The notes under the pieces were generated by a model. That model was not told the origin of the DNA, did no database searches, and worked only from the letters and a program-made list of their open reading frames with translations. A stretch of 64,000 nt of DNA, taken from positions 1 through 64,000 of the forward strand of contig JAGQUT010000007.1 of NCBI GenBank assembly GCA_020438355.1. The letters run 5' to 3'. This document shows positions 1-64,000 of this stretch, piece by piece. Source of the DNA: Solirubrobacterales bacterium (GTDB lineage: Bacteria > Actinomycetota > Thermoleophilia > Solirubrobacterales > 70-9). Positions within the stretch are counted from its first letter, which is position 1. Each line of letters begins with the position of its first letter. The position numbers and the translations under genes are program-made.

Positions 1-30
1 CAGGCGATGCCGGGAGGGTAGCGATCAGTC

Positions 31-1638
31 TCAGGCGGAAGGGGCCTGGTTCACCTCGAAAGCATCCTTGACCAGGAGCGAGGCGCCGATAACGCCGCCC
101 TCGTCGCCAAGGGCCGCGACCTTGATTGCTGGCGGGTTGTCCTTGTTCAGGAGGTATTGGTCCATGCCCGTGATGATCTCGGGCACCAGGGTGTCCGCGA
201 ATCTCACTCCAAGTCCACCGCCGATCACGACCGCCTCCGGGTCGAGCAGGTTTACCGCCGAGGCAATCCCGGCCGAAAGGGCGCCGACCGCCCGGTTCAG
301 CAGGTCCTCTGCCAGTTCGTCTCCGTCCTCTAGTGCTCGCTGCCAGATCGCGCTTGTGAGGTGAGTTTTGTCGTGCTTGCGCATCAGCTTGAAGAGTTTT
401 GTCTTGCGTCCCTTCCGGACCTCGCGGAGCGCCTTTTCTTCCATGGCCTTGCGTCCCGCATAGGCCTCGACGGTTCCGTTGAGACCGTTCAGGCCCTTGG
501 CACCTCCGCGGCGCACCAGGGTATGGCCGATCTCGCCGGCCCGTCCCCGACCCAGCCACGGTTCTCCGTTGATGATGATTCCACCACCGACACCGGTTCC
601 CCAGAAGACACCGAGCAGGCTCGAGAAGCCGACCCCGGCGCCGAGCTCGTACTCGCCGCGGGTACCGACCTGCACGTCGTTTCCGACCTTCACGTCGGTG
701 CCCAGCTCTTCGCGGAGGGCCATTCCGAGCTGGAAAGTTCCGTCCCAGTCGGGAAGGTTGCCTGCACCACTTACCGCGCCGGTTTCGCCATTGACGGATC
801 CGGGCGAGCCGACCCCGACTGCCAGGAGCCGATGGGCTTCCGTGCCGGCGTCCATGGCGGCTTCCTGCATCGTGGTGGCCATCGCGCGAACCACATCGGC
901 CGGACCTCCCCGGTCGGGTGTCGGACGACGGCGGTAGGAGACCACCTTGTGGTCGGAGTCGAGGACCGCAGCGGCGATCTTGGTGCCACCCAGGTCGATA
1001 CCTCCGATCAGGGCGGCGGTGCGCCTCGGGGCCCGGCCATGCGAGCCGCCGGGCGGTGAGACGGGGGGAAGCTCCACCGGGGGCTCGGGGGTGACCGGTT
1101 CCGCCGGATCTTCAGCAGGTGCCGCTGCGGCGGTCGCCGCGGTTGGTGAAAAGGCCGGCGGGGCCGATTCCGGCGTAGGGGTCGAAGGAGGCGCTGAAGC
1201 AGGAGAAGTCGGGGCCAGTGGGTCCAGCTCCATCGGGCCGCCTTGGTCGCCCTTCCTGCGGGCCTTGCGGGCCTCCTTGGCTGCCTTCTTGTCCGCCTTG
1301 CGCTTTTCCTTGTCTGCCTTCCGCTGGAGCCTTGAGGCTTCCCTCCGCTCCTTCATCGCCGCTTTGGGATCGGGCAAAGGCTCATCGTGGATCGACTGCT
1401 GCTGGGCCGTCAGGCGCTCGGCTGCCGTCTGGGGTTCGGGGGAGTGGTGCGCCACCGGTCCGGGCTCAGGTGGAGGCGGGGGAGGCGGTGAAGCCTCCGT
1501 CTCGGCCGATGCTTCTGTGGTTTCCGACTGTTCCTCAGCCACCGGGCTGGGGGGATCCGTGGTCCCGGCTGGATCCGGTGCGGCGGTCTCCGTTTCGGAG
1601 ACCGGCTCTTCCGGTTCTTCGACGTTACGCCTGAGCAT
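31..1638 (-). CDS. ROK-family sugar kinase with long Pro/Lys-rich N-terminal extension
   Basis: 535 aa. The ROK kinase fold starts near residue 208: phosphate loop GGIDLGGTK (212-220), GVGSPGSV, catalytic Asp in VGND (D321), the GTGVGGG loop and EIGH (369-372). Family members phosphorylate glucose or related sugars, or act as repressors; no DNA-binding domain is present, so a cytoplasmic kinase is likely. Residues 1-207 are not part of the family fold: an acidic/Pro-rich stretch, a Lys/Arg/Ala-rich helix (about 95-130) and another Pro/Ala-rich linker. The usual zinc motif CxCGxxGCxE is degenerate: at 382-391 the glycines and Glu are kept but the three Cys are G, N and T. The ATG is preceded by a GAAGGGG-like ribosome site. 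Substrate is not predictable. Confidence 0.85.
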   Translation of the reverse strand: MLRRNVEEPEEPVSETETAAPDPAGTTDPPSPVAEEQSETTEASAETEASPPPPPPPEPGPVAHHSPEPQTAAERLTAQQQSIHDEPLPDPKAAMKERREASRLQRKADKEKRKADKKAAKEARKARRKGDQGGPMELDPLAPTSPASAPPSTPTPESAPPAFSPTAATAAAAPAEDPAEPVTPEPPVELPPVSPPGGSHGRAPRRTAALIGGIDLGGTKIAAAVLDSDHKVVSYRRRPTPDRGGPADVVRAMATTMQEAAMDAGTEAHRLLAVGVGSPGSVNGETGAVSGAGNLPDWDGTFQLGMALREELGTDVKVGNDVQVGTRGEYELGAGVGFSSLLGVFWGTGVGGGIIINGEPWLGRGRAGEIGHTLVRRGGAKGLNGLNGTVEAYAGRKAMEEKALREVRKGRKTKLFKLMRKHDKTHLTSAIWQRALEDGDELAEDLLNRAVGALSAGIASAVNLLDPEAVVIGGGLGVRFADTLVPEIITGMDQYLLNKDNPPAIKVAALGDEGGVIGASLLVKDAFEVNQAPSA

Positions 1639-1698
1639 CAGTGAACCCCTTCATCGCCGTCATGGCCGCACCCTATCCACCTCTGGCAATGTATTGGT

Positions 1699-2286
1699 AT
1701 GAGCGACCAGCGAGGGTGGAAGATGTGGTGGCAGAAACGGCGCTGGTACGAGCGCTCTCACCGCCCTTTTCGCCGCCTGATGCTTGACCGCGAGATGGCC
1801 CGCAGGGGCGCCTACGCCAGGCATCCCGTCGAGGGCGACCTGCTCGGAGGCCTGCGGTCCGGCCGCCTGGAGATCGGCCAGGGGTGCCACTTCGAGCCGG
1901 GCTGCTGGATCACGATGTCCGATCACGCAAAGGTCACACTTGGCGAAGACGTCTGGCTGAACCGCAACGTGATGGTCGCCGCGGAGAACGAAGTGACCGT
2001 CGGCGATCACGTCATGTTCGCGAACGGCTGCTTTATCGGCGATGCCAGCCACCGCTTCGATGATCCGACGATCCCGATCACCTGGCAGGGCTTCACCAGC
2101 AAAGGCCCCGTGCGTATCGGATCCAACGTCTGGCTCGGAGTGAACGTGGTGGTCACTTCGGGGGTGACCATCGGTGATCACTGCGTGGTCGGAGCCAACT
2201 CCGTCGTCACCTCGGATCTACCCGACGGAACCATCGCAGCCGGCGCACCCGCAAAGGTCATCCGAGAAGTCGAATTCCTCACCTGA
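1699..2286 (+). CDS. Left-handed beta-helix (hexapeptide repeat) acyltransferase
   Basis: 195 aa. Residues about 55-190 are hexapeptide-repeat turns (LEIGQG, VTLGED, VTVGDH, VRIGSN, VTIGDH, CVVGAN) ending in GTIAAGAPAKVIRE, the typical close of maltose/galactoside O-acetyltransferase-like enzymes (LbetaH fold). The His in DASHRF is a plausible catalytic residue. The first 45 residues are basic and Trp/Arg-rich. Family members transfer acetyl or succinyl groups to sugars or nucleotide-sugars in the cytoplasm; the acceptor is unknown. It stands alone between the ROK kinase (divergent) and panB (convergent). No clear Shine-Dalgarno precedes the ATG. Confidence 0.8.
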   Translation: MSDQRGWKMWWQKRRWYERSHRPFRRLMLDREMARRGAYARHPVEGDLLGGLRSGRLEIGQGCHFEPGCWITMSDHAKVTLGEDVWLNRNVMVAAENEVTVGDHVMFANGCFIGDASHRFDDPTIPITWQGFTSKGPVRIGSNVWLGVNVVVTSGVTIGDHCVVGANSVVTSDLPDGTIAAGAPAKVIREVEFLT

Positions 2287-2349
2287 CCGCCAGCCTCCCG
2301 AACCGCCGGCAACCCGAACCAGTCTTCGGTCCGTATCGCCAACACCGGA

Positions 2350-2384
2350 GCCGGCCCATCCATTACTTCGCTTAGTGGGCCGGC
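2350..2384. terminator. Hairpin between convergent genes
   Basis: Perfect 9-bp inverted repeat, GCCGGCCCA at 2350-2358 and TGGGCCGGC at 2376-2384, with a 17-base loop. It lies between the convergent acyltransferase and panB, so it could stop both transcripts; there is no T-tract. Confidence 0.45.
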
Positions 2385-2430
2385 GGGTTCTGAACGGAGG
2401 CGGGGCGAAGCTCGCCGACTTGCAGTTAAG

Positions 2431-3372
2431 TCAGGAAAGCGGTTCCCAGTCCCAGGAACCGTTCGACTCGAGGTAGGAGGCCGACTCCAGGTCTTCCCGG
2501 TTCAGGCGTTGCCTCAGGGGTTCCAGCTCTGAAGGGTCAACGCTGTAGACGTGCTCGGGGGCGGGGAACACTCCTCGCCTGACCTCGTCGATGTAGCCCG
2601 CGACACCCCGAAGCATTTCGCTGCGGACATCCGAGTAGCGCTTGACGAACTTGGCCACGTGACCGTGGTTGATCCCGGCGAGGTCGTGAAGCACCAGCAC
2701 CTGCCCGGCGGTTGCGTTGCCGGCACCGATGCCGATCGTGGGTGCGCCGAGCTTGGCCACGATCATCTCCGCGACTGCCTCGGGAACGGCCTCGATCACG
2801 ATGGCAAAGCAGCCTGCCTGTTCCAGGGCCACCGCGTCCTCGGCAACCTTGATCGCCTGTTGAGCCGTCCGGCCCTGTGCCTTCATTCCTCCCAGTGCCG
2901 TTGCGGTCTGCGGGGTCAGCCCGACGTGACCCATGACCGGTATTCCCGCTTCGATTATCGCCCTTGCCCTTTCGACCGAGGTGCCACCGCCCTCAAGCTT
3001 CACGGCGTCACAGCCGGCTTCCTTGATCATCCGCTGGGCACTGGCGATGGCCAGTTCGTTCGAGGCCTCGTACGAGCCGAAGGGAAGGTCGCCCACTAGA
3101 AACGGCGTCCTGAGCCCACGCCTGACGGCCTTGGCAAGCATGGTCATCTCCTCCATGCCGACCGGAACCGTCGAGTCGTAGCCGAGAACACAGTTCGCGG
3201 CGGAGTCGCCGACCAGGACTATGTCCGCACCTGCCTCTTCGATCACCTGTGCTGAGGGGAAGTCGTAGGCGGTGATCATCACGATGGGTTCGCCCGCTTC
3301 GTGCATCTCGCTGAGACGGGTCAGGGTTACCGGGCGGCGCTCCTCGCCTTCGTTTCGAATTCCGGAGCTCAT
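2431..3372 (-). CDS. panB: 3-methyl-2-oxobutanoate hydroxymethyltransferase
   Basis: 313 aa, slightly longer than the usual ~265-280. Ketopantoate hydroxymethyltransferase makes ketopantoate from alpha-ketoisovalerate and methylene-THF, the first committed step to pantothenate and CoA. The metal ligands are visible as D56 (VGDS), D95 (VGDLPFGSYE) and E127 (KLEGG), and the catalytic Glu as E194 (IEAVPE); GHVGLTPQ is also conserved. About 10 extra residues at the N-terminus and about 40 at the C-terminus are beyond the family core. It is the last gene of an operon in which its ATG overlaps the panC stop by 4 bases (3369-3372). Cytoplasmic. Confidence 0.95.
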   Translation of the reverse strand: MSSGIRNEGEERRPVTLTRLSEMHEAGEPIVMITAYDFPSAQVIEEAGADIVLVGDSAANCVLGYDSTVPVGMEEMTMLAKAVRRGLRTPFLVGDLPFGSYEASNELAIASAQRMIKEAGCDAVKLEGGGTSVERARAIIEAGIPVMGHVGLTPQTATALGGMKAQGRTAQQAIKVAEDAVALEQAGCFAIVIEAVPEAVAEMIVAKLGAPTIGIGAGNATAGQVLVLHDLAGINHGHVAKFVKRYSDVRSEMLRGVAGYIDEVRRGVFPAPEHVYSVDPSELEPLRQRLNREDLESASYLESNGSWDWEPLS

Positions 3373-4244
3373 TCGGGGTTCCTCCTGGTTGTTCTCGAGG
3401 GTTCGATCAGGATGTTGTCGATCAGCCGGGTGCCGTCCACGTTGGCGGCGACCGCGACCAGGATCGGTTCCTCTCCCTCGCCGTCGGCGGGATCGAGGGT
3501 GCCCGGATACCGGGCTTCGAAGTACTCGGGGGTTATGCCGGCCATCTCCAGATGGCGGCGGCCCGCATCTACCGCGGCATCGAGGCCGTCCTCGGCGAAT
3601 ACGGACTCGGTTTCCAGCAGCGACGCCCAGATTGCGGTGGCGCGCTCTCTCGCTTCGGGAGAGAGGTAAGCGTTCCGGGAGCTCATCGCGAGTCCGTCGC
3701 GTTCCCGCACGGTTGGCAGGATTTCGATTCTCGTCCGGAACTCGAGGTCCTCCGCCATGCGCCGGATCACCGTCGCCTGCTGGGCATCTTTCTGGCCAAA
3801 GTAGGCGGCATCGGGATCGACCGCGTTGAGGAGCTTGGCCACCACCGTCGTGACACCCGCAAAATGGCCTGGGCCGCGGCTGGTCTCGCTTCCGCAGAGG
3901 ACTTCGGTCAAGCCTTCGACCTCGACCTTGGTCGAGTACCCGGCGGGATACACGTCGTCCGGCTCTGGCGCGTAAACGTAATCGACTCCTGAACCCTCTG
4001 CGATCGCAAGGTCGCGCTCCTCGTCGCGGGGGTAGGTGCTGAGGTCCTCGCCCGCCCTGAACTGGGTCGGATTGACGAAAAGGCTCATCACGACCACGTC
4101 GTTCTCCTCCCGGGCCCGTCGGAGCAGCGAGTTGTGCCCTTCATGCAGATACCCCATGGTCGGCACGAGGCCCACGGACACTGGCTGCCGGCGAAGCTCG
4201 GCCCGCAGATCGTGCATCTCTGCGGGAGTGCGGATCACTTTCAT
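3369..4244 (-). CDS. panC: Pantothenate synthetase (pantoate--beta-alanine ligase)
   Basis: 291 aa, normal family length. It condenses pantoate and beta-alanine with ATP through a pantoyl-adenylate. The nucleotidyltransferase HIGH-type motif is GYLHEGHNSL (H34 and H37); FVNPTQF, GHFAGVTTVV, YFGQKDAQQ and the KMSKS-like MSSRNAYLS are all present. Its ATG overlaps the upstream DUF2520 gene and its stop overlaps panB, so the three genes are translationally coupled. panD, which supplies beta-alanine, is not in the window. Confidence 0.96.
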   Translation of the reverse strand: MKVIRTPAEMHDLRAELRRQPVSVGLVPTMGYLHEGHNSLLRRAREENDVVVMSLFVNPTQFRAGEDLSTYPRDEERDLAIAEGSGVDYVYAPEPDDVYPAGYSTKVEVEGLTEVLCGSETSRGPGHFAGVTTVVAKLLNAVDPDAAYFGQKDAQQATVIRRMAEDLEFRTRIEILPTVRERDGLAMSSRNAYLSPEARERATAIWASLLETESVFAEDGLDAAVDAGRRHLEMAGITPEYFEARYPGTLDPADGEGEEPILVAVAANVDGTRLIDNILIEPSRTTRRNPE

Positions 4245-4990
4245 GAGGTACCCGCTGACATCGCTACGGAACGGGTGCGGTCGGCAGTTGAGTCGTAAAA
4301 GTCGAGCAGTTCCGGCCAGCGTTCTGCCAGGACCTGGCGATGCGCCTCCACGGTGCTCTCGTCACCCCGGGCGATCGGGCCGGTCAGTGCGCTTGAGCCA
4401 CGGTCGATCCAGTTCTCGAGGCTTCGACGAACCAGCGGCTCCAGGACCTGTCGAGGATTCTCGACCGAGATTCCACCGAGGATCTCCGCCGCGGTCTGTT
4501 CCACGGTGACCAGGAAATTGGATGCGATGCTGGCCGCGGCGTGGTAGGCCACACGGTCCGTTTCGGAGATCTCGAAGGCGGTCATCCCGGCGGCTGCAGC
4601 CATGCCCCGGGCAAATTCCAGGGCATCGCCTGAGTCGCCTGCGACTGCGGCAGGGCAACCCTGAAGGTCTGTGGATCCGTCCGGAACAGTCTGGAGCGGG
4701 TGCACGGAGAAGCGACCCTCGGCGCCGCAATCGGAAAGCGCCTCCAGGGATGTCGCTCCACTCGTATGCCCGGCCAGGGCCGGAACGGCACCCGAGGCGC
4801 CGATTCTCCTGGCGACATTTCCGATCTCCGAGTCAGGCACGCAAAGCAGGACCACCCGGCCGGAGAGGTCGTCGACGGAGTCACATCGCCCTCGGAGTTC
4901 GGCCGCCGGCAGTGCGGCAGCGAGAGACCTGCCGACCCGGCCCGGGCCGACGATCACTGGCGCATCAAGCGCTGTGTCTGAAGATTTCAT
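4241..4990 (-). CDS. Rossmann/DUF2520 protein, candidate ketopantoate reductase
   Basis: 249 aa from the chosen ATG at 4990. An N-terminal NAD(P)-binding Rossmann fold (IVGPGRVGRSLAAAL near residue 12) is followed by a DUF2520 helical domain (FSVHPLQT, YHAAASIASNF), a layout shared with ketopantoate reductase and 6-phosphogluconate dehydrogenase-type enzymes. The frame stays open to 5257, but those 89 residues are Arg/Pro-rich, unlike the family, and run back into tsaE, so the later start is preferred. Overlap with panC and membership of a panC-panB operon lacking panE suggest it performs or assists the ketopantoate-to-pantoate step. That role is inference. Confidence 0.8.
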   Translation of the reverse strand: MKSSDTALDAPVIVGPGRVGRSLAAALPAAELRGRCDSVDDLSGRVVLLCVPDSEIGNVARRIGASGAVPALAGHTSGATSLEALSDCGAEGRFSVHPLQTVPDGSTDLQGCPAAVAGDSGDALEFARGMAAAAGMTAFEISETDRVAYHAAASIASNFLVTVEQTAAEILGGISVENPRQVLEPLVRRSLENWIDRGSSALTGPIARGDESTVEAHRQVLAERWPELLDFYDSTADRTRSVAMSAGTS

Positions 4991-5103
4991 ATTGCCGTTC
5001 CAGTTCCCTTTCGGCGATACCAGACGGATCAAGTGTTGGTTTTCGGTGCGTTCCTGCTTCAAGGTCCACCCCCGGACATCCGGGTGGCAGCCATCGGCAA
5101 TTA

Positions 5104-5109
5104 TAGGCT
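5104..5109 (+). promoter_or_regulatory. Leaderless -10 box for tsaE
   Basis: TAGGCT followed by exactly 6 bases and the ATG at 5116; no ribosome site fits between them, so transcription probably begins at the start codon. Confidence 0.5.
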
Positions 5110-5115
5110 GCCGCC

Positions 5116-5574
5116 ATGTCGGACGGCGTAGATCGGTCACACGAGCGGATTGCAGCCGGGGAAGAGGGGACCGCCGCGGCCGGCCGGGAAGTTGCCTCAA
5201 TGACCAGGGCCGGCGACCTCTGGCTGGTCGGCGGGGAGGTCGGTGCCGGCAAGTCAACCCTGGTCCGGGCAGCGCTCAGGGAACTCGGAGTGACCGGGGC
5301 CATCCCGTCACCGACCTTCACGGTCGGTCGGCTCTACGACTCGCCGGGCCAGCGTTTTCCGGTCGCCCACCTGGACCTCTACCGGCTTGGTGATCTTGCG
5401 GGCGAGGACCCGGGCCTCTTGGCCGAGTACTTCGGAACGGACCGGGCCAGCTTCGTCGAGTGGCCGGGCAGTGCGGAGGAGGAATTAACGACGATGGCCA
5501 CCCGGATTGGCCGGGTGGCCATCGATCACCTTGATGAAGGCAGCCGGAGGATCAGGATCGAACCCCCGGAGTGA
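5116..5574 (+). CDS. tsaE: tRNA t6A biosynthesis ATPase TsaE
   Basis: 152 aa, normal length. P-loop GEVGAGKST (40-48, K46), SPTFTV switch I-like segment, HLDLYRL and the FVEWP motif of TsaE/YjeE. It is the ATPase of the bacterial TsaB-TsaD-TsaE complex that adds threonylcarbamoyl to A37 of ANN-decoding tRNAs. It begins the tsaE-tsaB-rimI-tsaD order common in actinobacteria, although here a small lipoprotein gene on the other strand separates it from tsaB. The N-terminal 30 residues are poorly conserved. Confidence 0.93.
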   Translation: MSDGVDRSHERIAAGEEGTAAAGREVASMTRAGDLWLVGGEVGAGKSTLVRAALRELGVTGAIPSPTFTVGRLYDSPGQRFPVAHLDLYRLGDLAGEDPGLLAEYFGTDRASFVEWPGSAEEELTTMATRIGRVAIDHLDEGSRRIRIEPPE

Positions 5575-5589
5575 TTCAGGTCCGCGCGG

Positions 5590-5934
5590 CTACTGGCCCG
5601 CCTGGTTCATCGCGTCTTCGACCTGCTTCTGGGCCTCATCCAGCTGCTTCTGGGCGTCCTGGATCTGCTGCTGGGCCGGTGCTTCGTCCAGCTGCTTCTG
5701 GGCGTCGTCGAGCTGCTGCTGGACCTGATCCTGGGCCTGCTGGGCCTGCTCGCTGGCGTTGTTGATCGCTTCCTGCGCGTTCTGGTTCGCCTCTTCGAGC
5801 TGCTGGTTGACGTTGTCAAGCGCGTCGTTCACCGAATCCGTACTGGAATCACTGCCACAACCCGCAGCGAAAACGCCGAGACCCGTGACTGCCAGAATGG
5901 CCAGACCCGTGCCGATTTTCCTGTTTCCCATCAT
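5590..5934 (-). CDS. Small Gln/Ala-rich coiled-coil lipoprotein
   Basis: 114 aa from ATG 5934, which has GGAG 8 bases upstream; a TTG at 5937 is an alternative. The N-terminus is a signal peptide ending in a lipobox (VFAAGC). The rest is almost entirely charged and Gln/Ala heptad sequence with a repeated DAQKQLDEA unit, predicting a long coiled coil outside the membrane. A 20-bp DNA direct repeat (5639-5658 and 5687-5706, 48 bp apart) shows growth by unit duplication. It lies antisense between tsaE and tsaB. It resembles Braun-type or stalk-like lipoproteins only in composition; function is unknown. Confidence 0.75.
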   Translation of the reverse strand: MMGNRKIGTGLAILAVTGLGVFAAGCGSDSSTDSVNDALDNVNQQLEEANQNAQEAINNASEQAQQAQDQVQQQLDDAQKQLDEAPAQQQIQDAQKQLDEAQKQVEDAMNQAGQ

Positions 5935-6003
5935 CAATGCTTCTCCAGTCTTGTATGTGCCGTGGGGCGTCCTTGCCTGTCGGCCAGATTACCGGTGTCC
6001 GCG

Positions 6004-6726
6004 ATGAAAGTGGTTGGTTTCGATACTGCGACCGACGACACGGTCGTCGCTGCAACAGACGGCGAGCGCCTCGCTTTCGAGCTCTGTCTGCCTCCTGACG
6101 GCCGTCCGGTCCACAGCCAGGCGTTGCTTGAGGCGGCCGGCGAGGCCGCCGCGGTACTTGGCGGATGGGAGGAGGTGGACCGGATCGCCGTCGGCAAGGG
6201 GCCCGGCACCTTCACCGGCATCCGGATCGGAGTCGCGACCGCCTCGGGGCTGTCGTTTTCGACCGGGACCCCTGCGACTGGCGTATCCACCCTCGCGGCC
6301 CTGGCCCGCTCGATTGGCGGGTCGACAGACGCCGGGAGGGTCATGGCGCTCCTGGATGCCCGCAGGGGGGAGGTGTTCGGGGGGCTATTCGATTCCCGGG
6401 GAAATGCCCTCGAGCCGCCTTTCGCCTGCGGACCCCAGGAACTAGTCGAACACATCCGGAAAGCTGACGTTTCGGGGGACAGGCCGGTTGTTGGCGGACC
6501 GGGCGCAGTACGATTCCGAGACGAACTGGTCCGGGCCGGGTTAGTAACAGAGCCAGCCGGATCACCGGTTCATCGGCTGAACGGGCGCTCCATCTGCCAA
6601 CTGGGTGCGGCCGCCGAACAGACAGGACCGGAAACCCTCGAACCCCTCTACCTGCGAGTACCCGATGCACAGCTTTGGCTTGAACGAGACAGCAACAAGG
6701 AACCTGGACGCAGCCAGTCCGGCTGA
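6004..6726 (+). CDS. tsaB: tRNA t6A biosynthesis protein TsaB
   Basis: 240 aa from ATG 6004, where the fold starts (MKVVGFDTAT). An in-frame start at 5962 would add 14 unconserved residues. Actin-like ASKHA fold with the TsaB signature GPGTFTGIRIGVATASGL and ALLDARRGEVFGGLF. TsaB is the non-catalytic partner that holds TsaD and TsaE in the threonylcarbamoyl-transferase complex. It is followed 10 bases later by rimI. There is no convincing ribosome site before the ATG. Confidence 0.92.
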   Translation: MKVVGFDTATDDTVVAATDGERLAFELCLPPDGRPVHSQALLEAAGEAAAVLGGWEEVDRIAVGKGPGTFTGIRIGVATASGLSFSTGTPATGVSTLAALARSIGGSTDAGRVMALLDARRGEVFGGLFDSRGNALEPPFACGPQELVEHIRKADVSGDRPVVGGPGAVRFRDELVRAGLVTEPAGSPVHRLNGRSICQLGAAAEQTGPETLEPLYLRVPDAQLWLERDSNKEPGRSQSG

Positions 6727-6736
6727 AACCGGCGGA

Positions 6737-7204
6737 ATGATTCCCGGGGTCGAAATCCGTGACCTCGAGTACGGGGACCTGGCTGCCGTGGTCTCGATCG
6801 AGCGCCGCTCCTTCAAGAGCCCCTGGACGATCGGCATGTTCGCACTGGAAATGAGCAAGACCGACACGGTGGCGCTGGCCGCGACCGTTGACGGTTCTGT
6901 GGCCTCGTACCTGATCCTTTCCCGGTATGACCTCGCCTGGCACCTGATGAACATCGCCGTGGATCCCGGCCACCGCCGCAGGGGTCTCGCGACGCTCCTG
7001 ATTGGTAGCGCCTGCGCAAGGGTCGGCTACGAGGAGCCGATCACTCTCGAGGTCCGTCCCAGCAACAACTCGGCGATCGAACTTTACGAGCGGCTTGGCT
7101 TTCGCTCCTTCGGACTGCGCAAGGGCTATTACCCGGACAACGGCGAAGATGCCGTGATCATGTGGAAGGGCGACCCTGAACTGGCCGGGGTGCCCGTTAC
7201 CTGA
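6737..7204 (+). CDS. rimI: Ribosomal-protein-S18-alanine N-acetyltransferase-like GNAT
   Basis: 155 aa from ATG 6737, preceded by GGCGGA; earlier in-frame starts (6605, 6665) would overlap tsaB and add a tail not seen in the family. GNAT fold: LMNIAVDPGHRRRGLATLLI contains the acetyl-CoA loop RRRGLA, followed by LEVRPSNNSAIELYERLGF, typical of RimI. RimI acetylates the N-terminus of S18 and possibly other proteins. Placement between tsaB and tsaD is the usual actinobacterial order. The stop overlaps the tsaD start (TGATG). Confidence 0.88.
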   Translation: MIPGVEIRDLEYGDLAAVVSIERRSFKSPWTIGMFALEMSKTDTVALAATVDGSVASYLILSRYDLAWHLMNIAVDPGHRRRGLATLLIGSACARVGYEEPITLEVRPSNNSAIELYERLGFRSFGLRKGYYPDNGEDAVIMWKGDPELAGVPVT

Positions 7205-8208
7205 TGCCGCTTCTGGCGATCGAGACTTCCTGCGACGACACCTGCGCCGCTGTTCTGGATGGTCCGGTCGTGCTGTCGAATGTGATCTCGTCCCAGGCCG
7301 AACACGAGCGGTACGGGGGAGTGGTTCCCGAGGTTGCGTCAAGACATCACCTCGAGTTGACCGGGCCCGTGGTGCAGGCTGCTCTCGATGAGGCAGGCAT
7401 GGGCCTGGACGGCATCGATTCAGTTGCGGTCACGGCCGGGCCCGGCCTGATCGGGGCACTTCTGGTCGGGCTTAGCACCGCGAAGGCGATCGCCGCACCC
7501 CGTCGCCTCCCGCTCATCCCGGCAGACCATCTCCACGGACATGTTGCTGCCAACTTCCTCGAGCCCGAACCTCTGGAGCCCCCATTCCTGTGTCTGGTTG
7601 CCTCAGGTGGTCACACCCTGCTGGCAGGTGTTACAGACCACGAAGGCTTCGAGGTTCTGGGTGAGACTCTCGACGACGCTGCGGGAGAAGCGATCGACAA
7701 GGCAGCGAGGATGCTCGGGCTTGGATTCCCGGGGGGACCACGGATCGAGCGCCTGGCAGAGGACGGCGACCCCGATGCGTTCACCTTTCCAGTGGCAATG
7801 ACCCGTGATCCCGGGCTGAACTTCAGCTTCAGCGGACTCAAGACGGCTCTCGTCTACATCTGCCGCGACCTCGGAGACGAGGGCGTTGCCGACCGCGCAG
7901 CCGATCTCGCCGCCGGGTTCCAGGCCGCGGTAGTCGAACAACTCGTCTCGAAAGTCAAGAGGGCGCTCGACCGCGGAGACTGGCCGGCAGTGGCTCTCGG
8001 GGGAGGTGTGGCGGCCAACGGTCCTCTGCGTGCCGCGGTCCGGGACCTCTGCGACCAGAGGGGAATCCAGTTCAAGGAAGTCAGGCGGGAGCTCTGCACC
8101 GACAACGCGGCGATGATCGGAAGCGCGGCAAGGTTCAGCCAACCGCTGGCTTACCCCGATTACCTCGGCTTCGACGCTTTCGCGACCGGACCCCGGGGAA
8201 GCCGTTGA
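7204..8208 (+). CDS. tsaD: tRNA N6-threonylcarbamoyladenosine transferase TsaD
   Basis: 334 aa, full length. Catalytic subunit of the t6A complex. ETSCDDT, VPEVASRHH and the metal-binding motif HLHGH (H109 and H113), with a further ligand Asp in CTDNAAMIG near the C-terminus; ALGGGVAANGPLR is the nucleotide-binding signature. It is translationally coupled to rimI upstream and to the glutaredoxin-like gene downstream through a 4-base overlap. Confidence 0.95.
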   Translation: MPLLAIETSCDDTCAAVLDGPVVLSNVISSQAEHERYGGVVPEVASRHHLELTGPVVQAALDEAGMGLDGIDSVAVTAGPGLIGALLVGLSTAKAIAAPRRLPLIPADHLHGHVAANFLEPEPLEPPFLCLVASGGHTLLAGVTDHEGFEVLGETLDDAAGEAIDKAARMLGLGFPGGPRIERLAEDGDPDAFTFPVAMTRDPGLNFSFSGLKTALVYICRDLGDEGVADRAADLAAGFQAAVVEQLVSKVKRALDRGDWPAVALGGGVAANGPLRAAVRDLCDQRGIQFKEVRRELCTDNAAMIGSAARFSQPLAYPDYLGFDAFATGPRGSR

Positions 8209-8486
8209 GAATCACCTTTCTGAGTCGTCCGGGCTGCCACCTTTGTGACGTGGCTCTGGACGAACTGAACTCCCACCTGAAAGCCCGGTACGCAGAGCCA
8301 GGCGGACTGCGACCGAAAGACGTGGCCCTGGATGTAGTGAACATCGAGCTCGATGACCGACTGCACCGCCGCTATCTGGAACGAATACCCGTCATCCTGG
8401 TCGACGGTGAAGAGGTGAGCGACCTCGCATTCGACGCTGAACGATTGGATGCCGCAATCACCCTCGGGTCGGAGGGTGAGGGCTGA
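8205..8486 (+). CDS. Glutaredoxin-like thiol-disulfide protein
   Basis: 93 aa, TTG start at 8205 preceded by GGGGAA and overlapping the tsaD stop. Thioredoxin fold with an N-terminal PGCHLC redox pair (CxxC) and the cis-Pro segment RIPVILVDGEEV, matching the DUF836/glutaredoxin-like family. It probably shuttles electrons between thiols in the cytoplasm; the partner is unknown. It sits directly before rex and a GCS2 ligase, a group that fits redox homeostasis. Confidence 0.85.
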   Translation: MRITFLSRPGCHLCDVALDELNSHLKARYAEPGGLRPKDVALDVVNIELDDRLHRRYLERIPVILVDGEEVSDLAFDAERLDAAITLGSEGEG

Positions 8487-8508
8487 CTACGAGTACCCTG
8501 ATAGCCCG

Positions 8509-9177
8509 ATGCCTTCGTCTTCCAGATCCCGGTCGGAGAATCCTCTCCTTGTAGGCGAGGGAGAACGCCTCGCGCTCGGAGTGGCAGCGAGGCTTTCCCG
8601 GTATCTCCAGGTTCTGATCCAGGCCCGCAAAATGGGCCGGGAGACGATCTCCTCACAGGAGCTCTCCGAATACACCCACATCAACCCGACCCAGATACGC
8701 CGGGACCTCTCGGGATTCGGCAAGTTCGGCAAGCGTGGAGTCGGCTACCGGATCGATTACCTGATCGACGAGATCCGGAAGATCATGCGGACCGCCGGGC
8801 AACACAACATCGCTCTCTTCGGAGCCGGGAAGCTCGGTCAGGCGATCGCCGGTTCTGACGTCTTTGCCGACCACGGCTTCCGGATCGTCTCGCTCTTCGA
8901 CGTGGACCCCGAGATGATCGGCGAGCAGGTCGGCCAGTTGACGGTCCGGGACTTCTCCGAACTGAACGATGCGGTTGAAGAGGAAGCGATCGTCGTCGGC
9001 GTGCTCGCGGTGCCCTCTGCAGCGGCCCAGGAAGTCGCCGACGGCCTGGTGGAGGCTGGCGTCTCGGTGATCTTCAATTACACCGAGCAACTGCTCCAGG
9101 TTCCGCCCGAAGTTACCGTCCATACCTCGAGCCCGGCTGTGGACCTGCTTTACGCCCTCTACTTCTACCTGTCCTGA
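8509..9177 (+). CDS. rex: Redox-sensing transcriptional repressor Rex
   Basis: 222 aa from ATG 8509. N-terminal winged helix (LSRYLQVLIQA, TQIRRDLSGFGKFGKRGVGY), then an NADH-binding Rossmann domain (ALFGAGKLGQAI) and the C-terminal domain-swap helix ending VDLLYALYFYLS. Rex represses respiratory and fermentation genes and is released by NADH. An in-frame start at 8449 would overlap the glutaredoxin-like gene by 38 bases and add 20 unconserved residues. A weak TACCCT box 9 bases before the ATG may give a leaderless or short-leader transcript. Confidence 0.93.
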   Translation: MPSSSRSRSENPLLVGEGERLALGVAARLSRYLQVLIQARKMGRETISSQELSEYTHINPTQIRRDLSGFGKFGKRGVGYRIDYLIDEIRKIMRTAGQHNIALFGAGKLGQAIAGSDVFADHGFRIVSLFDVDPEMIGEQVGQLTVRDFSELNDAVEEEAIVVGVLAVPSAAAQEVADGLVEAGVSVIFNYTEQLLQVPPEVTVHTSSPAVDLLYALYFYLS

Positions 9178-9178
9178 A

Positions 9179-10327
9179 TTGTCAGATCACGGCCTGCTGG
9201 AAATGGACGAAGTGCGGGAGGTGTTCGACGCCTCCACGGATTTCACTATCGGACTCGAGGAAGAGTTCGCGATCCTCGACCCGGAATCCCTCGACCTTGT
9301 CGATCGCTACCCGGAGCTCTACGAAGCCGCCCGGCAGGATCCGGTTCTCGCTGAATCCGCCGCGGGGGAGCTGATCGCCTCCGAGATCGAGATCCGGTCG
9401 GGAAGGTCAGAGTCGATGAATGAAGCGGTGGCGAAGCAGGAGGAGAAGCGGCGCCACCTTTTCGCGATCGCCGCACGGAAGGAGGTGGCGCTTGCCTCCC
9501 TCGGTACCCATCCATGGGCCGACTACCTCGAACAGGAGATCATCGACACGCCCCACTACCAGCGCCTCAAGAAGGATCTGGGATGGGTCGCGAAGAGAAA
9601 CAACACCTGGAGTCTTCACGTTCACATGGGGATCCGTGGTGCTGACCGGGCGATCGCTGTCTGCGACAGGCTGAGGGAACTCCTGCCGATCCTGCTGGCT
9701 GCCTCGGCCAACTCGATCTTCCTCGACCGTCAGGACACCGGTCTCGCCTCGATCAGGACCGAGATCTTCACCCGGACCTTCCCCCGTTGCGGAGTGCCAG
9801 GGACCTTTCGGGACTGGGATGAGTACACACGCTTCATCGATGACCTCAAGCAGTTCGGATCCATTGTCGAAGCGACCCAGCTTTGGTGGTCAGTGCGTCC
9901 ACACCATGCTTTCGGCACGGTTGAGGTGAGGATCTGCGACGCCCAGACCACCGCTCAGGAGTCGACCGCCCTCGCGGGACTGATCTGTGCCGTGGTCGCC
10001 CAGACCGCGATCGACCTCGATGAAGGTCGCCAGGTCGATGAGCCACTTCGAGGAAGGCAGATCGAAGAGAACCTCTGGCGGGCGATCCGGCACGGACTCG
10101 ACGGGCAGATGATCGACTTCCGTGGAAGGCGCGAAATCGAAACCGTCCAGATGCTCGAGGAGGTCCTCGAGTGGACCGGGCCGGCGCGCAGTGGCCTGGG
10201 GATCGACGTTGAACTGCCGGAGCGAAATGGCGCCCGTCGAATGCGCGACCAGCTGGAGGCCGGTTCCACGATCGAGGAGATCTACCGGTCCACCGTCGAA
10301 GAGACGACGCGCACCTACTCGGCCTGA
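9179..10327 (+). CDS. Carboxylate-amine ligase, GCS2/YbdK family
   Basis: 382 aa from TTG 9179, one base after the rex stop; ATG 9203 is an equally plausible start. Signature FTIGLEEEFAILD, with SLHVHMG, AASANSIFL and the EVRICDAQTT block of the GCS2 (glutamate--cysteine ligase type 2) fold. Relatives include weak gamma-glutamylcysteine synthetases (YbdK) and EgtA of ergothioneine synthesis. No gshB, mshC or egtB-D genes are nearby, so the product cannot be assigned. The position after rex and a glutaredoxin-like gene favours a low-molecular-weight thiol role. Confidence 0.85.
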   Translation: MSDHGLLEMDEVREVFDASTDFTIGLEEEFAILDPESLDLVDRYPELYEAARQDPVLAESAAGELIASEIEIRSGRSESMNEAVAKQEEKRRHLFAIAARKEVALASLGTHPWADYLEQEIIDTPHYQRLKKDLGWVAKRNNTWSLHVHMGIRGADRAIAVCDRLRELLPILLAASANSIFLDRQDTGLASIRTEIFTRTFPRCGVPGTFRDWDEYTRFIDDLKQFGSIVEATQLWWSVRPHHAFGTVEVRICDAQTTAQESTALAGLICAVVAQTAIDLDEGRQVDEPLRGRQIEENLWRAIRHGLDGQMIDFRGRREIETVQMLEEVLEWTGPARSGLGIDVELPERNGARRMRDQLEAGSTIEEIYRSTVEETTRTYSA

Positions 10328-10361
10328 AGAAGCCGCCCGGGTCGTGGCGGGCTTCGCCATC

Positions 10362-10367
10362 TATTGT
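10362..10367 (+). promoter_or_regulatory. Leaderless -10 box for DUF1844-like gene
   Basis: TATTGT, 6 bases before the ATG at 10374. Confidence 0.5.
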
Positions 10368-10373
10368 TGAGCC

Positions 10374-10769
10374 ATGAGCGAAGAACCGATTGAAGACGCG
10401 GGAGGACCGCCGCCCCTGACCGATGAGGAACGGGCGATGCTGGAAGCGCAGATGAAGGAGATCAGGGTCGAGGATCTCCTCACCCAGACCGTCGCCAGCG
10501 TCCTCAACCTTTCGGCCCGCCGGATCGTCAAGGAAGACGAAGTCGACCTTGAACAGGCGCGGATCGGAATCGAAGCTGTCAGGGCGATCGTGAGCCTGCT
10601 GCCCGCAGAGGTCGGTCAGGCCATCGCCGATCCGCTGAGTCAGGTTCAGATGCTCTACGCGCAGAAGAGTGCCGAGAGCGGTGGCGGCGAGGAAGCGGGT
10701 ACCGGGGGAGACCAGGGTCCCGCGGGTCCCGATCCCGGCCCTTCGAAGCTCTGGACTCCCGGCAGCTGA
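10374..10769 (+). CDS. DUF1844-like small acidic protein
   Basis: 131 aa. The core (about 35-105) has VEDLLTQTVASVLNLSARRI and DLEQARIGIEAVRAIVSLL, the pattern of DUF1844, a short helical family of unknown role. The N-terminus is acidic and the C-terminus a Gly/Pro tail ending in SKLWTPGS. No signal peptide or membrane segment. Its own leaderless promoter suggests it is separate from rex and the GCS2 ligase. Function unknown. Confidence 0.65.
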   Translation: MSEEPIEDAGGPPPLTDEERAMLEAQMKEIRVEDLLTQTVASVLNLSARRIVKEDEVDLEQARIGIEAVRAIVSLLPAEVGQAIADPLSQVQMLYAQKSAESGGGEEAGTGGDQGPAGPDPGPSKLWTPGS

Positions 10770-10803
10770 GCGGACTGGATCGGCCCGCGAGCCGATTGCT
10801 CAG
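10766..10803. terminator. Nested hairpin shared by convergent stops
   Basis: CTGAGC (10766-10771) pairs with GCTCAG (10798-10803), and inside it ATCGGC pairs with GCCGAT. The structure overlaps the stop codons of both convergent genes; no T-tract, so a moderate terminator call. Confidence 0.45.
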
Positions 10804-11918
10804 TTCAGCTGTCCGGTCCTGAACCCGGTTGTTTCCACCGCGACCGTTTGGTTGCGGCCACTGTTCTTCGCCGTGTAGAGGGCCTGGTCGGCCCGGCTGA
10901 CCAGTTCTCGCACCGTTTCGGCGCCGTCCCATTCGGCGATGCCGGCCGAGCAGGTCACGGCATTGGCCACCTCGTCGCCGGGGTCTTCGGGCAGCGAGGT
11001 CCGAAGCCGCTCGACGATGGTTTTTGCTCCATCCAGATCCGTGTTTGGGAGGGTCAGCACGAACTCCTCACCGCCGTAACGGGCGATGTGGTCCTCGATC
11101 CGGGTCATTTCCTCCCAGTTCAGGGCGATGCGCCGCAGAAAGTCGTCACCGGCCTGATGGCCCTTGGCATCGTTGTACTGCTTGAAGTAATCGAGGTCGA
11201 GCATCGCCAGGCAGAGCGGCTGTGAGTGCCGCCTGGCCTGACCAACCGAACGACGGATGGCCCTTTCCCATCCCCGGCGGTTGTCGATCCCGGTCAGGGC
11301 GTCGGTCAGAGCCAGCTCTTCGATGATGCGCCCCCGCTCTTCGGCGAGGTTCCTTTCAAGGCGCATCCTGGTGACAAGATCCTGGATGACCACGCCGAGG
11401 ACCGTCGCCATCACGGCGAGCACAAGATCCTGTCGCCACACCGGGTTGAGCTCCACACCTTCCTCCGCCGTGGCGACCTGGGCGATTACTACAGCGGCCA
11501 CGACGCAGATGATCACGGTGATCAAGGCCCGCCTCGAACCGTAGACGGCGACGGCCAGCACCGGAATGAGGAGCAGCGGTCCGATTCCCGCTTCCAGTCC
11601 GTCGGTTCCACCACGCACCATGATCGCCCCGCCGAGGGCACCGAAAGGGGCGGCCAGCCAGAAGGAGGGATGGAGGAGGGCCACACCGACTCCCGCCAAT
11701 GCAAGAATCCACCCACCCAGGTACAGGGCCCAGTCGATTTCAGTCGATGAAATCAGGGTCACCGCGAAACAGACGGCTGTAATCAGGACGAACGCAATGC
11801 CATATCGGACCTGGTTATGCCGGTACTCCGTCACATCCTCATACCCCCGGTGGTTGGGGTGCATGCCGAATGGCCGGATTCTCAGGTTTTCGTACTTGAC
11901 GGTTCTCCCGTTCCTCAC
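10800..11918 (-). CDS. Membrane diguanylate cyclase (GGDEF)
   Basis: 372 aa. Residues about 38-180 hold five or six hydrophobic segments (a membrane sensor of no recognised type), then a short coiled linker and a GGDEF domain from about 200. The catalytic loop is GGEEF (282-286), preceded exactly five residues upstream by an RIED inhibitory I-site (273-276), so it should make c-di-GMP from two GTP and be product-inhibited. It is divergent from, and shares an 82-bp control region with, the operon whose glycosyltransferase carries a c-di-GMP-binding MshEN domain. The GTG at 11918 lacks a ribosome site and overlaps a TATAGG box; ATG 11864 is an alternative. Confidence 0.92.
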   Translation of the reverse strand: MRNGRTVKYENLRIRPFGMHPNHRGYEDVTEYRHNQVRYGIAFVLITAVCFAVTLISSTEIDWALYLGGWILALAGVGVALLHPSFWLAAPFGALGGAIMVRGGTDGLEAGIGPLLLIPVLAVAVYGSRRALITVIICVVAAVVIAQVATAEEGVELNPVWRQDLVLAVMATVLGVVIQDLVTRMRLERNLAEERGRIIEELALTDALTGIDNRRGWERAIRRSVGQARRHSQPLCLAMLDLDYFKQYNDAKGHQAGDDFLRRIALNWEEMTRIEDHIARYGGEEFVLTLPNTDLDGAKTIVERLRTSLPEDPGDEVANAVTCSAGIAEWDGAETVRELVSRADQALYTAKNSGRNQTVAVETTGFRTGQLN

Positions 11919-12000
11919 CTATAGTGGCCACTCACCGAAGGCAGGCTCTTACCGTTCATTGTTCTAGAGTCTGTCTTCCGCCGATATTATCGGGAGCCTG
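11919..12000. promoter_or_regulatory. Divergent control region of diguanylate cyclase and polysaccharide operon
   Basis: 82 bp between divergent starts. It has a perfect 10-bp palindrome AGTGGCCACT (11923-11932) abutting a minus-strand TATAGG box, and a plus-strand TATTAT box (11985-11990) within GATATTATC, then GGGAG before GTG 12001. A common regulator could bind the palindrome; inference only. Confidence 0.4.
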
Positions 12001-12534
12001 GTGGCCAAAGACCGTTCAAAAGAAATTCTCAAGGAAATCCGGAAGCTCAGGGAGGAAATGTCCGCCCGTCTCGACGCCCTCGAGGCTCGTGGTGGCGGCA
12101 GCCCTGTTCCGGTTCCCGGTTCTGGGCTAGAAGCTTCGACAGATCCCCACGGATCCCTTCCCGGGGTTCCCGTCAACAGCAGCGGGATCCCGATCAGCGA
12201 GCCCGCTCCGGTCGCCGAGAACTTCGAGTTGCCCACAGGAGGTGACGTCAGCGTCGTGGTTCGTCCCCTTCACGATCTGAGCCTGGCCCGGGTTGTCGAA
12301 GACGCGCTCTCAAACACCGAAGGTGTCGAGGAAGCGACTCTGCGCGAGCTTCGGGGTGACTCGGCCACCATCGACACAAAGGTTGATGAAGGCGTTTCCC
12401 TGATTTCCTCACTCCGTCGCAAGCTGCCGGTGGCATTTGACGTGACCGAGTCCTCCAGCGACTCGGTGACGATCGCACTGGCCCAACCGATGGGCGGGCG
12501 CGAGAGCGGCGTGGCCGCTCCCTCAGGCCTGTGA
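12001..12534 (+). CDS. Coiled-coil cytoplasmic protein, first gene of polysaccharide operon
   Basis: 177 aa, GTG start with GGGAG 4 bases before it. Residues 1-32 are a charged helix (ILKEIRKLREEMSARLDALEA), 33-78 a Gly/Pro/Ser linker, and about 82-162 a compact alpha/beta domain (VSVVVRPLHDLSLARVVEDAL ... SLRRKLPVAFDV). The protein at 21338-21799 has the same three-part layout and matching motifs, so they are paralogues. The C-terminal domain resembles small ligand- or partner-binding alpha/beta domains but I cannot name a family. Its stop overlaps the next start. It could be a scaffold for the glycosyltransferase complex (inference). Confidence 0.7.
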   Translation: MAKDRSKEILKEIRKLREEMSARLDALEARGGGSPVPVPGSGLEASTDPHGSLPGVPVNSSGIPISEPAPVAENFELPTGGDVSVVVRPLHDLSLARVVEDALSNTEGVEEATLRELRGDSATIDTKVDEGVSLISSLRRKLPVAFDVTESSSDSVTIALAQPMGGRESGVAAPSGL

Positions 12535-12800
12535 ACAACAGCGGCGGCGTATTCGGCGCGCTGATCTTCGTGATCGGCATACTCATCGCTTTTGCGCTGC
12601 TCTTCGGCTTTTTCCTGATCGTCCCGTTCTTCGTTTTCCTCGGCGGCATCATCTGGATGCTCGTCAGTGATCGCAAACGCGGCAACGGTGACGAGAGCAA
12701 CGGGAGCGGGAACGGGAGCGGTTCCACCGTCACCGCGACCGAGACCGAAACCGTGCAGACGGTCGAGACCACCACGGCAGTCCGCGAGGTCAACTCCTGA
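12531..12800 (+). CDS. Small two-helix membrane protein
   Basis: 89 aa, GTG start overlapping the previous stop. Residues about 7-47 are two closely spaced hydrophobic helices (FGALIFVIGILIAFALLFG, FLIVPFFVFLGGIIWMLV), then a basic turn (SDRKRG) and a 40-residue Gly/Ser/Thr-rich tail. Small membrane proteins of this sort often accompany polysaccharide synthases as accessory subunits. No family is recognised. Its stop overlaps the start of the glycosyltransferase gene (TGATG), so the two are probably made in fixed ratio. Confidence 0.7.
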   Translation: MNNSGGVFGALIFVIGILIAFALLFGFFLIVPFFVFLGGIIWMLVSDRKRGNGDESNGSGNGSGSTVTATETETVQTVETTTAVREVNS

Positions 12801-15019
12801 TGGTCACCTCGGTTGCCCAGCGCCTGCTTGTTCGTGACTCCACACACGGGGTCAGCGAGCGAATGGTCACGCTCAGCTCGGCGGTCGCGCACCTGCTGCC
12901 GGTCGAGATCTGCAGGCAGTACCACATAATTCCGATCGAATTCGACCGTGGCCTGCTGACCATGGCCGGCCCGCTCGTGTTCAACCCGGCCGCCGATCGA
13001 GCCGTACGCGAACAGACCGGTTACGAGACCCGGTGGCTTTTCGCCGACCAGACCGAGCTCGACCTGGCGATCGACAGGTTGTTCGCCGGCAACGGCAGGC
13101 CCGAAGGTGCCCAGTTCTCCGCCGAAGATCTCCTCAAGCACGGTCTCGCGGTTCCCCCTCGGCTCGGCGAGAGCCTCGCCAGCCAGGGCCTGGTGACTGA
13201 GGAACAGCTTGCGGAAGCGGTGGCCGAGCAGAACCGCACCGGCAGTCGCATCGGTGAAGTGCTGGTCCACGGTGGCGCCGTCGAGGAAACCGAGCTCCTG
13301 AGAGTCCTTTCAGAGCAGATGGACCTGCCGACCGTCGACCTTTCCGATTTTCACGCAGACAAGGCCCCGAGGGACGTCCTGCCCGATGAGATGTGTCACC
13401 GACTCCATTGCGTGCCGATCGCCATTGACGGGGAGAGCATCTACCTCGCCGTGGCTGACCGTCTGGACGAGGGTGAAGCTGAAGTAGAGAGTTACTCAGG
13501 GCGCAAAGTCCAGCAGTTCCTTGCCACCCCGAACCAGATATCCAGACTCCAGCGCGAAATCAACCGCGAGCGCTACACGGAGACGGCCACGCTTGGCCTG
13601 AAGGAGAAGTTCCCGGACAGTTCTGCCCATCAGGTCCTGAGCGGAGGCCAGAAGGTCTTTCTCGTCGTCCTGCTTCTGGTTTTCCTCGGATTCCTCATCT
13701 GGAATCCGATTCCGACCATGGCGACCGTGTTCGCGCTTCTCGCGATCTTCTACACCCTTACTTCCGCCTACCGGCTGATTGCCGGTTACGCCGCCCTCGG
13801 TCACCGCTATCTGGTCGACACCAGCGACGACGTCCTCGAGGCCATGGATGAGCGCGATCTGCCCGTCTACACGGTTCTGGTGCCGCTCTTCCGCGAGGCA
13901 GCGGTCATTCCGTACCTCGTCGCCGGTATCGAGTCCCTCGACTACCCGAAGACCAAGCTTGACGTGCGCCTCCTTTGCGAGGAAGACGACGAGGAAACGA
14001 TCGAGGCCATCATGGATCTCGACCTTCCTCCGCACTTCAACGCGATCATCGTGCCCCCGTCGCAGCCCCAGACCAAGCCGAAAGCATGCAATTTCGGCCT
14101 GCTCGGCGCCAAGGGCGAGTACGTGGTCATCTACGACGCCGAGGACCGCCCGGACCCGCTTCAGCTGAAGAAGGCCGTCCACATGTTCCGGAACCTCGAT
14201 GACTCGATCGTCTGCATCCAGTCGAAGCTCAACTTCTTCAACCAGCAGACAAACCTCCTCACCCGTTGGTTCTCGATCGAGTACTCGATGCTCTTCGACC
14301 TTGTCCTGCCCGGCCTTGACGCACGGAGGGATCCGATTCCGCTGGGTGGCACCTCGAACCACATCAAGCGGGAAGAACTGGTCGAGGTCGGTGGCTGGGA
14401 CCCCTTCAACGTGACCGAGGACGCCGATCTCGGCGTCCGTCTGCATCAGGCCGGTTTCCGGACCACGATGATGGACTCGACCACCTACGAGGAAGCGAAC
14501 ACGAACGTGGGGAACTGGGTTCGCCAGCGTTCCCGGTGGATCAAGGGTTATCTGCAGACCTGGCTGGTCTACATGCGCAACCCGTTCCGGTTCCTCTCCA
14601 ACGTCGGACTGAAGGGCTTCCTTTCCTTCCAGCTCCTGGTCGGCGGCACCTTCACCTTCCTCATCAACCCGATCTTCTGGTTCCTGACCACGGTCTTCGC
14701 CCTGACCCAGCTTGGAATCATCCAGGACTTCTTCCCCGGCTGGGTCTACTTCCTCGCCGCATCACAACTCTTCTTCGGCAACTTCGTCTTCGTCTACCTC
14801 GGTCTGGCAGCCTCGGTTCGCCGGGGCGACTACAGCCTCGCTCCGTACGCGCTTTTCCTGCCCTTCTACTGGGGACTGATGTCAGTCGCAGCCTGGAAGG
14901 GCTTCGGCCAGCTTGTCACCAACCCGTTCTACTGGGAGAAGACCGAACACGGTCTCGATCTCGGTGGTGGCGCGGAACATGCCCACTCGACCACTCCGCG
15001 TAAGTCTGGAGCCGCCTGA
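12800..15019 (+). CDS. c-di-GMP-binding (MshEN) family 2 processive-type glycosyltransferase
   Basis: 739 aa. N-terminus: GspE_N-like half-domain (about 23-95), then a canonical MshEN domain with two 24-residue motifs, 121-144 (RLGESLASQG...) and 150-173 (RIGEVLVHGG...), separated by the standard 5-residue spacer, then a second GspE_N half (177-258). MshEN binds c-di-GMP in MshE and in the NfrB glycosyltransferase. Two membrane helices (286-330) lead to a GT2 domain with EEDD (394-397), DAED (446-449), TED (539-541) and QRSRW (576-580), the D,D,D,QxxRW set of cellulose-synthase-like enzymes. Three or more C-terminal helices follow. It probably polymerises and extrudes a polysaccharide on c-di-GMP signal. 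Sugar unknown. Confidence 0.88.
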   Translation: MVTSVAQRLLVRDSTHGVSERMVTLSSAVAHLLPVEICRQYHIIPIEFDRGLLTMAGPLVFNPAADRAVREQTGYETRWLFADQTELDLAIDRLFAGNGRPEGAQFSAEDLLKHGLAVPPRLGESLASQGLVTEEQLAEAVAEQNRTGSRIGEVLVHGGAVEETELLRVLSEQMDLPTVDLSDFHADKAPRDVLPDEMCHRLHCVPIAIDGESIYLAVADRLDEGEAEVESYSGRKVQQFLATPNQISRLQREINRERYTETATLGLKEKFPDSSAHQVLSGGQKVFLVVLLLVFLGFLIWNPIPTMATVFALLAIFYTLTSAYRLIAGYAALGHRYLVDTSDDVLEAMDERDLPVYTVLVPLFREAAVIPYLVAGIESLDYPKTKLDVRLLCEEDDEETIEAIMDLDLPPHFNAIIVPPSQPQTKPKACNFGLLGAKGEYVVIYDAEDRPDPLQLKKAVHMFRNLDDSIVCIQSKLNFFNQQTNLLTRWFSIEYSMLFDLVLPGLDARRDPIPLGGTSNHIKREELVEVGGWDPFNVTEDADLGVRLHQAGFRTTMMDSTTYEEANTNVGNWVRQRSRWIKGYLQTWLVYMRNPFRFLSNVGLKGFLSFQLLVGGTFTFLINPIFWFLTTVFALTQLGIIQDFFPGWVYFLAASQLFFGNFVFVYLGLAASVRRGDYSLAPYALFLPFYWGLMSVAAWKGFGQLVTNPFYWEKTEHGLDLGGGAEHAHSTTPRKSGAA

Positions 15020-16941
15020 TGGCTAACGGTCGAATGCAGAGCATGGCCAATGGCGGGTCTACCGTTGTCGAGAAGACTCAGACTAGGCGCCGGGTAACCA
15101 GCAAGTACATCGACCCCGAGGTCGCTTCGCACATCAGCGAGGTGCCTCCGGAGCCGAGGCCGTTCAGTCCTGACGCACCAAGGGCCGGCCTCGAGAGCGG
15201 CCTCATCTTTGTATTTTTCGCGATCGTTTATGGCGTTCTCGGCTACTTCACGTTGACCGAAGGCCGGATCGTCGACTTCGTTTCTCTCAGTCACCTGAAC
15301 GAGGCTTACATGGTGCTGTGGAACGATCCGCCGAGACTGGCTGCTGTTGGTCTCGATGCCGGAGCGTTCAGTTCGATCCTCTATTTCCCGTTCTCGGTGG
15401 TGAAGCCGGTCGCCACCTCGCTTGTGGCCCTGCCGGTGATGAGCGCCCTTGCCGCGGCCCTTCTGATGGCTTCTCTGAACACGCTGATGCGGGTCTGCGA
15501 CATCAACCTCGTCTTCCGGATCATCCTCCTGGTGCTCTTCGGCCTGAATCCTCTTTTTGCCTTCTACGCCGGAAACGGCGACCCCGCGATGCTTGGTCTC
15601 GTCCTGCTGGGCGTGGCGATGACCTCGACCATTTCCTGGGCGGCCACAGACCAGACGAGACACCTTGCCGGAGCGGGTCTGGCGATGGGCCTGGCCGTGA
15701 TGGTCGATTACGGCTTCATCCTCGTCGGGGTCGGCTTCATGCTCGCCTTCATGGTGATCAGCGTCCAGAAGAAGGACGTCGGGCTCAAGGTCCGTTCGAC
15801 CCTGCTGCTGTTCCTGACCCCGCTGGTCTATGCGTTGCTCTTCTGGTGCCTGATGAACTGGGTCCTGCTGGGCAACCCGTTCGAATGGGTCACCGCCCAG
15901 AACGGAGTCATCCAGGTCAACACGACTGGTGTTCTGGATTCCCTCGGAACCGACTTTGGTGGCAGCATGGGGGATCTCTTCGAGGTCACGTTGGGAGTGG
16001 CCCCGCTGGCTTTCGTCGCCGCGATCATGCTGATCATTGGCTCGATAGCCAAGAAGGATGTGACCGGATGGGGCCTGCTCTTCGTCGGTCTATGCATCGC
16101 AGCTGCTCCGGTGATCCGCTCGGTCGGAGCCGATCAGGCGAACCTCTTCAATCTGGCCTACGGTCTTCCGCTGGCGGTGTTTGCGGTCGGGGCCGTCGCC
16201 TGGTTCGGAAAGGGCGCCTGGAGCCCGATCGCCGCGGCGATCATCGGGATCGGCCTGATTGCCGCCATTCCTCTTTCCTGGAACGCGATGCAGGACTACC
16301 GCTTCCAGAACCAGGCACAGGCCTTCACGCGCTGGGTCGAAGGCTGGAACTCCCAGGAGGGCAAGAGCTCGCTCGGTGACTACACCGTCGGCATTGATCC
16401 TGAACTGGCGATGGCCAACTACATCAACAACGAGATTCCCCAGAAATCAAGGTCGATCCTCGTTGACGAGAACTTCAGTTATGGCGTGATGATCACCTCC
16501 GGTCGTCCGGCCAACTTCTACGATCGCGCCGACGAGGGCGAGGATGACTGGCAGGCTGCCATCGACAATCCGTTCGGTGAGGTCAGCTACATGCTGATAA
16601 CGGTCAGCCGTGCCGGTGACCAGATCGCCAAGAAGTGGCCCACCGCAGTCGAGGGAGGACAGGCCGGAATGAGGCCGATCTTCCGGACCGACCGGTACGT
16701 GCTGGTCCAGGTTTCAGAGACCGCGCCGCCCACCGGTGACCGGGACACGGACACCAACACCCCCAGCAACACGCCCAATCCGGTCACCCCGTCGTCGCCG
16801 ATCAACCCGAACGGGCCCAGCCTGACCACGCCTTCACAGACCCAGACCGACGTCACCCCGACCTCGCCGGTGTCGCCGGCCCCCAATACCGTCGAGCCGA
16901 ACGATGGAACCTCCTCCGCACCCGCCCTGGAGGGTGAATAG
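15019..16941 (+). CDS. GT-C-like polytopic membrane protein with extracytoplasmic C-terminal domain
   Basis: 640 aa. A cytoplasmic 55-residue N-terminus is followed by about ten hydrophobic helices (60-430), a soluble domain (about 435-570) and a Pro/Thr/Ser-rich tail. The arrangement, including an acidic residue in the first external loop (LSHLNEAYMVL), resembles lipid-linked-sugar-dependent GT-C enzymes of the PMT/ArnT type, though the usual Asp-Glu pair is not clear. It could add side sugars to the polymer or transfer it to an acceptor (inference). Start and stop overlap both neighbours. Confidence 0.6.
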   Translation: MANGRMQSMANGGSTVVEKTQTRRRVTSKYIDPEVASHISEVPPEPRPFSPDAPRAGLESGLIFVFFAIVYGVLGYFTLTEGRIVDFVSLSHLNEAYMVLWNDPPRLAAVGLDAGAFSSILYFPFSVVKPVATSLVALPVMSALAAALLMASLNTLMRVCDINLVFRIILLVLFGLNPLFAFYAGNGDPAMLGLVLLGVAMTSTISWAATDQTRHLAGAGLAMGLAVMVDYGFILVGVGFMLAFMVISVQKKDVGLKVRSTLLLFLTPLVYALLFWCLMNWVLLGNPFEWVTAQNGVIQVNTTGVLDSLGTDFGGSMGDLFEVTLGVAPLAFVAAIMLIIGSIAKKDVTGWGLLFVGLCIAAAPVIRSVGADQANLFNLAYGLPLAVFAVGAVAWFGKGAWSPIAAAIIGIGLIAAIPLSWNAMQDYRFQNQAQAFTRWVEGWNSQEGKSSLGDYTVGIDPELAMANYINNEIPQKSRSILVDENFSYGVMITSGRPANFYDRADEGEDDWQAAIDNPFGEVSYMLITVSRAGDQIAKKWPTAVEGGQAGMRPIFRTDRYVLVQVSETAPPTGDRDTDTNTPSNTPNPVTPSSPINPNGPSLTTPSQTQTDVTPTSPVSPAPNTVEPNDGTSSAPALEGE

Positions 16942-18209
16942 TGCCTGAAGGCAGGATGCCCCGCTGGGTCCTCGTGATCGGCCTCTCGGCGTTGCTCGGG
17001 TTGCTGGTTGCTGCCTGTGGGTCCAACGACGACGCGGGCAACAACGACACGAATACCGCGGCGAATGCGACTGGAGCCACGGGCGCTACGTCCGGGGGAG
17101 TCAATGCGACTACGGGGAGCACCGAACCTGGAACGGGCGCGGCGGTGACGGCCGGCACGGATCCGGTCGATTCCGGTCGACTCTTCTCGGCTGACAGTCC
17201 CTGGAACACCACTGTTGAGGGACTTCCCGTGGCGGAGAATTCCGACCGGATGCTCGAGCTCGCAACCGAGCGGAAAGCCGCCCGTGAAGAGCCGGGACAG
17301 GAAGGCGTGGTCACCTTCACTCGTCAGATCGTCAACGAAGGCCTGTTCATAAACTCGAAGGTCTGGGCCCCTCTGATCGTCGCCGCCAACACCCCGGGTT
17401 CGGTGGCAACCAAGTTCGTCTGTCGCCAGTCGAAGTGCAGCTCGCCCGACCCCAAGGTGCCGGAGACGTTGACGATTCCGGCCAACACCACGCCGGACCC
17501 CCGTTTCGACGGCTGGCTCAGCGTTATCGACCGCGAGAACGGCATGGGATATGACTTCTGGCGTGCCCGCCGCGAAGGTGACGGCACGATCTCCTACCAG
17601 TTCGGCAAGGCCTGGACCCTTGACGGACCGGGTTTCAGCAAGCCGGTGGGCATCGACCCCGAGCGCGCCGTTGGCGCCAGAGGATCCGGCCTGCCTCTCT
17701 TCGCCGGTGTAATCGGTCCGGTCGAACTTGAAGCCGGCCAGATCAACCACGCTCTTGCGATCTCGGTGCCTGGCATCGCCCGTCGTAACTTCGTCCAGCC
17801 CGCCTCGGTTACCGACGGTGTCGGCAAGGAAAAGTCGCTCCCGGCCGGGGCCCGACTCAGGCTCAGGGCCGACGTCACAGTGAACGAGAAGGCACTCCGC
17901 AGCCTCAAGGGCCAGCGCCGCCGTTCGGCCGACGCAATCCTGACCGCCCTCAGGACGTATGGCGCGATCGTGGTTGACCGGGCGGCCGTCCCCAGCCTTT
18001 ACGCGCCCCTCGGGACCTCCTCGAAGATCCTGCGCGGCAGTGAGCTTTCATGGCTCAAGCTCAGCGACTTCGAAGTGATCACTCTGCCCCAGATCTACAA
18101 GGATCCGCCGCTCAGCAAGGTGGGCCTCGAAGGTCCCGAGACCGGCGGAGTAAACGAGCAGGTGCAGTCAGGTAGCGCCGCCGGAAACACCGTTGGAGGT
18201 GGACTGTGA
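16941..18209 (+). CDS. Secreted lipoprotein, possible carbohydrate-active domain
   Basis: 422 aa, GTG start sharing one base with the previous stop. Signal peptide with lipobox LLVAAC at about 21-26, then a 45-residue Asn/Thr/Gly linker and a globular domain (75-390). Motifs ENGMGYDFWRA, ARGSGLPLFAGVIGPVEL and GQINHALAISVPG recall a conserved secreted family found in actinobacteria and fungi, which I know only as uncharacterised. Placement in a glycosyltransferase operon suggests it binds or modifies the exported polysaccharide. No catalytic residues can be assigned. Confidence 0.6.
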   Translation: MPEGRMPRWVLVIGLSALLGLLVAACGSNDDAGNNDTNTAANATGATGATSGGVNATTGSTEPGTGAAVTAGTDPVDSGRLFSADSPWNTTVEGLPVAENSDRMLELATERKAAREEPGQEGVVTFTRQIVNEGLFINSKVWAPLIVAANTPGSVATKFVCRQSKCSSPDPKVPETLTIPANTTPDPRFDGWLSVIDRENGMGYDFWRARREGDGTISYQFGKAWTLDGPGFSKPVGIDPERAVGARGSGLPLFAGVIGPVELEAGQINHALAISVPGIARRNFVQPASVTDGVGKEKSLPAGARLRLRADVTVNEKALRSLKGQRRRSADAILTALRTYGAIVVDRAAVPSLYAPLGTSSKILRGSELSWLKLSDFEVITLPQIYKDPPLSKVGLEGPETGGVNEQVQSGSAAGNTVGGGL

Positions 18210-19627
18210 GGCAGCCCATGAAGAAGAAGGCTGCGGCCCTCATTTCCGCCTCGGCCGTACTCGGTCTACTGGTGGCTGGCTGTGGCCTCAACCCGGATGA
18301 CGCTCCGCCGTCTGCTGGCAGCAGCGGTGCCGGTGCAATCTACGTTCCACCGTCATCAGGCAAGACCCCGGTAGAAAGGGCCAAGCCCACCCCTCGCGAG
18401 GCCGGAACCATTCGCGTCGCAGGCAAGACCCAGGGTACTTTGACTCCGGACCTGATCAAGACCTACAACGCCACCGGCGGCACGGCGAACATCGTGGTGA
18501 GCGACAAGAACGAGAACCAGGCCTTCGAGCAGTTCTGCGCGGGGCAGGCTGACATCGTCGACTCCGCGCGTCCGATCTCCGAGGCCGAGTACCGGCAGTG
18601 CATCGCCAACGGCATCCAGCCGGTCCAGTTCCAGGTCGCTTCCGACGCGGCCGTCCTGGCGATCAAGAACGAGACCGACGTCGGCACCGACTGCCTCAGC
18701 TTCGAAGAGGTACGCGACATCTTCAGGGCAGGGTCGACCATCAACAGCTGGAGCCAGGTCGGTTACGGCCACGAACTCGGTGGAGACGCCAATGAACCCC
18801 GGATGAAGGTCGCTGGCCCGGACGAGGCCTCCAACGTGTTCGGCTTCTTCGGCCAGTACGTGCTCGGTGATCCCGAGCCGACCATCCTGGTCATGAGGAG
18901 CGACTATCAGGCCTACCCGACCGACGCCGGTGTTCGCCGCGCTGTGGTCGGTTCCAACAAGGACTTCAAGGCGGCAGAGCAGCTCGAGCGCTCGCGCCAG
19001 ATCTACCAGGACATTCTCGACTCTCTCGCCGAGAATCGCCGGGCTGTTCGTGATGCCGAGGCCGAGGTCGCCAAGGGCATCGTCGACGAGCGTCCGCCGG
19101 CCGATCAGGCTCGTGACCGCGCCAAACTCGCCAAGGCTGAAGCCAACCTCCGCAACCTCGAGAAGTCGCTGGCACCAGCCCGCCGGTACTTCCAGCAGAA
19201 CCGGGCCGCGCTTCGCCGTCTCGAAGAGGTCCGGGGGACAATGGGACTCTTCCGTTTCTCTTACTACGAGGCCTTCGAAGAGCAGCTGCGTCCGATGGAG
19301 GTGAGCGCCTCCAATGACTTCGCCAAGCCCGAGTGCGTCTTCCCCTCGCAGGCGACCGTCACCAACGCGACCTACCCGCTGGCCCGTCAGCTCCTGCTGA
19401 CGGTCAACTACCGAAACATGAAGGACCCGGACATCAACGAATTCCTGGTCCAGAGCCTTTCCCGCTCCCAGCGGCTGGCCGAGGATGCCGCGCTGGTTCC
19501 CCTGCCGGACGAGACCCAGGCCACCGAACTCGCATGGCTCAACGGCACCAGCGAACCGGACATCATCTTCTACCAGTCCGGTGCTGCCCCAGAGGTCGGA
19601 ACGAACCAGTCCGCCAGTGGCGAGTAG
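18206..19627 (+). CDS. PstS-like substrate-binding lipoprotein with coiled-coil insertion
   Basis: 473 aa, GTG start (GGAGG upstream) overlapping the previous stop. Lipobox LVAGC (C26). The type II binding-protein fold of phosphate-binding PstS is visible: GTIRVAGKTQGTLTP, FCAGQADIVDSARPIS, LSFEEVRDIF and GTMGLFRFSYYEAF. Between the last two, residues about 253-343 are a charged, heptad-rich insertion not found in PstS. No pstC/A/B or other permease lies nearby, so it is unlikely to be a transport subunit. It may be a surface sensor or structural part of the polysaccharide machine (inference). Confidence 0.75.
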   Translation: MRQPMKKKAAALISASAVLGLLVAGCGLNPDDAPPSAGSSGAGAIYVPPSSGKTPVERAKPTPREAGTIRVAGKTQGTLTPDLIKTYNATGGTANIVVSDKNENQAFEQFCAGQADIVDSARPISEAEYRQCIANGIQPVQFQVASDAAVLAIKNETDVGTDCLSFEEVRDIFRAGSTINSWSQVGYGHELGGDANEPRMKVAGPDEASNVFGFFGQYVLGDPEPTILVMRSDYQAYPTDAGVRRAVVGSNKDFKAAEQLERSRQIYQDILDSLAENRRAVRDAEAEVAKGIVDERPPADQARDRAKLAKAEANLRNLEKSLAPARRYFQQNRAALRRLEEVRGTMGLFRFSYYEAFEEQLRPMEVSASNDFAKPECVFPSQATVTNATYPLARQLLLTVNYRNMKDPDINEFLVQSLSRSQRLAEDAALVPLPDETQATELAWLNGTSEPDIIFYQSGAAPEVGTNQSASGE

Positions 19628-19700
19628 CCGCCAAGCCGTCATTTACCCTTAATCTGGCCGCTACTTGGCCTTGAAAGTCGGTTTAACGGGGGGTGACATC

Positions 19701-21308
19701 ATGTTTCCTGTGTTTCGGCGTCTAGCAACAGCTCTCGTTCTTCTCGGTCTGGGTTTCGCACTGGCCGCGATGCCGGCTGCCTCAAACGGCGCCAAGCGGC
19801 AGGGCCCCTGCTCGACACTGCCCATCAACATCAAGATGAGCACTCATGATCCGACAGGCCTGCTAGAGGACGGCTACGCCTGGATCTACGTGAATCCGAA
19901 GGGCAAGATCCGCTCGGCGATGGTCCGGGTGATGCGCGGAAACAGAACTTACGCTCGCGGGCGGATCGTCGGTCGGATGGCCTCTGGCAGGACCACGCTC
20001 GTGAGGATGCATGTGAATCAGCGCATGCTCTCGGGCAAGTACCGGATCAAGGTGACCGCCGGCAAGCCCGGAAAGTGTGGCCACCGGGTCAGCAAGTCGA
20101 GACCTTGGCGCTTCACCAGTCCGAGCCTCGGGCTCAAGGCGATTCCCGTCAGCACAAGGATTGGTGACAACGTCGATGTGGTCCGCTTCGCCCTGAGGCC
20201 GGTCCGCCGCACCAAGGTCGGTCGCACCAGGGTCTCCCTGATCGGTCCGGGCGGTGGCGTGATAAGCCAGCAGGTGATCAACTCGATCGGCAACAAGCAG
20301 ATCCTGGCCGAGCTTCCGATCAAAGGCAAACTGAAGGCTGCCAAGTACAGCGTCCGACTCAGCGGACAGGACCTGGCAACCGGCAACTACCGCGTGTCGA
20401 GCCAGTCGTGGCGATTCGGGAAGGGCGGCGGAGGCGCCAAGCCGGTGCCGACCACAGGTCAGCTCACCCAGAAGATCGCGGTTGACTGGACCAACGGCAA
20501 GTGGGAAGAGCGCCAGGTGGGCGGATTCATCGCCCCCGGCATCGGATACGGCGAGGTCGTCTGCAGCCCATACCAGCAATGGGTGCGCTTCTACCCCTCG
20601 GATGCCGGTCGCGAGAGCGCAATGATGACCTGGACCTACAAGAACTGGGACTTCAACAAGGGCTGGGAAAAGTCCGTGCGGGAAGCCAAATACTCGGAAG
20701 GAACCGGTCCCGACTTCCGCGAAGGCATGAACAAGTTCGGCCCGACCGAAAAGCACTCAACCGGCACTTTCCAGGGAATCATCTCCGACCGTGGCCCGAT
20801 CGACGGCCCCGGCGGAGTGGCCCTTGCGCCCCCGACTACTTTCGACCTGGACTGGGTCTGGGACTTCAACAAGGAAGGCAGCTCCTACTGCCATGTGAAG
20901 GCGACTTTCAGGACCCAGACCGATCAGCTGACCGACCCTCTGGCCCGTTCCGTCCAGATCGTCTGGCGTGGCGATGCCAACGCGACCCCGGCGAACACGG
21001 TCAGTGACGTCGACTTCCCCGGTCTCGGAAAGGTCCAGGCGATCTGCCAGGGCGGACCCAACGGATACCGTCGCCTGATCGTCGATTCAGCGATCGGGGG
21101 GAGCGTCTACACGCGCGAGGGTTCCGAGGACTACAAGGTCAGCCAGGCGAACGGTCCGCTGGTCATGAGGCTGCCGAACAACGGAATGCTTTTCGTCCAG
21201 ATGGACAACGGTGACCGCATTCTGGTCTCGTCCCGCTGGAAGGTGAACGACCCGGTTGCCTCGAACAACTGGTGCGTCGTTTCCGCCCAGGTCTACAGCC
21301 CTTCATAA
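19701..21308 (+). CDS. Secreted protein of unknown function, end of polysaccharide operon
   Basis: 535 aa from ATG 19701, which has GGGGGGTGA 4 bases upstream; the open frame begins at a TTG at 19665 without a ribosome site. Signal peptide (about 1-28, ending AMPAASNG). Residues 30-240 look like two beta-rich modules with many Arg/Lys (GKYRIKVTAG, KYSVRLSGQ); 255-535 is a Trp-rich beta domain (SPYQQWVRF, MMTWTYKNWDF). A possible TAATCT -10 box lies at 19650-19655, so it may have its own promoter. I do not recognise the family; a cell-wall or matrix protein is plausible. Confidence 0.65.
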   Translation: MFPVFRRLATALVLLGLGFALAAMPAASNGAKRQGPCSTLPINIKMSTHDPTGLLEDGYAWIYVNPKGKIRSAMVRVMRGNRTYARGRIVGRMASGRTTLVRMHVNQRMLSGKYRIKVTAGKPGKCGHRVSKSRPWRFTSPSLGLKAIPVSTRIGDNVDVVRFALRPVRRTKVGRTRVSLIGPGGGVISQQVINSIGNKQILAELPIKGKLKAAKYSVRLSGQDLATGNYRVSSQSWRFGKGGGGAKPVPTTGQLTQKIAVDWTNGKWEERQVGGFIAPGIGYGEVVCSPYQQWVRFYPSDAGRESAMMTWTYKNWDFNKGWEKSVREAKYSEGTGPDFREGMNKFGPTEKHSTGTFQGIISDRGPIDGPGGVALAPPTTFDLDWVWDFNKEGSSYCHVKATFRTQTDQLTDPLARSVQIVWRGDANATPANTVSDVDFPGLGKVQAICQGGPNGYRRLIVDSAIGGSVYTREGSEDYKVSQANGPLVMRLPNNGMLFVQMDNGDRILVSSRWKVNDPVASNNWCVVSAQVYSPS

Positions 21309-21325
21309 ACCTCGCTGCAGCGGGT

Positions 21326-21331
21326 TAGAAT
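21326..21331 (+). promoter_or_regulatory. Leaderless -10 box for coiled-coil paralogue
   Basis: TAGAAT, 6 bases before GTG 21338; supports that start. Confidence 0.5.
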
Positions 21332-21337
21332 GCCCGC

Positions 21338-21799
21338 GTGGGCACAGATGCCGGAAAGACGGATGCCGCAGCAGTCGATGACCTTCGCGCCTCGGTGGGC
21401 CGGGTCAGCCTCGAAGTCCAGGCGCTGGCTGACCGCGTCCAGGAACTGATCGACGCGGTCGAGGCATTGGCCCCCGGGGGCAAGGCGGAACGCCCGGTGC
21501 CAGCCGCGTCTCCCGCCAGTGGCGAGATCGGAGTTAGCGTCTCCCCTTTGCCGGAGCTGGCGATGGCCGCTGTCGCCGAAACCGCACTCCGAGGCCTTCC
21601 CTCGGTGCGGAAGGTGGTCTCGGTAGAGCGTTCAAACAATCAGGCCACATTCGTGCTTGAAATCGAGGACGACACAGAGCTCGTCAGCGAGATGCGCCGG
21701 GCCATGCCGGTTCCGATCACCGTCGACACGGCCCCCGACGGATCCCTGAAGGTGGTTCTGGAGTGGGCCTGGGGAAGGTCCGCCGCCAGCGCCGGCTGA
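21338..21799 (+). CDS. Coiled-coil protein, paralogue of the operon's first gene
   Basis: 153 aa, GTG start fixed by a leaderless -10 box. N-terminal heptad helix (VDDLRASVGRVSLEVQALAD), Pro/Ala linker, and a C-terminal alpha/beta domain (VSVSPLPELAMAAVAETAL ... EMRRAMPVPITVD) matching the protein at 12001-12534 in order and motif spacing (V-PL-L--A-V---AL, then RR--P). The two bracket the polysaccharide operon. Function unknown; the shared domain may bind a common partner. Confidence 0.7.
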   Translation: MGTDAGKTDAAAVDDLRASVGRVSLEVQALADRVQELIDAVEALAPGGKAERPVPAASPASGEIGVSVSPLPELAMAAVAETALRGLPSVRKVVSVERSNNQATFVLEIEDDTELVSEMRRAMPVPITVDTAPDGSLKVVLEWAWGRSAASAG

Positions 21800-21810
21800 G
21801 CTGATGCGAG

Positions 21811-23712
21811 TTGGCTGAACGCATCCCGCGGGACCAGAGCCTGAGCCGAATCCACGGCTCAAGCGCACTCTTCGCTGCCGCATACGGCAACGTCGGCTCC
21901 TCGATCTACTACGCGCTCGGGGTCACTGCCGCCTTCGCTTTGGGGCTGACTCCGGTCGCCTTCATGATCGCGGGACTCATCTTCATCTGCACCGCGGCCA
22001 CCTATGCCGAGGCGACCGTGATGTACCCGGAGGCCGGGGGATCCTCGTCGTTCGGGCGACATGCCTTCAACGAACTGGTCAGCTTCATCGCCGCCTGGGC
22101 GCAGATGCTGAATTACACGATCACGGTCGCCATCTCGGCCTACTTCGTGCCGCATTACCTGGCCGTCTTCTGGGAACCGCTCGGTTACGCTCCGGGCGAC
22201 ATCATCGGTGGCGCCGCGGTGATCGTCTTTCTTGCCTGGCTGAACATTCGCGGAGGCCAGGAATCGGCGCGGCTCAACATCATTCTCGCCGTCGCTGACC
22301 TCGCCACCCAGGTGATCCTCGTCCTGATCGGCATGTTCCTCGTCTTCAACAGCGAGATCCTGATCGAGAACGTGAACCTCGGGGTTGCCCCCACCTGGCC
22401 CGATTTCGCTCTCGGTATAGCGGTCGGAATGATCGCCTACACCGGCATCGAGACGATTTCCAACATGTCGGAGGAAGCCAAGGATGCCGCCAAGTCAGTG
22501 CCGCAAGGGGTGGCGCTGGTGGTGATCGCGGTACTTGCGCTTTATCTCTTCATCCCGATCGTCGCTCTTTCGGCGATGCCAGTAGAACTGAACCAGGCCG
22601 GCGAGTACGTGACCGAGCTGGGGACCACCTACGCCGACGACCCGATCCTGGGGATAGTCGAGAACCTGGACCTGTCGAGTGGCCTGACGGACATTCTCAA
22701 GATCTACGTCGGCATTCTGGCCGCCGTGATTCTCGTAATCGCGACCAATGCGGGACTGATCGGAGTCTCCCGCCTCAGTTACTCGATGGGTCAGTACAGA
22801 CAGTTGCCCGAAGCAATCCGCCAGATCCATCCGACCTACCGGACTCCCTACATTTCGATCATCTTCTTCGCGATTCTCGCGATCGTGACCCTCTTGCCGG
22901 GACAGGCCGCGTTCCTGGCCACGATGTACTCGTTTGGCGCGATGCTCTCCTTCACGATCGCTCACGCGGCGGTCATACGGCTACGGCAAAAGATGCCCGA
23001 TGCCAAGAGGGAATGGAAACCTCGCGGTAACTTCAAGGTGAGGGGGATATTGATCCCGATCACCGCGGTCCTTGGTGGTCTCGGCACCTTCCTCGCATGG
23101 CTCGTCGTCATGGCCCTCAACCCGGCGACCCTCGCGGTCGGGTCACTCTGGCTTCTGATCGGGCTTGCCGGTTACGTCCTCTATCGAAGGCATCAGGAAC
23201 TGCCCCTGACCGGAACCGTCAAAGTGCTGCTCCCCGAGCCGCTTGGGGTCGAAGAGATCGAGTACAAGTCAGTGATCGTCGCTTTCCCGGCCGACCAGCC
23301 GTTCTCCGAGGACGTTATGGCCACTGCCGCGAAACTGACCTCCGACCGGCGCCGCGGTATTCACATCACGGCTTTGCTGACCGTGCCGACCCACTTGCCT
23401 CTCGAAAGCTCGATGGTCGAAGAAGAGAAGAAGGCCCAGGAGAAGATCGAACGGGCGAAACTGATCGCGGGACTCAGGGTTTCCGGCAGCGTCGAGAGAG
23501 TCAGACCGGGACAGGAGGGTTACTTCCTGGCCCGCCAGGCGACTACCTCCAAAGCTGCCGCAATCGTTATCGGTCTCCGTTCGCGGGGCGGCATTCCCCA
23601 GTACAGCAAGACCCTCGAGACGGTCATGCGTGAGCGACCCTGCCGTGTAATTGTTGTCACGGAAGACCCGTCAGCGACCAATGGAGCCGGCCGGGAGCCG
23701 GTGAACGCGTGA
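21811..23712 (+). CDS. APC-superfamily permease with Usp-like C-terminal domain (possible K+ importer)
   Basis: 633 aa, TTG start at 21811. Twelve hydrophobic helices (about 18-465) with the APC core NVGSSIYYALG and GGSSSFGRHAFNELVSF, then a soluble domain (490-625: KSVIVAFPADQP, AAIVIGLRSRGG, PCRVIVVTED) of universal-stress-protein type. This permease-plus-Usp layout is that of the KUP/KimA-type potassium importers as well as some amino-acid permeases. The operon continues with a second such permease and two TrkA proteins, which favours potassium. Confidence 0.82.
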   Translation: MAERIPRDQSLSRIHGSSALFAAAYGNVGSSIYYALGVTAAFALGLTPVAFMIAGLIFICTAATYAEATVMYPEAGGSSSFGRHAFNELVSFIAAWAQMLNYTITVAISAYFVPHYLAVFWEPLGYAPGDIIGGAAVIVFLAWLNIRGGQESARLNIILAVADLATQVILVLIGMFLVFNSEILIENVNLGVAPTWPDFALGIAVGMIAYTGIETISNMSEEAKDAAKSVPQGVALVVIAVLALYLFIPIVALSAMPVELNQAGEYVTELGTTYADDPILGIVENLDLSSGLTDILKIYVGILAAVILVIATNAGLIGVSRLSYSMGQYRQLPEAIRQIHPTYRTPYISIIFFAILAIVTLLPGQAAFLATMYSFGAMLSFTIAHAAVIRLRQKMPDAKREWKPRGNFKVRGILIPITAVLGGLGTFLAWLVVMALNPATLAVGSLWLLIGLAGYVLYRRHQELPLTGTVKVLLPEPLGVEEIEYKSVIVAFPADQPFSEDVMATAAKLTSDRRRGIHITALLTVPTHLPLESSMVEEEKKAQEKIERAKLIAGLRVSGSVERVRPGQEGYFLARQATTSKAAAIVIGLRSRGGIPQYSKTLETVMRERPCRVIVVTEDPSATNGAGREPVNA

Positions 23713-23912
23713 AGTCGGGCGGAGCCTACGACCGTTCGGTCAAGGCGATTTCAGGCGTATATGGCGTTATCGGTGTCGTGATCCTTGTCCTCACGATTGT
23801 TCAGGGAGGGGGCCCGACTTCGGTCGGCTTCCTGATCGGCCTGGCTTTCATTGCCGTCGGGGTCGGCCGGTACCTGATTCAGCGAAAGATCGCGAACGGG
23901 CCTCCCGAATGA
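23709..23912 (+). CDS. Small two-helix membrane protein between permeases
   Basis: 67 aa, GTG start overlapping the upstream stop, and its own stop overlapping the next ATG. Two hydrophobic helices (VIGVVILVLTIVQGG and VGFLIGLAFIAVGVGRYLI) flanked by basic residues. Its placement within a coupled pair of permease genes suggests an accessory subunit. No family is recognised. Confidence 0.65.
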   Translation: MKSGGAYDRSVKAISGVYGVIGVVILVLTIVQGGGPTSVGFLIGLAFIAVGVGRYLIQRKIANGPPE

Positions 23913-25849
23913 AGATGAAGGACGTCAGGCTCTCGGAGAAGGCGACCCAATCGGGTGCGCTCTGGCTGCTCATCGTCACCTATGCCGCAGTCGGCTTCTC
24001 CATCTATTTCGCGCTGGGCGTAGTCGCCAAGAAGGGGCTGGGCCTCACCCCGCTGATATTCGTGGCGACCGGCCTCCTTTTCGTGATCACGATCTTCACC
24101 TATTTCGAAGGCAGCGCCATGTTGAAGGAGAGGGGGGGTTCATCCTCCTACGCCCGCCATGCCTTCAATGAGCTGGTCGCCTTTGTTGCAGGGTGGGTGA
24201 TCCTGCTCGATTACCTGATCGTGATCGCGCTGGCCGTGCTGTCGGTACCGCATTACCTGAGGCCGATCACCGGAGACCTGGACGGAACGATCTGGCTGCC
24301 GGCCGTGATCGCCGCAGTGGTCCTGTACATAACGGTCCTGAACACGCTGGACATACCGGCCCGAAGGCGACCCCGGTTCTTGCTCGCCCTTGCAGGCATC
24401 GACCTCCTGACCCAGATCCTGGTCATAGGAATCGGTCTTTTTGTGGTCATGGATCCGGAGAGCCTGACCCGTCACGTCGAGTTGTTCACCAGCCCGGGGG
24501 TGACTGACGTGATTTACGCGGCGGTACTCGCGATGCTTGCCTACGCGGGCATCGAGGCCGTCTCCAATCTCGCTCCCGATCTCGATCTGAACCCCCGCCA
24601 GTTCACGAGGGTTGTGACGAGGGTGGTCTGGATCGTGCCGCTTCTTTACGCGCTGATGGCGGCCGTTGCCTTGATGGCCGTCCCGGTCTACATCGGGCCG
24701 GACGGACCGGTGACCGATCTGGGCACGATCTATATCGAGGCACCGGTACTGGGGGTGGTCGAGGCCTTCGATCCCGGCTGGCTTTCCGACGGCCTTCAGT
24801 GGATCGTCGCGATAGTCGCCGCAGCCACCCTGATCTGGGCGGCCAACACGGCGATGCTGGGAGTTTCCAGGCACACCTACACGCTGGCAGTTAACCGCCA
24901 GATACCAAGTTGGCTCGGTCAGCTCGGACGACGCTACGAAGTCCCCTACAAGGCGATCATCCTCTGCGCCCTCGCCGTTTTCGGACTGGCCCTGATCGGC
25001 GACTTCGAGATGCTCGCCGGCATCTACGCATTCGGAGCCACCCTGGCCCTGACCATCGCCCATCTCTCGGTGCTGAAGCTGCGCAGGACCATGCCCGATG
25101 CTGAGCGGCCGTTCAAAGCACCGCTCAACTTCTCGTTCGGAGGTGTTCAGCGTCCCCTGACTGCCGTTATCGGTGCGGTGCTCAGCAGCCTCGCCCTGGT
25201 TTCGGTTCTGCTCTTCCACGACTCCGCGCGGTGGGTTGGCCTCGGGTGGCTGGCGGTCGGTCTGATCGGCTACGTGATCTACCGACGGGTGATCGAACAG
25301 ATCAGCCTGACCCGCCAGGTCACGGTAGAGGCGCGGGCCCTGACCAGGCCAAGGGTCTCGATCGACTTCCACAACATCCTTGTGCCGATCTTCGGTACCC
25401 GGATCGACGATGACATTGTCTCGACCGCCGGCAGGATGGCTGCGGAAGGGGATCCCGAGGAGACCGATGCGCAGGCGGTTCTCACCCTGCTCTACCTAAT
25501 CGAAATTCCGCTTGCCAGAGCCATAAAGGACCCGCTCCCCGAGGAGGTTGCCGACGAGGCCCAGCGGGTCACGAAGCGCGCCCGCGAGGTCGCAGACGAG
25601 TACGACGGGGTGGATGTGAGGGTCGAGATCGAACGGGTGAGGCGCAAGGGGACGGGCATTGTCTTTGCGGCCCGCCGGCTCGGGGTGGATGCGATCGTGA
25701 TGGGCGCCGAGCCGCCCAGCCCGATCAAGGGTGGCGCGAAACTGGGAGGGATCGGCGACTACAGGCCCGAGGAGATCGGACCGGTCACCGCCTATGTCCT
25801 CAAGCGTGCCCCCTGCAGGGTTCTTCTGACCGCGCCGCGGAGCGAGTGA
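23909..25849 (+). CDS. APC-superfamily permease with Usp-like C-terminal domain (second copy)
   Basis: 646 aa, ATG overlapping the upstream stop. About twelve membrane helices with YAAVGFSIYFALG and GGSSSYARHAFNELVAF matching the first permease, then a Usp-like domain (about 487-640: NILVPIFGTRIDDD, ADAIVMGAEP-type loop, PCRVLLTAPRSE). The two permeases are clearly paralogous but well diverged. In mycobacteria a similar permease gene adjoins the ceoB-ceoC TrkA pair, as here, which supports potassium transport. Confidence 0.82.
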   Translation: MKMKDVRLSEKATQSGALWLLIVTYAAVGFSIYFALGVVAKKGLGLTPLIFVATGLLFVITIFTYFEGSAMLKERGGSSSYARHAFNELVAFVAGWVILLDYLIVIALAVLSVPHYLRPITGDLDGTIWLPAVIAAVVLYITVLNTLDIPARRRPRFLLALAGIDLLTQILVIGIGLFVVMDPESLTRHVELFTSPGVTDVIYAAVLAMLAYAGIEAVSNLAPDLDLNPRQFTRVVTRVVWIVPLLYALMAAVALMAVPVYIGPDGPVTDLGTIYIEAPVLGVVEAFDPGWLSDGLQWIVAIVAAATLIWAANTAMLGVSRHTYTLAVNRQIPSWLGQLGRRYEVPYKAIILCALAVFGLALIGDFEMLAGIYAFGATLALTIAHLSVLKLRRTMPDAERPFKAPLNFSFGGVQRPLTAVIGAVLSSLALVSVLLFHDSARWVGLGWLAVGLIGYVIYRRVIEQISLTRQVTVEARALTRPRVSIDFHNILVPIFGTRIDDDIVSTAGRMAAEGDPEETDAQAVLTLLYLIEIPLARAIKDPLPEEVADEAQRVTKRAREVADEYDGVDVRVEIERVRRKGTGIVFAARRLGVDAIVMGAEPPSPIKGGAKLGGIGDYRPEEIGPVTAYVLKRAPCRVLLTAPRSE

Positions 25850-25868
25850 GCGGACAGCCAATGTCAAC

Positions 25869-25874
25869 TAGGAT
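25869..25874 (+). promoter_or_regulatory. Leaderless -10 box for first TrkA gene
   Basis: TAGGAT, 6 bases before ATG 25881, so the trkA pair can be transcribed apart from the permeases. Confidence 0.5.
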
Positions 25875-25880
25875 GGCCAA

Positions 25881-26348
25881 ATGTTTTTGCTAATCGTGGG
25901 TTGCGGCCGAGTGGGTTCAAACCTGGCTCGTTCGATGCTGGCCGAAGGCCACACCGTTTCCTGTCTCGATCAGGATCCCGAGTCGCACGCCCGGCTCGAG
26001 GTCGGTCTCGACTGCTCCTGGGAGGAGGCCGGTGGCCAGTTCACCGTCGGAACCGCCCTCGAAACCCAGGCCCTCGAGGAAGCCGGAATCCAGGACGCCG
26101 ATGCATTTGTCGCAGCCACGAACGGTGACAATACGAACATCGTCATCGCTCAGATCGCGCAGCGCCGCTACAACGTGGACACGGTGATCGCCCGCATCCT
26201 CGACCCGCTCCGGGCCGAGTGGTACCGGGAACAGGGCCTCCGAACAATCTGCCCGACCAAGGTCGCGATCGAGATGCTCGAGGAGAAGCTTCGCGGGGTC
26301 GGCGAAACTTCCGGATCGCCGGCGACTTCAGGCGGAGGTGCGGGCTAG
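25881..26348 (+). CDS. trkA: TrkA-type potassium regulatory protein, RCK_N only (CeoB-like)
   Basis: 155 aa. RCK_N Rossmann domain with GCGRVGSNLARSML, a nucleotide-ribose Asp in CLDQD, and FVAATNGDNTN. It stops after about 140 residues in a Gly/Ser tail and lacks the RCK_C domain of full TrkA. This short form paired with a longer one matches the mycobacterial CeoB/CeoC pair. It probably gates a potassium transporter in response to NAD(H) or nucleotides. The next gene begins immediately at 26349. Confidence 0.9.
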   Translation: MFLLIVGCGRVGSNLARSMLAEGHTVSCLDQDPESHARLEVGLDCSWEEAGGQFTVGTALETQALEEAGIQDADAFVAATNGDNTNIVIAQIAQRRYNVDTVIARILDPLRAEWYREQGLRTICPTKVAIEMLEEKLRGVGETSGSPATSGGGAG

Positions 26349-27008
26349 ATGTATGTGATCGTCGCCGGAGCCGGGAAGGTTGGCGTCAACCTGACCCGCG
26401 AACTGCTTGAGCAGGGCCACGAGGTGACCCTGATCGAGAATCGGCGCCAGCGCTACCTGGGCGTGGAGCAGCTGCTCGAACACAACGTCCTTTACGGGGA
26501 CGCTTCAGAACTCTGGGTACTTGAGAGGGCGGGAATCGAAAGGGCAGACATGGTCATCGCCGTCACCGGAGACGACGAGGACAACATCCTGATCTGCCAG
26601 GTGGCAAAGGAGAAGTACGGGATCGATCGGATAATTGCCAGGGTCAACAACCCGAGCAACCGTGCGCATTTCGATCTGCTGGGAATTAAGCCGGTGGTTT
26701 CGGCAACCGAACTGATCCTGCGTCTTCTCGAGCATGAGGTCCCGCATCACAACCTGGTACACCTGCTTGACCTTGAGGAAGAGGAGATCGAGATCATCGA
26801 GATCCGGCTCGGTGCCAAGTCCCCGGTCGTGGGGAGGACGGTCGGGGAACTCAACACCCCGGACAACACCCTGGTCATCGCGGTAATCCGGGACGGCAGG
26901 GGAATGGTCCCCAATGCGAGCACCGTCTTCGAGGAAGGCGATGACATTCTCGCGGTCCTCGACCCTCAAAGGGAAGAGGAACTGAAGGCGCTTTTCACGG
27001 TCTCCTGA
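26349..27008 (+). CDS. trkA: TrkA-type potassium regulatory protein, RCK_N + RCK_C (CeoC-like)
   Basis: 219 aa. RCK_N (1-125: VIVAGAGKVGVNLTREL, VTGDDEDN) plus RCK_C (135-215: EIRLGAKSPVVGRTVGEL, ALVP-like VIRDGRGMVPN, EGDDILAVL). It starts on the base after the previous stop and is co-transcribed. With the short TrkA it should form a hetero- or homo-oligomeric ring on a membrane transporter; no TrkH/KtrB-type channel is in the window, so the Usp-tailed permeases upstream are the likely partners. Confidence 0.92.
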   Translation: MYVIVAGAGKVGVNLTRELLEQGHEVTLIENRRQRYLGVEQLLEHNVLYGDASELWVLERAGIERADMVIAVTGDDEDNILICQVAKEKYGIDRIIARVNNPSNRAHFDLLGIKPVVSATELILRLLEHEVPHHNLVHLLDLEEEEIEIIEIRLGAKSPVVGRTVGELNTPDNTLVIAVIRDGRGMVPNASTVFEEGDDILAVLDPQREEELKALFTVS

Positions 27009-27019
27009 GCAGGGCCATG

Positions 27020-27043
27020 AAAAAGTCCGGTCAGAGACCGGGC
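27020..27043 (-). terminator. Intrinsic terminator of tRNA-Gln
   Basis: On the minus strand, an 8-bp stem (27025-27032 with 27036-27043, one G-U pair, 3-base loop) is followed by TTTTT (27020-27024): a classic rho-independent terminator downstream of tRNA-Gln. The hairpin may also end the trkA transcript. Confidence 0.75.
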
Positions 27044-27049
27044 TGAAGG

Positions 27050-27120
27050 CTGCGGGGCAGGGACTCGAACCCCGATTTCACGGACCAGAACCGCACGAAT
27101 TACCATTATTCTACCCCGCA
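27050..27120 (-). tRNA. tRNA-Gln (CTG)
   Basis: 71 nt cloverleaf on the minus strand: acceptor TGCGGGG/CCCCGCA, T-arm GTTCGAGTC, and anticodon loop TTCTGGT giving anticodon CTG (27086-27088). The discriminator is G, as expected for tRNA-Gln. The 3' CCA is not encoded. Confidence 0.92.
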
Positions 27121-27205
27121 GCGGGTGACCGGAAGGATAACGACGAAGGCAGCCTGATGCACCTTCCCTCGATCCGTTCCGTTCAGGGTCGACCGGGCCT
27201 TCTGT

Positions 27206-27211
27206 TACCGT
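27206..27211 (+). promoter_or_regulatory. Leaderless -10 box for lipoprotein
   Basis: TACCGT, 7 bases before GTG 27219; favours that start over the in-frame GTG at 27210, which overlaps the box. Confidence 0.4.
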
Positions 27212-27218
27212 GATTCAC

Positions 27219-27893
27219 GTGCCCACCATCAGTTTGAAGCTCCGGCGGACGGCCGGTGTTGCCTTTGCTGTTGTCGCTCTAGGCATGGGCGTTGGTGCCT
27301 GTGGAGGCGGTGATGACGAGGAGACGCCGGCGCCAGTCACGGCTACGACGACCGAAGAGACAGTCACCCTCACCACCGATGAACTGATCAGTCAGGGTGA
27401 CGCGATCTGCGCCGAGGCGAACTCGGCCCTGGGTTCGATCGAGGCCTCGACTGCTGACGACACGACGAAGGCCAGCCAGGTCTCGGGCATCTATGACGGC
27501 ATCGCCCAGCAGTTGGGCGAGCTGGGCACTCCGTCCGACGGAGACCCGCCGAGCGACGTGATTGCCGCGGCCCAGGAGCTCGCCGACGGAACCGGAGATA
27601 CCACCTCGTTCCAGACCGCCGCCAGCGAGTACGGATTCACCGACTGCGCCGAAGCACCGGAGGCGGTCACCTACTCGACCGATTCGACCGCCACCGACAG
27701 CTCGACCGGTACCGATTCGACCGACACCTACGTACCGCCGGCCACCGATTCCACCGACACCTACGTACCGCCCACCACCACTGCGCCTCCGACGACGGGT
27801 GGTGGCGTCGCCCCGACCACGCCCGACACCGGAGGGTCATCAACCGGGGGCAGTTCGGGCGGCAGCTCTTCCGGCGGCATCGGTCCCGGCTGA
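27219..27893 (+). CDS. Secreted lipoprotein with Thr/Ser/Pro/Gly-rich tail
   Basis: 224 aa from GTG 27219. Signal peptide with lipobox GVGAC, a Thr-rich spacer, then a helical domain (about 50-145) with DAICAEANSALGSIEA and a later Cys in FTDCAEA that could form a disulfide. The last 80 residues are low-complexity, with a duplicated DSTDTYVPP unit and Gly/Ser ending. The domain pattern ICAEAN recurs in small actinobacterial lipoproteins of unknown function. The tail probably spans the cell wall. Confidence 0.7.
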   Translation: MPTISLKLRRTAGVAFAVVALGMGVGACGGGDDEETPAPVTATTTEETVTLTTDELISQGDAICAEANSALGSIEASTADDTTKASQVSGIYDGIAQQLGELGTPSDGDPPSDVIAAAQELADGTGDTTSFQTAASEYGFTDCAEAPEAVTYSTDSTATDSSTGTDSTDTYVPPATDSTDTYVPPTTTAPPTTGGGVAPTTPDTGGSSTGGSSGGSSSGGIGPG

Positions 27894-27896
27894 TCA

Positions 27897-27938
27897 CCGG
27901 TCAGCCCGGGGCGGCGAACCACCCCGGGCAATGACCGG
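27897..27938. terminator. Strong bidirectional hairpin terminator
   Basis: CCGGTCA-GCCCGGGG pairs with CCCCGGGC-(AA)-TGACCGG: 7+8 bp with a 2-base bulge and a 10-base loop, between the convergent lipoprotein and aminotransferase genes. Confidence 0.7.
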
Positions 27939-27955
27939 CAACTGAAGGCTTCGCC

Positions 27956-29341
27956 CTACGGGCGAGTGAGGTCCGAGGCCATCTCCTCGAAGACCTCGAC
28001 GTAGCGGTCCACGGCTTCATCCGTGTGGGTGACCGAGAGAGTCCATTCCTCTTCGCGGCCGGGGGTCATGAAGATTCCCCGGTTCATGTTGAACAGCCAG
28101 GCCAGTTCGCTCAGCTCGGCGTCCTGGTTGGCCTTGAAGGTCTCGTAGTCGTTTACGTGCTCGGTCGAGAAGGTGACGCAGCCCTTGGAGCCGATACCGA
28201 CCGTGTATCCGGGCAGGTTGTACTTGTCGACCACTTCGTTGCATCCAGCCAGGATGCGGTCATTCAGGTGATCGAGGGTCTTGTAGGCCTCCGCTGTCAT
28301 CACCTGTTCGAGGTTGGCCCGGGCGGCCGCCATGCAGAGCGGATTTCCGTTGTAGGTGCCAACCTGGTAGACGGATCCATCTTCGACGCAGGCCATTACC
28401 TCTTCGTTGCCGCCGATCGCGCCGACCGGGAAGCCTCCGCCGAGTGCCTTGGCCAGGGTGACCATGTCCGGCATCACACCGAACTTCTCCACTGCTCCAC
28501 CGGGGGCGATGGTGATGCCTGTCTTCACCTCGTCGAAGATCAGGACGACGCCGTGGCGGGAAGTGATCTCGCGTACCTCTTCGAGGTAGCCATCCTCCGG
28601 CAGGACGACGCCGAGGTTCATCATGGCTGCTTCCATGATCACGCAGGCAGGCAGGCGGCCTTCCTCCTTCATCTTCAGCATTCGGCGCTCCATGGCGCCG
28701 GCGTCGTTGAAGGGAACTGCAACGACCTGGTCGACGGTGGCCTGCGGGATTCCGGCACCGTAGGGGAGGGAGGCCAGGTTCTCGTGGTCGCCGATCTGGT
28801 CGTACTCGACACCGATCGAGACCATGACCGTGTCGTGATGGCCGTGGTAGGAGCCGAAGATCTTCATCACGTCATCGCGGCCGGTGTGGCCACGGGCAAT
28901 CCTGATCGCATCCATCGTCGCTTCGGAGCCGGAGTTCGTGTACCTCCACTTGGGGAGGCCCCAGCGGGCGGCGAGGTCGTTGCCGACCGCGATCGCATCC
29001 TCGGTCGGCGCCGCGAAGTGGGTGCCCTTCTGGTACCGGGCCTGGACAGCCTCGCCGATCAGCGGGTTGGCGTGGCCCTGGACCATCGAGCCGAAGCCGT
29101 TGTGGAAGTCGTACATCTCGTTGCCATCTACATCCCATACCTTCGGCCCGACACCTGACTCCATGTAGATCGGCCACGGTTCGCGCAGCTGGTAGGAGGA
29201 GGCGACTCCGCCCGAGAGGTGCTTGCTCGCACGTTCGAAAGTCTCTTTCGACTTCTGGGTGTTGGCGTTGAGTCGCTCTTCCTCGCGGAGCGTCAACTCC
29301 TTGATCCTGGTGCGGTCAAGCTGGATGGCGGTGGTGTTCAT
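27956..29341 (-). CDS. Class III PLP-dependent aminotransferase (GSA-aminomutase-like)
   Basis: 461 aa. Fold-type I class III features: SGSEATMDAIRIARGHTGRD, GSYHGHHD, LIFDEVKTG (cofactor Asp) and TLAKALGGGFPVGAIGG with the PLP-binding Lys. It is closest in pattern to glutamate-1-semialdehyde aminomutase and beta-amino-acid aminotransferases, but the extra ~25 N-terminal residues and absence of heme genes argue against hemL. Substrate unassigned. ATG has GGAG upstream. It stands alone, divergent from a secreted-protein gene. Confidence 0.85.
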   Translation of the reverse strand: MNTTAIQLDRTRIKELTLREEERLNANTQKSKETFERASKHLSGGVASSYQLREPWPIYMESGVGPKVWDVDGNEMYDFHNGFGSMVQGHANPLIGEAVQARYQKGTHFAAPTEDAIAVGNDLAARWGLPKWRYTNSGSEATMDAIRIARGHTGRDDVMKIFGSYHGHHDTVMVSIGVEYDQIGDHENLASLPYGAGIPQATVDQVVAVPFNDAGAMERRMLKMKEEGRLPACVIMEAAMMNLGVVLPEDGYLEEVREITSRHGVVLIFDEVKTGITIAPGGAVEKFGVMPDMVTLAKALGGGFPVGAIGGNEEVMACVEDGSVYQVGTYNGNPLCMAAARANLEQVMTAEAYKTLDHLNDRILAGCNEVVDKYNLPGYTVGIGSKGCVTFSTEHVNDYETFKANQDAELSELAWLFNMNRGIFMTPGREEEWTLSVTHTDEAVDRYVEVFEEMASDLTRP

Positions 29342-29459
29342 GCGGCTTCTCCTGACGTGTCTGGTCGGCCTGGTCTCCGTTCGGCTTCCCGGTTGCTCAT
29401 GTAAAGGTATCGCTCCACCGGTTAGGGTAAGGGCTCAATTCCTACGTAGGGGGGACGAA

Positions 29460-30197
29460 GTGGCTCATTCTGGTCTGTTGAAGGTGCGGGGAATCTCTGG
29501 GGCGGCGGTCGGATTGATCATCGCCCTGGTGCTCGGGTTGGCCCTGGCCGGGTCGATGATCGGCGCGCCGGAAGCGGGGGCGGCAAAGCTGACCGCCTGC
29601 GTGAACAAGAAGACCGGGGCGATGCGCCTGGTCTCCGGCAAGAAGGCAAAGAAGAAGTGCCCGAAGGGCTGGCGCAAGGTCACCTGGGAGAAGGACAAGG
29701 GCCGGAATGGCCTGCAGGTTGTCTCCGCGGACGGCAAAGTCGTGGGCATCCTGGTCGGAATGAGCCCCATCGGAACCGGCGTCAATGCCTACACCGTTCT
29801 TCGTAACGGGGGCATTTACTCGTTTCTCGGTGGCGGTCAGCTCTATCCGACTTCCGCAATGGGTTCGCTGCCCGAATTCAAGACAGCCGATTGCTCCGGC
29901 CCCGCTTACATCGGCCTGGACGGAGCGGTACCTGCGGGTACTCTTGATTTCTACAAGGGGCTTTTCGGGGGTCCGTTCCGACTCATCTTCCGGACCCTCT
30001 CGCCGCTTGGCCTCGGCCCGGCTTCTTCCTGGAAGTTCCAGGGGGTTACCGAGGATGTGCTGGTCGATATTCCCCTCTACGAGCTCCAGTCCGACGGAAC
30101 CTGCGACCCGAGCGATCCGACCTTCACTGGCACCCTGTTCCAGTTTGATTCCGAGGCCGCTCCACCGGATTTCAAGGGTCCCCTGAAGATCAGGTAA
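29460..30197 (+). CDS. Secreted protein with CVNKKTG cysteine module
   Basis: 245 aa from GTG 29460, which follows GGGGGGACGAA; the longer open frame from 29223 overlaps the divergent aminotransferase and lacks a ribosome site. Signal peptide ending at GAPEAGAAK. Residues 44-78 contain LTACVNKKTGAMRLV...KKCPKGWRKVTW, a two-Cys basic module common in secreted Thermoleophilia-type proteins. The rest is beta-rich with a second Cys pair (TADCSG, DGTCDPS). Function unknown. A TAGGGT box at 29423-29428 may be its promoter. Confidence 0.65.
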   Translation: MAHSGLLKVRGISGAAVGLIIALVLGLALAGSMIGAPEAGAAKLTACVNKKTGAMRLVSGKKAKKKCPKGWRKVTWEKDKGRNGLQVVSADGKVVGILVGMSPIGTGVNAYTVLRNGGIYSFLGGGQLYPTSAMGSLPEFKTADCSGPAYIGLDGAVPAGTLDFYKGLFGGPFRLIFRTLSPLGLGPASSWKFQGVTEDVLVDIPLYELQSDGTCDPSDPTFTGTLFQFDSEAAPPDFKGPLKIR

Positions 30198-30222
30198 TGA
30201 ACGTCGCGATGGAGTCGGCTGG

Positions 30223-32082
30223 CTAACTGTCGCCGGCCGGCTCCGTCCACGAGCTGTACAGCTTCGCGTAGCGGCCACCGGCGGCGAGCAGCTCGTCGTG
30301 GCTGCCGCTTTCGGCGATCCTTCCTGCCTCGAGGACGATGATCCGGTCGGCGCGGCGGATGGTCGAAAGGCGGTGAGCAATCACCACGGCTGTTCGTCCC
30401 TCCAGCACACCGTCCAGGGCCTGTTCGATGACCCTTTCGGTGCGGGTGTCAACGGCAGAGGTTGCCTCGTCGAGGATGAGGATCCTCGGTTCGGCCAGAA
30501 TCACCCGCGCAAAGGCGACCAGCTGACGCTGGCCCGAGGAAAGCTGGACTCCGCGCTCTCCGACCTCGGTCTCGAGTCCGTCACTCAGGCGCTCGATGAA
30601 CGGGGTGGCTCCGACCGCGTCGGCCGCCGCCGCGATGTCAGGTATGTCGGCATCGGGACGGCCGAAGGCGATGTTTTCGGCGATCGAACCCGAGAACAGG
30701 AAACCTTCCTGCGGAACGATGCCCATCTGGCTTCTTAGCGACCTCTGCCGGTAATCGGAAAGAGGCCTTCCGTCAATCAGGATTCGCCCCATCTGGGGAT
30801 CGTGGAATCTCGTGATCAGCTTGGCGAGGGTCGATTTACCGGCTCCGGTACTGCCGACCAGGGCGACCGTCTCTCCCGGCTCGATCTCGAAGTCGATCTT
30901 CTCTACCGCCCATCGGGGCACTGCGGCACCCTCCTCGACCGGGATCTCTCCCGACTCGGCCCGCACTTCGGGATCGTCGTAGCTGAAGGAAACCTGGTCG
31001 AAGGTGATCCGTCCTTCCAGTCTCGGGGGGTCGATCGCATCGGGCGAGTCGACGATCTCGGCTTCGGTGTCGAGCAGGGTGAAGATCTTGTCGAGCGCCG
31101 CCATGCCCTGCTGGTAGGTGGCGTATAACTGCGCCAGTTGCTGGATCGGGTCGAAGAAGAGCTGGAGGTAGCCGACGAACGAGATGACGATGCCGATCAT
31201 GATGTTGCCCTCGACGACCTGCCAGCCGCCGAAGAGCAGGATCGCAGCAGTGCCGACCGCGGTGAGCAGTTCCGTAGCCGGGAAGTAGCTGGCGTTCAGG
31301 TAGACGGTTGCCATGTTCGCCTTGCGATTCGCCTCGTTCAGCTCGGTCATGTGGGCGATGTGGCGCTCTTCCTGGCCGAAGGCCCTGACCACCCGGACTC
31401 CGCTCAGGGTCTCCTGGAGGTGGGATGTAACCTGGGCGATTCGTTCCCTGGTTTCCCTGAACGCGCCGGCCGAGTAGCGGCGGAATACCAGGCTGGTCAC
31501 GAGCAAGAGTGGCAGGACCGCGAATGTGACGAGTGCGAGGCGCCAGTCAAGAAGCAACAGGATCGCCACGACTCCGACCAGGGTCAGCATGTTTGCGAAG
31601 AGGGTGACGATGCCTTCGCTGATCAGCTGGTTCAGCGCCTCGATGTCATTGGTCATCCGGGAGATCAGGGTGCCTGGCCGGTTCCGGTTGAAGAATCCGA
31701 TCGACATGCGCTGGACATGCTTGAAAACCTGCTCGCGAAGGTCCTGAAGCACCCGGACTCCGACCCAGCCGACCAGCCAGGTCTGCAGCCATGACGTCAC
31801 CGCATTGACGACGATCGCGACGACGAAAAGCGCAACCGTCACATCGAGCGCGGAGATGTTCCCGGCCTCGATACCGGAGTCGATCGCCCGTCCCGCCAGG
31901 TAAGGAGGAGCGAGAGCACTGGCAGTCGAGGCGACGACGGCAAACGCCATGAAGATGATCCGGGTTCGGTAAGGACGGAGCAGGCCGAGGGTCCAGCGGA
32001 TCTTTCGGCCACGGCCCATCACGATCTCCCGATGCTCGCCACCGGAACGGGCCCCTTTTGTATTTACGCGGCGAAGCCTCAT
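30223..32082 (-). CDS. ABC exporter half-transporter, catalytic-site subunit
   Basis: 619 aa, six membrane helices (about 40-330) and an ATPase domain: Walker A GSTGAGKST, signature LSSGQ (one deviation from LSGGQ), Walker B LILDEATS with an intact catalytic Glu, and the H-loop IAHRLS. It pairs with the upstream half-transporter (4-base overlap). In heterodimeric exporters the deviant signature of one subunit faces the degenerate Walker B of the other, as seen here. Likely exports a lipid or drug-like substrate. The ATPase domain holds a ~15-residue acidic insertion (EVRAESGEIPVEEG). Confidence 0.9.
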   Translation of the reverse strand: MRLRRVNTKGARSGGEHREIVMGRGRKIRWTLGLLRPYRTRIIFMAFAVVASTASALAPPYLAGRAIDSGIEAGNISALDVTVALFVVAIVVNAVTSWLQTWLVGWVGVRVLQDLREQVFKHVQRMSIGFFNRNRPGTLISRMTNDIEALNQLISEGIVTLFANMLTLVGVVAILLLLDWRLALVTFAVLPLLLVTSLVFRRYSAGAFRETRERIAQVTSHLQETLSGVRVVRAFGQEERHIAHMTELNEANRKANMATVYLNASYFPATELLTAVGTAAILLFGGWQVVEGNIMIGIVISFVGYLQLFFDPIQQLAQLYATYQQGMAALDKIFTLLDTEAEIVDSPDAIDPPRLEGRITFDQVSFSYDDPEVRAESGEIPVEEGAAVPRWAVEKIDFEIEPGETVALVGSTGAGKSTLAKLITRFHDPQMGRILIDGRPLSDYRQRSLRSQMGIVPQEGFLFSGSIAENIAFGRPDADIPDIAAAADAVGATPFIERLSDGLETEVGERGVQLSSGQRQLVAFARVILAEPRILILDEATSAVDTRTERVIEQALDGVLEGRTAVVIAHRLSTIRRADRIIVLEAGRIAESGSHDELLAAGGRYAKLYSSWTEPAGDS

Positions 32083-33836
32083 GCCAGAACCTCCTTGTCT
32101 TCCGGCACGAAGAGCGGGTCCTCACCGGTTCCGCCGGTCAGGTCACGGAAGAGGGACGATCTGGCTTTCAGTTCGTCAATCGACCCCTGGTCAACGACCC
32201 TTCCCTGATCGATCAGGATCACACTGTCGGCCAGGGAGATGGTCGAGAGCCTGTGGCCGATCACGAAGGTCGTCCGACCACTCATCGCTTCGGCCAGTCC
32301 GGCCCGGATCTCCTGCTCGGTGGTAGCGTCAAGGGAGGAGGTCGCGTCGTCGAGAATCAGGATCCTGGGGTCGGCAAGCAGGGCACGGGCGATTGCGATC
32401 CGCTGGCGCTGGCCGCCGGAGAGGGTGAGGCCTCGTTCCCCGACCACCGTGTCGTAGCCGTCAAGCAGCGCCTCGATGAACTCCGAGGCTTGGGCCAGTC
32501 GAGCGGCCCTCTCGATCTCCTCCTGGCTGGCGCCGGCGCGGGCGTAGGAGATGTTGGTGGCGATCGTGTCGCTGAACAGGAAGCTGTCATCGGACACGTA
32601 GGCGATCTGGTGGCGCAGGGAGGGCAGATCGACATCCCGCAAATCGACCCCGTCTATCGAAACGCTTCCTTCGGTCGGGTCATAGAGCCTCGCGAGCAGG
32701 GCGGCGAGGCTGGTCTTGCCTGATCCGGACGGTCCGACGAGAGCCACCTTCGCTCCGGCCGGCACATCCAGGTCGACCCCGACCAGTGCGTCAGGGGCTT
32801 CCGGCCCGTAGCTGAGGGAGACAGCGTCGAATTTGACCGCACCGCCGCCCTCTGGCAGGGGCCGGGCGTTAGGCTTCGAAACCAGTTGGGGTTCGCGGTC
32901 GAGGACTTCGAACAGGCGATTTCCGGCAGCTATGGCCCGCTGGCCCATCCCCAGGGCCATGCCGATCGAACGGAGGGGTCCGGCGAGCATCAGGGCGTAG
33001 GTGTAGAAGGCGGTGAATTCACCGAGGTCGATACTGCCGTTCAGTACGAGGTGGCCGCCAACGAGGAGGACGAGAGCGGTGCCAATCTGGGGCAGGGCGC
33101 CGATCAGGGGGCTGAAGAAGGCCTGGATCCGGGTCGAGCGGATGCTCTGGTCAAAGAGACGGTCGACCGCGCCCTGGAACCGCTCGAACTGATGGTCCTC
33201 GCGGGCGAAAGCTTTGACCACCCGGATTCCGGTGACGCTCTCCTCGGCCTGCGCGGTCAGTTCGGCGACCCGCTGCTGAACTTCCTGCATCGCAGGACGC
33301 GACTGTCGTGTGTAGCGCAGCGCCGTGAAAACCATGATCGGTGCGGGCGCCAGTGCCATCAGCGCGAGCAAAGGGTTGATCACGACCATCACCGCGCCAG
33401 CCAGCAGCACCGTCAGCAAAGCCTGGCTGAAGAAGATCAGTCCGTACCCGAGAAAGAAACGAATCGCCTGGAGGTCGACCGTTGCGCGGCTCATCAACTG
33501 ACCCGTCTGGTTCCTGTCGAAGAAGCCCAGCTCCAGAATCATCAGGTGTTCGTAGACCTCCTGCCTGAGGTCGAACTCGACTGCCAGCGAAACACGCCCG
33601 GCGACGATCCGCCGGATCACGGTCAGCCCGAGACGAAGGACGGCAGCCAGCAGAACCGCACCGACCAGCAGGAGAAGCTGCTGCGTGTCGGCGTCGTCAA
33701 TGGCGTTGACAGAGAGTCCGACCAGCAAAGGGATGAGGACCGTCATGCCCATTGCCATCCAGGCGAAGACCATCGAACCCCAGAGGGTTCGACGATGGGG
33801 CCTGAGGAACCCCAGAAGTCTCCTGAAAGTCGGCAT
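32079..33836 (-). CDS. ABC exporter half-transporter, degenerate-site subunit
   Basis: 585 aa, six membrane helices and an ATPase domain with Walker A GPSGSGKTS, canonical signature LSGGQRQR and Walker B LILDDATS, in which the catalytic Glu is Asp. Together with its partner's LSSGQ this defines the non-hydrolytic site of a heterodimeric exporter of the BmrCD/TM287-288 type. First gene of a two-gene operon, with a leaderless -10 box at 33844-33849 and an inverted repeat further upstream. Confidence 0.9.
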   Translation of the reverse strand: MPTFRRLLGFLRPHRRTLWGSMVFAWMAMGMTVLIPLLVGLSVNAIDDADTQQLLLLVGAVLLAAVLRLGLTVIRRIVAGRVSLAVEFDLRQEVYEHLMILELGFFDRNQTGQLMSRATVDLQAIRFFLGYGLIFFSQALLTVLLAGAVMVVINPLLALMALAPAPIMVFTALRYTRQSRPAMQEVQQRVAELTAQAEESVTGIRVVKAFAREDHQFERFQGAVDRLFDQSIRSTRIQAFFSPLIGALPQIGTALVLLVGGHLVLNGSIDLGEFTAFYTYALMLAGPLRSIGMALGMGQRAIAAGNRLFEVLDREPQLVSKPNARPLPEGGGAVKFDAVSLSYGPEAPDALVGVDLDVPAGAKVALVGPSGSGKTSLAALLARLYDPTEGSVSIDGVDLRDVDLPSLRHQIAYVSDDSFLFSDTIATNISYARAGASQEEIERAARLAQASEFIEALLDGYDTVVGERGLTLSGGQRQRIAIARALLADPRILILDDATSSLDATTEQEIRAGLAEAMSGRTTFVIGHRLSTISLADSVILIDQGRVVDQGSIDELKARSSLFRDLTGGTGEDPLFVPEDKEVLA

Positions 33837-33843
33837 CCCTCTA

Positions 33844-33849
33844 ACTATA
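33844..33849 (-). promoter_or_regulatory. Leaderless -10 box for ABC exporter operon
   Basis: Minus-strand TATAGT, 7 bases before the ATG at 33836, in an AT-rich stretch. Confidence 0.5.
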
Positions 33850-33878
33850 CAAAATGAAGTATTGGACTCTCCGCACGT

Positions 33879-33923
33879 TGAGGTTGAAAAACACGCCAGA
33901 TAGCGCTCCGAGTTTCAACCTCA
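33879..33923. promoter_or_regulatory. Inverted repeat, candidate operator
   Basis: Perfect 11-bp inverted repeat TGAGGTTGAAA (33879-33889) and TTTCAACCTCA (33913-33923) with a 23-bp gap, inside the divergent promoter region of the ABC exporter and the methyltransferase. Centre-to-centre spacing of 34 bp (about three turns) suits a looping or tetrameric repressor. Confidence 0.45.
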
Positions 33924-33963
33924 TCGCGTTACGAACCTGGCGATCACATCGGACCGTCCCCTC

Positions 33964-33969
33964 TAGAGT
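33964..33969 (+). promoter_or_regulatory. Leaderless -10 box for methyltransferase
   Basis: TAGAGT, 7 bases before GTG 33977; it decides that start over upstream in-frame codons. Confidence 0.5.
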
Positions 33970-33976
33970 GCCCGGC

Positions 33977-34825
33977 GTGGACAAGGCTGCCGTGAACCTC
34001 TTGATCTGCCCGCACTGCGGGGGCGACCTTCGCGAGAACGGCGCCTCCCTGATCTGTTCGAAGGGGCACACGGCGAACATCGCGAGGCAGGGCTACGTCA
34101 GTCTTCTCGGCCGCGATTCCGGCACCCATACGGCCGATTCCGCCGAAATGATCGCCGCCCGCGAGCGATTCCTGGACCGGGACCACTTCTCACCGCTCTT
34201 TGACGTGGTCCGCGATATGTCTGCCGGGGCCAGTGACGGTGCCGTACTCGATATCGGCTCGGGGACCGGCCATTACCTCGCGCTGGCCCTGGATGCCAAC
34301 CCCGGGGTGCCGGGTATCGGGGTCGACAACTCGAAGTACGCCGCGCGGCGAACAGCCCGGTGTCACGAGCGGGCAACCGCCGTCGTCGCCGACATCTGGG
34401 ATTCGATCCCGGTGAGAGATGAAGCAGCGACTTTGATGCTGAACGTGTTCGCTCCCCGCAACGGGGATGAGATGGAGCGCATCCTGGCGCCTGACGGCAT
34501 CCTGATCGTCGTCACTCCGCAGTCCCGGCACTTGAACGAGCTAATCGACCGCTTCGGGATGGTCTCCGTGGACCCCGACAAGGAGGAGCGACTCGAACGG
34601 TCGCTGGGGGCGCTGGCGGAACTTTCGGAGTCACGTGAACTCGAGTGGACGATGGCCCTGGACAGGGAGTCGGTACGGGATCTGGTCGCAATGGGCCCGA
34701 GTGCTGGGAGAATGGCGGAGGATGATCTGGATGCAGCGATACAGGCACTGGACGAGGTGACGTCGGTTACGGCCGCGGTCACCGTCACAAAGACAAGCAG
34801 CGAAGGCAGCGAGGAGAGGGAATGA
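33977..34825 (+). CDS. RlmA-like 23S rRNA guanine-N1 methyltransferase
   Basis: 282 aa from GTG 33977; the open frame continues upstream to 33854 but those residues are unlike the family and cross the putative operator and promoter. N-terminal zinc finger (C11, C14, C27, H31), then NIARQGYVSLL and a Rossmann methyltransferase domain with the SAM loop LDIGSGTGHYLALAL. This layout is that of RlmA(I)/RlmA(II), which methylate G745 or G748 of 23S rRNA; TlrB-type members give macrolide resistance. Its stop overlaps the sulfatase-like gene (ATGA). Confidence 0.85.
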   Translation: MDKAAVNLLICPHCGGDLRENGASLICSKGHTANIARQGYVSLLGRDSGTHTADSAEMIAARERFLDRDHFSPLFDVVRDMSAGASDGAVLDIGSGTGHYLALALDANPGVPGIGVDNSKYAARRTARCHERATAVVADIWDSIPVRDEAATLMLNVFAPRNGDEMERILAPDGILIVVTPQSRHLNELIDRFGMVSVDPDKEERLERSLGALAELSESRELEWTMALDRESVRDLVAMGPSAGRMAEDDLDAAIQALDEVTSVTAAVTVTKTSSEGSEERE

Positions 34826-36726
34826 GCATCGACCGGAAGGGCGCCACTGATTTCACCAGGGAGGCGCATGTTCACAGCGTTCGCTGTCTCGACTTCGAAG
34901 ACGAGACATCTTTCGAGGAGGCGTCGCGAGGGTTCATCGCGCCCAATCCCGAGGGGCAGGTCCTCGCCGAGGACGGTCAGTTCGTTTTCGACCCGGCAAG
35001 GATCTCGTCGTTTGCCAGCGGGCAGCCCGAGCCTCCGGAGACCGTTAATCCCAGCCTCTGGCGGAACGCCAGGCTGACCGCGGACGGTGGCCTCTTCGAA
35101 GTCTGCGACCGGATCTACCAGGTTCGCAACATGGACATCTCGAACATCACCTTCATCGAAGGTGACACCGGGGTGATCGTCGTTGACCCCCTGATCTCGG
35201 CCGAGGTCGCCCGCGCCGCACTGAATCTCTACTTCGAGCATCGCGGAGAGAAGCCCGTAGTTGCCGTGATTCATTCGCACAGCCATGTCGACCACTTCGG
35301 GGGAGTGCGCGGGGTAGTAACCCAGGAAGAGGTCGACTCGGGGAAGGTCCCGATCATCGCCCCGGAGGGTTTCCTCGAGGCCGCGGTTTCCGAGAACGTG
35401 GCCGCCGGAAACGTGATGACCCGCCGGGCCATGTATCAGTTCGGGATCCTGCTTCCGCCCGACCCCCAGGGCACCGTTGGCTGTGGACTCGGCATCGGAA
35501 CCTCGCTGGGAACGATCACCCTGATCCCGCCGACCGATTCGATCACCCGGACTGGCGAGACCCGCGAGATCGACGGGCTCACCTTCGAGTTCATGCTCAC
35601 GCCGGACACCGAGGCACCGGCAGAGATGCACTGGTACATCCCGGAACTGCGAGCCCTGACAGCGGCCGAGAACTGCACCCACACGATGCACAACACCTAT
35701 CCGATCCGGGGCGCCCAGGTCCGCGACCCGCTGGCCTGGTCGATGTACCTGAACGATACGATCGACCGCTGGGCCGAGGATGCCGACGTGCTCTACGCCA
35801 TGCACCACTGGCCGGTCTGGGGCGGGGAGAGGGTCCGGGAGATGCTGGAGAAGGCCCGGGACGCATACCGGTTCATCCACGACGAGACCCTGCGGCTCGC
35901 CAACCACGGCCTCACCCCGCGAGAGATCGCCGAAGAGGTCGAGTTCCCCGACTCGCTGGCCAAGCACTGGTCGGTTCGCAGCTACTACGGCACGATCAGC
36001 CACAACGTCAAGGCGACCTACACCCGCTATCTCGGGTGGTACGACGGCAACCCTGCCAACCTCGAACCACTGGTTCCCGTTGAATCGGCCGCCCGTTACG
36101 TCGAGTTCATGGGCGGTGCCGAAAGCGTGCTCGAGAAGGCCCGCGAATCGTTCGAACGGGGCGAGTACCGCTGGGTCGCAGAGGTTGTCGGCCACGTCGT
36201 GTTCAACGACCCTGCCAATCAGGAAGCCCGCGAGCTGCAGGCTGACGCCTTCGAGCAGCTCGGCTACCAGAGTGAATCAACGACCTGGCGAAACGCTTAC
36301 CTGATGGGAGCACAGGAGCTTCGGCACGGCACTCCCAGCTACCCGATCGGGAGCACCGCCAGCGTCGATGCCGTCAAGGCGATGACTTTGCCGATGATCT
36401 TCAACTTCTTCGCGATCAAGATCCACGGCGTGACGGCGGCCGATCTCGAGCTCGACCTGAACCTCGACATCACCGACACGGGGGAGAGGGCGGTACTCCG
36501 GCTCTCCAACGGAACCCTCAGTCATTCGCTTGTCGACTGGGACGAAGACGCGCCGGTTCTGGCGATCACGAGGGACCTTCTGAACCGTCTGGTCGGCAAC
36601 GAGGTGACCCTTGAAGAGGCGGTTGAAGCCGGCGAGCTGGAGTCGGGACCGGGGCTCGATGTGTTCCGTCAGGTAGGCGAGCATCTCGACGAGTTCGATC
36701 TCTGGTTCCCGATTATCGAGCCATAA
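34822..36726 (+). CDS. Alkylsulfatase-like metallo-beta-lactamase-fold enzyme
   Basis: 634 aa. The dinuclear metal motif HSHSHVDHFGG (151-161, HxHxDH) and the downstream ENCTHTMHN and YAMHHWPVWGG blocks match SdsA1/YjcS-type alkyl sulfatases, followed by the dimerisation helices (380-500) and a C-terminal SCP-2-like lipid-binding domain (500-630). Family members hydrolyse sulfate esters of long-chain alcohols such as SDS. SdsA1 is secreted, whereas this protein has no signal peptide, so it should act in the cytoplasm. Coupled by a 4-base overlap to the methyltransferase gene. Confidence 0.88.
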   Translation: MSIDRKGATDFTREAHVHSVRCLDFEDETSFEEASRGFIAPNPEGQVLAEDGQFVFDPARISSFASGQPEPPETVNPSLWRNARLTADGGLFEVCDRIYQVRNMDISNITFIEGDTGVIVVDPLISAEVARAALNLYFEHRGEKPVVAVIHSHSHVDHFGGVRGVVTQEEVDSGKVPIIAPEGFLEAAVSENVAAGNVMTRRAMYQFGILLPPDPQGTVGCGLGIGTSLGTITLIPPTDSITRTGETREIDGLTFEFMLTPDTEAPAEMHWYIPELRALTAAENCTHTMHNTYPIRGAQVRDPLAWSMYLNDTIDRWAEDADVLYAMHHWPVWGGERVREMLEKARDAYRFIHDETLRLANHGLTPREIAEEVEFPDSLAKHWSVRSYYGTISHNVKATYTRYLGWYDGNPANLEPLVPVESAARYVEFMGGAESVLEKARESFERGEYRWVAEVVGHVVFNDPANQEARELQADAFEQLGYQSESTTWRNAYLMGAQELRHGTPSYPIGSTASVDAVKAMTLPMIFNFFAIKIHGVTAADLELDLNLDITDTGERAVLRLSNGTLSHSLVDWDEDAPVLAITRDLLNRLVGNEVTLEEAVEAGELESGPGLDVFRQVGEHLDEFDLWFPIIEP

Positions 36727-36752
36727 TCCGGTTCCACCCGCCCGATGCCGGG

Positions 36753-36758
36753 TAGGTT
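36753..36758 (+). promoter_or_regulatory. Leaderless -10 box for leader peptide
   Basis: TAGGTT, 6 bases before ATG 36765. Confidence 0.45.
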
Positions 36759-36764
36759 GACGCC

Positions 36765-36836
36765 ATGGACCGAGTCATAGCCCGCGCCAAGAGCGCTTCG
36801 GCTGGCCCCCTGTGGGGCCGGGAGTGCCAGTCGTGA
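36765..36836 (+). CDS. Putative 23-aa leader peptide (uORF)
   Basis: ATG at 36765 placed 6 bases after a TAGGTT box, reading MDRVIARAKS... and ending ...GRECQS before a TGA at 36834-36836 that overlaps the GTG of the FAD oxidoreductase. The frame differs from that gene. A hairpin (GGCCCC 36804-36809 with GGGGCC 36814-36819) lies inside the uORF. Leaderless cysteine-containing uORFs act as attenuators in mycobacteria; here only one Cys is present, so regulation by translation coupling is as likely. Predicted from sequence alone. Confidence 0.4.
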   Translation: MDRVIARAKSASAGPLWGRECQS

Positions 36837-37954
36837 CCGTCAGGGTCGCGGTCGTCGGCGCCGGGATCATCGGCCTCGCCACGGCCTGGGCCCTCGAGCG
36901 ACGGGGCTTCGCCTGCCTGGTCTTCGAGCAGGGCGCACCAGGCGGCGGTCAGTCGGCAGGCGAGTCCCGGATCTTCCGCCACGCCCATGAGGACCCGCGG
37001 CAGTCGGAACTGGCCACCCGGGCCAGGAGCGGTTGGAACGAGTGGGAGGAAGAGTTCGGGTCTCCCTTGATCTCGGACGACGGGGCGCTGGTTATCGGCC
37101 AGGGCGGGGTGGAACGCCTGAAGAACTACTCCCGGATCACCGGGGCGGAAGTCTCTGAGCTCGGTCCCGAGGATCTGGCAGAGGCTTTGCCCATTCTGGC
37201 CAGCTTCGAGGGTCCAGCGATGATCGATCCCGGGGCGGGTGCGATCCGTTCACGCCTCACGCTCGCCAACCTGATCAGCGCAGCCGGCCTGAACCTTGTC
37301 CCCGAAAAGGTCGAGTCGGTGACTTCCCGACCGGGTGGCGGGGTCAGCATCGCCACCAGCTTCGGACTGCGGGAATTTGATGCGGCCGTCGTTTCGGCCG
37401 GCGCAGGGACTCTGGGTCTGGCCAGCACTGCGGGGCTGGATCTTCCGATCGAAACCCGGGCGCATGTCAGACTGACGGCGCCACTGAAGGAACCAGACAC
37501 TCCGCCCAGGCTCGCCTGCGTCCAGGACTCATCGGGGGCTTTCGGCGAAGCGGCAGCTTACGGTTCACCACTCCGGGGCAACCGGGAGTATGCGGTCGGT
37601 CTATCCACGACCACGGCGTTGGATCCTGAAGGAGGGGGGATGGCGGAACTTGACCGGATTGCCCTGCGGACCAGGGCCTACATCTCGAAGGCATTGCCAG
37701 GTCTTGACCTTTCGGGTGCCGTGCCGTTCCAGAGGTGGGTCACCGAACTTCCGTGGTCTCCCGATGGTCTCGCGATCTGGCAGTCGGGCGACAGCTACTT
37801 CATTGCCGGTCACAATCTCTTCAAGCTTGCCCCGGTGCTCGGAAAGGTCCTGGCGGAGAGCGTCTCGGAAGGAAGGGTGCCAGAGGGCTTCCGGCCCGAA
37901 GATCGCCTTGGTGACCCACGCATGGGGGCCGCCGAGTCTGCGCCAGCCAGCTGA
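36833..37954 (+). CDS. FAD-dependent oxidoreductase, DAO/sarcosine-oxidase-like
   Basis: 373 aa from GTG 36833, which has GGGAG about 8 bases upstream; in-frame GTGs at 36812 and 36824 lie in or next to a hairpin. Dinucleotide fold VAVVGAGIIGLATAWALERRGF with the ribose-binding Glu in VFEQG, then the DAO family pattern (GESRIFRHAHED, GAIRSRLTLANL, and the C-terminal FIAGHNLFKLAPVLG). Resembles monomeric sarcosine oxidase or N-methyl-amino-acid oxidases that covalently bind FAD; substrate unknown. Translation is probably coupled to the upstream 23-codon ORF. Confidence 0.82.
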   Translation: MTVRVAVVGAGIIGLATAWALERRGFACLVFEQGAPGGGQSAGESRIFRHAHEDPRQSELATRARSGWNEWEEEFGSPLISDDGALVIGQGGVERLKNYSRITGAEVSELGPEDLAEALPILASFEGPAMIDPGAGAIRSRLTLANLISAAGLNLVPEKVESVTSRPGGGVSIATSFGLREFDAAVVSAGAGTLGLASTAGLDLPIETRAHVRLTAPLKEPDTPPRLACVQDSSGAFGEAAAYGSPLRGNREYAVGLSTTTALDPEGGGMAELDRIALRTRAYISKALPGLDLSGAVPFQRWVTELPWSPDGLAIWQSGDSYFIAGHNLFKLAPVLGKVLAESVSEGRVPEGFRPEDRLGDPRMGAAESAPAS

Positions 37955-37962
37955 GGAAGGGG

Positions 37963-37997
37963 GCGAACCGCCGGCCAGGTAGTAGCCGGCGGTTCGC
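37963..37997. terminator. Strong bidirectional hairpin terminator
   Basis: Perfect 13-bp stem (GCGAACCGCCGGC, 37963-37975, with GCCGGCGGTTCGC, 37985-37997) and a 9-base loop between the convergent oxidoreductase and sigma factor genes. Confidence 0.75.
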
Positions 37998-38017
37998 TGT
38001 GATGGGAAGGAACTTCG

Positions 38018-38812
38018 TCAGGCCGCGGCTGGAAGGCGCTCGCTGATCCGGTCGAGGATGCGTCGCAGCATCCTCGAAACATGCATCTGGGAATGCCCGA
38101 TCCTCTCGGCGATCTCGGACTGGGTGAGCTCGTCGCGGAATCGCAGCCTGATCACGGTTCGTTCTTCAGGGCTCAGCTCGTGCATGGCGGAGCGGAGCAT
38201 GATGCGGCTTTCGGCGTTTTCAAACGCGGCATCCTCTTCGCCCAGCCACTCGGCAGGCGAACCCGCGTCTTCGTCCGCCGAAGACGGACCCTGGTCGAGC
38301 GAGATCGGATGCCTGTTGGCGCCTGCTTCGAAGGCTTCGCGTATCTCGTCCTCCGAACACTTCATCTCGGTCGATATCTCGGCGATCGTCGGTTCACGAT
38401 TGAGCCGGCTCGTCAACTCGGCCACGACGAAGTCGATCTGGCCGATCCGGTCGTAGAGACTCCGGGGTATCCGCATCATTGAAGTGCGGTCACGGAAGTG
38501 GCGCTTGAGCTCGCCGGTGATGGTCGGGGAGGCAAAGGCGATGAATGGCACGCCCCTCGAGGGATCGAATCGGTTGACCGCGTTCACGAGTCCCAGGCTG
38601 GCGACCTGAACCAAATCGTCGAGGGACTCGGCGTTGCTGCGGTAGCGAAGTGCCACGCTCTTGGCAAAGGCGAGATAGCGGTTGACGAGCTCTTCACGGG
38701 CCAGCGGGTCGGAGTCCCTCCGTGCCCAGAGGTCATCTTCCTCGGCGAGCCCGGGGATGAGTTCCCCGGTCTGCGACATGTCGGTCGTTCTGTCCTGAAC
38801 ATTGGTTTCCAT
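38018..38812 (-). CDS. RNA polymerase sigma factor, SigB/SigF/SigG group
   Basis: 264 aa. Region 2 (LVNRYLAFAKSVALRYR, SLDDLVQVASLGLVNAVNRFDPSRGVPFIAFA), region 3 (RIPRSLYDRIGQ, LNREPTIAEIS) and region 4 helix-turn-helix (LTQSEIAERIGHSQMHVSRMLRRIL), typical of general-stress or sporulation sigma factors of the SigB/F group. Such factors are normally held by an RsbW-type anti-sigma kinase, but none lies next to it. The ATG at 38812 follows GAGAGGC. The long upstream region carries several repeats. Confidence 0.93.
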   Translation of the reverse strand: METNVQDRTTDMSQTGELIPGLAEEDDLWARRDSDPLAREELVNRYLAFAKSVALRYRSNAESLDDLVQVASLGLVNAVNRFDPSRGVPFIAFASPTITGELKRHFRDRTSMMRIPRSLYDRIGQIDFVVAELTSRLNREPTIAEISTEMKCSEDEIREAFEAGANRHPISLDQGPSSADEDAGSPAEWLGEEDAAFENAESRIMLRSAMHELSPEERTVIRLRFRDELTQSEIAERIGHSQMHVSRMLRRILDRISERLPAAA

Positions 38813-39128
38813 CGTTCAGCCTCTCTTTCCGGAGGAGTCCCCCTCCTGAGTAGCTCTGCCCTGGAACCCCGCCTAAGGGTCGTGCAGTAGTGCCTGGTCG
38901 GTTACTTGGCACCGTATGCACCGGTTCGTGAACTGTCCAGTATCCGCAAGCTTAAGAAGCACTTAAGCAACCGACAGGTGTGCGATAAGTGTGCGAAAAG
39001 TCAGTTCTGGTGCGGCCACAGATGGCGCGACAAGCGGAAAACACCCCGGTTCAGAAAACAGACAACAGTGTTCGCAAGTGTTGCGACCGGAATCACCGAA
39101 GTGGCGAAATATCCTGTTCTGAGGGGTA
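38813..39128. promoter_or_regulatory. Gene-free region upstream of sigma factor with repeat motifs
   Basis: 316 bp without a credible gene. It contains an inverted repeat GCTTAAG-N5-CTTAAGC (38950-38968), an 8-bp direct repeat GTGTGCGA at 38978-38985 and 38989-38996 (11-bp period, one helical turn), and TCGCAA-GTG-TTGCGA (39072-39086). These could be regulator sites controlling the sigma factor gene. No clear -35/-10 pair was found. Confidence 0.4.
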
Positions 39129-39485
39129 TCAGCGTGTTGCGTAGCGCTGATGGAGCATCAAATCGTTGCCGTCCGGGTCCTGGAAGAGGGCCATATGGCA
39201 GACCCCGGTGTCGATCGTGTCCCCGATGAACTGGACTCCCTTCGATTCCAGTTCGGCTCTCGCCGCCTCGATGTCATCGACCCTCAGCGCAGGGTGAGCA
39301 TTCTTCGATTGAGCAAACGGCATCCCCTGGCTTTCGGGTTCCCAGATCGCGAAACAGGTTTCACCAACCCAGAATTCATACTCGGAGTTCTCGTCGGGGC
39401 GGAGACCAAGCGTGTCCATGTAGAAGCGCCTGGAGCGCTCGGCGTCGGTGGACGGAATGCCTACAAAGTCGAGCCCGGAGATCAT
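39129..39485 (-). CDS. VOC-family (glyoxalase/dioxygenase fold) protein
   Basis: 118 aa, one vicinal-oxygen-chelate domain: GLDFVGIPSTDAERSRRFYMDTLGL, ALRVDDIEAARAELESKG and the closing FQDPDGNDLMLHQRY. VOC proteins include glyoxalase I, fosfomycin-resistance enzymes and antibiotic-binding proteins, so the reaction cannot be assigned. Its leaderless promoter lies just upstream, separate from the Crp-like gene. Confidence 0.8.
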   Translation of the reverse strand: MISGLDFVGIPSTDAERSRRFYMDTLGLRPDENSEYEFWVGETCFAIWEPESQGMPFAQSKNAHPALRVDDIEAARAELESKGVQFIGDTIDTGVCHMALFQDPDGNDLMLHQRYATR

Positions 39486-39491
39486 GTCCCC

Positions 39492-39497
39492 AACCTA
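39492..39497 (-). promoter_or_regulatory. Leaderless -10 box for VOC protein
   Basis: Minus-strand TAGGTT, 6 bases before ATG 39485. Confidence 0.5.
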
Positions 39498-39533
39498 CCC
39501 GAGGTCTGGAGTCCGAATCTGAGTATTCGGTGA

Positions 39534-40268
39534 CTATTTCTCGTCGATCGAGGCAAGAATGGCCATCGGGTCGATTTCCGCGGCGAAGAAGGTCCAGGTT
39601 CCGTCGCCGTCCTGTTCGATCAGGTCCTGGTCGGCCAGTGCGGTCAGGGCTGACGACACTTTCGGTCGTCTGGCTCCGATCATTGCGGCCAGGTTTCGAT
39701 GGCTGAGCCGGATCGCGATCTTCGACCCTCGGGGCCCTTCGATACCCCAGCGCTCGGCCAGGTACCTGAACAGGAGCAACAGGCGCAGGTCGATCCGGGG
39801 GATCTGGCAGAGCGCCACCTGGAAACCAAGCCACCTTGCACGGGCTACGACGCGGTCCATGAGGACCGTGAGGATGCTCGGAAACGCCTGGGCCTGCCGG
39901 TGGAAATCCTCATTGATCACCGCTACATGTCCCTCCGAAATGAGCGACCACTCGGCGGTAACGTGCATTGCTTCCAGGGGCTCGGGAAGGATCCAGGGTC
40001 GGATCAGATCACCGGGACCCAGCAGCTCGATCGATGGCCGGCCCGCGATGATGATCTCCCGGGTAAACGCACCTTCCAAAACCAGATAGCCGAGGAAGAG
40101 CGGGCTCTCTGGAGGTCTGAGTCCCTCCTCCCATGGCCCGGCATTGATCCTCAGGATGTCGGCGACGAGTGTCTCGCGAGCCTCGTCCTGAAGATGTCTC
40201 TCGATCCCCCGCGCGAGCGAGGGCTCGGCGTCAAGGAGCCTGACCTTCCCTGCGGACTCTCCGGACAT
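39534..40268 (-). CDS. Crp/Fnr-family transcriptional regulator
   Basis: 244 aa. N-terminal cyclic-nucleotide-binding-like beta-barrel (about 35-130: LFLGYLVLEGAFTREII, ELLGPGDLIRPW), a long dimer helix, and a C-terminal winged helix with recognition segment LSHRNLAAMIGARRPKVSSALTAL. The barrel lacks the RxSxxR-type phosphate cassette of cAMP-binding Crp and shows no Fnr cysteine set, so its ligand is unknown. Divergent from a DUF4333 lipoprotein gene; both have leaderless promoters in the 99-bp gap. Confidence 0.87.
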   Translation of the reverse strand: MSGESAGKVRLLDAEPSLARGIERHLQDEARETLVADILRINAGPWEEGLRPPESPLFLGYLVLEGAFTREIIIAGRPSIELLGPGDLIRPWILPEPLEAMHVTAEWSLISEGHVAVINEDFHRQAQAFPSILTVLMDRVVARARWLGFQVALCQIPRIDLRLLLLFRYLAERWGIEGPRGSKIAIRLSHRNLAAMIGARRPKVSSALTALADQDLIEQDGDGTWTFFAAEIDPMAILASIDEK

Positions 40269-40274
40269 GCCCTG

Positions 40275-40280
40275 ACACTA
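40275..40280 (-). promoter_or_regulatory. Leaderless -10 box for Crp/Fnr regulator
   Basis: Minus-strand TAGTGT, 6 bases before ATG 40268. Confidence 0.5.
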
Positions 40281-40355
40281 ACTGCCGTCATCGGCCGGGG
40301 GTGACGGCCTTGCCGGTCAACCCGGCAACTTCACTCCTGACGCCGGATCTGGCGG

Positions 40356-40361
40356 TAGGGT
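40356..40361 (+). promoter_or_regulatory. Leaderless -10 box for DUF4333 lipoprotein
   Basis: TAGGGT, 6 bases before ATG 40368. Confidence 0.5.
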
Positions 40362-40367
40362 GGCCGA

Positions 40368-40712
40368 ATGTTCTCGTCCAAGCGTTACCTCCTCGTCCTG
40401 GCTGTCCTTATCGGTTCCGCCTTCGCCCTTTCGGCATGCGAAGGCGAGGTCTCGATCGGCGACAAAACGATCAGTGCTTCTGAACTCGAAACCCAGTCGT
40501 CTGAGTCGCTGACCCAGGAGTTTGGCCAGAAGCCCGCGTCGATTGACTGCCCGGAGGACCTGGAGGCCGAGGTCGGAGCCACGGAAGTCTGCTCGCTCGA
40601 GGACCAGGGCGGTGGCACCTACGACATGACGATCAAGGTCACCTCGGTCGATGACGACGGAAACGCTCAGTTCAACATTCAGGTGGGCGACCTGAAGACG
40701 GTGAATCCGTAG
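40368..40712 (+). CDS. DUF4333 lipoprotein
   Basis: 114 aa. Signal peptide with lipobox ALSAC, then a DUF4333 domain with the conserved pair of cysteines in IDCPEDLEAEVGATEVCSL, which likely form a disulfide, and a beta-rich end (YDMTIKVTSVDDDG). DUF4333 is a widespread actinobacterial extracytoplasmic domain of unknown role. A short TTG-initiated membrane protein gene follows 8 bases downstream. Confidence 0.85.
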   Translation: MFSSKRYLLVLAVLIGSAFALSACEGEVSIGDKTISASELETQSSESLTQEFGQKPASIDCPEDLEAEVGATEVCSLEDQGGGTYDMTIKVTSVDDDGNAQFNIQVGDLKTVNP

Positions 40713-40720
40713 GAAGCGTT

Positions 40721-40903
40721 TTGGCTGACTCCCAGGAAGAGCTGAAACAGGAGTACGACGAGTTCGAGCAGGCCGAAGCCTCGCTTGATTCAGGACTGGA
40801 GTCGGCCCCCTCCCGCAAGCGTCTGCCCGCCTGGATCAAGTGGATGGTGGCAGCCGACCTGGTGATAGCGATCGCCCTGGTACTGATCTTCGTGGTTGCC
40901 TAG
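40721..40903 (+). CDS. Small acidic single-pass membrane protein
   Basis: 60 aa, TTG start at 40721. An acidic N-terminus (EELKQEYDEFEQAEASLDSG), a basic-proline junction (SRKRLPAWIKW) and one C-terminal membrane helix (MVAADLVIAIALVLIFVVA): a tail-anchored layout with the acidic part in the cytoplasm. It lies 8 bases after the DUF4333 gene and is probably co-transcribed. Function unknown. Confidence 0.6.
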   Translation: MADSQEELKQEYDEFEQAEASLDSGLESAPSRKRLPAWIKWMVAADLVIAIALVLIFVVA

Positions 40904-40910
40904 CTGCGGA

Positions 40911-41126
40911 TCAGTAGCGCGGCGGATATTCCCGAGGCGGGGGGACGTCGGCGACCACGCGCCGGCGACGGTTGTAGATGAAGGCCGAGTAGACCAGGCC
41001 GACCGCGCCAACCAGCATCAGGATGTAACCGACTACGTCGAGCTCGATGCCGCGCACATGAAGATTGACAGCGAACGCGAGTATCGCTCCGACGGCGATC
41101 AGGAAGAGTGAGAAACCAAAGCTCAT
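40911..41126 (-). CDS. DUF6458-like small membrane protein
   Basis: 71 aa. Two membrane helices, FGFSLFLIAVGAILAFAV and VGYILMLVGAVGLVYSAFIY, separated by a short loop (NLHVRGIELDV), followed by a basic, Pro-rich tail. The length, helix spacing and loop match the DUF6458 family of small actinobacterial membrane proteins, whose role is unknown. Convergent with the preceding small gene and divergent from the P450. Confidence 0.8.
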   Translation of the reverse strand: MSFGFSLFLIAVGAILAFAVNLHVRGIELDVVGYILMLVGAVGLVYSAFIYNRRRRVVADVPPPREYPPRY

Positions 41127-41231
41127 GGCATGTCAGTACCCCTGGTCTTTGGCCTGGAAACAACGGGAGGGGTCGCCTGCGGGGAGCCGGAGTAGGGTTC
41201 AGGGACCAGCAAACCGTCAGGGGAGAGGGAC

Positions 41232-42467
41232 TTGCAGCCTGAAGAAGAGACACCGATCGAAGACGTACTCGTCATGGAGGAGTCGCTGTGGGTCGACGGC
41301 CCGCCCGTGGATCTGTTCAGACGTCTGCGATCGGAATGTCCGGTTCACTGGTCCCGGGAAATACCGATCCTTCCCGAAGAGGACGGTTTCTGGTCGGTCA
41401 CGACCGCTGACGGTGTCAAGGAGGTCAGCCTCGACTGGAAGACCTACTCGTCCGAGCTTGGCGGAATAACTGCGGCCAGTGATTCGGTCATTCCGCTCGA
41501 GTTGACCCGGGCGATGTTCATCGGAATGGATCCGCCCAAGCACGACCGGATCAAGGCTCTGTTCCAGCGCGGATTCACGCCGAAGCGGATCGCTGATCAC
41601 GAAGACGAAATTCGTGAGATCGCCCGCGACGTCCTCGACCGGACCGAAGGTCTGGACCACTGCGACCTGGTCGACGACGTCGCTCAGCCCTTCGTTGCTC
41701 GTGTGATCGGAACGTTCATGGGTCTTCCTCCGGGGGACGACGTGATCTGGGCGAGGCTGATGAACATGATCCTCGGGGCCAACGATCCGGATGTGAACCC
41801 GGAGGGAATCTCGACGGTGATGGAGCGCGACGTCCCCGAAGTCTTCGAGAGATGTTCGAAGCTGATCGCCGACCGGCGCGAGAACCCCACAGACGACCTC
41901 ACCAGCGTGCTCGTCCACGCGGAAGTCGATGGCGAGCGCCTGCAGGAGCACGAGATCGTGATGGGGTTCTTTCTGCTGATGGCTGCCGGGAACGACAGCA
42001 CGAAGGCGACCTACTGCAGCGCCATGCAGGCCCTGCTCGAGGACAGGGAACAGATGGAGATCCTGCTGGATGACCCTTCGCTGATCCCTTCGGCGGTCGA
42101 GGAAGCACTACGGATGTTTCCCGCCTTCGCCCATTTCCGGCGTACCGCAACGAAGGACACCGAACTCCAGGGTCAGAAGATCCGGCAGGGAGAGAAAGTG
42201 GTCATGTGGTACGTCTCATCGAACCGGGACGAGACCAGATACGAAAACCCGGACCATTTCGACGTCAAGCGCAACCCTGAGCATCAGGCGTTCGGCGCCG
42301 GCGGCAGGCACTACTGCCTGGGTACCGCTCTCGCCCGACTGGAGCTGAAGATCCTCCTCGAGGAGACCCTCGCCCGTTACCCCGATATGAAGATCGACGG
42401 CGAACCGAAGTACGTGGTTTCGGGCTTCGTCAACCAGCTGCGAACCCTGCCCGTAAGCCTCGCCTGA
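41232..42467 (+). CDS. Cytochrome P450
   Basis: 411 aa, soluble bacterial type. TTG start with a strong GGGGAGAGGGA ribosome site; a TAGGGT box at 41193-41198 gives a short leader. I-helix oxygen-activation motif AAGNDSTKA, ExxR (EEALRMF), and the heme loop FGAGGRHYCLG with ligand C362. The substrate is unknown; no ferredoxin, reductase or biosynthetic cluster lies nearby, so electron partners come from elsewhere. Confidence 0.95.
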   Translation: MQPEEETPIEDVLVMEESLWVDGPPVDLFRRLRSECPVHWSREIPILPEEDGFWSVTTADGVKEVSLDWKTYSSELGGITAASDSVIPLELTRAMFIGMDPPKHDRIKALFQRGFTPKRIADHEDEIREIARDVLDRTEGLDHCDLVDDVAQPFVARVIGTFMGLPPGDDVIWARLMNMILGANDPDVNPEGISTVMERDVPEVFERCSKLIADRRENPTDDLTSVLVHAEVDGERLQEHEIVMGFFLLMAAGNDSTKATYCSAMQALLEDREQMEILLDDPSLIPSAVEEALRMFPAFAHFRRTATKDTELQGQKIRQGEKVVMWYVSSNRDETRYENPDHFDVKRNPEHQAFGAGGRHYCLGTALARLELKILLEETLARYPDMKIDGEPKYVVSGFVNQLRTLPVSLA

Positions 42468-42475
42468 GTCTGCCG

Positions 42476-42625
42476 CTACTTCTCCCGCTCTTCGACCTTC
42501 TTCAGGTCGGAGCCGTCCTCGCGAAGTGCTCCCCAAAGGGCGACGAAGAGCGCCACGAAAATGAAGAGGAACGGGATCCAGTAGAACGGCGAAGCGGTCG
42601 CGACTATCGGGCTGACCAGGTCCAT
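42476..42625 (-). CDS. Small single-pass membrane protein downstream of dsbB
   Basis: 49 aa, ATG 42625 to TAG 42476, four bases after the dsbB stop. A hydrophobic N-terminal segment (SPFYWIPFLFIFVALFVALWGAL) is followed by a charged cytoplasmic tail (REDGSDLKKVEEREK). Its tight placement and clean membrane/charged layout support a real gene co-transcribed with dsbB. It could be an accessory subunit of the oxidase. No family recognised. Confidence 0.55.
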   Translation of the reverse strand: MDLVSPIVATASPFYWIPFLFIFVALFVALWGALREDGSDLKKVEEREK

Positions 42626-42629
42626 CTGC

Positions 42630-43184
42630 TCAGAGCACCCTTGTCGGATTGTCGGGGCAGGGACCGAGTTCGCATTCGACCGCTGTGGTGAAAGCGTTGG
42701 CGGCGGCGAGGAAGATTCCGACCGAGAGAGCTATGACTGCCACCACATTGACGATCTTCGGGGCATCTTCGCCCGTCTCATCGAATTGACGCTGGAAGAA
42801 CATCACCACAGCGATCGCGATGATCATCGCCATGAAAACCAGAAACGCCCAGGTGTAGAGGTGAAAGCCAAACACGGCATCACCGTAGGAGCCGGTGCCG
42901 GGCACGATGTGGAGCGCGATGTTCCGGAGCGACACGATCACGCCGAAGACGCAGCCGAGCAGCGCGAAACCGTAGTGGAGCGGCCGGGGTCCGAAAAGGG
43001 CGTTCAGAACCAGGCCGAACCCGGTCGCGATCATGCCGATCCTGATCAACAGACAAAGAGGGCAGGGAGGCTCCAGAAAGATGAACTGAATCCCGTAAGC
43101 GCCGAAGACGACGCTGAAAACGACCAGCGCACCCACGCCGTTGAACAACCGGACCACGCTTCGGGTGTCCCACGTACCGGTCAA
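42630..43184 (-). CDS. dsbB: DsbB-like disulfide bond formation protein
   Basis: 184 aa, TTG start one base after the preceding stop. Four to five membrane helices, a first external Cys pair in PPCPLC (C41, C44) and a second pair near the C-terminus (C171, C176 in ECELGPC), consistent with a quinone-linked DsbB that re-oxidises a DsbA-like partner. No DsbA or VKOR is in the window. Middle gene of a DUF5993-dsbB-small protein operon. It extends past the last Cys pair by only eight residues. Confidence 0.85.
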   Translation of the reverse strand: MTGTWDTRSVVRLFNGVGALVVFSVVFGAYGIQFIFLEPPCPLCLLIRIGMIATGFGLVLNALFGPRPLHYGFALLGCVFGVIVSLRNIALHIVPGTGSYGDAVFGFHLYTWAFLVFMAMIIAIAVVMFFQRQFDETGEDAPKIVNVVAVIALSVGIFLAAANAFTTAVECELGPCPDNPTRVL

Positions 43185-43185
43185 T

Positions 43186-43341
43186 TCAGAGACTCAGAGT
43201 GATGTTGTCGCTCACGTGGTAGCGGAACATCGCCAGGGAGAGGATCAGGGCGATCAGGCCGATCACGATCGAGAGATTGCGTCTTCCCGTCGCGGCAGCG
43301 CCGAAGGCACCGAGCCAGACGAGAAACAGGGCGGCCATCAT
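43186..43341 (-). CDS. DUF5993-like small membrane protein, first gene of dsbB operon
   Basis: 51 aa, ATG 43341 (or 43338) to TGA 43186. Two hydrophobic helices around a basic turn (ATGRRNLS) and a C-terminus ending HVSDNITLSL, resembling DUF5993 proteins that are usually encoded beside DsbB homologues. A leaderless TAGTTT box lies 6 bases upstream. It probably assists or inserts with DsbB; biochemical role unknown. Confidence 0.7.
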   Translation of the reverse strand: MMAALFLVWLGAFGAAATGRRNLSIVIGLIALILSLAMFRYHVSDNITLSL

Positions 43342-43347
43342 GGCTCC

Positions 43348-43353
43348 AAACTA
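43348..43353 (-). promoter_or_regulatory. Leaderless -10 box for dsbB operon
   Basis: Minus-strand TAGTTT, 6 bases before ATG 43341; supports the small first gene. Confidence 0.5.
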
Positions 43354-43460
43354 GGAGCCCCGTCGGATGCCATCGCTGGCCCGCCGTCACCGGGGTAGTC
43401 GTGTTGACCGCAGGCGCGGATAGGCTCGGCTGCAAATGATCGAAAGGGTGGAGGGCGACG

Positions 43461-43919
43461 GTGACCGATAGATCCAAGGATTCAGTTTCGCGCCGATGGG
43501 GAGCAGCGCTGGCAATGGCGCTGGCGACCATCGCATCAGCTGCCGTCCTTTTCGGATGCTCGAGCGACGACGACACCGATACGACCTCGAAATCGCCGAC
43601 CGGTGACACCGGGATCGTTACGGGCTCAGCCGAATGCGATCAGGCTTCCCTCGAGAAAGCGGTCGAGGACTGGGGCAAGGCCAACGGCGGCCAGAAGGCC
43701 ACCCTTCCTGCTTCCCCGAAGAGTTACCGGTGTGCTGACGGCTGGGCGGTCGCCTTCCCGAACGTAGGGTCGGGTGAAGGGGAAATCACAGTCACTGCAG
43801 TCTTCGAAGCCGAAGGCCAGTTCTGGATTCCCAAGGACAGAGCAAAGGTCTGCGGAAGCACAGCTGCCGAGTCCGAGGTACCAAAGGCCCTGTTCAAGGA
43901 CGCCTGCCAGACCAACTGA
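43461..43919 (+). CDS. Small secreted lipoprotein
   Basis: 152 aa, GTG start with GGTGGAGGG upstream. Signal peptide with lipobox VLFGC, an Asp/Thr linker, and a compact domain (about 55-150) with four Cys (AECDQAS, YRCADG, KVCGS, DACQTN) likely forming two disulfides. WAVAFPNVGSGEGEITVTAVFEAEGQFW is a beta-rich stretch. Secreted-protein disulfides fit the adjacent divergent dsbB operon. Family not recognised. Confidence 0.65.
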   Translation: MTDRSKDSVSRRWGAALAMALATIASAAVLFGCSSDDDTDTTSKSPTGDTGIVTGSAECDQASLEKAVEDWGKANGGQKATLPASPKSYRCADGWAVAFPNVGSGEGEITVTAVFEAEGQFWIPKDRAKVCGSTAAESEVPKALFKDACQTN

Positions 43920-43946
43920 GATCCCCGTTTGGTCAGTGGAGCTACA

Positions 43947-44351
43947 TCAACTGCCGGTGAGGCACTTCCTGAGCTGCGCCGAGGTTGAGGTTCGGTCGAA
44001 ACAGTTGCCTTCCACGGCCGCTTCGGCAGCTTCCAGGATGCCGTCAGGGGTCTTCGGGAAAGCCCGGCTGTCCCTGACCGTGTAGGTGGATCGGGCTATT
44101 TCCTCGCCGGGAAACGTGGCAGCGAAAGCCTTCGCGTAACAGTTGCCCATGCCGATGCAGGATCCCTCGATCAACCAGTCGTCAGGGTCTCCGCCGACCG
44201 ACTGGATGGACCGCTCGGCCCGCAGTTCGACGATCTCGATCGGACTCTCGTTGACCCGCGTGTCGCAGCCAACCGCGAACAGAACTGCGCCGATCAGAGG
44301 CAGCGCCGAAAAGAAAGTGTGGAATCGAGTACTAAACAAGAGGCGTGACAT
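43947..44351 (-). CDS. Small secreted lipoprotein-like protein
   Basis: 134 aa from ATG 44351; an in-frame start at 44387 would add 12 residues before the signal peptide. Signal sequence MSRLLFSTRFHTFFSALPL with lipobox FAVGC. The mature part has Cys in GSCIGMGNCYAK, EGNCFD and RKCLTG, four in all, suggesting disulfides. It is convergent with the previous lipoprotein, which has a similar size and cysteine count but no clear sequence match. Function unknown. Confidence 0.6.
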   Translation of the reverse strand: MSRLLFSTRFHTFFSALPLIGAVLFAVGCDTRVNESPIEIVELRAERSIQSVGGDPDDWLIEGSCIGMGNCYAKAFAATFPGEEIARSTYTVRDSRAFPKTPDGILEAAEAAVEGNCFDRTSTSAQLRKCLTGS

Positions 44352-44444
44352 GTATGTTCTCACCAGCGTAGGGGGATCCTGCGGCAAGCCGGATCAGGCT
44401 TGAAGACCGAGCCGCCCGGCTTGATCAGGCACCAGGAGGGGGAA

Positions 44445-46403
44445 ATGAAGCTCACAGCAGGTAGAGCATTCTTCGGTCGGTCGAGACTGATGGTCATCGC
44501 GTTGGTGACCGCAGCCGGGGTGCTCTTCTCGGCATCCCAGGGGTTCGGCTCCTTTGATGCGCCAAACTCATTCCCAGTGGGGAACGGGCCAGAGTTCGTC
44601 GCGGCAGATGACCTCAACGGCGACGGCAGCACCGACTTGGTGACTGCCAACACGACCGCCAGCACCGTTTCAGTTCTGCTTGGCGACGGAGCCGGATCCT
44701 TCAGTGATGCTCCGGACTCGCCGTTCGCGGCTGGTGGCAACCCTCGTTCAGTCGCGATCGGCAACCTGAACGGCGGGAGCGTTCCGGACCTCGTGGTAAC
44801 GAACCCCTTCTCGGACAACGTCTCGGTCCTGCTTGGTGACGGCGACGGCAGTTTTGGCCCGCCAACCTCCTTCGCAACCGGAGGCGATGGGTCCCGAAAC
44901 GTCGCGATCGGCAACTTCAATACCGACGGCTTCGCCGATCTCGCGATTACCAATCCAGGCAATAGCTCGGTCAATGTGTCGATCCTGCTCGGGAACGGAA
45001 CAGGATCCTTCAGCCCGGCGCCGGGGTCGCCATACCCGGTCAGCAGCAAGCCTGCCTTTTCGCCTAGCAGTCCTTTCGGAATCGCGATCAGCAACTTCAA
45101 CGGCGGCAGGCCTGACCTGGTGGTCGGCAGCCAGGCCACCAGCATCTACGTGATGTTCGGAAACGAGGACGGCAGCTTCTCTACAACGCCGGACTCAACG
45201 ATTCTCAGTGGTGACGCGCCCGCTACCCCGGGACCTGAGTCTGTGCCTCAGGGAGTTGCCGCCGGCGACCTGAACGCGGACGGCTTTGCCGACATCGTGG
45301 CCGCTAACCGCGATGACAACAGCGTCTCGGTCATCCTCGGCAACGGGGACGGCACTTTCGACCCGAAGACGCAGTTCAACGCCGGGACCAAGCCGGTGTC
45401 AGTCGCGATCGGCAACCTGAACGGCGGGAGCGTTCCGGACCTTGCTGTGGCCAACGCCGACTCCTCACCCTCCGACGACTCGGTGTCCGTGCTCCTGGGA
45501 ACAGGAGGCGGCAGCTTCGGTGCGCCAGTCAGTCTTCCCTTTCCATCCCCGAACCCGAATGCGGAACCTCTCTCGATAGGAATTTCCAACCTGAACGGCG
45601 ACAGCCTGCCGGACCTTTTCACCGCCAGTTCCGGGATCGCATCGGCATCCGTGTTCATCGGCACAACAGCTCCGACCGCGACCATCTCCCCGGGCAGGAT
45701 CGACTTCGATGCCCGCGAGACAGGGACCACGAGTGCTGCCCAGACGCTCACCTTCACCAATACCGCGGGAACCGAACAGGTAGAGGTCGGGGCGATCACG
45801 ATCACCGGCGGGGAGGCGGGTGACTTCTCTATTACCGAGGAGACCTGCGCGGGCGAGTTCCTGTTGCCGCAAGCCACATGCGAGATCGACGTGAACTTCA
45901 CCCCTGCAGCCGCTGACCAGAGGTTCGCGGAGCTTCAGGTTGCTTTCAACGGAGCGTCTTCACCACTCAGAGTCACCTTGGCCGGGGTCGGCAATGACCC
46001 CCCCGTCTGTCCCGGATTCACCACCGGAACCCCGCCCGACTGTGATCCGATCCCCTGTCCGGCTGGCTTCACCGGCAACGAGCCTGTCTGCGTTGAGCTG
46101 AAAGCCAGGATCAGCAAACTCACGGTCACCGGTCCGGGCAAGATCAGGAAGGGCAAACGCGCCACTTACACCGCGAGGATCACCAATTCGGGCAACATTC
46201 GCGCCACCGGGGTCAAGCTGAGCGCCTCCGGCAAGGGCATCAGTTCGAAAGTCCTGGTGGGCACAGTTGAAGCCGGCGTCACCCGTACCGTGAAGCTGCG
46301 AATAAGGCCCTCACGAGCCGGCCCTATCGAAACATCCTTCAGAGTCTCCTCAGGAAACGCCGGCGCGAAGAGCATCACCCGGCGGATAACTGTCAAGAAG
46401 TAG
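44445..46403 (+). CDS. Secreted FG-GAP/VCBS repeat protein with anchor-type C-terminus
   Basis: 652 aa from ATG 44445, which follows AGGAGGGGGAA; a TTG at 44400 lacks a ribosome site. Signal peptide to about residue 33. Residues 40-410 hold about six VCBS/FG-GAP repeats (DLNGDGSTDLVTAN, VSVLLGDGAGSF types) that form a beta-propeller with Ca-binding loops. Next come a choice-of-anchor D (ASPM-SPD2-Hydin-like) beta-sandwich (about 420-525), a Cys/Pro linker and a CARDB/DUF11-like domain ending in basic residues (ITRRITVKK). A large cell-surface protein, perhaps adhesive. Confidence 0.85.
   Translation: MKLTAGRAFFGRSRLMVIALVTAAGVLFSASQGFGSFDAPNSFPVGNGPEFVAADDLNGDGSTDLVTANTTASTVSVLLGDGAGSFSDAPDSPFAAGGNPRSVAIGNLNGGSVPDLVVTNPFSDNVSVLLGDGDGSFGPPTSFATGGDGSRNVAIGNFNTDGFADLAITNPGNSSVNVSILLGNGTGSFSPAPGSPYPVSSKPAFSPSSPFGIAISNFNGGRPDLVVGSQATSIYVMFGNEDGSFSTTPDSTILSGDAPATPGPESVPQGVAAGDLNADGFADIVAANRDDNSVSVILGNGDGTFDPKTQFNAGTKPVSVAIGNLNGGSVPDLAVANADSSPSDDSVSVLLGTGGGSFGAPVSLPFPSPNPNAEPLSIGISNLNGDSLPDLFTASSGIASASVFIGTTAPTATISPGRIDFDARETGTTSAAQTLTFTNTAGTEQVEVGAITITGGEAGDFSITEETCAGEFLLPQATCEIDVNFTPAAADQRFAELQVAFNGASSPLRVTLAGVGNDPPVCPGFTTGTPPDCDPIPCPAGFTGNEPVCVELKARISKLTVTGPGKIRKGKRATYTARITNSGNIRATGVKLSASGKGISSKVLVGTVEAGVTRTVKLRIRPSRAGPIETSFRVSSGNAGAKSITRRITVKK
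44748..44791 (+). repeat. 44-bp internal direct repeat, copy 1 (copy 2 at 45399-45442)
   Basis: Identical 44-bp segments 651 bp (217 codons) apart within the FG-GAP gene encode the same NLNGGSVPD repeat strand, showing recent duplication or conversion of a repeat unit. Confidence 0.8.
46356..46395 (+). repeat. 40-bp repeat at the 3' end of both FG-GAP genes (copy 2 at 48244-48283)
   Basis: The last 40 bp before the final codons of the two FG-GAP genes are identical and encode NAGAKSITRRITV. Confidence 0.85.
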
Positions 46404-46539
46404 CAGCGCAGGGACGGGAATACCCGGGCGAGAGAGCCTGGCGTTTTCCCCACGTGACCTATGCCCGGCGTTAGGGTAGGGAAGGGGAAGAATCCGGATT
46501 GGCGATTCGCCAGATCCGACCGAAATCAGGAGGGGTGCA

Positions 46540-48291
46540 GTGGATAGCAACTGCGGCAGCAGCATCAAGGGATGGTCCGTCAGGCTGTTGGTCTCGGCAG
46601 CGCTGCTCACTATCGGCGGATTGATACTGCCTTCCGCCGGTGCGGCCTCGTTTGCGCCTGTTGTGAGTTTTTCGGTCGGGGAAAGTCCGCTTTCGGTGGC
46701 GACCGGGGACCTGAACGGTGACGGTTCCCTTGACCTCGTGACGGCCAACAACAACTCGAACAACTTCTCTGCTCTGCTCGGCACCGGAACGGGCTCATTC
46801 GGGACCGCAATCAACACCGCGACAACCCCTGACCCCGACACGGTAGCGATCGGCAATCTAAACGGTGATGCCATTCCGGACGTCGCAATTTCGAACTTCA
46901 CCGACATCGGGGTCCACCTTGGACTAGGTGGCGGTTCTTTCGGGATCGCCAACGGTTTTTCGCCGGGGACGGCGCCGAACTCGGTTGCGATCGGGAACCT
47001 GGACGGAGGAGGATTCGCCGATCTGGTTGCGACCAGGTTCTTCGCTGACAGCGTTGCCGTCGTGCTCGGGGACGGGACCGGTTCCTTCGGCGCCCCCACA
47101 AGCTTCCCGGTAGCTGACGCTCCCACCGCGGTCGCTGTTGGCAACCTCAACAGCGACGGCCTGGCGGATCTCGCAGTCACAAATATCGGCAATGACAACG
47201 TTTCCGTCCTGCTCGGAAACGGTAGTGGCGCCTTCGGCGCCCCGACCAACTTCGCGACAGGTGACAACCCCACATCTGTCGCAGTTGGTGACCTGAACGG
47301 CGACGGCTTCACAGACATCGCGACCGCCAATCAGAACACAGACAACGTTTCGGTCCTGCTCGGGACCGGCACTGGCTCCTTCGGTGTGGCGACCAATTTT
47401 CCGGTCGGTGACCGACCAGTATCCATCGCTATTGGCAAACTCGATTCCGGCAGCACCACCGATATAGCGGTGGCCAACCTCGACTCCGACAACGTCTCGG
47501 TGCTTGCGGGCACCGGTAGCGGGTCATTCGGAGCCCCGGCCAACTTCACGGTCGGCGTCGATCCCAACTCGATCGCCATCGGCAACCTGAACGGAGATAC
47601 AAATCCCGACCTTGTAGTCACCGAGAACGGAGCTGACACTGTCGGGGTCCTCCTCAACACGATCCCGACGGCCACCTCCGGCCCTGCCAGTCTCCAATTC
47701 GGGTCCCAGGAGGCCAACACCAAGAGTTCTGCCCGGACGGTGACGGTCACCAACGCCTCTGGTGGCGAGCCGATGTTCGTAAGCGGCGTGACGGTTGTCG
47801 GCAAGGACGCAGGCGACTTCGACGTCGTCAGCGAGAACTGTTCAGCGGCTCCGATTGCCTTCCAGGCCACCTGCAAAGTCAAAGTGACTTTCAAGCCCTC
47901 GGTCAAGGGTTCCCGGAGTGCCCGACTGGAGGTGTCATACAACGGAGGTTCGTCACCGTTGAAGATCCCGCTCGCCGGGACTGGCACCAAGGCCCTGATC
48001 GGCGGACTGACCGTATCCGGACCTGCGACCGCGAAACAGGGCAAGAGCGCGACTTTCAGAGTCAGGATCACGAACCCCGGCGGTGCGGCAGCCGACGGAG
48101 TCAGACTGATCGCCTCCGGCAAGGGAATCAGGTCCAGGACCACAGTGGGCAGCATCAAGGCGGGAGCCACCCGCACGATCACGTTCCGAATCCGTCCCTC
48201 ACGCCCGGGTCGAATCAAGGTCACCTTCAAGGTGGTATCCGGCAACGCCGGCGCGAAGAGCATCACCCGGCGGATAACTGTCAGGGAGTAG
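46540..48291 (+). CDS. Secreted FG-GAP/VCBS repeat protein, tandem paralogue
   Basis: 583 aa, GTG start after AGGAGGGGTGCA. Signal peptide to about residue 34, about seven VCBS/FG-GAP repeats (DLNGDGFTDIATANQNTDNVSVLLGTGTG types, 45-370), a choice-of-anchor D domain (380-480) and a CARDB/DUF11-like C-terminus. It lacks the Cys/Pro linker of its neighbour. The tandem paralogues share an identical 40-bp 3' end. A TAGGGT box at 46472-46477 may be its promoter. Surface location likely; ligand unknown. Confidence 0.85.
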   Translation: MDSNCGSSIKGWSVRLLVSAALLTIGGLILPSAGAASFAPVVSFSVGESPLSVATGDLNGDGSLDLVTANNNSNNFSALLGTGTGSFGTAINTATTPDPDTVAIGNLNGDAIPDVAISNFTDIGVHLGLGGGSFGIANGFSPGTAPNSVAIGNLDGGGFADLVATRFFADSVAVVLGDGTGSFGAPTSFPVADAPTAVAVGNLNSDGLADLAVTNIGNDNVSVLLGNGSGAFGAPTNFATGDNPTSVAVGDLNGDGFTDIATANQNTDNVSVLLGTGTGSFGVATNFPVGDRPVSIAIGKLDSGSTTDIAVANLDSDNVSVLAGTGSGSFGAPANFTVGVDPNSIAIGNLNGDTNPDLVVTENGADTVGVLLNTIPTATSGPASLQFGSQEANTKSSARTVTVTNASGGEPMFVSGVTVVGKDAGDFDVVSENCSAAPIAFQATCKVKVTFKPSVKGSRSARLEVSYNGGSSPLKIPLAGTGTKALIGGLTVSGPATAKQGKSATFRVRITNPGGAAADGVRLIASGKGIRSRTTVGSIKAGATRTITFRIRPSRPGRIKVTFKVVSGNAGAKSITRRITVRE

Positions 48292-48317
48292 ACCTGGGGA
48301 ATCAAACCCTTCCATCT

Positions 48318-48347
48318 TTGACACACCTACCGAGCCACAGGTAGGCT
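48318..48347 (+). promoter_or_regulatory. -35/-10 promoter for copper protein
   Basis: TTGACA (48318-48323), 18-bp spacer, TAGGCT (48342-48347). Expected start of transcription is near 48354, upstream of a GGTAAGG-type ribosome site at 48371-48377. Confidence 0.5.
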
Positions 48348-48448
48348 CGCCGGAACTGTCCAGGCAACCAGGTAAGGCAAACATCAGTACTCAAGACGCG
48401 ACTCCCGCGGGAAGCCTTGTTTTCAAGTTTGGCCTTCTGGCTTCTGCT

Positions 48449-49762
48449 GTGTTCTTCTTCGTGCTGGTTTCAACCGCGCCGGTTGAAGCCAAGACTCAGG
48501 TCATCACCAAGAAGACGGCTCCGATCACCGTCGGTGCGTATCAGGTGGCTCTTCAAAACCCCGACGTTCCGCCCCCTGTCGCCCCGAACGTAGAGGGCTA
48601 CATCACGAAGATGTCGGTCGACGTGGTTGACGTCAAGACTGGCAAGCCGGTTCCGATCAAGCGGATCATGCTCCACCACATCGTCTTCCTGAACTTTGGT
48701 GCCCCGGGTGCGCGCCGGGTGGATCCGTTCTACGGGGACGGTGAGGAACGCGCGAAGATGATCCTGCCGAAGGGATACGGATACCCGATCCACCCGAACG
48801 AGCAATGGGGGTGGGTCTGGATGTTGATGAACCACCAGTCGGTTTTTGACCAGATCAGGATTCGGTACACGATGACCGTCGTCACCGACGAGAAGCTGAA
48901 GCCGGTCATTCCCGTCAACTTCGATACTTCGAACGGCCGCCGGGGACTCGTATTCGACGTGCCCGGCGGGGGCAGGCCGGGATCGCTGGACATTCGCAAG
49001 ATGAGCCGCACCGCTCCCGTCTCCGGACGTCTGGTGGCTGGCCTCGGGCACGTCCATGGAGGGGCCAAGAGCCTGCTTCTCACCCAGCCGGAGTGCGACA
49101 ACCGGATCCTTTACCGCTCGCAGCCGACCTGGGGCGCCAGGAATCACCCCTTTTACAAGGTACGTCCCGTCCTCCATGAACCGGGACCGATCAACATGAG
49201 CCAGTTCACATCGGCACGCGGAATCCCGATCGCAGAGGGCGAAAAGCTGACCCTCATTTCGCGCTACGACAACCAGTACCCCCACTCTCGGGCGATGGGA
49301 CTGATGGTCGCCTATCTGTCGCCGGATCCAAAGGTGACCAGGACGAGCTGCGCGCCTCTTCCCAAGGACTACAAGGTTCTGAAGACGAAGAAAAAGGGCA
49401 GGAAGGAAGTCCCACCGCGGCAGATCAACATCTACGACTGGAGTAGCAACGGCAAGGCGATCGAGGTGCCCGGGCCACGAGGCCCGATGCAGTACGCAAG
49501 TGGAGACACCACGGTCGTGGCCGACAACTTCAAGTTTGAAGCCGGCAACCTGACCCTGCCGCGGGGCTCCACGATCACTTGGTCATTCCCCGGAGAGGTT
49601 CTCCACAATGTCACCCTTGCCAACGGACCCGAGGGCTTTTCCTCCGACCGTTTGTGGAAGGGCGAAACTTTCAGCAGGAAGCTCACCAAGCCTGGTAACT
49701 ACACGTTCTTCTGCGAACTCCACCCGGTCGGGATGATCGAGCGGGTCGTGGTGAAGAAGTAG
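48449..49762 (+). CDS. Secreted protein with PHM-like copper domain and C-terminal cupredoxin
   Basis: 437 aa from GTG 48449, the only conventional start, but this leaves a truncated signal peptide with no basic end. The frame is open upstream and an ATC at 48383, five bases after AAGG, would restore a full signal peptide (SLVFKFGLLASAVFFFVLV). Residues 30-290 show MLHHIVFLN, HPNEQWGW and GLGHVHGGAK, reminiscent of copper type II monooxygenase (PHM-like) folds. The C-terminal 100 residues are a cupredoxin with ligands H386, C422, H425 and M429. Extracytoplasmic copper redox role inferred. Confidence 0.75.
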   Translation: MFFFVLVSTAPVEAKTQVITKKTAPITVGAYQVALQNPDVPPPVAPNVEGYITKMSVDVVDVKTGKPVPIKRIMLHHIVFLNFGAPGARRVDPFYGDGEERAKMILPKGYGYPIHPNEQWGWVWMLMNHQSVFDQIRIRYTMTVVTDEKLKPVIPVNFDTSNGRRGLVFDVPGGGRPGSLDIRKMSRTAPVSGRLVAGLGHVHGGAKSLLLTQPECDNRILYRSQPTWGARNHPFYKVRPVLHEPGPINMSQFTSARGIPIAEGEKLTLISRYDNQYPHSRAMGLMVAYLSPDPKVTRTSCAPLPKDYKVLKTKKKGRKEVPPRQINIYDWSSNGKAIEVPGPRGPMQYASGDTTVVADNFKFEAGNLTLPRGSTITWSFPGEVLHNVTLANGPEGFSSDRLWKGETFSRKLTKPGNYTFFCELHPVGMIERVVVKK

Positions 49763-49862
49763 GTCGGCATTTCGGCGGAATCCGTTGGCGGCCGGCGACT
49801 TCCGTCTGTATCCACGACTTGGGTTGACATCCTGTTGACACCCCGCGCCTAAAGCCGCGACG

Positions 49863-50576
49863 TCATGCGTCCTGTCGCGATGCCGCCAGGAGACAGCTCA
49901 CTGCATGATGGTCCGACATCTTCTCGGGTGGAAATAAGAGGGCTTCCGACGCAATCAGCTCCGGGCTCACCGCAATCTTGTCGATCATCTCCTCGTCGGT
50001 AGCCACCGTCAGATCAGCTTCAGCTAGCGCATCGGCCCAGGCGCGACGCACCTTGTGGGTGCCGTATGGCCTTGGCTGCTCGCGTTGGTTGATGTCGCCG
50101 GCGACGATCACCGGTAGCCCGGCAGTTCCGTCTTCATCACGCTCCCGTCCCAGAACCTCTCTCAGTTCGACGAGGTAGCGCAGGTGGTCTTCCCAGACCT
50201 GGCGGTTGCGCTTTCCGCCGCTTACATGCGCGTTCGACCAGGGTACGCAGACCGCGTGTACCCGGATCGCGCCCAACGGAGCATCCACCGTCGCGCAGAC
50301 GTGTCGACCACCGGGGTCGGAGATCTCGCTCGAGACATCGGTCAACGGCCAGCGTGACCAGAGCACGACCTTGCGGCGACCGGGCTTCATCTCGTAGCCC
50401 CAGTCCGGCCCGCCCTTGGCTACATAGCCGCCGCTGGGGATCAGTGCCCGAGTCGTCTCGGTAAGCACCAGGAGGTCTGCCTTCAGTTCACCGATTCGGT
50501 CTCGTGACTGCGCGAAGTGCCGCGATCGGGCTGAGGTCCATCCGACGTTCCAGGTCGCCACGCGGATCGGATCCAT
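49863..50576 (-). CDS. Endonuclease/exonuclease/phosphatase (EEP) family protein
   Basis: 237 aa. EEP fold marks: VATWNVGW (N-terminal Asn), LTETT (metal Glu), HAVCVPWSN, VAGDINQ (Asp/Asn pair) and the C-terminal SDHHAV (catalytic Asp-His). No signal peptide. The family cleaves phosphodiesters in DNA, lipids or sugars, so the substrate is open. Its leaderless promoter lies at 50583-50588. Nothing else is in its operon. Confidence 0.87.
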   Translation of the reverse strand: MDPIRVATWNVGWTSARSRHFAQSRDRIGELKADLLVLTETTRALIPSGGYVAKGGPDWGYEMKPGRRKVVLWSRWPLTDVSSEISDPGGRHVCATVDAPLGAIRVHAVCVPWSNAHVSGGKRNRQVWEDHLRYLVELREVLGRERDEDGTAGLPVIVAGDINQREQPRPYGTHKVRRAWADALAEADLTVATDEEMIDKIAVSPELIASEALLFPPEKMSDHHAVSCLLAASRQDA

Positions 50577-50582
50577 GGCTGG

Positions 50583-50588
50583 ACCCTA
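50583..50588 (-). promoter_or_regulatory. Leaderless -10 box for EEP protein
   Basis: Minus-strand TAGGGT, 6 bases before ATG 50576. Confidence 0.5.
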
Positions 50589-50746
50589 GTGGTAACGGCC
50601 GGGATCGACAATGCGTAATCGGGCTTGGTGGAAGCTCGGCATCAGCTCCGCTCGCCAGGCCCTCCCGTTTCGCTGCGGCCCTGATCGAGTCGCTGGCTCG
50701 CGACGAGAGCCGCAAGCCGCAGACGGTTTTTGCCAAGGCTTTCGAA

Positions 50747-50790
50747 AGTACCGGGGGAGGGACTCGAACCCCCGACACGCGGATTATGAT
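50747..50790 (-). repeat. Partial tRNA-Met: 44-bp copy of its 3' half (att-like repeat)
   Basis: Identical to 53170-53213, in the same orientation. It covers the tRNA from the anticodon loop through the T-arm and acceptor 3' strand to two bases beyond the discriminator. The 5' half is absent, so it is not a functional tRNA. Such 3'-end copies normally mark the far end of an element integrated into a tRNA gene. Confidence 0.8.
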
Positions 50791-50870
50791 CGAAAGAAAG
50801 TAGTGCGCGCCAGAGCAACTTTCGAATCGGTCCGGGTTCCCATCTACGAAGTCGTCAACGAGAGGCATCT

Positions 50871-53117
50871 GTGATTTCGTCCTGCGTCGCGAAAAATGAG
50901 GAAGCGGTGACATCGACTTCGGGGATGAGAAGGACGCCGGGTTTCATCGCGCTGGTCTCGATGATGGCAATCCTCGTGTCGATCACGCTTTCGATGTCTG
51001 TCAATGCAGGCGAGGCCTCGGCATCCCTGATCAAGATGGGCGGCTGGGGAGGCGGACAAGGTCGTCAGCAACCCGTTCCGCAGTCACTTGCCCACGACAG
51101 CCAGGGCCGGATATTCATCGCTGATTCCGGCACCGGCCGGGTGGTTCGAATCGAAGCTGATGGTTCGATCAATCTCAGCTGGGACGTCGGCGCGCCCACC
51201 GGAGACCCAGATGTCTCGAACCCGGTTGACATCGCAATCGACGAGGACGACAACGTCTTCGTGCTCAATCAGGAAACGTGGCAGGTGAAGAAATACGGTC
51301 CGGACGGCACTTCCCTGACCAGTTGGATCGTTCCGCAGCAACTTGAGAACGCGGTCTACGGAATCGCGGCCGAGGCGGGGTCGGTCTTCGTGACCTCGAG
51401 CAAACTCGTTCACCGGTTCGACCCTGACGGTCAGTTGCTTGACACCTGGGGCGGATTCGAAACCTACGAGTGGAACGTGCCGCCTTTGATCCGTGGGGAT
51501 GACGACGGCAACCTCGTGGTGACCGGGACCAAGTTCGGTCAAGGCAACCACAGCGCCACGAAGTCCATCTACCGCTTCAAGCCGGACGGGGAGCTGATCT
51601 CGAAGTGGACCGCCCCGGCGGAAATCTTCTATCGGACGGTTTCTTGTGGTGATGGCTGTGACTACGACGAGATCGACCACGTTGAGGGATTCACGGGCAT
51701 CGCACCACTTCCCTCCGGGAATGTCATGACCACGACTGGAGAGGACAACTTCATCACCGAATACGGACCATCGGGACCGGTCGGAGAGCAAATTGGCCAG
51801 CAGGGAAATGGCCGGGTTCCAAAGGATCTGGCGACGACCCCGGGTGGTGACCTCTACTTCACCTGGTTTGGATGGAGGGATTTCGGTACAGCGGGCAGCT
51901 GGGTGACGAAGCTCGATCCCTCAAGAGAGGTCGTGCGTGAATGGTCCGGCTTCGATTTTCCGAAGTACACGAATGATTTTCTGGAGGGCAAGTTCGACCG
52001 GGCAGAAGACCTGGCCGTCCGAAGCGACGGTGTTGTCGGGAGCTTCGATTCGACTTTCGGCCGGGCCCAGCTTTTCGATGGAAACGGCAATTTTCTTGAC
52101 CGCATCGAAACTCCGGACGTCTCTCCGCCGGTGTCTTGGGAGTCGGGAGTGCTGTTTGTCCTTCCTGATTCGGGTGGAGTCGAGCTTTTTCAGCGGGTCT
52201 TCAACACGATGTTCAGCTACGACGAAGCCGGGATCCTGATCAAGGAGAAACAGCTTGACGTCGGGGGAAGGTTGCTTGACGTGGCCACCGACAGGAATTC
52301 CGGGCATCTCGCGCTGACTTTCACCAACGGCGGGTACGGAAGAGTCAGTTTCCTAGATCAGGATGAGGCCGTGACGGACAGTTTCACTTCGAAACGTCCA
52401 GTGGATGAGACTGAATCCGGAGGGTCACAGATCGAAACCAACGATGCCGGTCAGATCTATGTCGCGTCTCGCGGGTATATCGAGAAGTACTCCAGAAGGG
52501 GCGACCTCCTCGCGAGCTGGGACGTTCCGACGTACTCGTGTCGTCAGTACGTGATCGACGACCTTGCGGTCGATCAGAGGGGCAACGTATATGCCTTAGT
52601 TGCCAGGGGAAAACGGTTTCTGGTCCTCAAGTTCAGCTCGTCACTGGTCCAGAAATGGGAAGAACCCGCCGGACCTGTTTCGGCTTCAAGCCTCCCGACG
52701 GGATACATGGATGTCGGGCCCGATGGTTCGATCTACCTCGACCTCGGAAATGGAATCGAGAGGTTCAATCAATCCGAGGCGTCTGCCCGGCCCGTGGCCC
52801 CGGACTGTCCTAAACCGCGGGTTGCGCCCATGACGGTGCGTGGGGTCAAATATTTCCGGGGCCGAACGGTTGCGAGAATCAAGGTCAAGTTCTCCGAGCG
52901 CGGGAAGATCCTGGTCTCTGGACGTTCGATCGTGAGCCAGCAGCGGAGGGTCTCGAGCCGGGGAGCCAGGTGGATCCCGGTCAGGATCAAGCCACGGATC
53001 GTCCGAGATCGCGAGCGACGAAAGCTGATGCGAGTACCTGTCAAGGTCACTTTCAGCGGCGAAACCAGGCGAAATACGCGTCACCTGGTGCTCCGAATGA
53101 GAACTCGAGCCGGGTGA
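50871..53117 (+). CDS. Secreted NHL-repeat beta-propeller protein
   Basis: 748 aa, GTG 50871 after GAGAGG; ATG 50925 is an alternative that starts just before the signal peptide (MRRTPGFIALVSMMAILVS). Residues about 60-640 contain NHL-type repeats (SLAHDSQGRIFIADSGTGRVVRI, DIAIDEDDNVFVLN, LAVDQRGNVYAL), forming one or more beta-propellers. A C-terminal basic beta module follows (RGRTVARIKVKF ... HLVLRMRTRAG). It is the only gene between an intact tRNA-Met and a copy of the tRNA's 3' half, which suggests it arrived as cargo. Ligand unknown. Confidence 0.8.
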   Translation: MISSCVAKNEEAVTSTSGMRRTPGFIALVSMMAILVSITLSMSVNAGEASASLIKMGGWGGGQGRQQPVPQSLAHDSQGRIFIADSGTGRVVRIEADGSINLSWDVGAPTGDPDVSNPVDIAIDEDDNVFVLNQETWQVKKYGPDGTSLTSWIVPQQLENAVYGIAAEAGSVFVTSSKLVHRFDPDGQLLDTWGGFETYEWNVPPLIRGDDDGNLVVTGTKFGQGNHSATKSIYRFKPDGELISKWTAPAEIFYRTVSCGDGCDYDEIDHVEGFTGIAPLPSGNVMTTTGEDNFITEYGPSGPVGEQIGQQGNGRVPKDLATTPGGDLYFTWFGWRDFGTAGSWVTKLDPSREVVREWSGFDFPKYTNDFLEGKFDRAEDLAVRSDGVVGSFDSTFGRAQLFDGNGNFLDRIETPDVSPPVSWESGVLFVLPDSGGVELFQRVFNTMFSYDEAGILIKEKQLDVGGRLLDVATDRNSGHLALTFTNGGYGRVSFLDQDEAVTDSFTSKRPVDETESGGSQIETNDAGQIYVASRGYIEKYSRRGDLLASWDVPTYSCRQYVIDDLAVDQRGNVYALVARGKRFLVLKFSSSLVQKWEEPAGPVSASSLPTGYMDVGPDGSIYLDLGNGIERFNQSEASARPVAPDCPKPRVAPMTVRGVKYFRGRTVARIKVKFSERGKILVSGRSIVSQQRRVSSRGARWIPVRIKPRIVRDRERRKLMRVPVKVTFSGETRRNTRHLVLRMRTRAG

Positions 53118-53171
53118 ATCATCACCGACCCGTGGCCTGGCGCAGGGCCAAAAGTGAGTACCAGAAGTGAG

Positions 53172-53245
53172 TACCGGGGGAGGGACTCGAACCCCCGACA
53201 CGCGGATTATGATTCCGCTGCTCTAACCAGCTGAGCTACCCCGGC
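53172..53245 (-). tRNA. tRNA-Met (CAT)
   Basis: 74 nt cloverleaf on the minus strand: acceptor GCCGGGG pairing CCCCGGT (terminal G-U), D-arm AGCTCAGCTGGTTAGAGC, anticodon loop ATCATAA with CAT (53209-53211), T-arm GTTCGAGTC, discriminator A, no encoded CCA. The D-arm and loop fit elongator tRNA-Met; tRNA-Ile2 with lysidine-modified CAT is possible. Confidence 0.9.
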
Positions 53246-53285
53246 GGGGACGGAGAGTCTAGATGATGGCGGGCCAACTCCGGCG

Positions 53286-54866
53286 TCAGGCGAGATCGCG
53301 CCGACGCCACAGAAACAGGCCCATGGCAGTCAGCAGAACCGCGATTCCGGTCATTACCGCGAGGGGTTCTGGTGAAACGGAAACCGCAGGTGCCGCCGGC
53401 GTGTGGGAGAAGGGGGAGAGGTCGACTACCCAGTCCGGCAGGTTCCCGAACGAAGCGAGTGTCCAGATCAGGACAAAGACGGCGAGAAGACCCCACGCTA
53501 TCGGCGTCAGCCGGGAAGAGATGCCGAAAAGGAGAAGGGCGAGGCTTCCGGTCAGCCACATCGCGGGAGCCTGAACGAAACCGGAAGCGAAGAGGGTGGG
53601 GGCCTGGCTGAAGTCGCCGCTGACCAGGCCCAGGCCGATCCCGATAGCGAGACCCGCCGCCGCGATCATCAGGGCGCTGGCGATCCAGGCGATCAGAACA
53701 TGGCCCGCCACCCAGCGAACCTTGCCGAGGGGCTCCGCAAGCAACAGGGCGACCCGGTCACGGTTCTCCTCCGCTGCCGGCCTCAGAACCGCGCTGATCG
53801 TGAACCCCGCCCCCAGCAATGCGATCACGGTGAGAATTGACGCGAAATAGGAATCAAGGAGGTTGGAGCTCAGCGAGGCGAACGCTTCGCTGAAAGCCGA
53901 ACTCGACTCGAGGATGCCTTCGATGTTGTCTCCGATGGTGCCGATGGCGAGTCCGTAAACGCAGAGCATCGCGGTCCACCCGAGGATGGTTGCGCGTTGA
54001 ATGCGGAACGAAAAACCGAGGGGATGCAGGATCGATGCCGACGCATGGGCGGGACCAGGCCGGGGCTGAATCAATCCGCTGCCGATGTCACGGCGGGAAA
54101 GCAACCAGAAAGACAGCCGGACCGTTACCGCTGTGGCAAGGACCATCAAGAGAAGCGGCCACCAGCGGTCCCCCCAGAAGGCTCTCGTTTCCTGGACCCA
54201 GCCGAGCGGGGAGAGCCATGTGAGCGTGCCTCCGGATGTGTCGCCGATCGCGCGCATCAGCCAGGACACACCGATCACCACCCCGACCAGCCCACGCGCC
54301 GCCCGGGCCTTGGTCGTGACCTGGGCGAAGACCGCGGTCGTGCTGGCTATGACCAGTGCGAAACCCGTGATCCCGAGTGCCAGGAGAATCGAGGGCGCGG
54401 CAGCAAGACCTCCGATGACCAGGACGAGGGAGAATCCGATCGCCGCCAGCGCAAGGACGATCGAGGTGACGATCAGGGCCGCCGCCAGCGGTGCCAGCCG
54501 GCCGGCTCCGGAGGCAAGCAGAAGGTCGGTGCGGGCGTCCTCCTCTTCGGCCCGGCTGTGCCGAATCACGCTGAACATCGCGTACACCGCGCAGATGATC
54601 GAGAGTGCCGGCGTGCTGTCCCAGGCGATAGCGCCGCCCAGCGATCTCAGGCCTCCGGTCGGCCCGCTCATCGCCTCGACTGCCGGGTTGCCGGCCACGC
54701 TCTTGTAGAGCGCATCGAGCTCGGCCTGGGTTCCGTACAGGCCCGAGTAACTGACCACGTACATCGCCATCCAGCCGATCAGGCCGACCAGCCAGACCGG
54801 AATTATCACCCGGTCGCGCTTCAGGGCGAAGAGCAGGGCCTGCCTGGTTCCGGTGAAGCCGCTCAT
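53286..54866 (-). CDS. ABC-2 type exporter permease
   Basis: 526 aa with about twelve hydrophobic helices in two similar halves, typical of the double-length permeases that pair with a single ATPase gene (Streptomyces TnrB/OtrC-like polyketide exporters). A cytoplasmic loop [21 protein letters not shown], repeated in the second half as [22 protein letters not shown], marks the internal duplication. It overlaps the upstream ATPase gene by 4 bases. The substrate is unknown. Confidence 0.85.
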
Positions 54867-55594
54867 TGCCGGTAGATGCTCAGGAAAAGATCCTCGAGGC
54901 TCATTGAATCAGGGTCCCGGCCCGCACTTCTTGCGATCTGGCGAAGGTCGTGAAGCGTTCCGGTTTCAACGGTCGCGCCGCGCCGGATGATCGTGAAGGT
55001 ATCGGCGAGGTGCTCAAGCTGGCGGAGGATGTGACTCGAAAGCAGGATCGTGTCCCCGCGCCCGATGATTTCCCGAACGCAGTCCTGGAAAACGGCTTCC
55101 TTGAGCGGGTCGAGACCCGAGGTGGGCTCATCGAAGATGAAAAGCTCAGCGTCGGTTGCGAGGGCCGCGATGAGGGCGACCTTCTGGCGGTTCCCCTTCG
55201 AGTAGGCCGCCGCCTTCTTTGTGAGATCAAGCTCGAAGCGTTCGACCAGTTCCTGCTTGCGTTTAGGGTCAAGGCCACCCCGGAGTGATCCGAGCATGTC
55301 GATCGTTTCGCCGCCAGTCAGGTTCGGCCAGAGGTTCACATCCCCTGGGACATAGGCAAGCCGCCGGTGAAGGCCTACAGCGTTGCGCCAGGGATCCTCG
55401 CCGAAGAGGAGGGCCTCGCCGCCGCTGGCCCGGATGAGGCCGAGCAGGATGCGGATCGTGGTCGACTTTCCTGAGCCGTTCGGGCCGAGGAAGCCGTGTA
55501 CCTGACCTTTCTCGACTTTGAGGTCGAGTCCGTCGAGTGCCCTGGTCTGCCCGAAATTCTTGACCAGTCCCGAGACTTCGATCACGGCGCTCAT
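54863..55594 (-). CDS. ABC transporter ATP-binding protein
   Basis: 243 aa. Walker [11 protein letters not shown]-loop, unusual signature YSKGNRQKV in place of LSGGQ (seen in several ABC-2 exporter ATPases), Walker [14 protein letters not shown], and H-loop LSSHIL. It forms a two-gene exporter operon with the permease. The leaderless TAGCTT box at 55601-55606 contains the stop codon of the neighbouring gene. Confidence 0.92.
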
Positions 55595-55600
55595 GGCATC

Positions 55601-55606
55601 AAGCTA
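55601..55606 (-). promoter_or_regulatory. Leaderless -10 box for ABC-2 exporter operon
   Basis: Minus-strand TAGCTT, 6 bases before ATG 55594; its TAG is the stop codon of the upstream gene. Confidence 0.5.
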
Positions 55607-56191
55607 GCGCAGGTCGACGTGATGAAAGTCAGGAAGCAGCCGTTCCCGCAACTGCGTAGCGGCCTCGGATTCGGGGTCGCCAGTGGTGATGAGAAAGACC
55701 TCGGTGGCGTCGTAGCCCGCCAGTTCGTCTTCCACGGCCCGGACAAGGTTCTCGTCGCCAACGCTGGCGGTCGCATCGACCCCGGCCAGGGTCAGCGAGG
55801 CCACCGAGACGACCAGGTCCCGCTGGGCACGATCCCTTGCCCGCTCCAGATCGGTCGCCCAGCGCCTGAGAAAGGTGTTGGTTGCCGGGGTGAGCAGGCG
55901 GATCTCCGCGTCGTTTTCGTCGAAGCCGAGGCGAACCTCGTCAGCCACCCTCTGGATCGATCGTGAATCCTCGATCGGAAAACTGGTGACCACGAGAAGC
56001 CTCCGGGCCAATTCGGGATGTGGTTTCCTGCCGATCGGGTCGCGGGGGATGATCAGCGCCGCGATCACCGCAAGTGCCACCAGCGAGAGGCCGGCGATCG
56101 AGATGCCAAGCCCCGGACCGCCCAGCGCGAAACCGAGCGCCGCGGGGACGATGATCGCGAGCATGATGGCCGGGGGATGCCAGGACTTCAC
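55604..56191 (-). CDS. Membrane protein with soluble C-terminal Usp/Rossmann-like domain
   Basis: 195 aa, GTG start with leaderless box. Two N-terminal membrane helices (PPAIMLAIIVPAALGFAL and LGISIAGLSLVALAVIAALII) and a cytoplasmic alpha/beta domain (LARRLLVVTSFPIEDSRS, AEIRLLTPATN, ATEVFLITTGDPESEAAT) similar in layout to nucleotide-binding Usp-like folds. Common in actinobacteria but uncharacterised. It is transcribed just ahead of the ABC-2 exporter. Confidence 0.65.
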   Translation of the reverse strand: MKSWHPPAIMLAIIVPAALGFALGGPGLGISIAGLSLVALAVIAALIIPRDPIGRKPHPELARRLLVVTSFPIEDSRSIQRVADEVRLGFDENDAEIRLLTPATNTFLRRWATDLERARDRAQRDLVVSVASLTLAGVDATASVGDENLVRAVEDELAGYDATEVFLITTGDPESEAATQLRERLLPDFHHVDLR

Positions 56192-56197
56192 TCCCTG

Positions 56198-56203
56198 AAG
56201 TTA
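56198..56203 (-). promoter_or_regulatory. Leaderless -10 box for membrane protein
   Basis: Minus-strand TAACTT, 6 bases before GTG 56191. Confidence 0.45.
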
Positions 56204-56247
56204 CCCGCCCGCACTTTGAACCAACGGGGCCGACAGGACGGCGCTGG

Positions 56248-56631
56248 TCAGGCGCCGGACATCGCGAAAGTGTTTCCGTCGGGGTCGGTGAACCAGGCCA
56301 CCCTTGCCCCGTCCATCCTCATGACGCCGTCTTCGTCCTGGTCAAAGCCGGCGTAGATCTCGAAGGAAACGCCCTTCTCTTTCAGGGCCGCCAGTTCAGC
56401 GTCGAAATCGTCGACCTCCCAGGCGGCGATCGTCGCGGTGCCCTTGCCCGCATGGTCGGGTGAGGGATAAACCAGCAGCCCGGTACCGTCACCGCAGCCG
56501 TAGAGAACCTCGGTTCCGTCGGCACCGGTTTCGGCCGGAGAAAGGCCGAGCGTCTCCTCGAAGAACTGCCGGGCCCGGCCCATGTCACTCACTGCGGCCA
56601 CAGCCGCAACCTTGTTGTCTGACAGGCTCAT
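56248..56631 (-). CDS. VOC-family protein
   Basis: 127 aa, one VOC domain: AVAAVSDMGRARQFFEETLGL, AAWEVDDFDAELAALKEKGVSF, and the closing WFTDPDGNTFAM. ATG is preceded by GAGGAGG. The single domain would dimerise to make a metal site. Metal ligands and substrate cannot be fixed. It is distinct from the VOC protein at 39129-39485. Confidence 0.8.
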   Translation of the reverse strand: MSLSDNKVAAVAAVSDMGRARQFFEETLGLSPAETGADGTEVLYGCGDGTGLLVYPSPDHAGKGTATIAAWEVDDFDAELAALKEKGVSFEIYAGFDQDEDGVMRMDGARVAWFTDPDGNTFAMSGA

Positions 56632-56734
56632 CGCTCCTCCTCGGTGTCGTGATCTGCCTGTGAAACCAGACTAACCGCCGGAAGGCTTCAACCTGCGGAG
56701 AAGCCAGCAATCGAAGCCACCCGACCCGACTGGG

Positions 56735-56740
56735 TAGATT
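56735..56740 (+). promoter_or_regulatory. Leaderless -10 box for aminopeptidase
   Basis: TAGATT, 7 bases before ATG 56748. Confidence 0.5.
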
Positions 56741-56747
56741 CAGTCCC

Positions 56748-57695
56748 ATGTCAGAAGATCTCGACAAAGCCGTTGCCACCGTCGTCCGCGACTGCCTGGG
56801 AGTCAGGCCGAACGAGAACGTTCTCGTGGTCTGCAACCCCGCCACGCGTGAACTCGGCGACGCACTCAGGGACGAAGCAGAGACGGTCGGGGCCGAGGCT
56901 GTCCTCGCCGTGATGACCGAACGCGAATCCCATGCCGGCGAGCCACCGGCAACTATCGCCGAAGCGATGGTTGCAGCCGACGTTCTGCTGGCCCCGACCG
57001 TTCAGTCCCTTTCCCACACCGCATCCCGCAAACACGCAACCGAATCCGGCACCAGAACAGCCACCCTGCCCGGGGCCACCGTCGAGATGCTGGCGAGAGT
57101 CATGAGCGACAACATGGAGAACCTCCGTCACCGCGGAGGAAGGGTTGCCGAGCTGCTCGACCGGGGGACGGAAGCCAGGATCACCTGTGATCACGGCAGC
57201 GATCTGAGGCTGGGCCTTCAGGGTCGTGTCGCCATCCCGGATGCCGGGGAGCTGACCGAGACGGGCGCATTCGGGAACCTGCCCTGCGGAGAAGGGTTCA
57301 TCAGTCCCGCAACTGCCGAGGGCACCCTGATCGTCGACGGATCGATCGCCGGGGTCGGGCTGGTCTCGGAACCGGTTCGACTGACGATCGAGAACGGTCA
57401 CCTGGTCGACGCGACCGGAGATGACGGAGCGAAGCTGATGGAGCTTCTGACGGTTCACGGACCCGACGGAACCAACGTTGCAGAACTCGGAATTGGCACC
57501 AACGAGAAAGCGATCCTGACCGGAAACATCCTCGAGGACGAGAAGATCCTCGGAACCGCCCATGTTGCCTTTGGCGCGTCAGCGGCGATCGGCGGAAACG
57601 TCCAGGTACCGGTTCACCTCGACGTCGTTTCGCTGAGACCCGAAGTCACCATCGACGACACCCCGGTGGTGCTCGAAGGAAGGTTGCTGGTTTGA
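56748..57695 (+). CDS. M29-like (thermophilic metallo-) aminopeptidase
   Basis: 315 aa, shorter than the ~400 of classic M29 enzymes but typical of the related leucyl-aminopeptidase group. Motifs PNENVLVVCNP, GNLPCGEGFISP (metal Glu), GTNVAELGIGTNEKA, GNILEDEKILGTAHVAFG (His) and VPVHLDVV (His-Asp) line up with M29 metal and catalytic positions. It removes N-terminal residues from peptides in the cytoplasm. The next gene starts 17 bases downstream. Confidence 0.8.
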   Translation: MSEDLDKAVATVVRDCLGVRPNENVLVVCNPATRELGDALRDEAETVGAEAVLAVMTERESHAGEPPATIAEAMVAADVLLAPTVQSLSHTASRKHATESGTRTATLPGATVEMLARVMSDNMENLRHRGGRVAELLDRGTEARITCDHGSDLRLGLQGRVAIPDAGELTETGAFGNLPCGEGFISPATAEGTLIVDGSIAGVGLVSEPVRLTIENGHLVDATGDDGAKLMELLTVHGPDGTNVAELGIGTNEKAILTGNILEDEKILGTAHVAFGASAAIGGNVQVPVHLDVVSLRPEVTIDDTPVVLEGRLLV

Positions 57696-57711
57696 CCTTC
57701 CCGGTGTCCTC

Positions 57712-58602
57712 TTGAGTCTGCTCGCCGTCCCCAACGTTTCGGAAGGACGCGACTTCGCCCGGCTTGACCGTCTCGAAGCAGCGCTCGGCGACGAGGTGAC
57801 AGTGCTGGACCGCCACACAGACCTCGACCATCACCGTGCCGTATTCACCCTGGCCGGTCCTGCGGAGACCCTCGCTGGCGCGTTGAGCGGGCTGGCGGGA
57901 TCAGCCACCGTCGAGATCGACATGACCGCCTGGCAGGGCCTCCACCCGGCGATCGGAGCGCTCGATGTCTGCCCGGTGGTGTGGCTCAGCGAGCGGCGCC
58001 GGGAGATGGCAAGCGAGGTCGCGGTCGAGGTGGCCGAATCGATCGGAGCGATGGGTGTCCCCGTGTTTCTTTACGGCGATCTGGCCACCGGTGCGGACCG
58101 CCGCGAGCGTGCGTACTTTCGCGCGGGCGGCCTGGATTCCCTATGGCAACGGATGACCTCCGGGGCACTTAAGCCCGATTACGGCCCGGAACAGCCTCAT
58201 CCCACCGCGGGAGCGACGCTGGTTACCGCCCGGGCACCCCTGGCCGCGTTCAACCTCGAACTCGCGACCGACGACGTCGGGACGGCAAGGGAAATCGCTG
58301 CCGCGATCAGGGAGAGTCCCGAGGGCGGAATCCCTGGCGTCAGGGCGATCGGACTCGGGCTTTCGACCGGACGTGCGCAGGTCTCGACCAATGTGCATGA
58401 CCCGATCGCGATGCCACTGAGCGAGATCGTCGCATCCGTCCAGGAGCAGGCTGCAATGCGCGGAACCTCGGTGGTAGAGGCGGAACTGATCGGCCTGATT
58501 CCCGAAGCTGCGATGGAGGACTACCCGGAAGAGGTTCCGATAAGGGATTTCGATCCCGCCTTCCACGTGATCGAGCGCCGTCTGAAGCCTCCCAACCGAT
58601 AA
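57712..58602 (+). CDS. ftcD: Glutamate formimidoyltransferase-like protein
   Basis: 296 aa, TTG start. Matches the formiminotransferase part of FtcD: LLAVPNVSEGRD, DLDHHRAVFTLAG, GLHPAIGALDVCP (with the catalytic His), VPVFLYGDLA and a C-terminal domain with ISTNVHDP-like VSTNVHDPIAMPL. Family reaction: transfer of the formimino group of N-formimino-glutamate to tetrahydrofolate in histidine breakdown. The cyclodeaminase half is absent and no hut genes are nearby, so a folate role in general is safer. Confidence 0.85.
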   Translation: MSLLAVPNVSEGRDFARLDRLEAALGDEVTVLDRHTDLDHHRAVFTLAGPAETLAGALSGLAGSATVEIDMTAWQGLHPAIGALDVCPVVWLSERRREMASEVAVEVAESIGAMGVPVFLYGDLATGADRRERAYFRAGGLDSLWQRMTSGALKPDYGPEQPHPTAGATLVTARAPLAAFNLELATDDVGTAREIAAAIRESPEGGIPGVRAIGLGLSTGRAQVSTNVHDPIAMPLSEIVASVQEQAAMRGTSVVEAELIGLIPEAAMEDYPEEVPIRDFDPAFHVIERRLKPPNR

Positions 58603-58605
58603 GTT
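58600..58605 (+). promoter_or_regulatory. Leaderless -10 box for small membrane protein
   Basis: TAAGTT, 6 bases before GTG 58612. Confidence 0.45.
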
Positions 58606-58611
58606 TCGACC

Positions 58612-58980
58612 GTGGCACAGACCAAGAAGAAGCGCACCCGGAAAAAGCGCGGCACCCAGGCCGGAAACGTCGACACGTCGAAGCGTTCGAGGCCCCGCTC
58701 GCGGGCGGAAGCCCGGAACCAGGCCCGCTCCGGCGGTCGGAGCCGGTCGATGCAGAAGGGTGACAATCCGCCGACCTGGCGGGGAGCATCTTTCCGCGGA
58801 CTGATCGCCTCGGGCATCTTCGTGATCCTGTTGATTCTGCTCTTCGGTCGCCCGCTCGGTTCGTCACTGATTATCGGGTTTGTGATGCTGGTCTTCTACA
58901 TTCCGGCCGGCTACTACATGGATCTGTTCCTCTGGCGCAGAAGAGAACGTCAGCGGATCCGCGCCAAGAGCGGAGGCTGA
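58612..58980 (+). CDS. Small membrane protein with basic N-terminus
   Basis: 122 aa. The first 60 residues are strongly basic (KKKRTRKKRG, RPRSRAEARNQ), then two membrane helices (LIASGIFVILLILLFG and LGSSLIIGFVMLVFYIPAGYYM) and a basic cytoplasmic end. The basic tail might bind RNA or acidic lipid. No family recognised. The MBL-fold gene follows three bases after its stop and is probably co-transcribed. Confidence 0.65.
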   Translation: MAQTKKKRTRKKRGTQAGNVDTSKRSRPRSRAEARNQARSGGRSRSMQKGDNPPTWRGASFRGLIASGIFVILLILLFGRPLGSSLIIGFVMLVFYIPAGYYMDLFLWRRRERQRIRAKSGG

Positions 58981-58982
58981 AG

Positions 58983-59630
58983 TTGGCCGGGCTCGAGGTA
59001 ATCGGAACCACGGTCGGGCCAGTCGCCGAAAACTCATATCTGGTCTTCGCCGAAGGAACCGGGAAGGCGCTCCTCGTGGATCCAGGGGATGAGCCCGACC
59101 GGCTGATGCAGCCCCTGGCCGAGAGGGATCTCGAACTTGAAGCGATCCTGCTGACGCACTGCCACTTCGACCACATCGGTGCGGTGGCGCCAATCGCCCG
59201 GGCGACCGGTGCTCCGGTCTACTGTCCGTTGATCGAGGTGCCGATCCTCGCCGACGTGATGGCTTACGTGCCATGGCCCGGCATTGGCCCCTACGAGAGC
59301 TATGACGCCGACCACACCGTCGAGGGTGGAGAACACCTTTCGCTGGCGGGCATGGAGATCGACGTGCTGTTCACTCCGGGCCACAGCCCGGGCCATGTCA
59401 CCTACTCGATCCCCGATGCCGGGTTGCTGTTCTCGGGCGACGTGCTCTTCCAGGGCTCGGTCGGCAGAGTCGACCTGCCGGGGGGAGACTGGGACACCCT
59501 TCTCGAATCGATCCGGATGCTGATCACGACCTTCCCCGGTGAGACCCAGGTCCTGCCGGGGCACATGGGAGTGACCACGCTGGGGGCCGAACTGGCCACC
59601 AATCCATTCCTGACCGAGATTCCGAGGTAG
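58983..59630 (+). CDS. Metallo-beta-lactamase-fold hydrolase (glyoxalase II-like)
   Basis: 215 aa, TTG start. Metal-binding THCHFDHIG (HxHxDH), HSPGHVTY and SGDVLFQGSVGR with a closing LPGHMG, as in glyoxalase II-like thioesterases and persulfide dioxygenases. ENSYLVF at the N-terminus is typical. The reaction could be hydrolysis of a thioester of a low-molecular-weight thiol. It directly precedes hisS (6-base gap), a common arrangement in actinobacteria. Confidence 0.9.
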   Translation: MAGLEVIGTTVGPVAENSYLVFAEGTGKALLVDPGDEPDRLMQPLAERDLELEAILLTHCHFDHIGAVAPIARATGAPVYCPLIEVPILADVMAYVPWPGIGPYESYDADHTVEGGEHLSLAGMEIDVLFTPGHSPGHVTYSIPDAGLLFSGDVLFQGSVGRVDLPGGDWDTLLESIRMLITTFPGETQVLPGHMGVTTLGAELATNPFLTEIPR

Positions 59631-59636
59631 GCGAGA

Positions 59637-60872
59637 GTGGCCGAGAAGTTCAAGGCTCCCCGCGGCACCTTCGACGTGCTGCCGGAGCAGTCAGCCCAGC
59701 GGGAGCGGGTACATCAGGCCGCCCGCGAGATCTTCGGGCTGGCCGGCTACCGGTTCATCATGACGCCCGCCTTCGAGGAAACCGCCCTTTTTGAGAGGGG
59801 AGTGGGGAAATCGACCGACATCGTCCGGAAGGAAATGTTCACCTTCGAGGACAAGGGCGAGAGGTCACTGACCCTCCGTCCCGAAGGCACGGCGCCCATC
59901 TGCCGGGCATACGTCGAACACGGCATGCACAAGTGGCCGCAGCCGGTGAAGCTCTTCTACGCGGGACCGTTCTTCCGTCACGAGCGTCCGCAGGCCGGGC
60001 GATACCGGCAGTTCAACCAGATCGGGGCAGAAGCGATCGGTTCCGCCTCGCCACTGGCCGACGTCGAGGTGATCACTCTGATCAGCGACCTGATCGAGGA
60101 GCTGGGCGTGCCCGGGGTCGAGCTTAGACTCGGGAGCCTCGGATCGCTTGACGCGCGGACGACCTACCTGGAGGAACTCAAGGCCCACCTTCGCTCCCGC
60201 GACGATGAACTCTCGGATGACGTGAAGGAACGGATCGAGATCAATCCACTCCGGGCCTTCGATTCCGATCACGAAGGAACCAGGAGCGTCATGGCCGATG
60301 CCCCGCAGCTGCTCGATTTCCTCTCCGACGAGGACGCCGAGCACTTCGAGCAGGTCAAGTCACTACTCGGCGCCGCTTCCGTCGAGTTCACGATCGATCC
60401 CACCCTTGTCCGGGGCCTCGACTACTACACCCGAACGATCTTCTCCTTCGTCTGCGACCGGCTCGGCGCACAGTCCGAGATCGGCGGCGGAGGCCGCTAC
60501 GACGGACTGATCGAGCAGCTCGGTGGTCCCCCGACTCCGGCGGTCGGCTGGGCGGCCGGGATCGAGCGGATCCTGCTCGCGCTCGACGAGGACGTGACTT
60601 CAGCCGGCATGGACCTGTTCGTAGTAGTGCCCGACCCGGGCCTGACAACCAAGGCCGTCGCCCTGGTTTCGGAGCTCCGCCATCACGGCCTCGCGGTTGA
60701 AATGGATCTCGCCGGACGAAGCGTGAAAGGCCAGTTCAAGCAGGCCGACCGGGTCGGAGCTGCTCACACCCTCATCCTGGAGCCAGGCGGTACCGCGTCA
60801 CTGAAGAACATGGAGACCGGTGACCAGCAGACCGTAGACCCCAAGGACGTAGCCAACCTGATTCGCCCCTGA
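59637..60872 (+). CDS. hisS: Histidyl-tRNA synthetase
   Basis: 411 aa, GTG start; full class II HisRS. APRGTFDVLP N-terminus, motif 2 (FYAGPFFRHERPQAGRYRQFNQIGAE), HisA loop LVRGLDYYTRTIFSF, motif 3 (AAGIERILLAL), and the C-terminal anticodon-binding domain from about residue 320. Charges tRNA-His with histidine. In an operon with the MBL-fold hydrolase. Confidence 0.97.
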   Translation: MAEKFKAPRGTFDVLPEQSAQRERVHQAAREIFGLAGYRFIMTPAFEETALFERGVGKSTDIVRKEMFTFEDKGERSLTLRPEGTAPICRAYVEHGMHKWPQPVKLFYAGPFFRHERPQAGRYRQFNQIGAEAIGSASPLADVEVITLISDLIEELGVPGVELRLGSLGSLDARTTYLEELKAHLRSRDDELSDDVKERIEINPLRAFDSDHEGTRSVMADAPQLLDFLSDEDAEHFEQVKSLLGAASVEFTIDPTLVRGLDYYTRTIFSFVCDRLGAQSEIGGGGRYDGLIEQLGGPPTPAVGWAAGIERILLALDEDVTSAGMDLFVVVPDPGLTTKAVALVSELRHHGLAVEMDLAGRSVKGQFKQADRVGAAHTLILEPGGTASLKNMETGDQQTVDPKDVANLIRP

Positions 60873-60879
60873 GGGTGCC

Positions 60880-60896
60880 GGAGTGCGCGGCGCTCC
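60880..60896 (+). terminator. Hairpin after hisS
   Basis: GGAGTGC pairs GCGCTCC across a 3-base loop; no T-tract. It ends directly at the -35 box of the next promoter. Confidence 0.45.
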
Positions 60897-60926
60897 TTGA
60901 CCTTCAGGGTGTTCCCGCCATACGAT
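60897..60926 (+). promoter_or_regulatory. -35/-10 promoter for CSLREAI protein
   Basis: TTGACC (60897-60902), 18-bp spacer, TACGAT (60921-60926). A leader of about 45 bases ends at GGAGG before ATG 60978. Confidence 0.5.
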
Positions 60927-60977
60927 CCGTTCCAACGGGCTGACACTGGGGAGGCCCGACCGAACGGAGGATTGAGG

Positions 60978-62405
60978 ATGAAGGCGTTTCTGGCGGGGGC
61001 GATCGCCCTGATTGCGGTGCTGCTGGTACCGGCGGCTGCCAACGCGGTGACCATCAACGTGAACACGACGGTCGACGAGTACGGCACGGGAACCAACTGT
61101 TCGCTCAGGGAGGCAATCACCGCGGCTCAGACCAACTCCAGCTTCGGTGGATGCCCGGCCGGATTCGCATCCGACGAGATCCTTCTTCCGGGAGGCGATT
61201 ACCTCATCACCCGCGCGGGTGCCGAAGAGGACACGAACGCGACCGGTGACTTCGACGTCACCGGGACCAATCCTCTCGAGATCCGTGCCGCGGGACCGAA
61301 TGACCGGGTGATCATCGACGGCAACGACCTTGACCGGATCTTCCACAAGACTTCGACCGGTGACCTGAAGCTGACCGCGCTCCGGGTGACAAACGGAAAG
61401 CTGACGGCGATCGAAGATGGTGGCGGAGTTCTGGCCGGGGTCGGGCTCACCAGCCTGGAGGACGTGACCGTTGACAACAGCGAGTCTGCAATCGGGGGAG
61501 GTGGAATCGCGAACTACGCACAGCTCCTGCTCGTCAACAGCACGGTTTCCAGCAACAGCGCGGACGGCAACGGAGGCGGTCTCTACCTGACCGGCGGAAC
61601 ATCCACAACCGTACGAAGCTCGACCATCTTCGCCAACAAGGCCGATGCGAACGATGACGGAAACGGCTACGGAGGTGGCCTCGCTGACACCGGCGGGTCA
61701 GTCAGCTTCACCAACGTCCTGAACGCTTCCAACACCGGCACCGCAACGCTGCCGGCCAACGACGCGAACGACTGTTACAGCGGACCGAGTTTCTTCCCGA
61801 GATTCTCGCTGCAGACCCAGGCCTTCGGGCCCCTGGACTGTCTGGTCGGGTTCAACCCGGGCACAAACGTCCTGGCAGGCAATCCGGGAGTTGACCCGAT
61901 CCTCTCCTACAACGGTGGCCAGACTCCGACCCACGCGCTCCTGCCCGGTTCCCCGGCGATTGGCGCCGGAGGGGTCAACCCTCCAGATGAGTGCCCCGGA
62001 GTGGACCAGAACGGATACGGCCGGCCCGCCGGACAATGCGACATCGGTGCGGTCCAGTTCAAGCCGGAACCGAAGCTGAAGATAACGGCTGTCAAACCGG
62101 GCAAGAAGGTCATCAAGCGAGGCAAGGCACGGGTAATCACCCTGGTCGTCAGAAACTCCGGCACCGGACCTGCGAACGCCACCAAGGCCTGCCTGGTCCT
62201 GACCAAAGCAGCCAGGAAGGGTCTCAGGGTGAAGGGCAAGACCTGCAGGAACCTCGGCAAGGTCGGAGTCTCGGCGACCAAACGGGCGAAGATCAAGCTG
62301 GTCGCCAAGGGATCCGCCCGCAAGAAGGCCTACACCGTCAAGGCCACCGCCAAGGCGACCGGCACGGCGAAGGTGACCCGCTCGTTCAAGGTGCGAGTCA
62401 GGTAG
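60978..62405 (+). CDS. Secreted CSLREAI-type beta-helix protein with CARDB-like C-terminus
   Basis: 475 aa from ATG 60978 (GGAGG 8 bases upstream; an open start at 60897 lies in the promoter). Signal peptide ending AAANAV. CSLREAITAAQTNS near residue 37 is the CSLREAI motif, followed by a right-handed parallel beta-helix (GGGIANYAQLLLVNSTVSSNSADGNGGG) and the choice-of-anchor Q end SPAIGAGGVNP ... CDIGAVQF. A basic CARDB-like domain (390-475) closes with FKVRVR. Probable surface protein; carbohydrate or adhesin role unknown. Confidence 0.85.
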   Translation: MKAFLAGAIALIAVLLVPAAANAVTINVNTTVDEYGTGTNCSLREAITAAQTNSSFGGCPAGFASDEILLPGGDYLITRAGAEEDTNATGDFDVTGTNPLEIRAAGPNDRVIIDGNDLDRIFHKTSTGDLKLTALRVTNGKLTAIEDGGGVLAGVGLTSLEDVTVDNSESAIGGGGIANYAQLLLVNSTVSSNSADGNGGGLYLTGGTSTTVRSSTIFANKADANDDGNGYGGGLADTGGSVSFTNVLNASNTGTATLPANDANDCYSGPSFFPRFSLQTQAFGPLDCLVGFNPGTNVLAGNPGVDPILSYNGGQTPTHALLPGSPAIGAGGVNPPDECPGVDQNGYGRPAGQCDIGAVQFKPEPKLKITAVKPGKKVIKRGKARVITLVVRNSGTGPANATKACLVLTKAARKGLRVKGKTCRNLGKVGVSATKRAKIKLVAKGSARKKAYTVKATAKATGTAKVTRSFKVRVR

Positions 62406-62489
62406 CTCTCCTGTCTGAAACGGTCCGGTCCGCTCCGGTGACAGGCCGGACCGGATCGGGCTGGCGTTTCCTGAAAGACTGGCGCCTCG

Positions 62490-64000
62490 ATGAACGACGC
62501 GCCTGAACTCAATCCGAATTCGTATCGCGACACCTGGTGCGGCCAGGTTCTGGGTGACAAGGTCGGCGGCCCCGTGCGGCTGTCGGGCTGGGTCCACCGT
62601 CGTCGCGACCATGGCGGGCTGATCTTCATCGACCTTCGCGACCGGACCGGTCTGGTGCAGCTCGTCTTCAATCCCGACGAAGCGGGGGGAGCCCATGAAC
62701 TCGGCCATTCACTTCGCTCCGAATATGTGATCACGGTATCCGGCGATGTCGTGACCCGATCTGACGAGACCGTAAATCCGGACCTCCCGACCGGCGAGTT
62801 CGAAGTGCGGGTCAAGGAGGCAGAGATCCTGGCCGAGTCCGACACTCCCCCCTTCGAGATCGAGGGCTTTCACGGGGAAGTTGGCGAAGAGACCAGGCTC
62901 AAACACCGCTACCTGGACCTTCGCCGGGACCAGATGCAGAAGGCGATCAAGCTTCGCCACCGCCTGACCACCTCGATGAGGACTTTCCTCGACGCCGAAG
63001 GGTTCCTCGAGATCGAAACCCCGATCCTCACACTCTCGACGCCTGAAGGAGCGCGTGACTTCCTGGTGCCATCGAGGCTTCAGCGCGGCTCGTTCTACGC
63101 CCTTCCGCAGTCCCCCCAGCTCTTCAAGCAGCTGCTGATGGTCTCCGGCTTCGAGCGCTACTTCCAGATCGCCCGCTGCTTCCGTGACGAAGACCTCAGG
63201 GCCGACCGTCAACCCGATTTCACCCAGCTCGACATCGAAATGAGCTTCGTTGACGGCGAAGACGTGATCGGCGTGAACGAGCGGCTGATCCAGCACGTAC
63301 TGGCCGAGATGGGCGTCGAAGTCGAGATCCCCTTCCAGCGCATGTGTTACGACGAGGCGATCGGACGTTTCGGGTCAGACAAGCCCGACCTCCGTTACGG
63401 CTACGAGCTCAAGGACCTGACCGGGATCCTCCGCGGCACCGGCTTCAAGGCATTCGGTGGCGTGATCGAGAGCGGCGGCCAGGTCAAGGGCATCAACTTC
63501 GGCCAGCGAGACCTCTCAAGGGCCCAGCTGGACGGGCTGATCGATGACGCCAAGGAACTCGGTGCCAAGGGTCTCGTCTGGGCCTTCAGGGAGGGAGACG
63601 GCTGGCGGGCACCGATCGCGAAGTTCCTGTCGGAGGATGAACTCAGGCAGCTGAACGAAACCATGGAGGCGGACGAAGGCGACCTGATGCTGGTTGCGGC
63701 GGACACCCCGTCGATGGTCGCCGCGATTCTCGGTGGCCTTCGGACCCGACTCGCTGAACGTTGGGACCTGATCCCTCACGATGCCGGGAACCGCTTCTGC
63801 TGGATCGTCGACTGGCCACTCTTCGAGTTCAACGATGAGGAAGACCGATGGGACGCGCTCCATCACCCCTTCACCGCACCCGCGGGCGAGTTCGATCCCG
63901 AAAATCCTGGCGAGGCCCGGGCGCAGGCCTACGACCTCGTCTGGAACGGGGTGGAGATCGGCGGTGGATCGATCCGCATCAGCCGGCCCGAGCTCCAGTC
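62490..64000 (+). CDS. aspS: Aspartyl-tRNA synthetase (3' end cut by window edge)
   Basis: 503 codons of an expected ~590, ATG 62490. OB-fold anticodon domain (LSGWVHRRRDHGGLIFIDLRDRTG), motif 1 region, QSPQLFKQLLMV-type motif (SPQLFKQLLMVSGF), motif 2 (YFQIARCFRDEDLRADRQPDFTQLDIEMSF) and the start of the motif 3 block (GGGSIRISRPELQ) at the window edge. The bacterial GAD insertion domain is included. His in RRDHGG replaces the Leu of discriminating E. coli AspRS and is the residue typical of non-discriminating AspRS, so it may also charge tRNA-Asn. Likely followed by motif 3 outside the window. Confidence 0.96.
   Translation, partial: MNDAPELNPNSYRDTWCGQVLGDKVGGPVRLSGWVHRRRDHGGLIFIDLRDRTGLVQLVFNPDEAGGAHELGHSLRSEYVITVSGDVVTRSDETVNPDLPTGEFEVRVKEAEILAESDTPPFEIEGFHGEVGEETRLKHRYLDLRRDQMQKAIKLRHRLTTSMRTFLDAEGFLEIETPILTLSTPEGARDFLVPSRLQRGSFYALPQSPQLFKQLLMVSGFERYFQIARCFRDEDLRADRQPDFTQLDIEMSFVDGEDVIGVNERLIQHVLAEMGVEVEIPFQRMCYDEAIGRFGSDKPDLRYGYELKDLTGILRGTGFKAFGGVIESGGQVKGINFGQRDLSRAQLDGLIDDAKELGAKGLVWAFREGDGWRAPIAKFLSEDELRQLNETMEADEGDLMLVAADTPSMVAAILGGLRTRLAERWDLIPHDAGNRFCWIVDWPLFEFNDEEDRWDALHHPFTAPAGEFDPENPGEARAQAYDLVWNGVEIGGGSIRISRPELQ

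What the first reader, a model, noticed from the sequence alone, without database searches (positions are those of the whole stretch)
10800..21799. A c-di-GMP-controlled surface polysaccharide system with unfamiliar partners
A membrane diguanylate cyclase is divergent from six overlapping genes (12001-19627) plus two further genes: coiled-coil protein, small membrane protein, MshEN-GT2 synthase, GT-C-like protein, secreted lipoprotein, PstS-like lipoprotein, secreted beta protein, and a second coiled-coil paralogue. Known c-di-GMP-regulated polymers (Bcs, Pel, Alg, Pga, Nfr) use different subunits. The gene set, domain order and location in a Gram-positive-type genome do not match any of these that I recognise.
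Basis: partly seen in the sequence, partly recalled or inferred. Interest (0 to 1): 0.85.

Follow-up and report, generated by a model that had tools for sequence, protein, structure and literature searches.

The report
c-di-GMP-switched sugar-polymer secretion operon
This actinobacterium carries a tightly packed operon that very probably makes and exports a surface sugar polymer when the signal c-di-GMP rises; its two-enzyme core occurs across many bacterial phyla and resembles poorly understood biofilm (xag) and iron-stalk (sfz) genes, but here it has a set of uncharacterised outer partners in place of the usual helper protein BcsB.

Summary
A membrane diguanylate cyclase is divergent from six 1-4 bp-overlapping genes plus two more. 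The synthase has N-terminal MshEN with both c-di-GMP motifs intact and all processive-GT2 motifs. It belongs to a conserved unit: the GT-C-like gene follows the synthase in 79 of 80 loci, and synthase, GT-C, lipoprotein and PstS-like keep this order in 41 of 42. A two-helix membrane protein precedes the synthase in 44 actinobacterial loci. 'Matches nothing known' is only partly right: the MshEN-GT2/GT-C core matches the xagBC and sfz/sfb clusters in domain and gene order, and Gram-negative relatives sit beside BcsB. The actinobacterial form lacks BcsB and instead has a lipoprotein of unknown fold, a PstS-like lipoprotein with altered ligand motifs and a coiled-coil insert, and a beta-sandwich protein. 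The c-di-GMP-contact residues are kept in Solirubrobacterales and largely lost in Nocardioides, Bacteroidota and alphaproteobacteria. Best reading: c-di-GMP-activated, synthase-dependent export of a surface polysaccharide, a new variant of a known kind. Polymer, partner functions and c-di-GMP binding are inferred, not shown.

The parts
10800..11918 (-). Membrane diguanylate cyclase, about 5 TM + GGDEF (GGEEF, intact RxxD I-site); divergent gene
   Evidence: Pfam GGDEF 3.7e-41; motifs; TM estimate; kept in the same place in L033-L036, L038, L039
11919..12000 (.). 82-bp divergent intergenic region (a weak sigma70-like match at 11896-11925 on + overlaps its left edge)
   Evidence: Consensus scan only; 3 matches versus 1.1 expected in the region, so not evidence of function
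12001..12534 (+). Coiled-coil + small alpha/beta (weakly HMA-like) protein, CC1
   Evidence: HMA 0.061, below cut-off; profile search finds it beside the synthase in Solirubrobacterales, Conexibacter and Patulibacter loci; also in L147 and L148
12531..12800 (+). Small two-TM membrane protein (SMP), translationally coupled to the synthase
   Evidence: Found upstream of GT2 on the same strand in 44 loci, usually overlapping it by 1-4 bp
12800..15019 (+). Synthase: N-terminal MshEN (motifs 121-144 and 150-173) + membrane processive GT2 (TED 539-541, QRSRW 576-580)
   Evidence: Pfam MshEN 2.5e-23, GT2 2e-20; motifs; PDB PilF/MshE N domains and cellulose synthases
15019..16941 (+). GT-C-like polytopic glycosyltransferase, about 12 hydrophobic segments
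   Evidence: Downstream of GT2, same strand, in 79 of 80 loci; PMT_2 in 4 of 18 homologues; hydropathy
16941..18209 (+). Lipoprotein of unknown fold with many invariant polar residues (LPP)
   Evidence: Alignment A1, 29 sequences; no Pfam/NCBIfam hit; no PDB fold match for a moderate model, pLDDT 67.6
18206..19627 (+). PstS-like lipoprotein with a coiled-coil insertion (about 250-335) and altered ligand motifs (PST)
   Evidence: PBP_like_2 9e-14; 4jwo alignment: GSST, SGTGGG and SGTF segments not conserved
19665..21308 (+). Secreted all-beta protein: two Ig/macroglobulin-like sandwiches (about 50-255) + conserved C-terminal beta domain (BETA)
   Evidence: AlphaFold pLDDT 83.8; fold matches generic to Ig-like tandems; homologues in 40 loci, duplicated in some
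21338..21799 (+). Second coiled-coil/HMA-like paralogue, CC2
   Evidence: 30% identity to CC1 over 88 aa, E=1e-10; conserved at the 3' end in L033-L039

Best explanation
The locus encodes a synthase-dependent exopolysaccharide system switched on by c-di-GMP. The membrane cyclase (probably with input from the other cyclases and phosphodiesterases of the genome) raises c-di-GMP. c-di-GMP binds the tandem MshEN motifs on the cytoplasmic N-terminus of the GT2 and activates it, and the GT2 polymerises a sugar nucleotide and threads the chain through its own membrane channel. The small two-TM protein is an obligate synthase subunit. The GT-C protein works on the outer face, probably adding sugars from a polyprenyl-phosphate donor to the emerging chain. 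The two lipoproteins and the beta-sandwich protein receive, modify, anchor or organise the polymer at the cell surface, taking the place that BcsB occupies in the Gram-negative relatives. Shown by sequence: gene set, domains, motif integrity, conserved order, no PilZ and no other MshEN protein found in the genome. Inferred: c-di-GMP binding, processive polymerisation, GT-C decoration, all partner roles. Polymer identity is open: a beta-linked glycan is favoured (GH5 gene beside the Nocardioides loci, BcsB beside the Gram-negative ones), and mannose is possible (GDP-mannose pyrophosphorylase-like genes beside Bacillota and Atribacteria loci).
For: Domains and motifs; cyclase with I-site divergent from the operon and conserved there in six relatives; the GT2 is the only MshEN protein and no PilZ is found in a genome with 5 GGDEF and 3 EAL matches; GT2-GT-C pair in 79/80 loci, GT2-GTC-LPP-PST order in 41/42, SMP upstream of GT2 in 44 loci; in a 396-genome phylum sample the strongest GT-C, LPP and PST matches are the same five genomes; GH5 upstream in Nocardioides; BcsB upstream in Bacteroidota, alphaproteobacteria and a deltaproteobacterium; GDP-mannose pyrophosphorylase-like and polyprenyl-phosphate GT2-like neighbours in Bacillota. 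Precedents: NfrB, an MshEN-GT2 that binds c-di-GMP and makes EPS (PMC8669469); xagB needed for elevated biofilm in a Xanthomonas rpfG mutant (PMC3609779).
Against: No biochemistry. The window GT-C has no Pfam hit of its own, and PDB profile searches with the GT-C and LPP alignments found nothing convincing. c-di-GMP contact residues are lost in most branches of the family, so the MshEN domain can persist without that ligand. The sugar-nucleotide clues differ between lineages. No sugar-nucleotide gene lies among the nine genes.
Confidence: 0.7

Rival explanations
1. Protein or lipid glycosylation: the GT2 makes a lipid-linked sugar or short glycan and the PMT-like GT-C transfers it to the co-encoded lipoproteins or beta protein; no free polymer is made.
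For: GT-C relatives carry the protein-mannosyltransferase-type PMT_2 domain; three secreted proteins are co-encoded; polyprenyl-phosphate GT2-like genes lie between GT2 and GT-C in Paenibacillus and Sporolactobacillus.
Against: The GT2 has the TED/QRSRW motifs of processive membrane synthases, QRSRW being invariant in the family alignment, and its best named matches are cellulose and PNAG synthases; BcsB beside relatives points to chain export.
Confidence: 0.13
2. The system makes a surface polymer but c-di-GMP is not the switch; the MshEN region is structural or reads another signal, and the neighbouring cyclase is coincidental.
For: Motif residues are eroded in Nocardioides (0-1 of 6 key positions), Mucilaginibacter (0) and alphaproteobacteria (0-1) although the domain persists; the cyclase neighbour is absent outside the window-like clade and a few others.
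Against: In the window-like clade all six key positions are kept in 7 of 9 sequences and a cyclase with intact motifs is divergent; no other MshEN or PilZ effector was found in the genome.
Confidence: 0.12
3. The PstS-like gene makes this a phosphate-starvation system, e.g. a phosphate-free wall polymer or a phosphate sensor.
For: PBP_like_2/PstS-family match.
Against: No pst transporter genes among the nine proteins; the segments that carry the S/T-rich motifs in 4jwo (GSST, SGTGGG, SGTF) are not conserved and a coiled-coil hairpin is inserted.
Confidence: 0.05

Closest known systems
xagABCD EPS cluster of Xanthomonas and the xag-like stalk cluster sfz1-4/sfb1-4 (PMC4643136, PMC8250860, PMC3609779)
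   Same: GT2 with an N-terminal type-II-secretion/MshEN-type domain followed by a ~500 aa gene of unknown function; BcsB-like gene upstream in sfz/sfb as in the Gram-negative loci here; tied to EPS, biofilm or stalk
   Different: No BcsB or XagA here; extra SMP, LPP, PST, BETA and CC genes; tandem MshEN motifs intact. Sequence identity to XagB/C and Sfz2/3 could not be tested with the collections available
NfrB-NfrA-YbcH of E. coli (PMC8669469, PMC8669472)
   Same: GT2 synthase regulated through an MshEN domain; single MshEN protein in the genome
   Different: MshEN is C-terminal in NfrB and N-terminal here; no NfrA/YbcH; Nfr partners are not GT-C or lipoproteins
Bcs cellulose synthase (BcsA-BcsB)
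   Same: Processive GT2 core; c-di-GMP activation; relatives of this synthase sit beside BcsB; the GH5 neighbour in Nocardioides is analogous to cellulose-locus hydrolases
   Different: MshEN instead of PilZ; no BcsB in the window operon; added GT-C
B. subtilis ydaJKLMN EPS locus
   Same: c-di-GMP-controlled EPS in a Gram-positive with local cyclase-receptor pairing (PMC7064775, abstract only)
   Different: From general knowledge: the receptor is the degenerate-GGDEF protein YdaK, not a synthase-fused MshEN; no GT-C/LPP/PST set

Membership tests
xag / sfz (MshEN-GT2 + downstream ~500 aa membrane protein) | GT2 with N-terminal T2SS/MshEN domain and TED/QxxRW | tested here: met
   description of Sfz2
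xag / sfz (MshEN-GT2 + downstream ~500 aa membrane protein) | Downstream gene homologous to XagC/Sfz3 | tested here: inconclusive
xag / sfz (MshEN-GT2 + downstream ~500 aa membrane protein) | BcsB-like partner (sfz1) | tested here: not met
   None among the nine window proteins; present beside relatives L097, L101, L094
Nfr | MshEN C-terminal to GT2; NfrA and YbcH partners | tested here: not met
   MshEN is N-terminal; no such partners in the operon
Bcs cellulose synthase | BcsA PilZ domain and BcsB | tested here: not met
   No PilZ match in the genome; no BcsB in the operon; CelA model 67.6 bits versus cut-off 699
Pel / Pga / Alg | PelD-G, PgaB/D or Alg44 subunits | tested here: not met
   No such Pfam/NCBIfam hits among the nine proteins; PgaC model far below cut-off
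PstS phosphate-binding protein | S/T-rich ligand segments as in 4jwo | tested here: not met
   Not conserved in the alignment; TIGR02136 90 bits versus cut-off 206.6
GT-C / PMT_2 | PMT_2 domain | tested here: inconclusive
   No match for the window protein; 4 of 18 homologues match
MshEN c-di-GMP receptor | Two 24-residue motifs 5 residues apart | tested here: met
   121-144 and 150-173, motif as in PMC5013675
MshEN c-di-GMP receptor | Binds c-di-GMP | not testable with these tools
   Needs a protein binding assay

The most novel reading that the evidence does not exclude
Actinobacteria replaced the BcsB export/anchoring subunit with a distinct dedicated apparatus (two-TM subunit, lipoprotein of new fold, PstS-derived scaffold with a coiled-coil arm, beta-sandwich surface protein) around an MshEN-GT2/GT-C core that makes a branched surface polymer by joint cytoplasmic (nucleotide-sugar) and extracytoplasmic (polyprenyl-sugar) synthesis; the core's c-di-GMP switch was lost stepwise in Nocardioides and elsewhere.
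Probability: 0.35. Interest if true: 0.7.

Novelty: new variant of a known kind. Interest (0 to 1): 0.55.

Why it matters
It ties an uncharacterised actinobacterial operon to a widely spread but biochemically unstudied synthase family that probably includes the candidate iron-stalk genes. It gives a testable role (GT-C glycosyltransferase) for the 'unknown function' gene downstream of such synthases, identifies outer partners that may replace BcsB, and offers a family in which gain and loss of c-di-GMP control can be followed residue by residue.

Tried and rejected
Pfam, NCBIfam and PDB profile searches for LPP, BETA, GT-C and CC gave no characterised relative of the window proteins. Foldseek and VIA-align with the LPP model gave nothing convincing (best Z 3.8, including a transglycosylase-like protein over 176 residues); the model is only moderate, so a known fold is not excluded. 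BETA fold hits are generic Ig-like tandems such as complement and alpha-2-macroglobulin and were not read as function; its C-terminal domain was not folded alone. Considered and rejected: a type IV pilus ATPase function (no other MshEN protein in the genome); PstS as a phosphate importer (altered motifs). Automatic gene calling in the high-GC Nocardioides loci was unreliable, so homologues there were located by profile search over all ORFs. Literature searches found no description of this actinobacterial set.

Full report
WHAT IS THERE. The cyclase (10800-11918, -) has about five membrane segments, a GGEEF active site and an RxxD I-site five residues upstream. On the + strand six genes overlap by 4, 1, 1, 1 and 4 bp, the pattern of translational coupling, and two more follow within 40 bp. 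The synthase (12800-15019) has two MshEN matches and a GT2 domain. Its motifs RLGESLASQGLVTEEQLAEAVAEQ (121-144) and RIGEVLVHGGAVEETELLRVLSEQ (150-173) fit the published 24-residue pattern with the published 5-residue linker, and TED and QRSRW are present. LPP and PST have lipoboxes (read from the sequence); BETA has a signal peptide without a lipobox Cys.

CONSERVATION. A scan of named genomes gave 80 loci. Profile searches show the GT-C-like gene downstream of the synthase on the same strand in 79 of 80 (in Paenibacillus and Sporolactobacillus one GT2-like gene lies between). LPP and PST follow in the order GT2-GTC-LPP-PST in 41 of 42 loci that have all of them (the exception, L048, has LPP and PST upstream of GT2). 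The small membrane protein lies upstream of GT2, same strand, in 44 loci, usually overlapping its start. The unit sits in different surroundings: rex/gcs-like genes and APC permeases in the window-like loci, succinyl-CoA-ligase-like genes (named by eye) in L147, other genes in Nocardioides, so its integrity is not mere inherited gene order. In an independent sample of 396 genomes of the phylum, the strongest matches to GT-C (E<1e-90), LPP (E<1e-50) and PST (best five) are the same five genomes. In the class the GT-C is patchy, 12 of 199 genomes at E<=0.001, one of them marginal.

THE FAMILY. A GT2-domain tree places the window in a well-supported Solirubrobacterales group inside an actinobacterial clade of 47 rows, with Bacillota next and Bacteroidota, Kryptonia, alpha- and deltaproteobacteria further away. 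Partners differ by lineage. BcsB (PF03170) is beside relatives in Mucilaginibacter, Erythrobacteraceae and a deltaproteobacterium; the Kryptonia loci have a gene of the same sequence cluster as the Mucilaginibacter one, not scanned itself. GDP-mannose pyrophosphorylase-like genes are beside Paenibacillus, Atribacteria and Halanaerobium relatives, and polyprenyl-phosphate-type GT2 genes beside the Bacillota ones. A GH5 gene is directly upstream in Nocardioides.

c-di-GMP INPUT. Six polar/glycine contact positions were scored. Seven of nine window-like sequences keep all six (one keeps five; L040 has an unreadable stretch there), all four other Solirubrobacterales keep six, Patulibacter (four readable) and Aeromicrobium stalagmiti keep four, Nocardioides-type sequences one or none, Mucilaginibacter none, alphaproteobacteria at most one. 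This counts residues on an alignment and does not measure binding. The window genome has five GGDEF and three EAL matches, no PilZ, and no MshEN outside this protein, so the synthase is the only effector found of the two families tested; other receptor types were not tested.

PARTNERS. GT-C: about 12 hydrophobic segments; PMT_2 in 4 of 18 homologues but not in the window protein, so the label rests on homology. LPP: many invariant residues (W88, N89, D190, W192, D205, W207, R208, R210, R247, H270, D346, R347 among them), enzyme-like, but no known fold found with a moderate model. PST: PstS-like with altered ligand segments and a helical insert. BETA: two Ig-like sandwiches plus a conserved C-terminal beta domain. 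CC1/CC2: paralogous, coiled coil plus a small alpha/beta domain.

COMPARISON. Kato et al. 2015 describe bcsB-xagB-xagC-xagD in stalk-forming iron oxidisers, similar to xagBCD of Xanthomonas. Koeksoy et al. 2021 describe Sfz2 as an N-terminal T2SS-type domain plus GT2 with TED/QxxRW, and Sfz3 as unknown, about 500 aa. The Gram-negative loci found here have that order, and the Kryptonia locus L085 also has a CotH gene, a domain reported for Sfz6. The window core is therefore most likely the same kind; sequence identity to Xag/Sfz was not tested. NfrB has its MshEN at the other end of the protein.

VERDICT. A c-di-GMP-activated, synthase-dependent surface polysaccharide system; new variant of a known kind; polymer and partner functions open.

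Noticed in passing
window 21811-25849: Two APC-type permease genes (named by eye) follow CC2 on the same strand at an 11-bp gap and are conserved there in the window-like loci, but not in the other groups.
   Followed up: partly
window 8449-10769: rex-like, GCS2-type glutamate-cysteine-ligase-like and DUF1844-like genes (named by eye) lie just upstream and keep this order in L033-L036 and L039.
   Followed up: partly
L146 (G544:C81): Two GT2 + GT-C pairs in one 20-kb stretch.
   Followed up: no
L143, L144, L145: MshEN-GT2-type synthases in other genomes of the class for which the GT-C profile found no neighbour in the stretch.
   Followed up: partly
L054, L055, L060, L061: The beta-sandwich gene is duplicated or triplicated in tandem.
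   Followed up: no
L085:3171-6008: CotH-domain gene next to the BcsB-like/GT2/GT-C locus in Kryptonia, echoing the CotH domain reported for Sfz6.
   Followed up: partly
L009 (G051): Three distant LPP homologues within about 15 kb on one contig of another actinobacterial family, suggesting a wider secreted family of unknown function.
   Followed up: no

What the first reader, a model, noticed from the sequence alone, without database searches (positions are those of the whole stretch)
12800..15019. MshEN c-di-GMP sensor fused to the N-terminus of a cellulose-synthase-like glycosyltransferase
Residues 121-144 and 150-173 fit the two 24-residue MshEN motifs with the exact 5-residue spacer, and the GT2 part has D,D,D,QxxRW. 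In E. coli NfrB the MshEN-type domain is C-terminal to the GT2 domain; here it is N-terminal and flanked by GspE_N halves, so allosteric coupling must use a different geometry.
Basis: partly seen in the sequence, partly recalled or inferred. Interest (0 to 1): 0.78.

Follow-up and report, generated by a model that had tools for sequence, protein, structure and literature searches.

The report
c-di-GMP-sensing polysaccharide synthase, widespread type
The gene encodes a membrane enzyme that probably makes a surface sugar polymer and carries an intact binding domain for the bacterial signal c-di-GMP at its front end; this layout is already known and common, but related species that cannot make the signal tend to have a decayed or missing sensor.

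Summary
ORF 12800-15019 (+, 739 aa) carries two 24-residue MshEN motifs at residues 121-144 and 150-173 with a 5-residue spacer. NCBIfam's c-di-GMP motif model covers exactly 121-173 (58.9 bits, cut-off 38), and the AlphaFold model matches MshE bound to c-di-GMP (5HTL, Z 17.8) over 119-255. The rest is a BcsA-like processive GT2. A further MshEN half lies at 24-97.

The novelty claim does not hold. Front-end MshEN-GT2 fusions occur in Actinomycetota, Bacillota, Bacteroidota, Alphaproteobacteria and others, and one (Sfz2) was published in 2021. "Must use a different geometry" is untested.

Key residues are kept in Solirubrobacterales (small losses in some genera) but decayed in Nocardioides, Mucilaginibacter and Erythrobacteraceae. 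Across 86 family members, all 21 in genomes without GGDEF domains have a decayed or missing sensor; 42 of 44 intact motifs sit in genomes with four or more. Only about four independent contrasts exist, so this is suggestive, not significant.

The genome has five GGDEF domains, no PilZ, and only this MshEN protein. The gene heads a conserved operon. Most likely: a c-di-GMP-activated exopolysaccharide synthase; binding and activation are inferred.

The parts
12800..15019 (+). MshEN-GT2 synthase ORF, 739 aa
   Evidence: relatives at about 37-91% identity over most of the length
12869..13090 (+). extra MshEN_C-like half (aa 24-97), with no 53-residue motif domain in front of it
   Evidence: Pfam PF05157 39.1 bits; helix/strand order like that of aa 196-254; weak similarity to 171-260, E 5e-5; mostly in Actinomycetota relatives
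13160..13231 (+). c-di-GMP motif 1 (aa 121-144)
   Evidence: NF053729 1-53/53, 58.9 bits; fits published consensus
13247..13318 (+). c-di-GMP motif 2 (aa 150-173)
   Evidence: as motif 1
13322..13567 (+). MshEN_C subdomain (aa 175-256)
   Evidence: Pfam PF05157 51.9 bits; model 119-255 on 5HTL chain B Z 17.8, rmsd 2.8, 137 residues
13655..13798 (+). transmembrane helices 1-2 (about aa 286-333) between sensor and catalytic domain
   Evidence: hydropathy, helices 282-301 and 303-333 in the model
13868..14548 (+). GT2 catalytic domain (aa 357-583): DAED 446-449, TED 539-541, QRSRW 576-580
   Evidence: Pfam GT2 families; BcsA Z 24-26; most of these residues invariant in 47 relatives
14921..14953 (+). 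C-terminal NPFYWEKTEHG, candidate gating segment
   Evidence: P709, W712, K714, T715, H717, G718 invariant in 47 relatives; gating role inferred by analogy
10800..11918 (-). membrane diguanylate cyclase (GGEEF, RIED I-site), divergent neighbour
   Evidence: GGDEF 141 bits; active-site motif; found beside the synthase only in close Solirubrobacterales relatives
15019..16941 (+). polytopic membrane protein, next gene of the operon, possibly GT-C-like
   Evidence: same place in Actinomycetota, near the synthase also in Bacillota and Kryptonia; weak PMT_2 in 2 of 29 members
16941..18209 (+). secreted or lipid-anchored conserved protein, operon
   Evidence: conserved in Actinomycetota operon; no Pfam, no PDB sequence match
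18206..19627 (+). PstS-like substrate-binding protein, operon
   Evidence: PBP_like_2 52.3 bits, conserved order
19665..21308 (+). secreted protein of unknown family, end of conserved block
   Evidence: conserved order in most relatives

Best explanation
This is a c-di-GMP-activated, membrane-embedded processive glycosyltransferase (GT2) that makes a secreted polysaccharide. Cytoplasmic c-di-GMP, possibly supplied in part by the membrane diguanylate cyclase encoded 900 bases upstream, binds the tandem 24-residue motifs. The binding changes the packing of the N-terminal MshEN module against the two membrane helices and the catalytic domain and switches the synthase on. Shown by sequence or model: motif, fold, catalytic signature, operon, presence of GGDEF and EAL/HD-GYP proteins in the genome. 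Inferred: ligand binding, direction of the switch, the polymer, the role of the neighbours.
For: Curated c-di-GMP motif model over its cut-off at exactly 121-173. Model of high confidence (pLDDT 88.7, pTM 0.81) with 119-255 on MshE plus c-di-GMP (Z 17.8) and the rest on BcsA and hyaluronan synthase. In 15 Thermoleophilia relatives the 16 key motif positions are 80% identical to the window against 47% in the rest of the 53 residues (permutation p 7e-5), with Gly123, Gly152 and Gln144 invariant. The genome has 5 GGDEF, 3 EAL and 1 HD-GYP matches, no PilZ, and this is its only MshEN protein. Motif state follows GGDEF content across the family: intact 0/2/42, degenerate 18/9/8, absent 3/2/2 in genomes with 0 / 1-3 / 4 or more GGDEF. 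Precedent: NfrB, whose MshEN binds c-di-GMP and is needed for its function in vivo (PMC8669469).
Against: No binding or activity data. The motif-GGDEF association rests on about four independent contrasts and does not reach significance; Erythrobacteraceae have a degenerate motif with 10-20 GGDEF domains. No exporter or polymer-specific gene identifies the product.
Confidence: 0.78

Rival explanations
1. The MshEN module is a structural or protein-docking domain and no longer binds c-di-GMP, as in XpsE of Xanthomonas; the synthase is constitutive or controlled otherwise.
For: Many relatives keep the module but have lost the binding residues (Nocardioides, Mucilaginibacter, Erythrobacteraceae), so the module can be kept without the ligand; XpsE precedent (PMC5013675).
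Against: In the window and its Solirubrobacterales relatives the ligand positions are selectively conserved and score over the curated cut-off.
Confidence: 0.12
2. The domain binds c-di-GMP but as a switch-off or localisation signal (for instance recruiting the synthase to a diguanylate cyclase or pole) rather than an activator.
For: Direction of control cannot be read from sequence; local DGC-effector pairs exist (NfrB-DgcJ, PMC8669469).
Against: The precedents for GT2 synthases with c-di-GMP-binding domains of their own (BcsA, NfrB, BgsA) are activation.
Confidence: 0.08

Closest known systems
Sfz2 of stalk-forming Zetaproteobacteria (xagB-like; PMC8250860)
   Same: N-terminal T2SSE_N/MshEN-type domain (IPR007831) plus C-terminal GT2 with DxD, TED, QxxRW
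   Different: described there as an EpsE-like translocation domain with other c-di-GMP motifs proposed; different operon and phylum
NfrB of E. coli (PMC8669469)
   Same: GT2 joined through two membrane helices to an MshEN domain; single MshEN protein of its genome
   Different: MshEN is C-terminal; GT2 part only 21% identical (E 9e-8) against 27% to BcsA (E 8e-18); the neighbours examined here include no evident NfrA or YbcH counterpart
BcsA cellulose synthase
   Same: GT2 fold and membrane layout (Z 24-26), c-di-GMP control
   Different: C-terminal PilZ instead of N-terminal MshEN; no recognised BcsB next door
MshE/PilB-type ATPases
   Same: MshEN module, 5HTL Z 17.8 over 137 residues
   Different: output is a secretion or pilus ATPase

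Membership tests
MshEN c-di-GMP receptor domain (PF05157 / NF053729) | two 24-residue motifs with 5-residue spacer | tested here: met
MshEN c-di-GMP receptor domain (PF05157 / NF053729) | four-helix MshEN_N plus alpha/beta MshEN_C fold | tested here: met
   model 119-255 on 5HTL chain B, Z 17.8, rmsd 2.8
MshEN c-di-GMP receptor domain (PF05157 / NF053729) | binds c-di-GMP | not testable with these tools
   needs ITC or DRaCALA
Processive GT2 (BcsA/HAS-like) synthase | catalytic Asp residues, TED, QxxRW and TM helices | tested here: met
   DxD site reads DAED
Bacterial cellulose synthase (TIGR03030 / BcsA) | equivalog score and PilZ domain | tested here: not met
   67.6 bits against cut-off 699; no PilZ match in the genome
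NfrB (NF008411) | GT2 followed by MshEN, equivalog score | tested here: not met
   60.9 bits against cut-off 1170, best stretch only over the MshEN part
N-terminal MshEN-GT2 fusion family | MshEN module in front of TM pair and GT2, aligned over about 600 residues | tested here: met

The most novel reading that the evidence does not exclude
The front-end MshEN module of this synthase family tracks c-di-GMP capacity: it is intact where diguanylate cyclases are plentiful, and decays to a fold without ligand residues, or is lost, where they are few or absent. In the window's genome it may be the main protein receptor for c-di-GMP.
Probability: 0.4. Interest if true: 0.45.

Novelty: new member of a known kind. 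Interest (0 to 1): 0.3.

Why it matters
It shows that c-di-GMP control of a polysaccharide synthase through an N-terminal MshEN module is probably a broad, little-studied theme in Actinomycetota, with a conserved operon whose polymer is unknown. The family contains intact, decayed and sensor-less versions of the same synthase, which makes the coupling between sensor and catalysis testable by comparison.

Tried and rejected
Phylogenetic test of motif state against GGDEF count: only 3-4 supported independent pairs, sign test not significant. Placing NfrB, BcsA and PgaC as outgroups in the GT tree gave saturated branches (length 10), so the origin of the two fusion orders was not resolved by tree; only pairwise scores are quoted. 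Structure of the operon protein 16941-18209: core modelled well, but no convincing PDB match (Foldseek best E 1.8; VIA-align best Z 3.6, MltA-like transglycosylases), a lead only. Profile searches of that protein and of 15019-16941 against PDB: nothing. Literature on Nocardioides or Solirubrobacter c-di-GMP polysaccharides: nothing found in the held library. Considered and rejected: chance motif (0 of 20,000 shuffles).

Full report
Observation. The ORF at 12800-15019 encodes 739 residues. Two MshEN motifs with the exact spacing lie at 121-144 and 150-173. NCBIfam's model of the c-di-GMP motif covers exactly these residues, full length, 58.9 bits against a cut-off of 38. Pfam finds two MshEN (PF05157) stretches, 24-97 and 175-256, so the layout is MshEN_C-like half, MshEN_N with the ligand motifs, MshEN_C, two membrane helices, GT2, then further membrane helices. 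A tandem relaxed motif with this spacing appeared in none of 20,000 shuffles. The GT2 part has DAED (446), TED (539) and QRSRW (576).

Structure. AlphaFold2 on 47 sequences gives pLDDT 88.7 and pTM 0.81. Residues 119-255 superpose on MshE with c-di-GMP (5HTL chain B) at Z 17.8, rmsd 2.8 over 137 residues; residues about 300-726 superpose on BcsA (Z 24-26), hyaluronan synthase and PcManGT (Z 28.7).

Distribution. A scan of one genome per species kept 80 loci: Solirubrobacterales, Patulibacter, Nocardioides, Paenibacillus, Sporolactobacillus, Kryptonia, Mucilaginibacter, Erythrobacteraceae, Syntrophobacterales and others, most of them aligned through the sensor region. In the window's class 26 of 299 sampled genomes carry a relative; in the phylum sample 24 of 396, some without the sensor; plasmid copies exist, for example in Geobacillus. 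The order N-terminal T2SSE_N plus GT2 was described for Sfz2 in 2021 (PMC8250860), and fusion of MshEN to glycosyltransferases was noted in the founding paper (PMC5013675). The architecture is therefore known and common.

In 15 Thermoleophilia relatives the 16 key positions are 80% identical to the window, against 47% for the other positions of the 53-residue unit (permutation p 7e-5, not corrected for relatedness), and Gly123, Gly152 and Gln144 are invariant. Patulibacter keeps 14 of 16. In Nocardioides only about 10 of 16 remain (R to Q or P, Q to Y, M or L), in Mucilaginibacter and Erythrobacteraceae about 6, and in some other Actinomycetota the module is missing altogether. So the positions are conserved in the window's lineage but not across the family. 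Nocardioides copies still pass the NCBIfam cut-off, so a pass of that model alone does not establish binding.

Link to c-di-GMP. GGDEF domains per genome were counted in 72 plus 20 genomes. Among 86 family members, intact motifs occur in 0 genomes without GGDEF, 2 with one to three and 42 with four or more; degenerate motifs in 18, 9 and 8; absent modules in 3, 2 and 2. The pattern fits decay of the sensor where the signal is not made. Relatedness leaves only about four independent contrasts and the sign test cannot reach significance; Erythrobacteraceae and two Actinomycetota genomes are exceptions. It is suggestive only. The threshold for 'intact' was 13 of 16 in the first count and 12 of 16 in the last; both were set by eye after the scores were seen.

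The window's genome. It has five GGDEF, three EAL and one HD-GYP match, no PilZ match and no other MshEN protein (one EAL match has a stop inside). Other receptor types (riboswitches, BldD- or RsiG-like proteins, degenerate GGDEF or EAL domains) were not tested, so it is the only receptor found of these two classes, not proven to be the only receptor. The assembly is 97% complete in 133 contigs.

Neighbourhood. The coding regions 12800-15019, 15019-16941, 16941-18209 and 18206-19627 overlap end to start by 1 to 4 bases, and the order synthase, membrane protein, secreted protein, PstS-like protein, secreted protein is kept across most Solirubrobacterales and Nocardioides loci, with a longer gap before the third gene in Nocardioides; the membrane protein lies near the synthase in Bacillota and Kryptonia too. 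This marks an envelope or exopolysaccharide operon of unknown product. A membrane diguanylate cyclase with intact GGEEF and RxxD sites lies divergently upstream and is kept there only in close relatives, where the other flanking genes are kept as well, so its link to the synthase is weak evidence.

Mechanism. Best explanation: c-di-GMP binds the N-terminal module and activates a BcsA-like synthase. Motif, fold and catalytic signature are shown; binding, activation and product are inferred. The C-terminal NPFYWEKTEHG stretch, invariant at P, W, K, T, H and G in 47 sequences, is a candidate gating segment by analogy with BcsA and hyaluronan synthase, from general knowledge.

Verdict. Correct observation, correct identification of the domain, over-stated novelty. 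New member of a known kind, with a modestly interesting evolutionary pattern.

Noticed in passing
12001-12534 and 21338-21799: Two small cytoplasmic proteins, before and after the conserved operon, are paralogues over 88 residues of their C-terminal halves (30% identity, E 1e-10); neither has a clear family.
   Followed up: partly
16941-18209: Conserved secreted protein of the operon (about 48 invariant residues in 32 relatives) has no Pfam match and no clear PDB fold; weak MltA-like hint (Z 3.6), possibly a polymer-acting enzyme.
   Followed up: partly
18206-19627: A PstS-like substrate-binding protein is a regular part of this polysaccharide-synthase operon in Solirubrobacterales and Nocardioides.
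   Followed up: no
L047, L048, L049, L051, L052: Paenibacillus and Sporolactobacillus homologues carry an additional tandem motif pair in front of the aligned one, so apparently two MshEN_N units in a row.
   Followed up: no
L098 and L110 (one genome, G186 contig C81): Two copies of the synthase about 10 kb apart, with a GGDEF gene about 2 kb beyond one of them.
   Followed up: no
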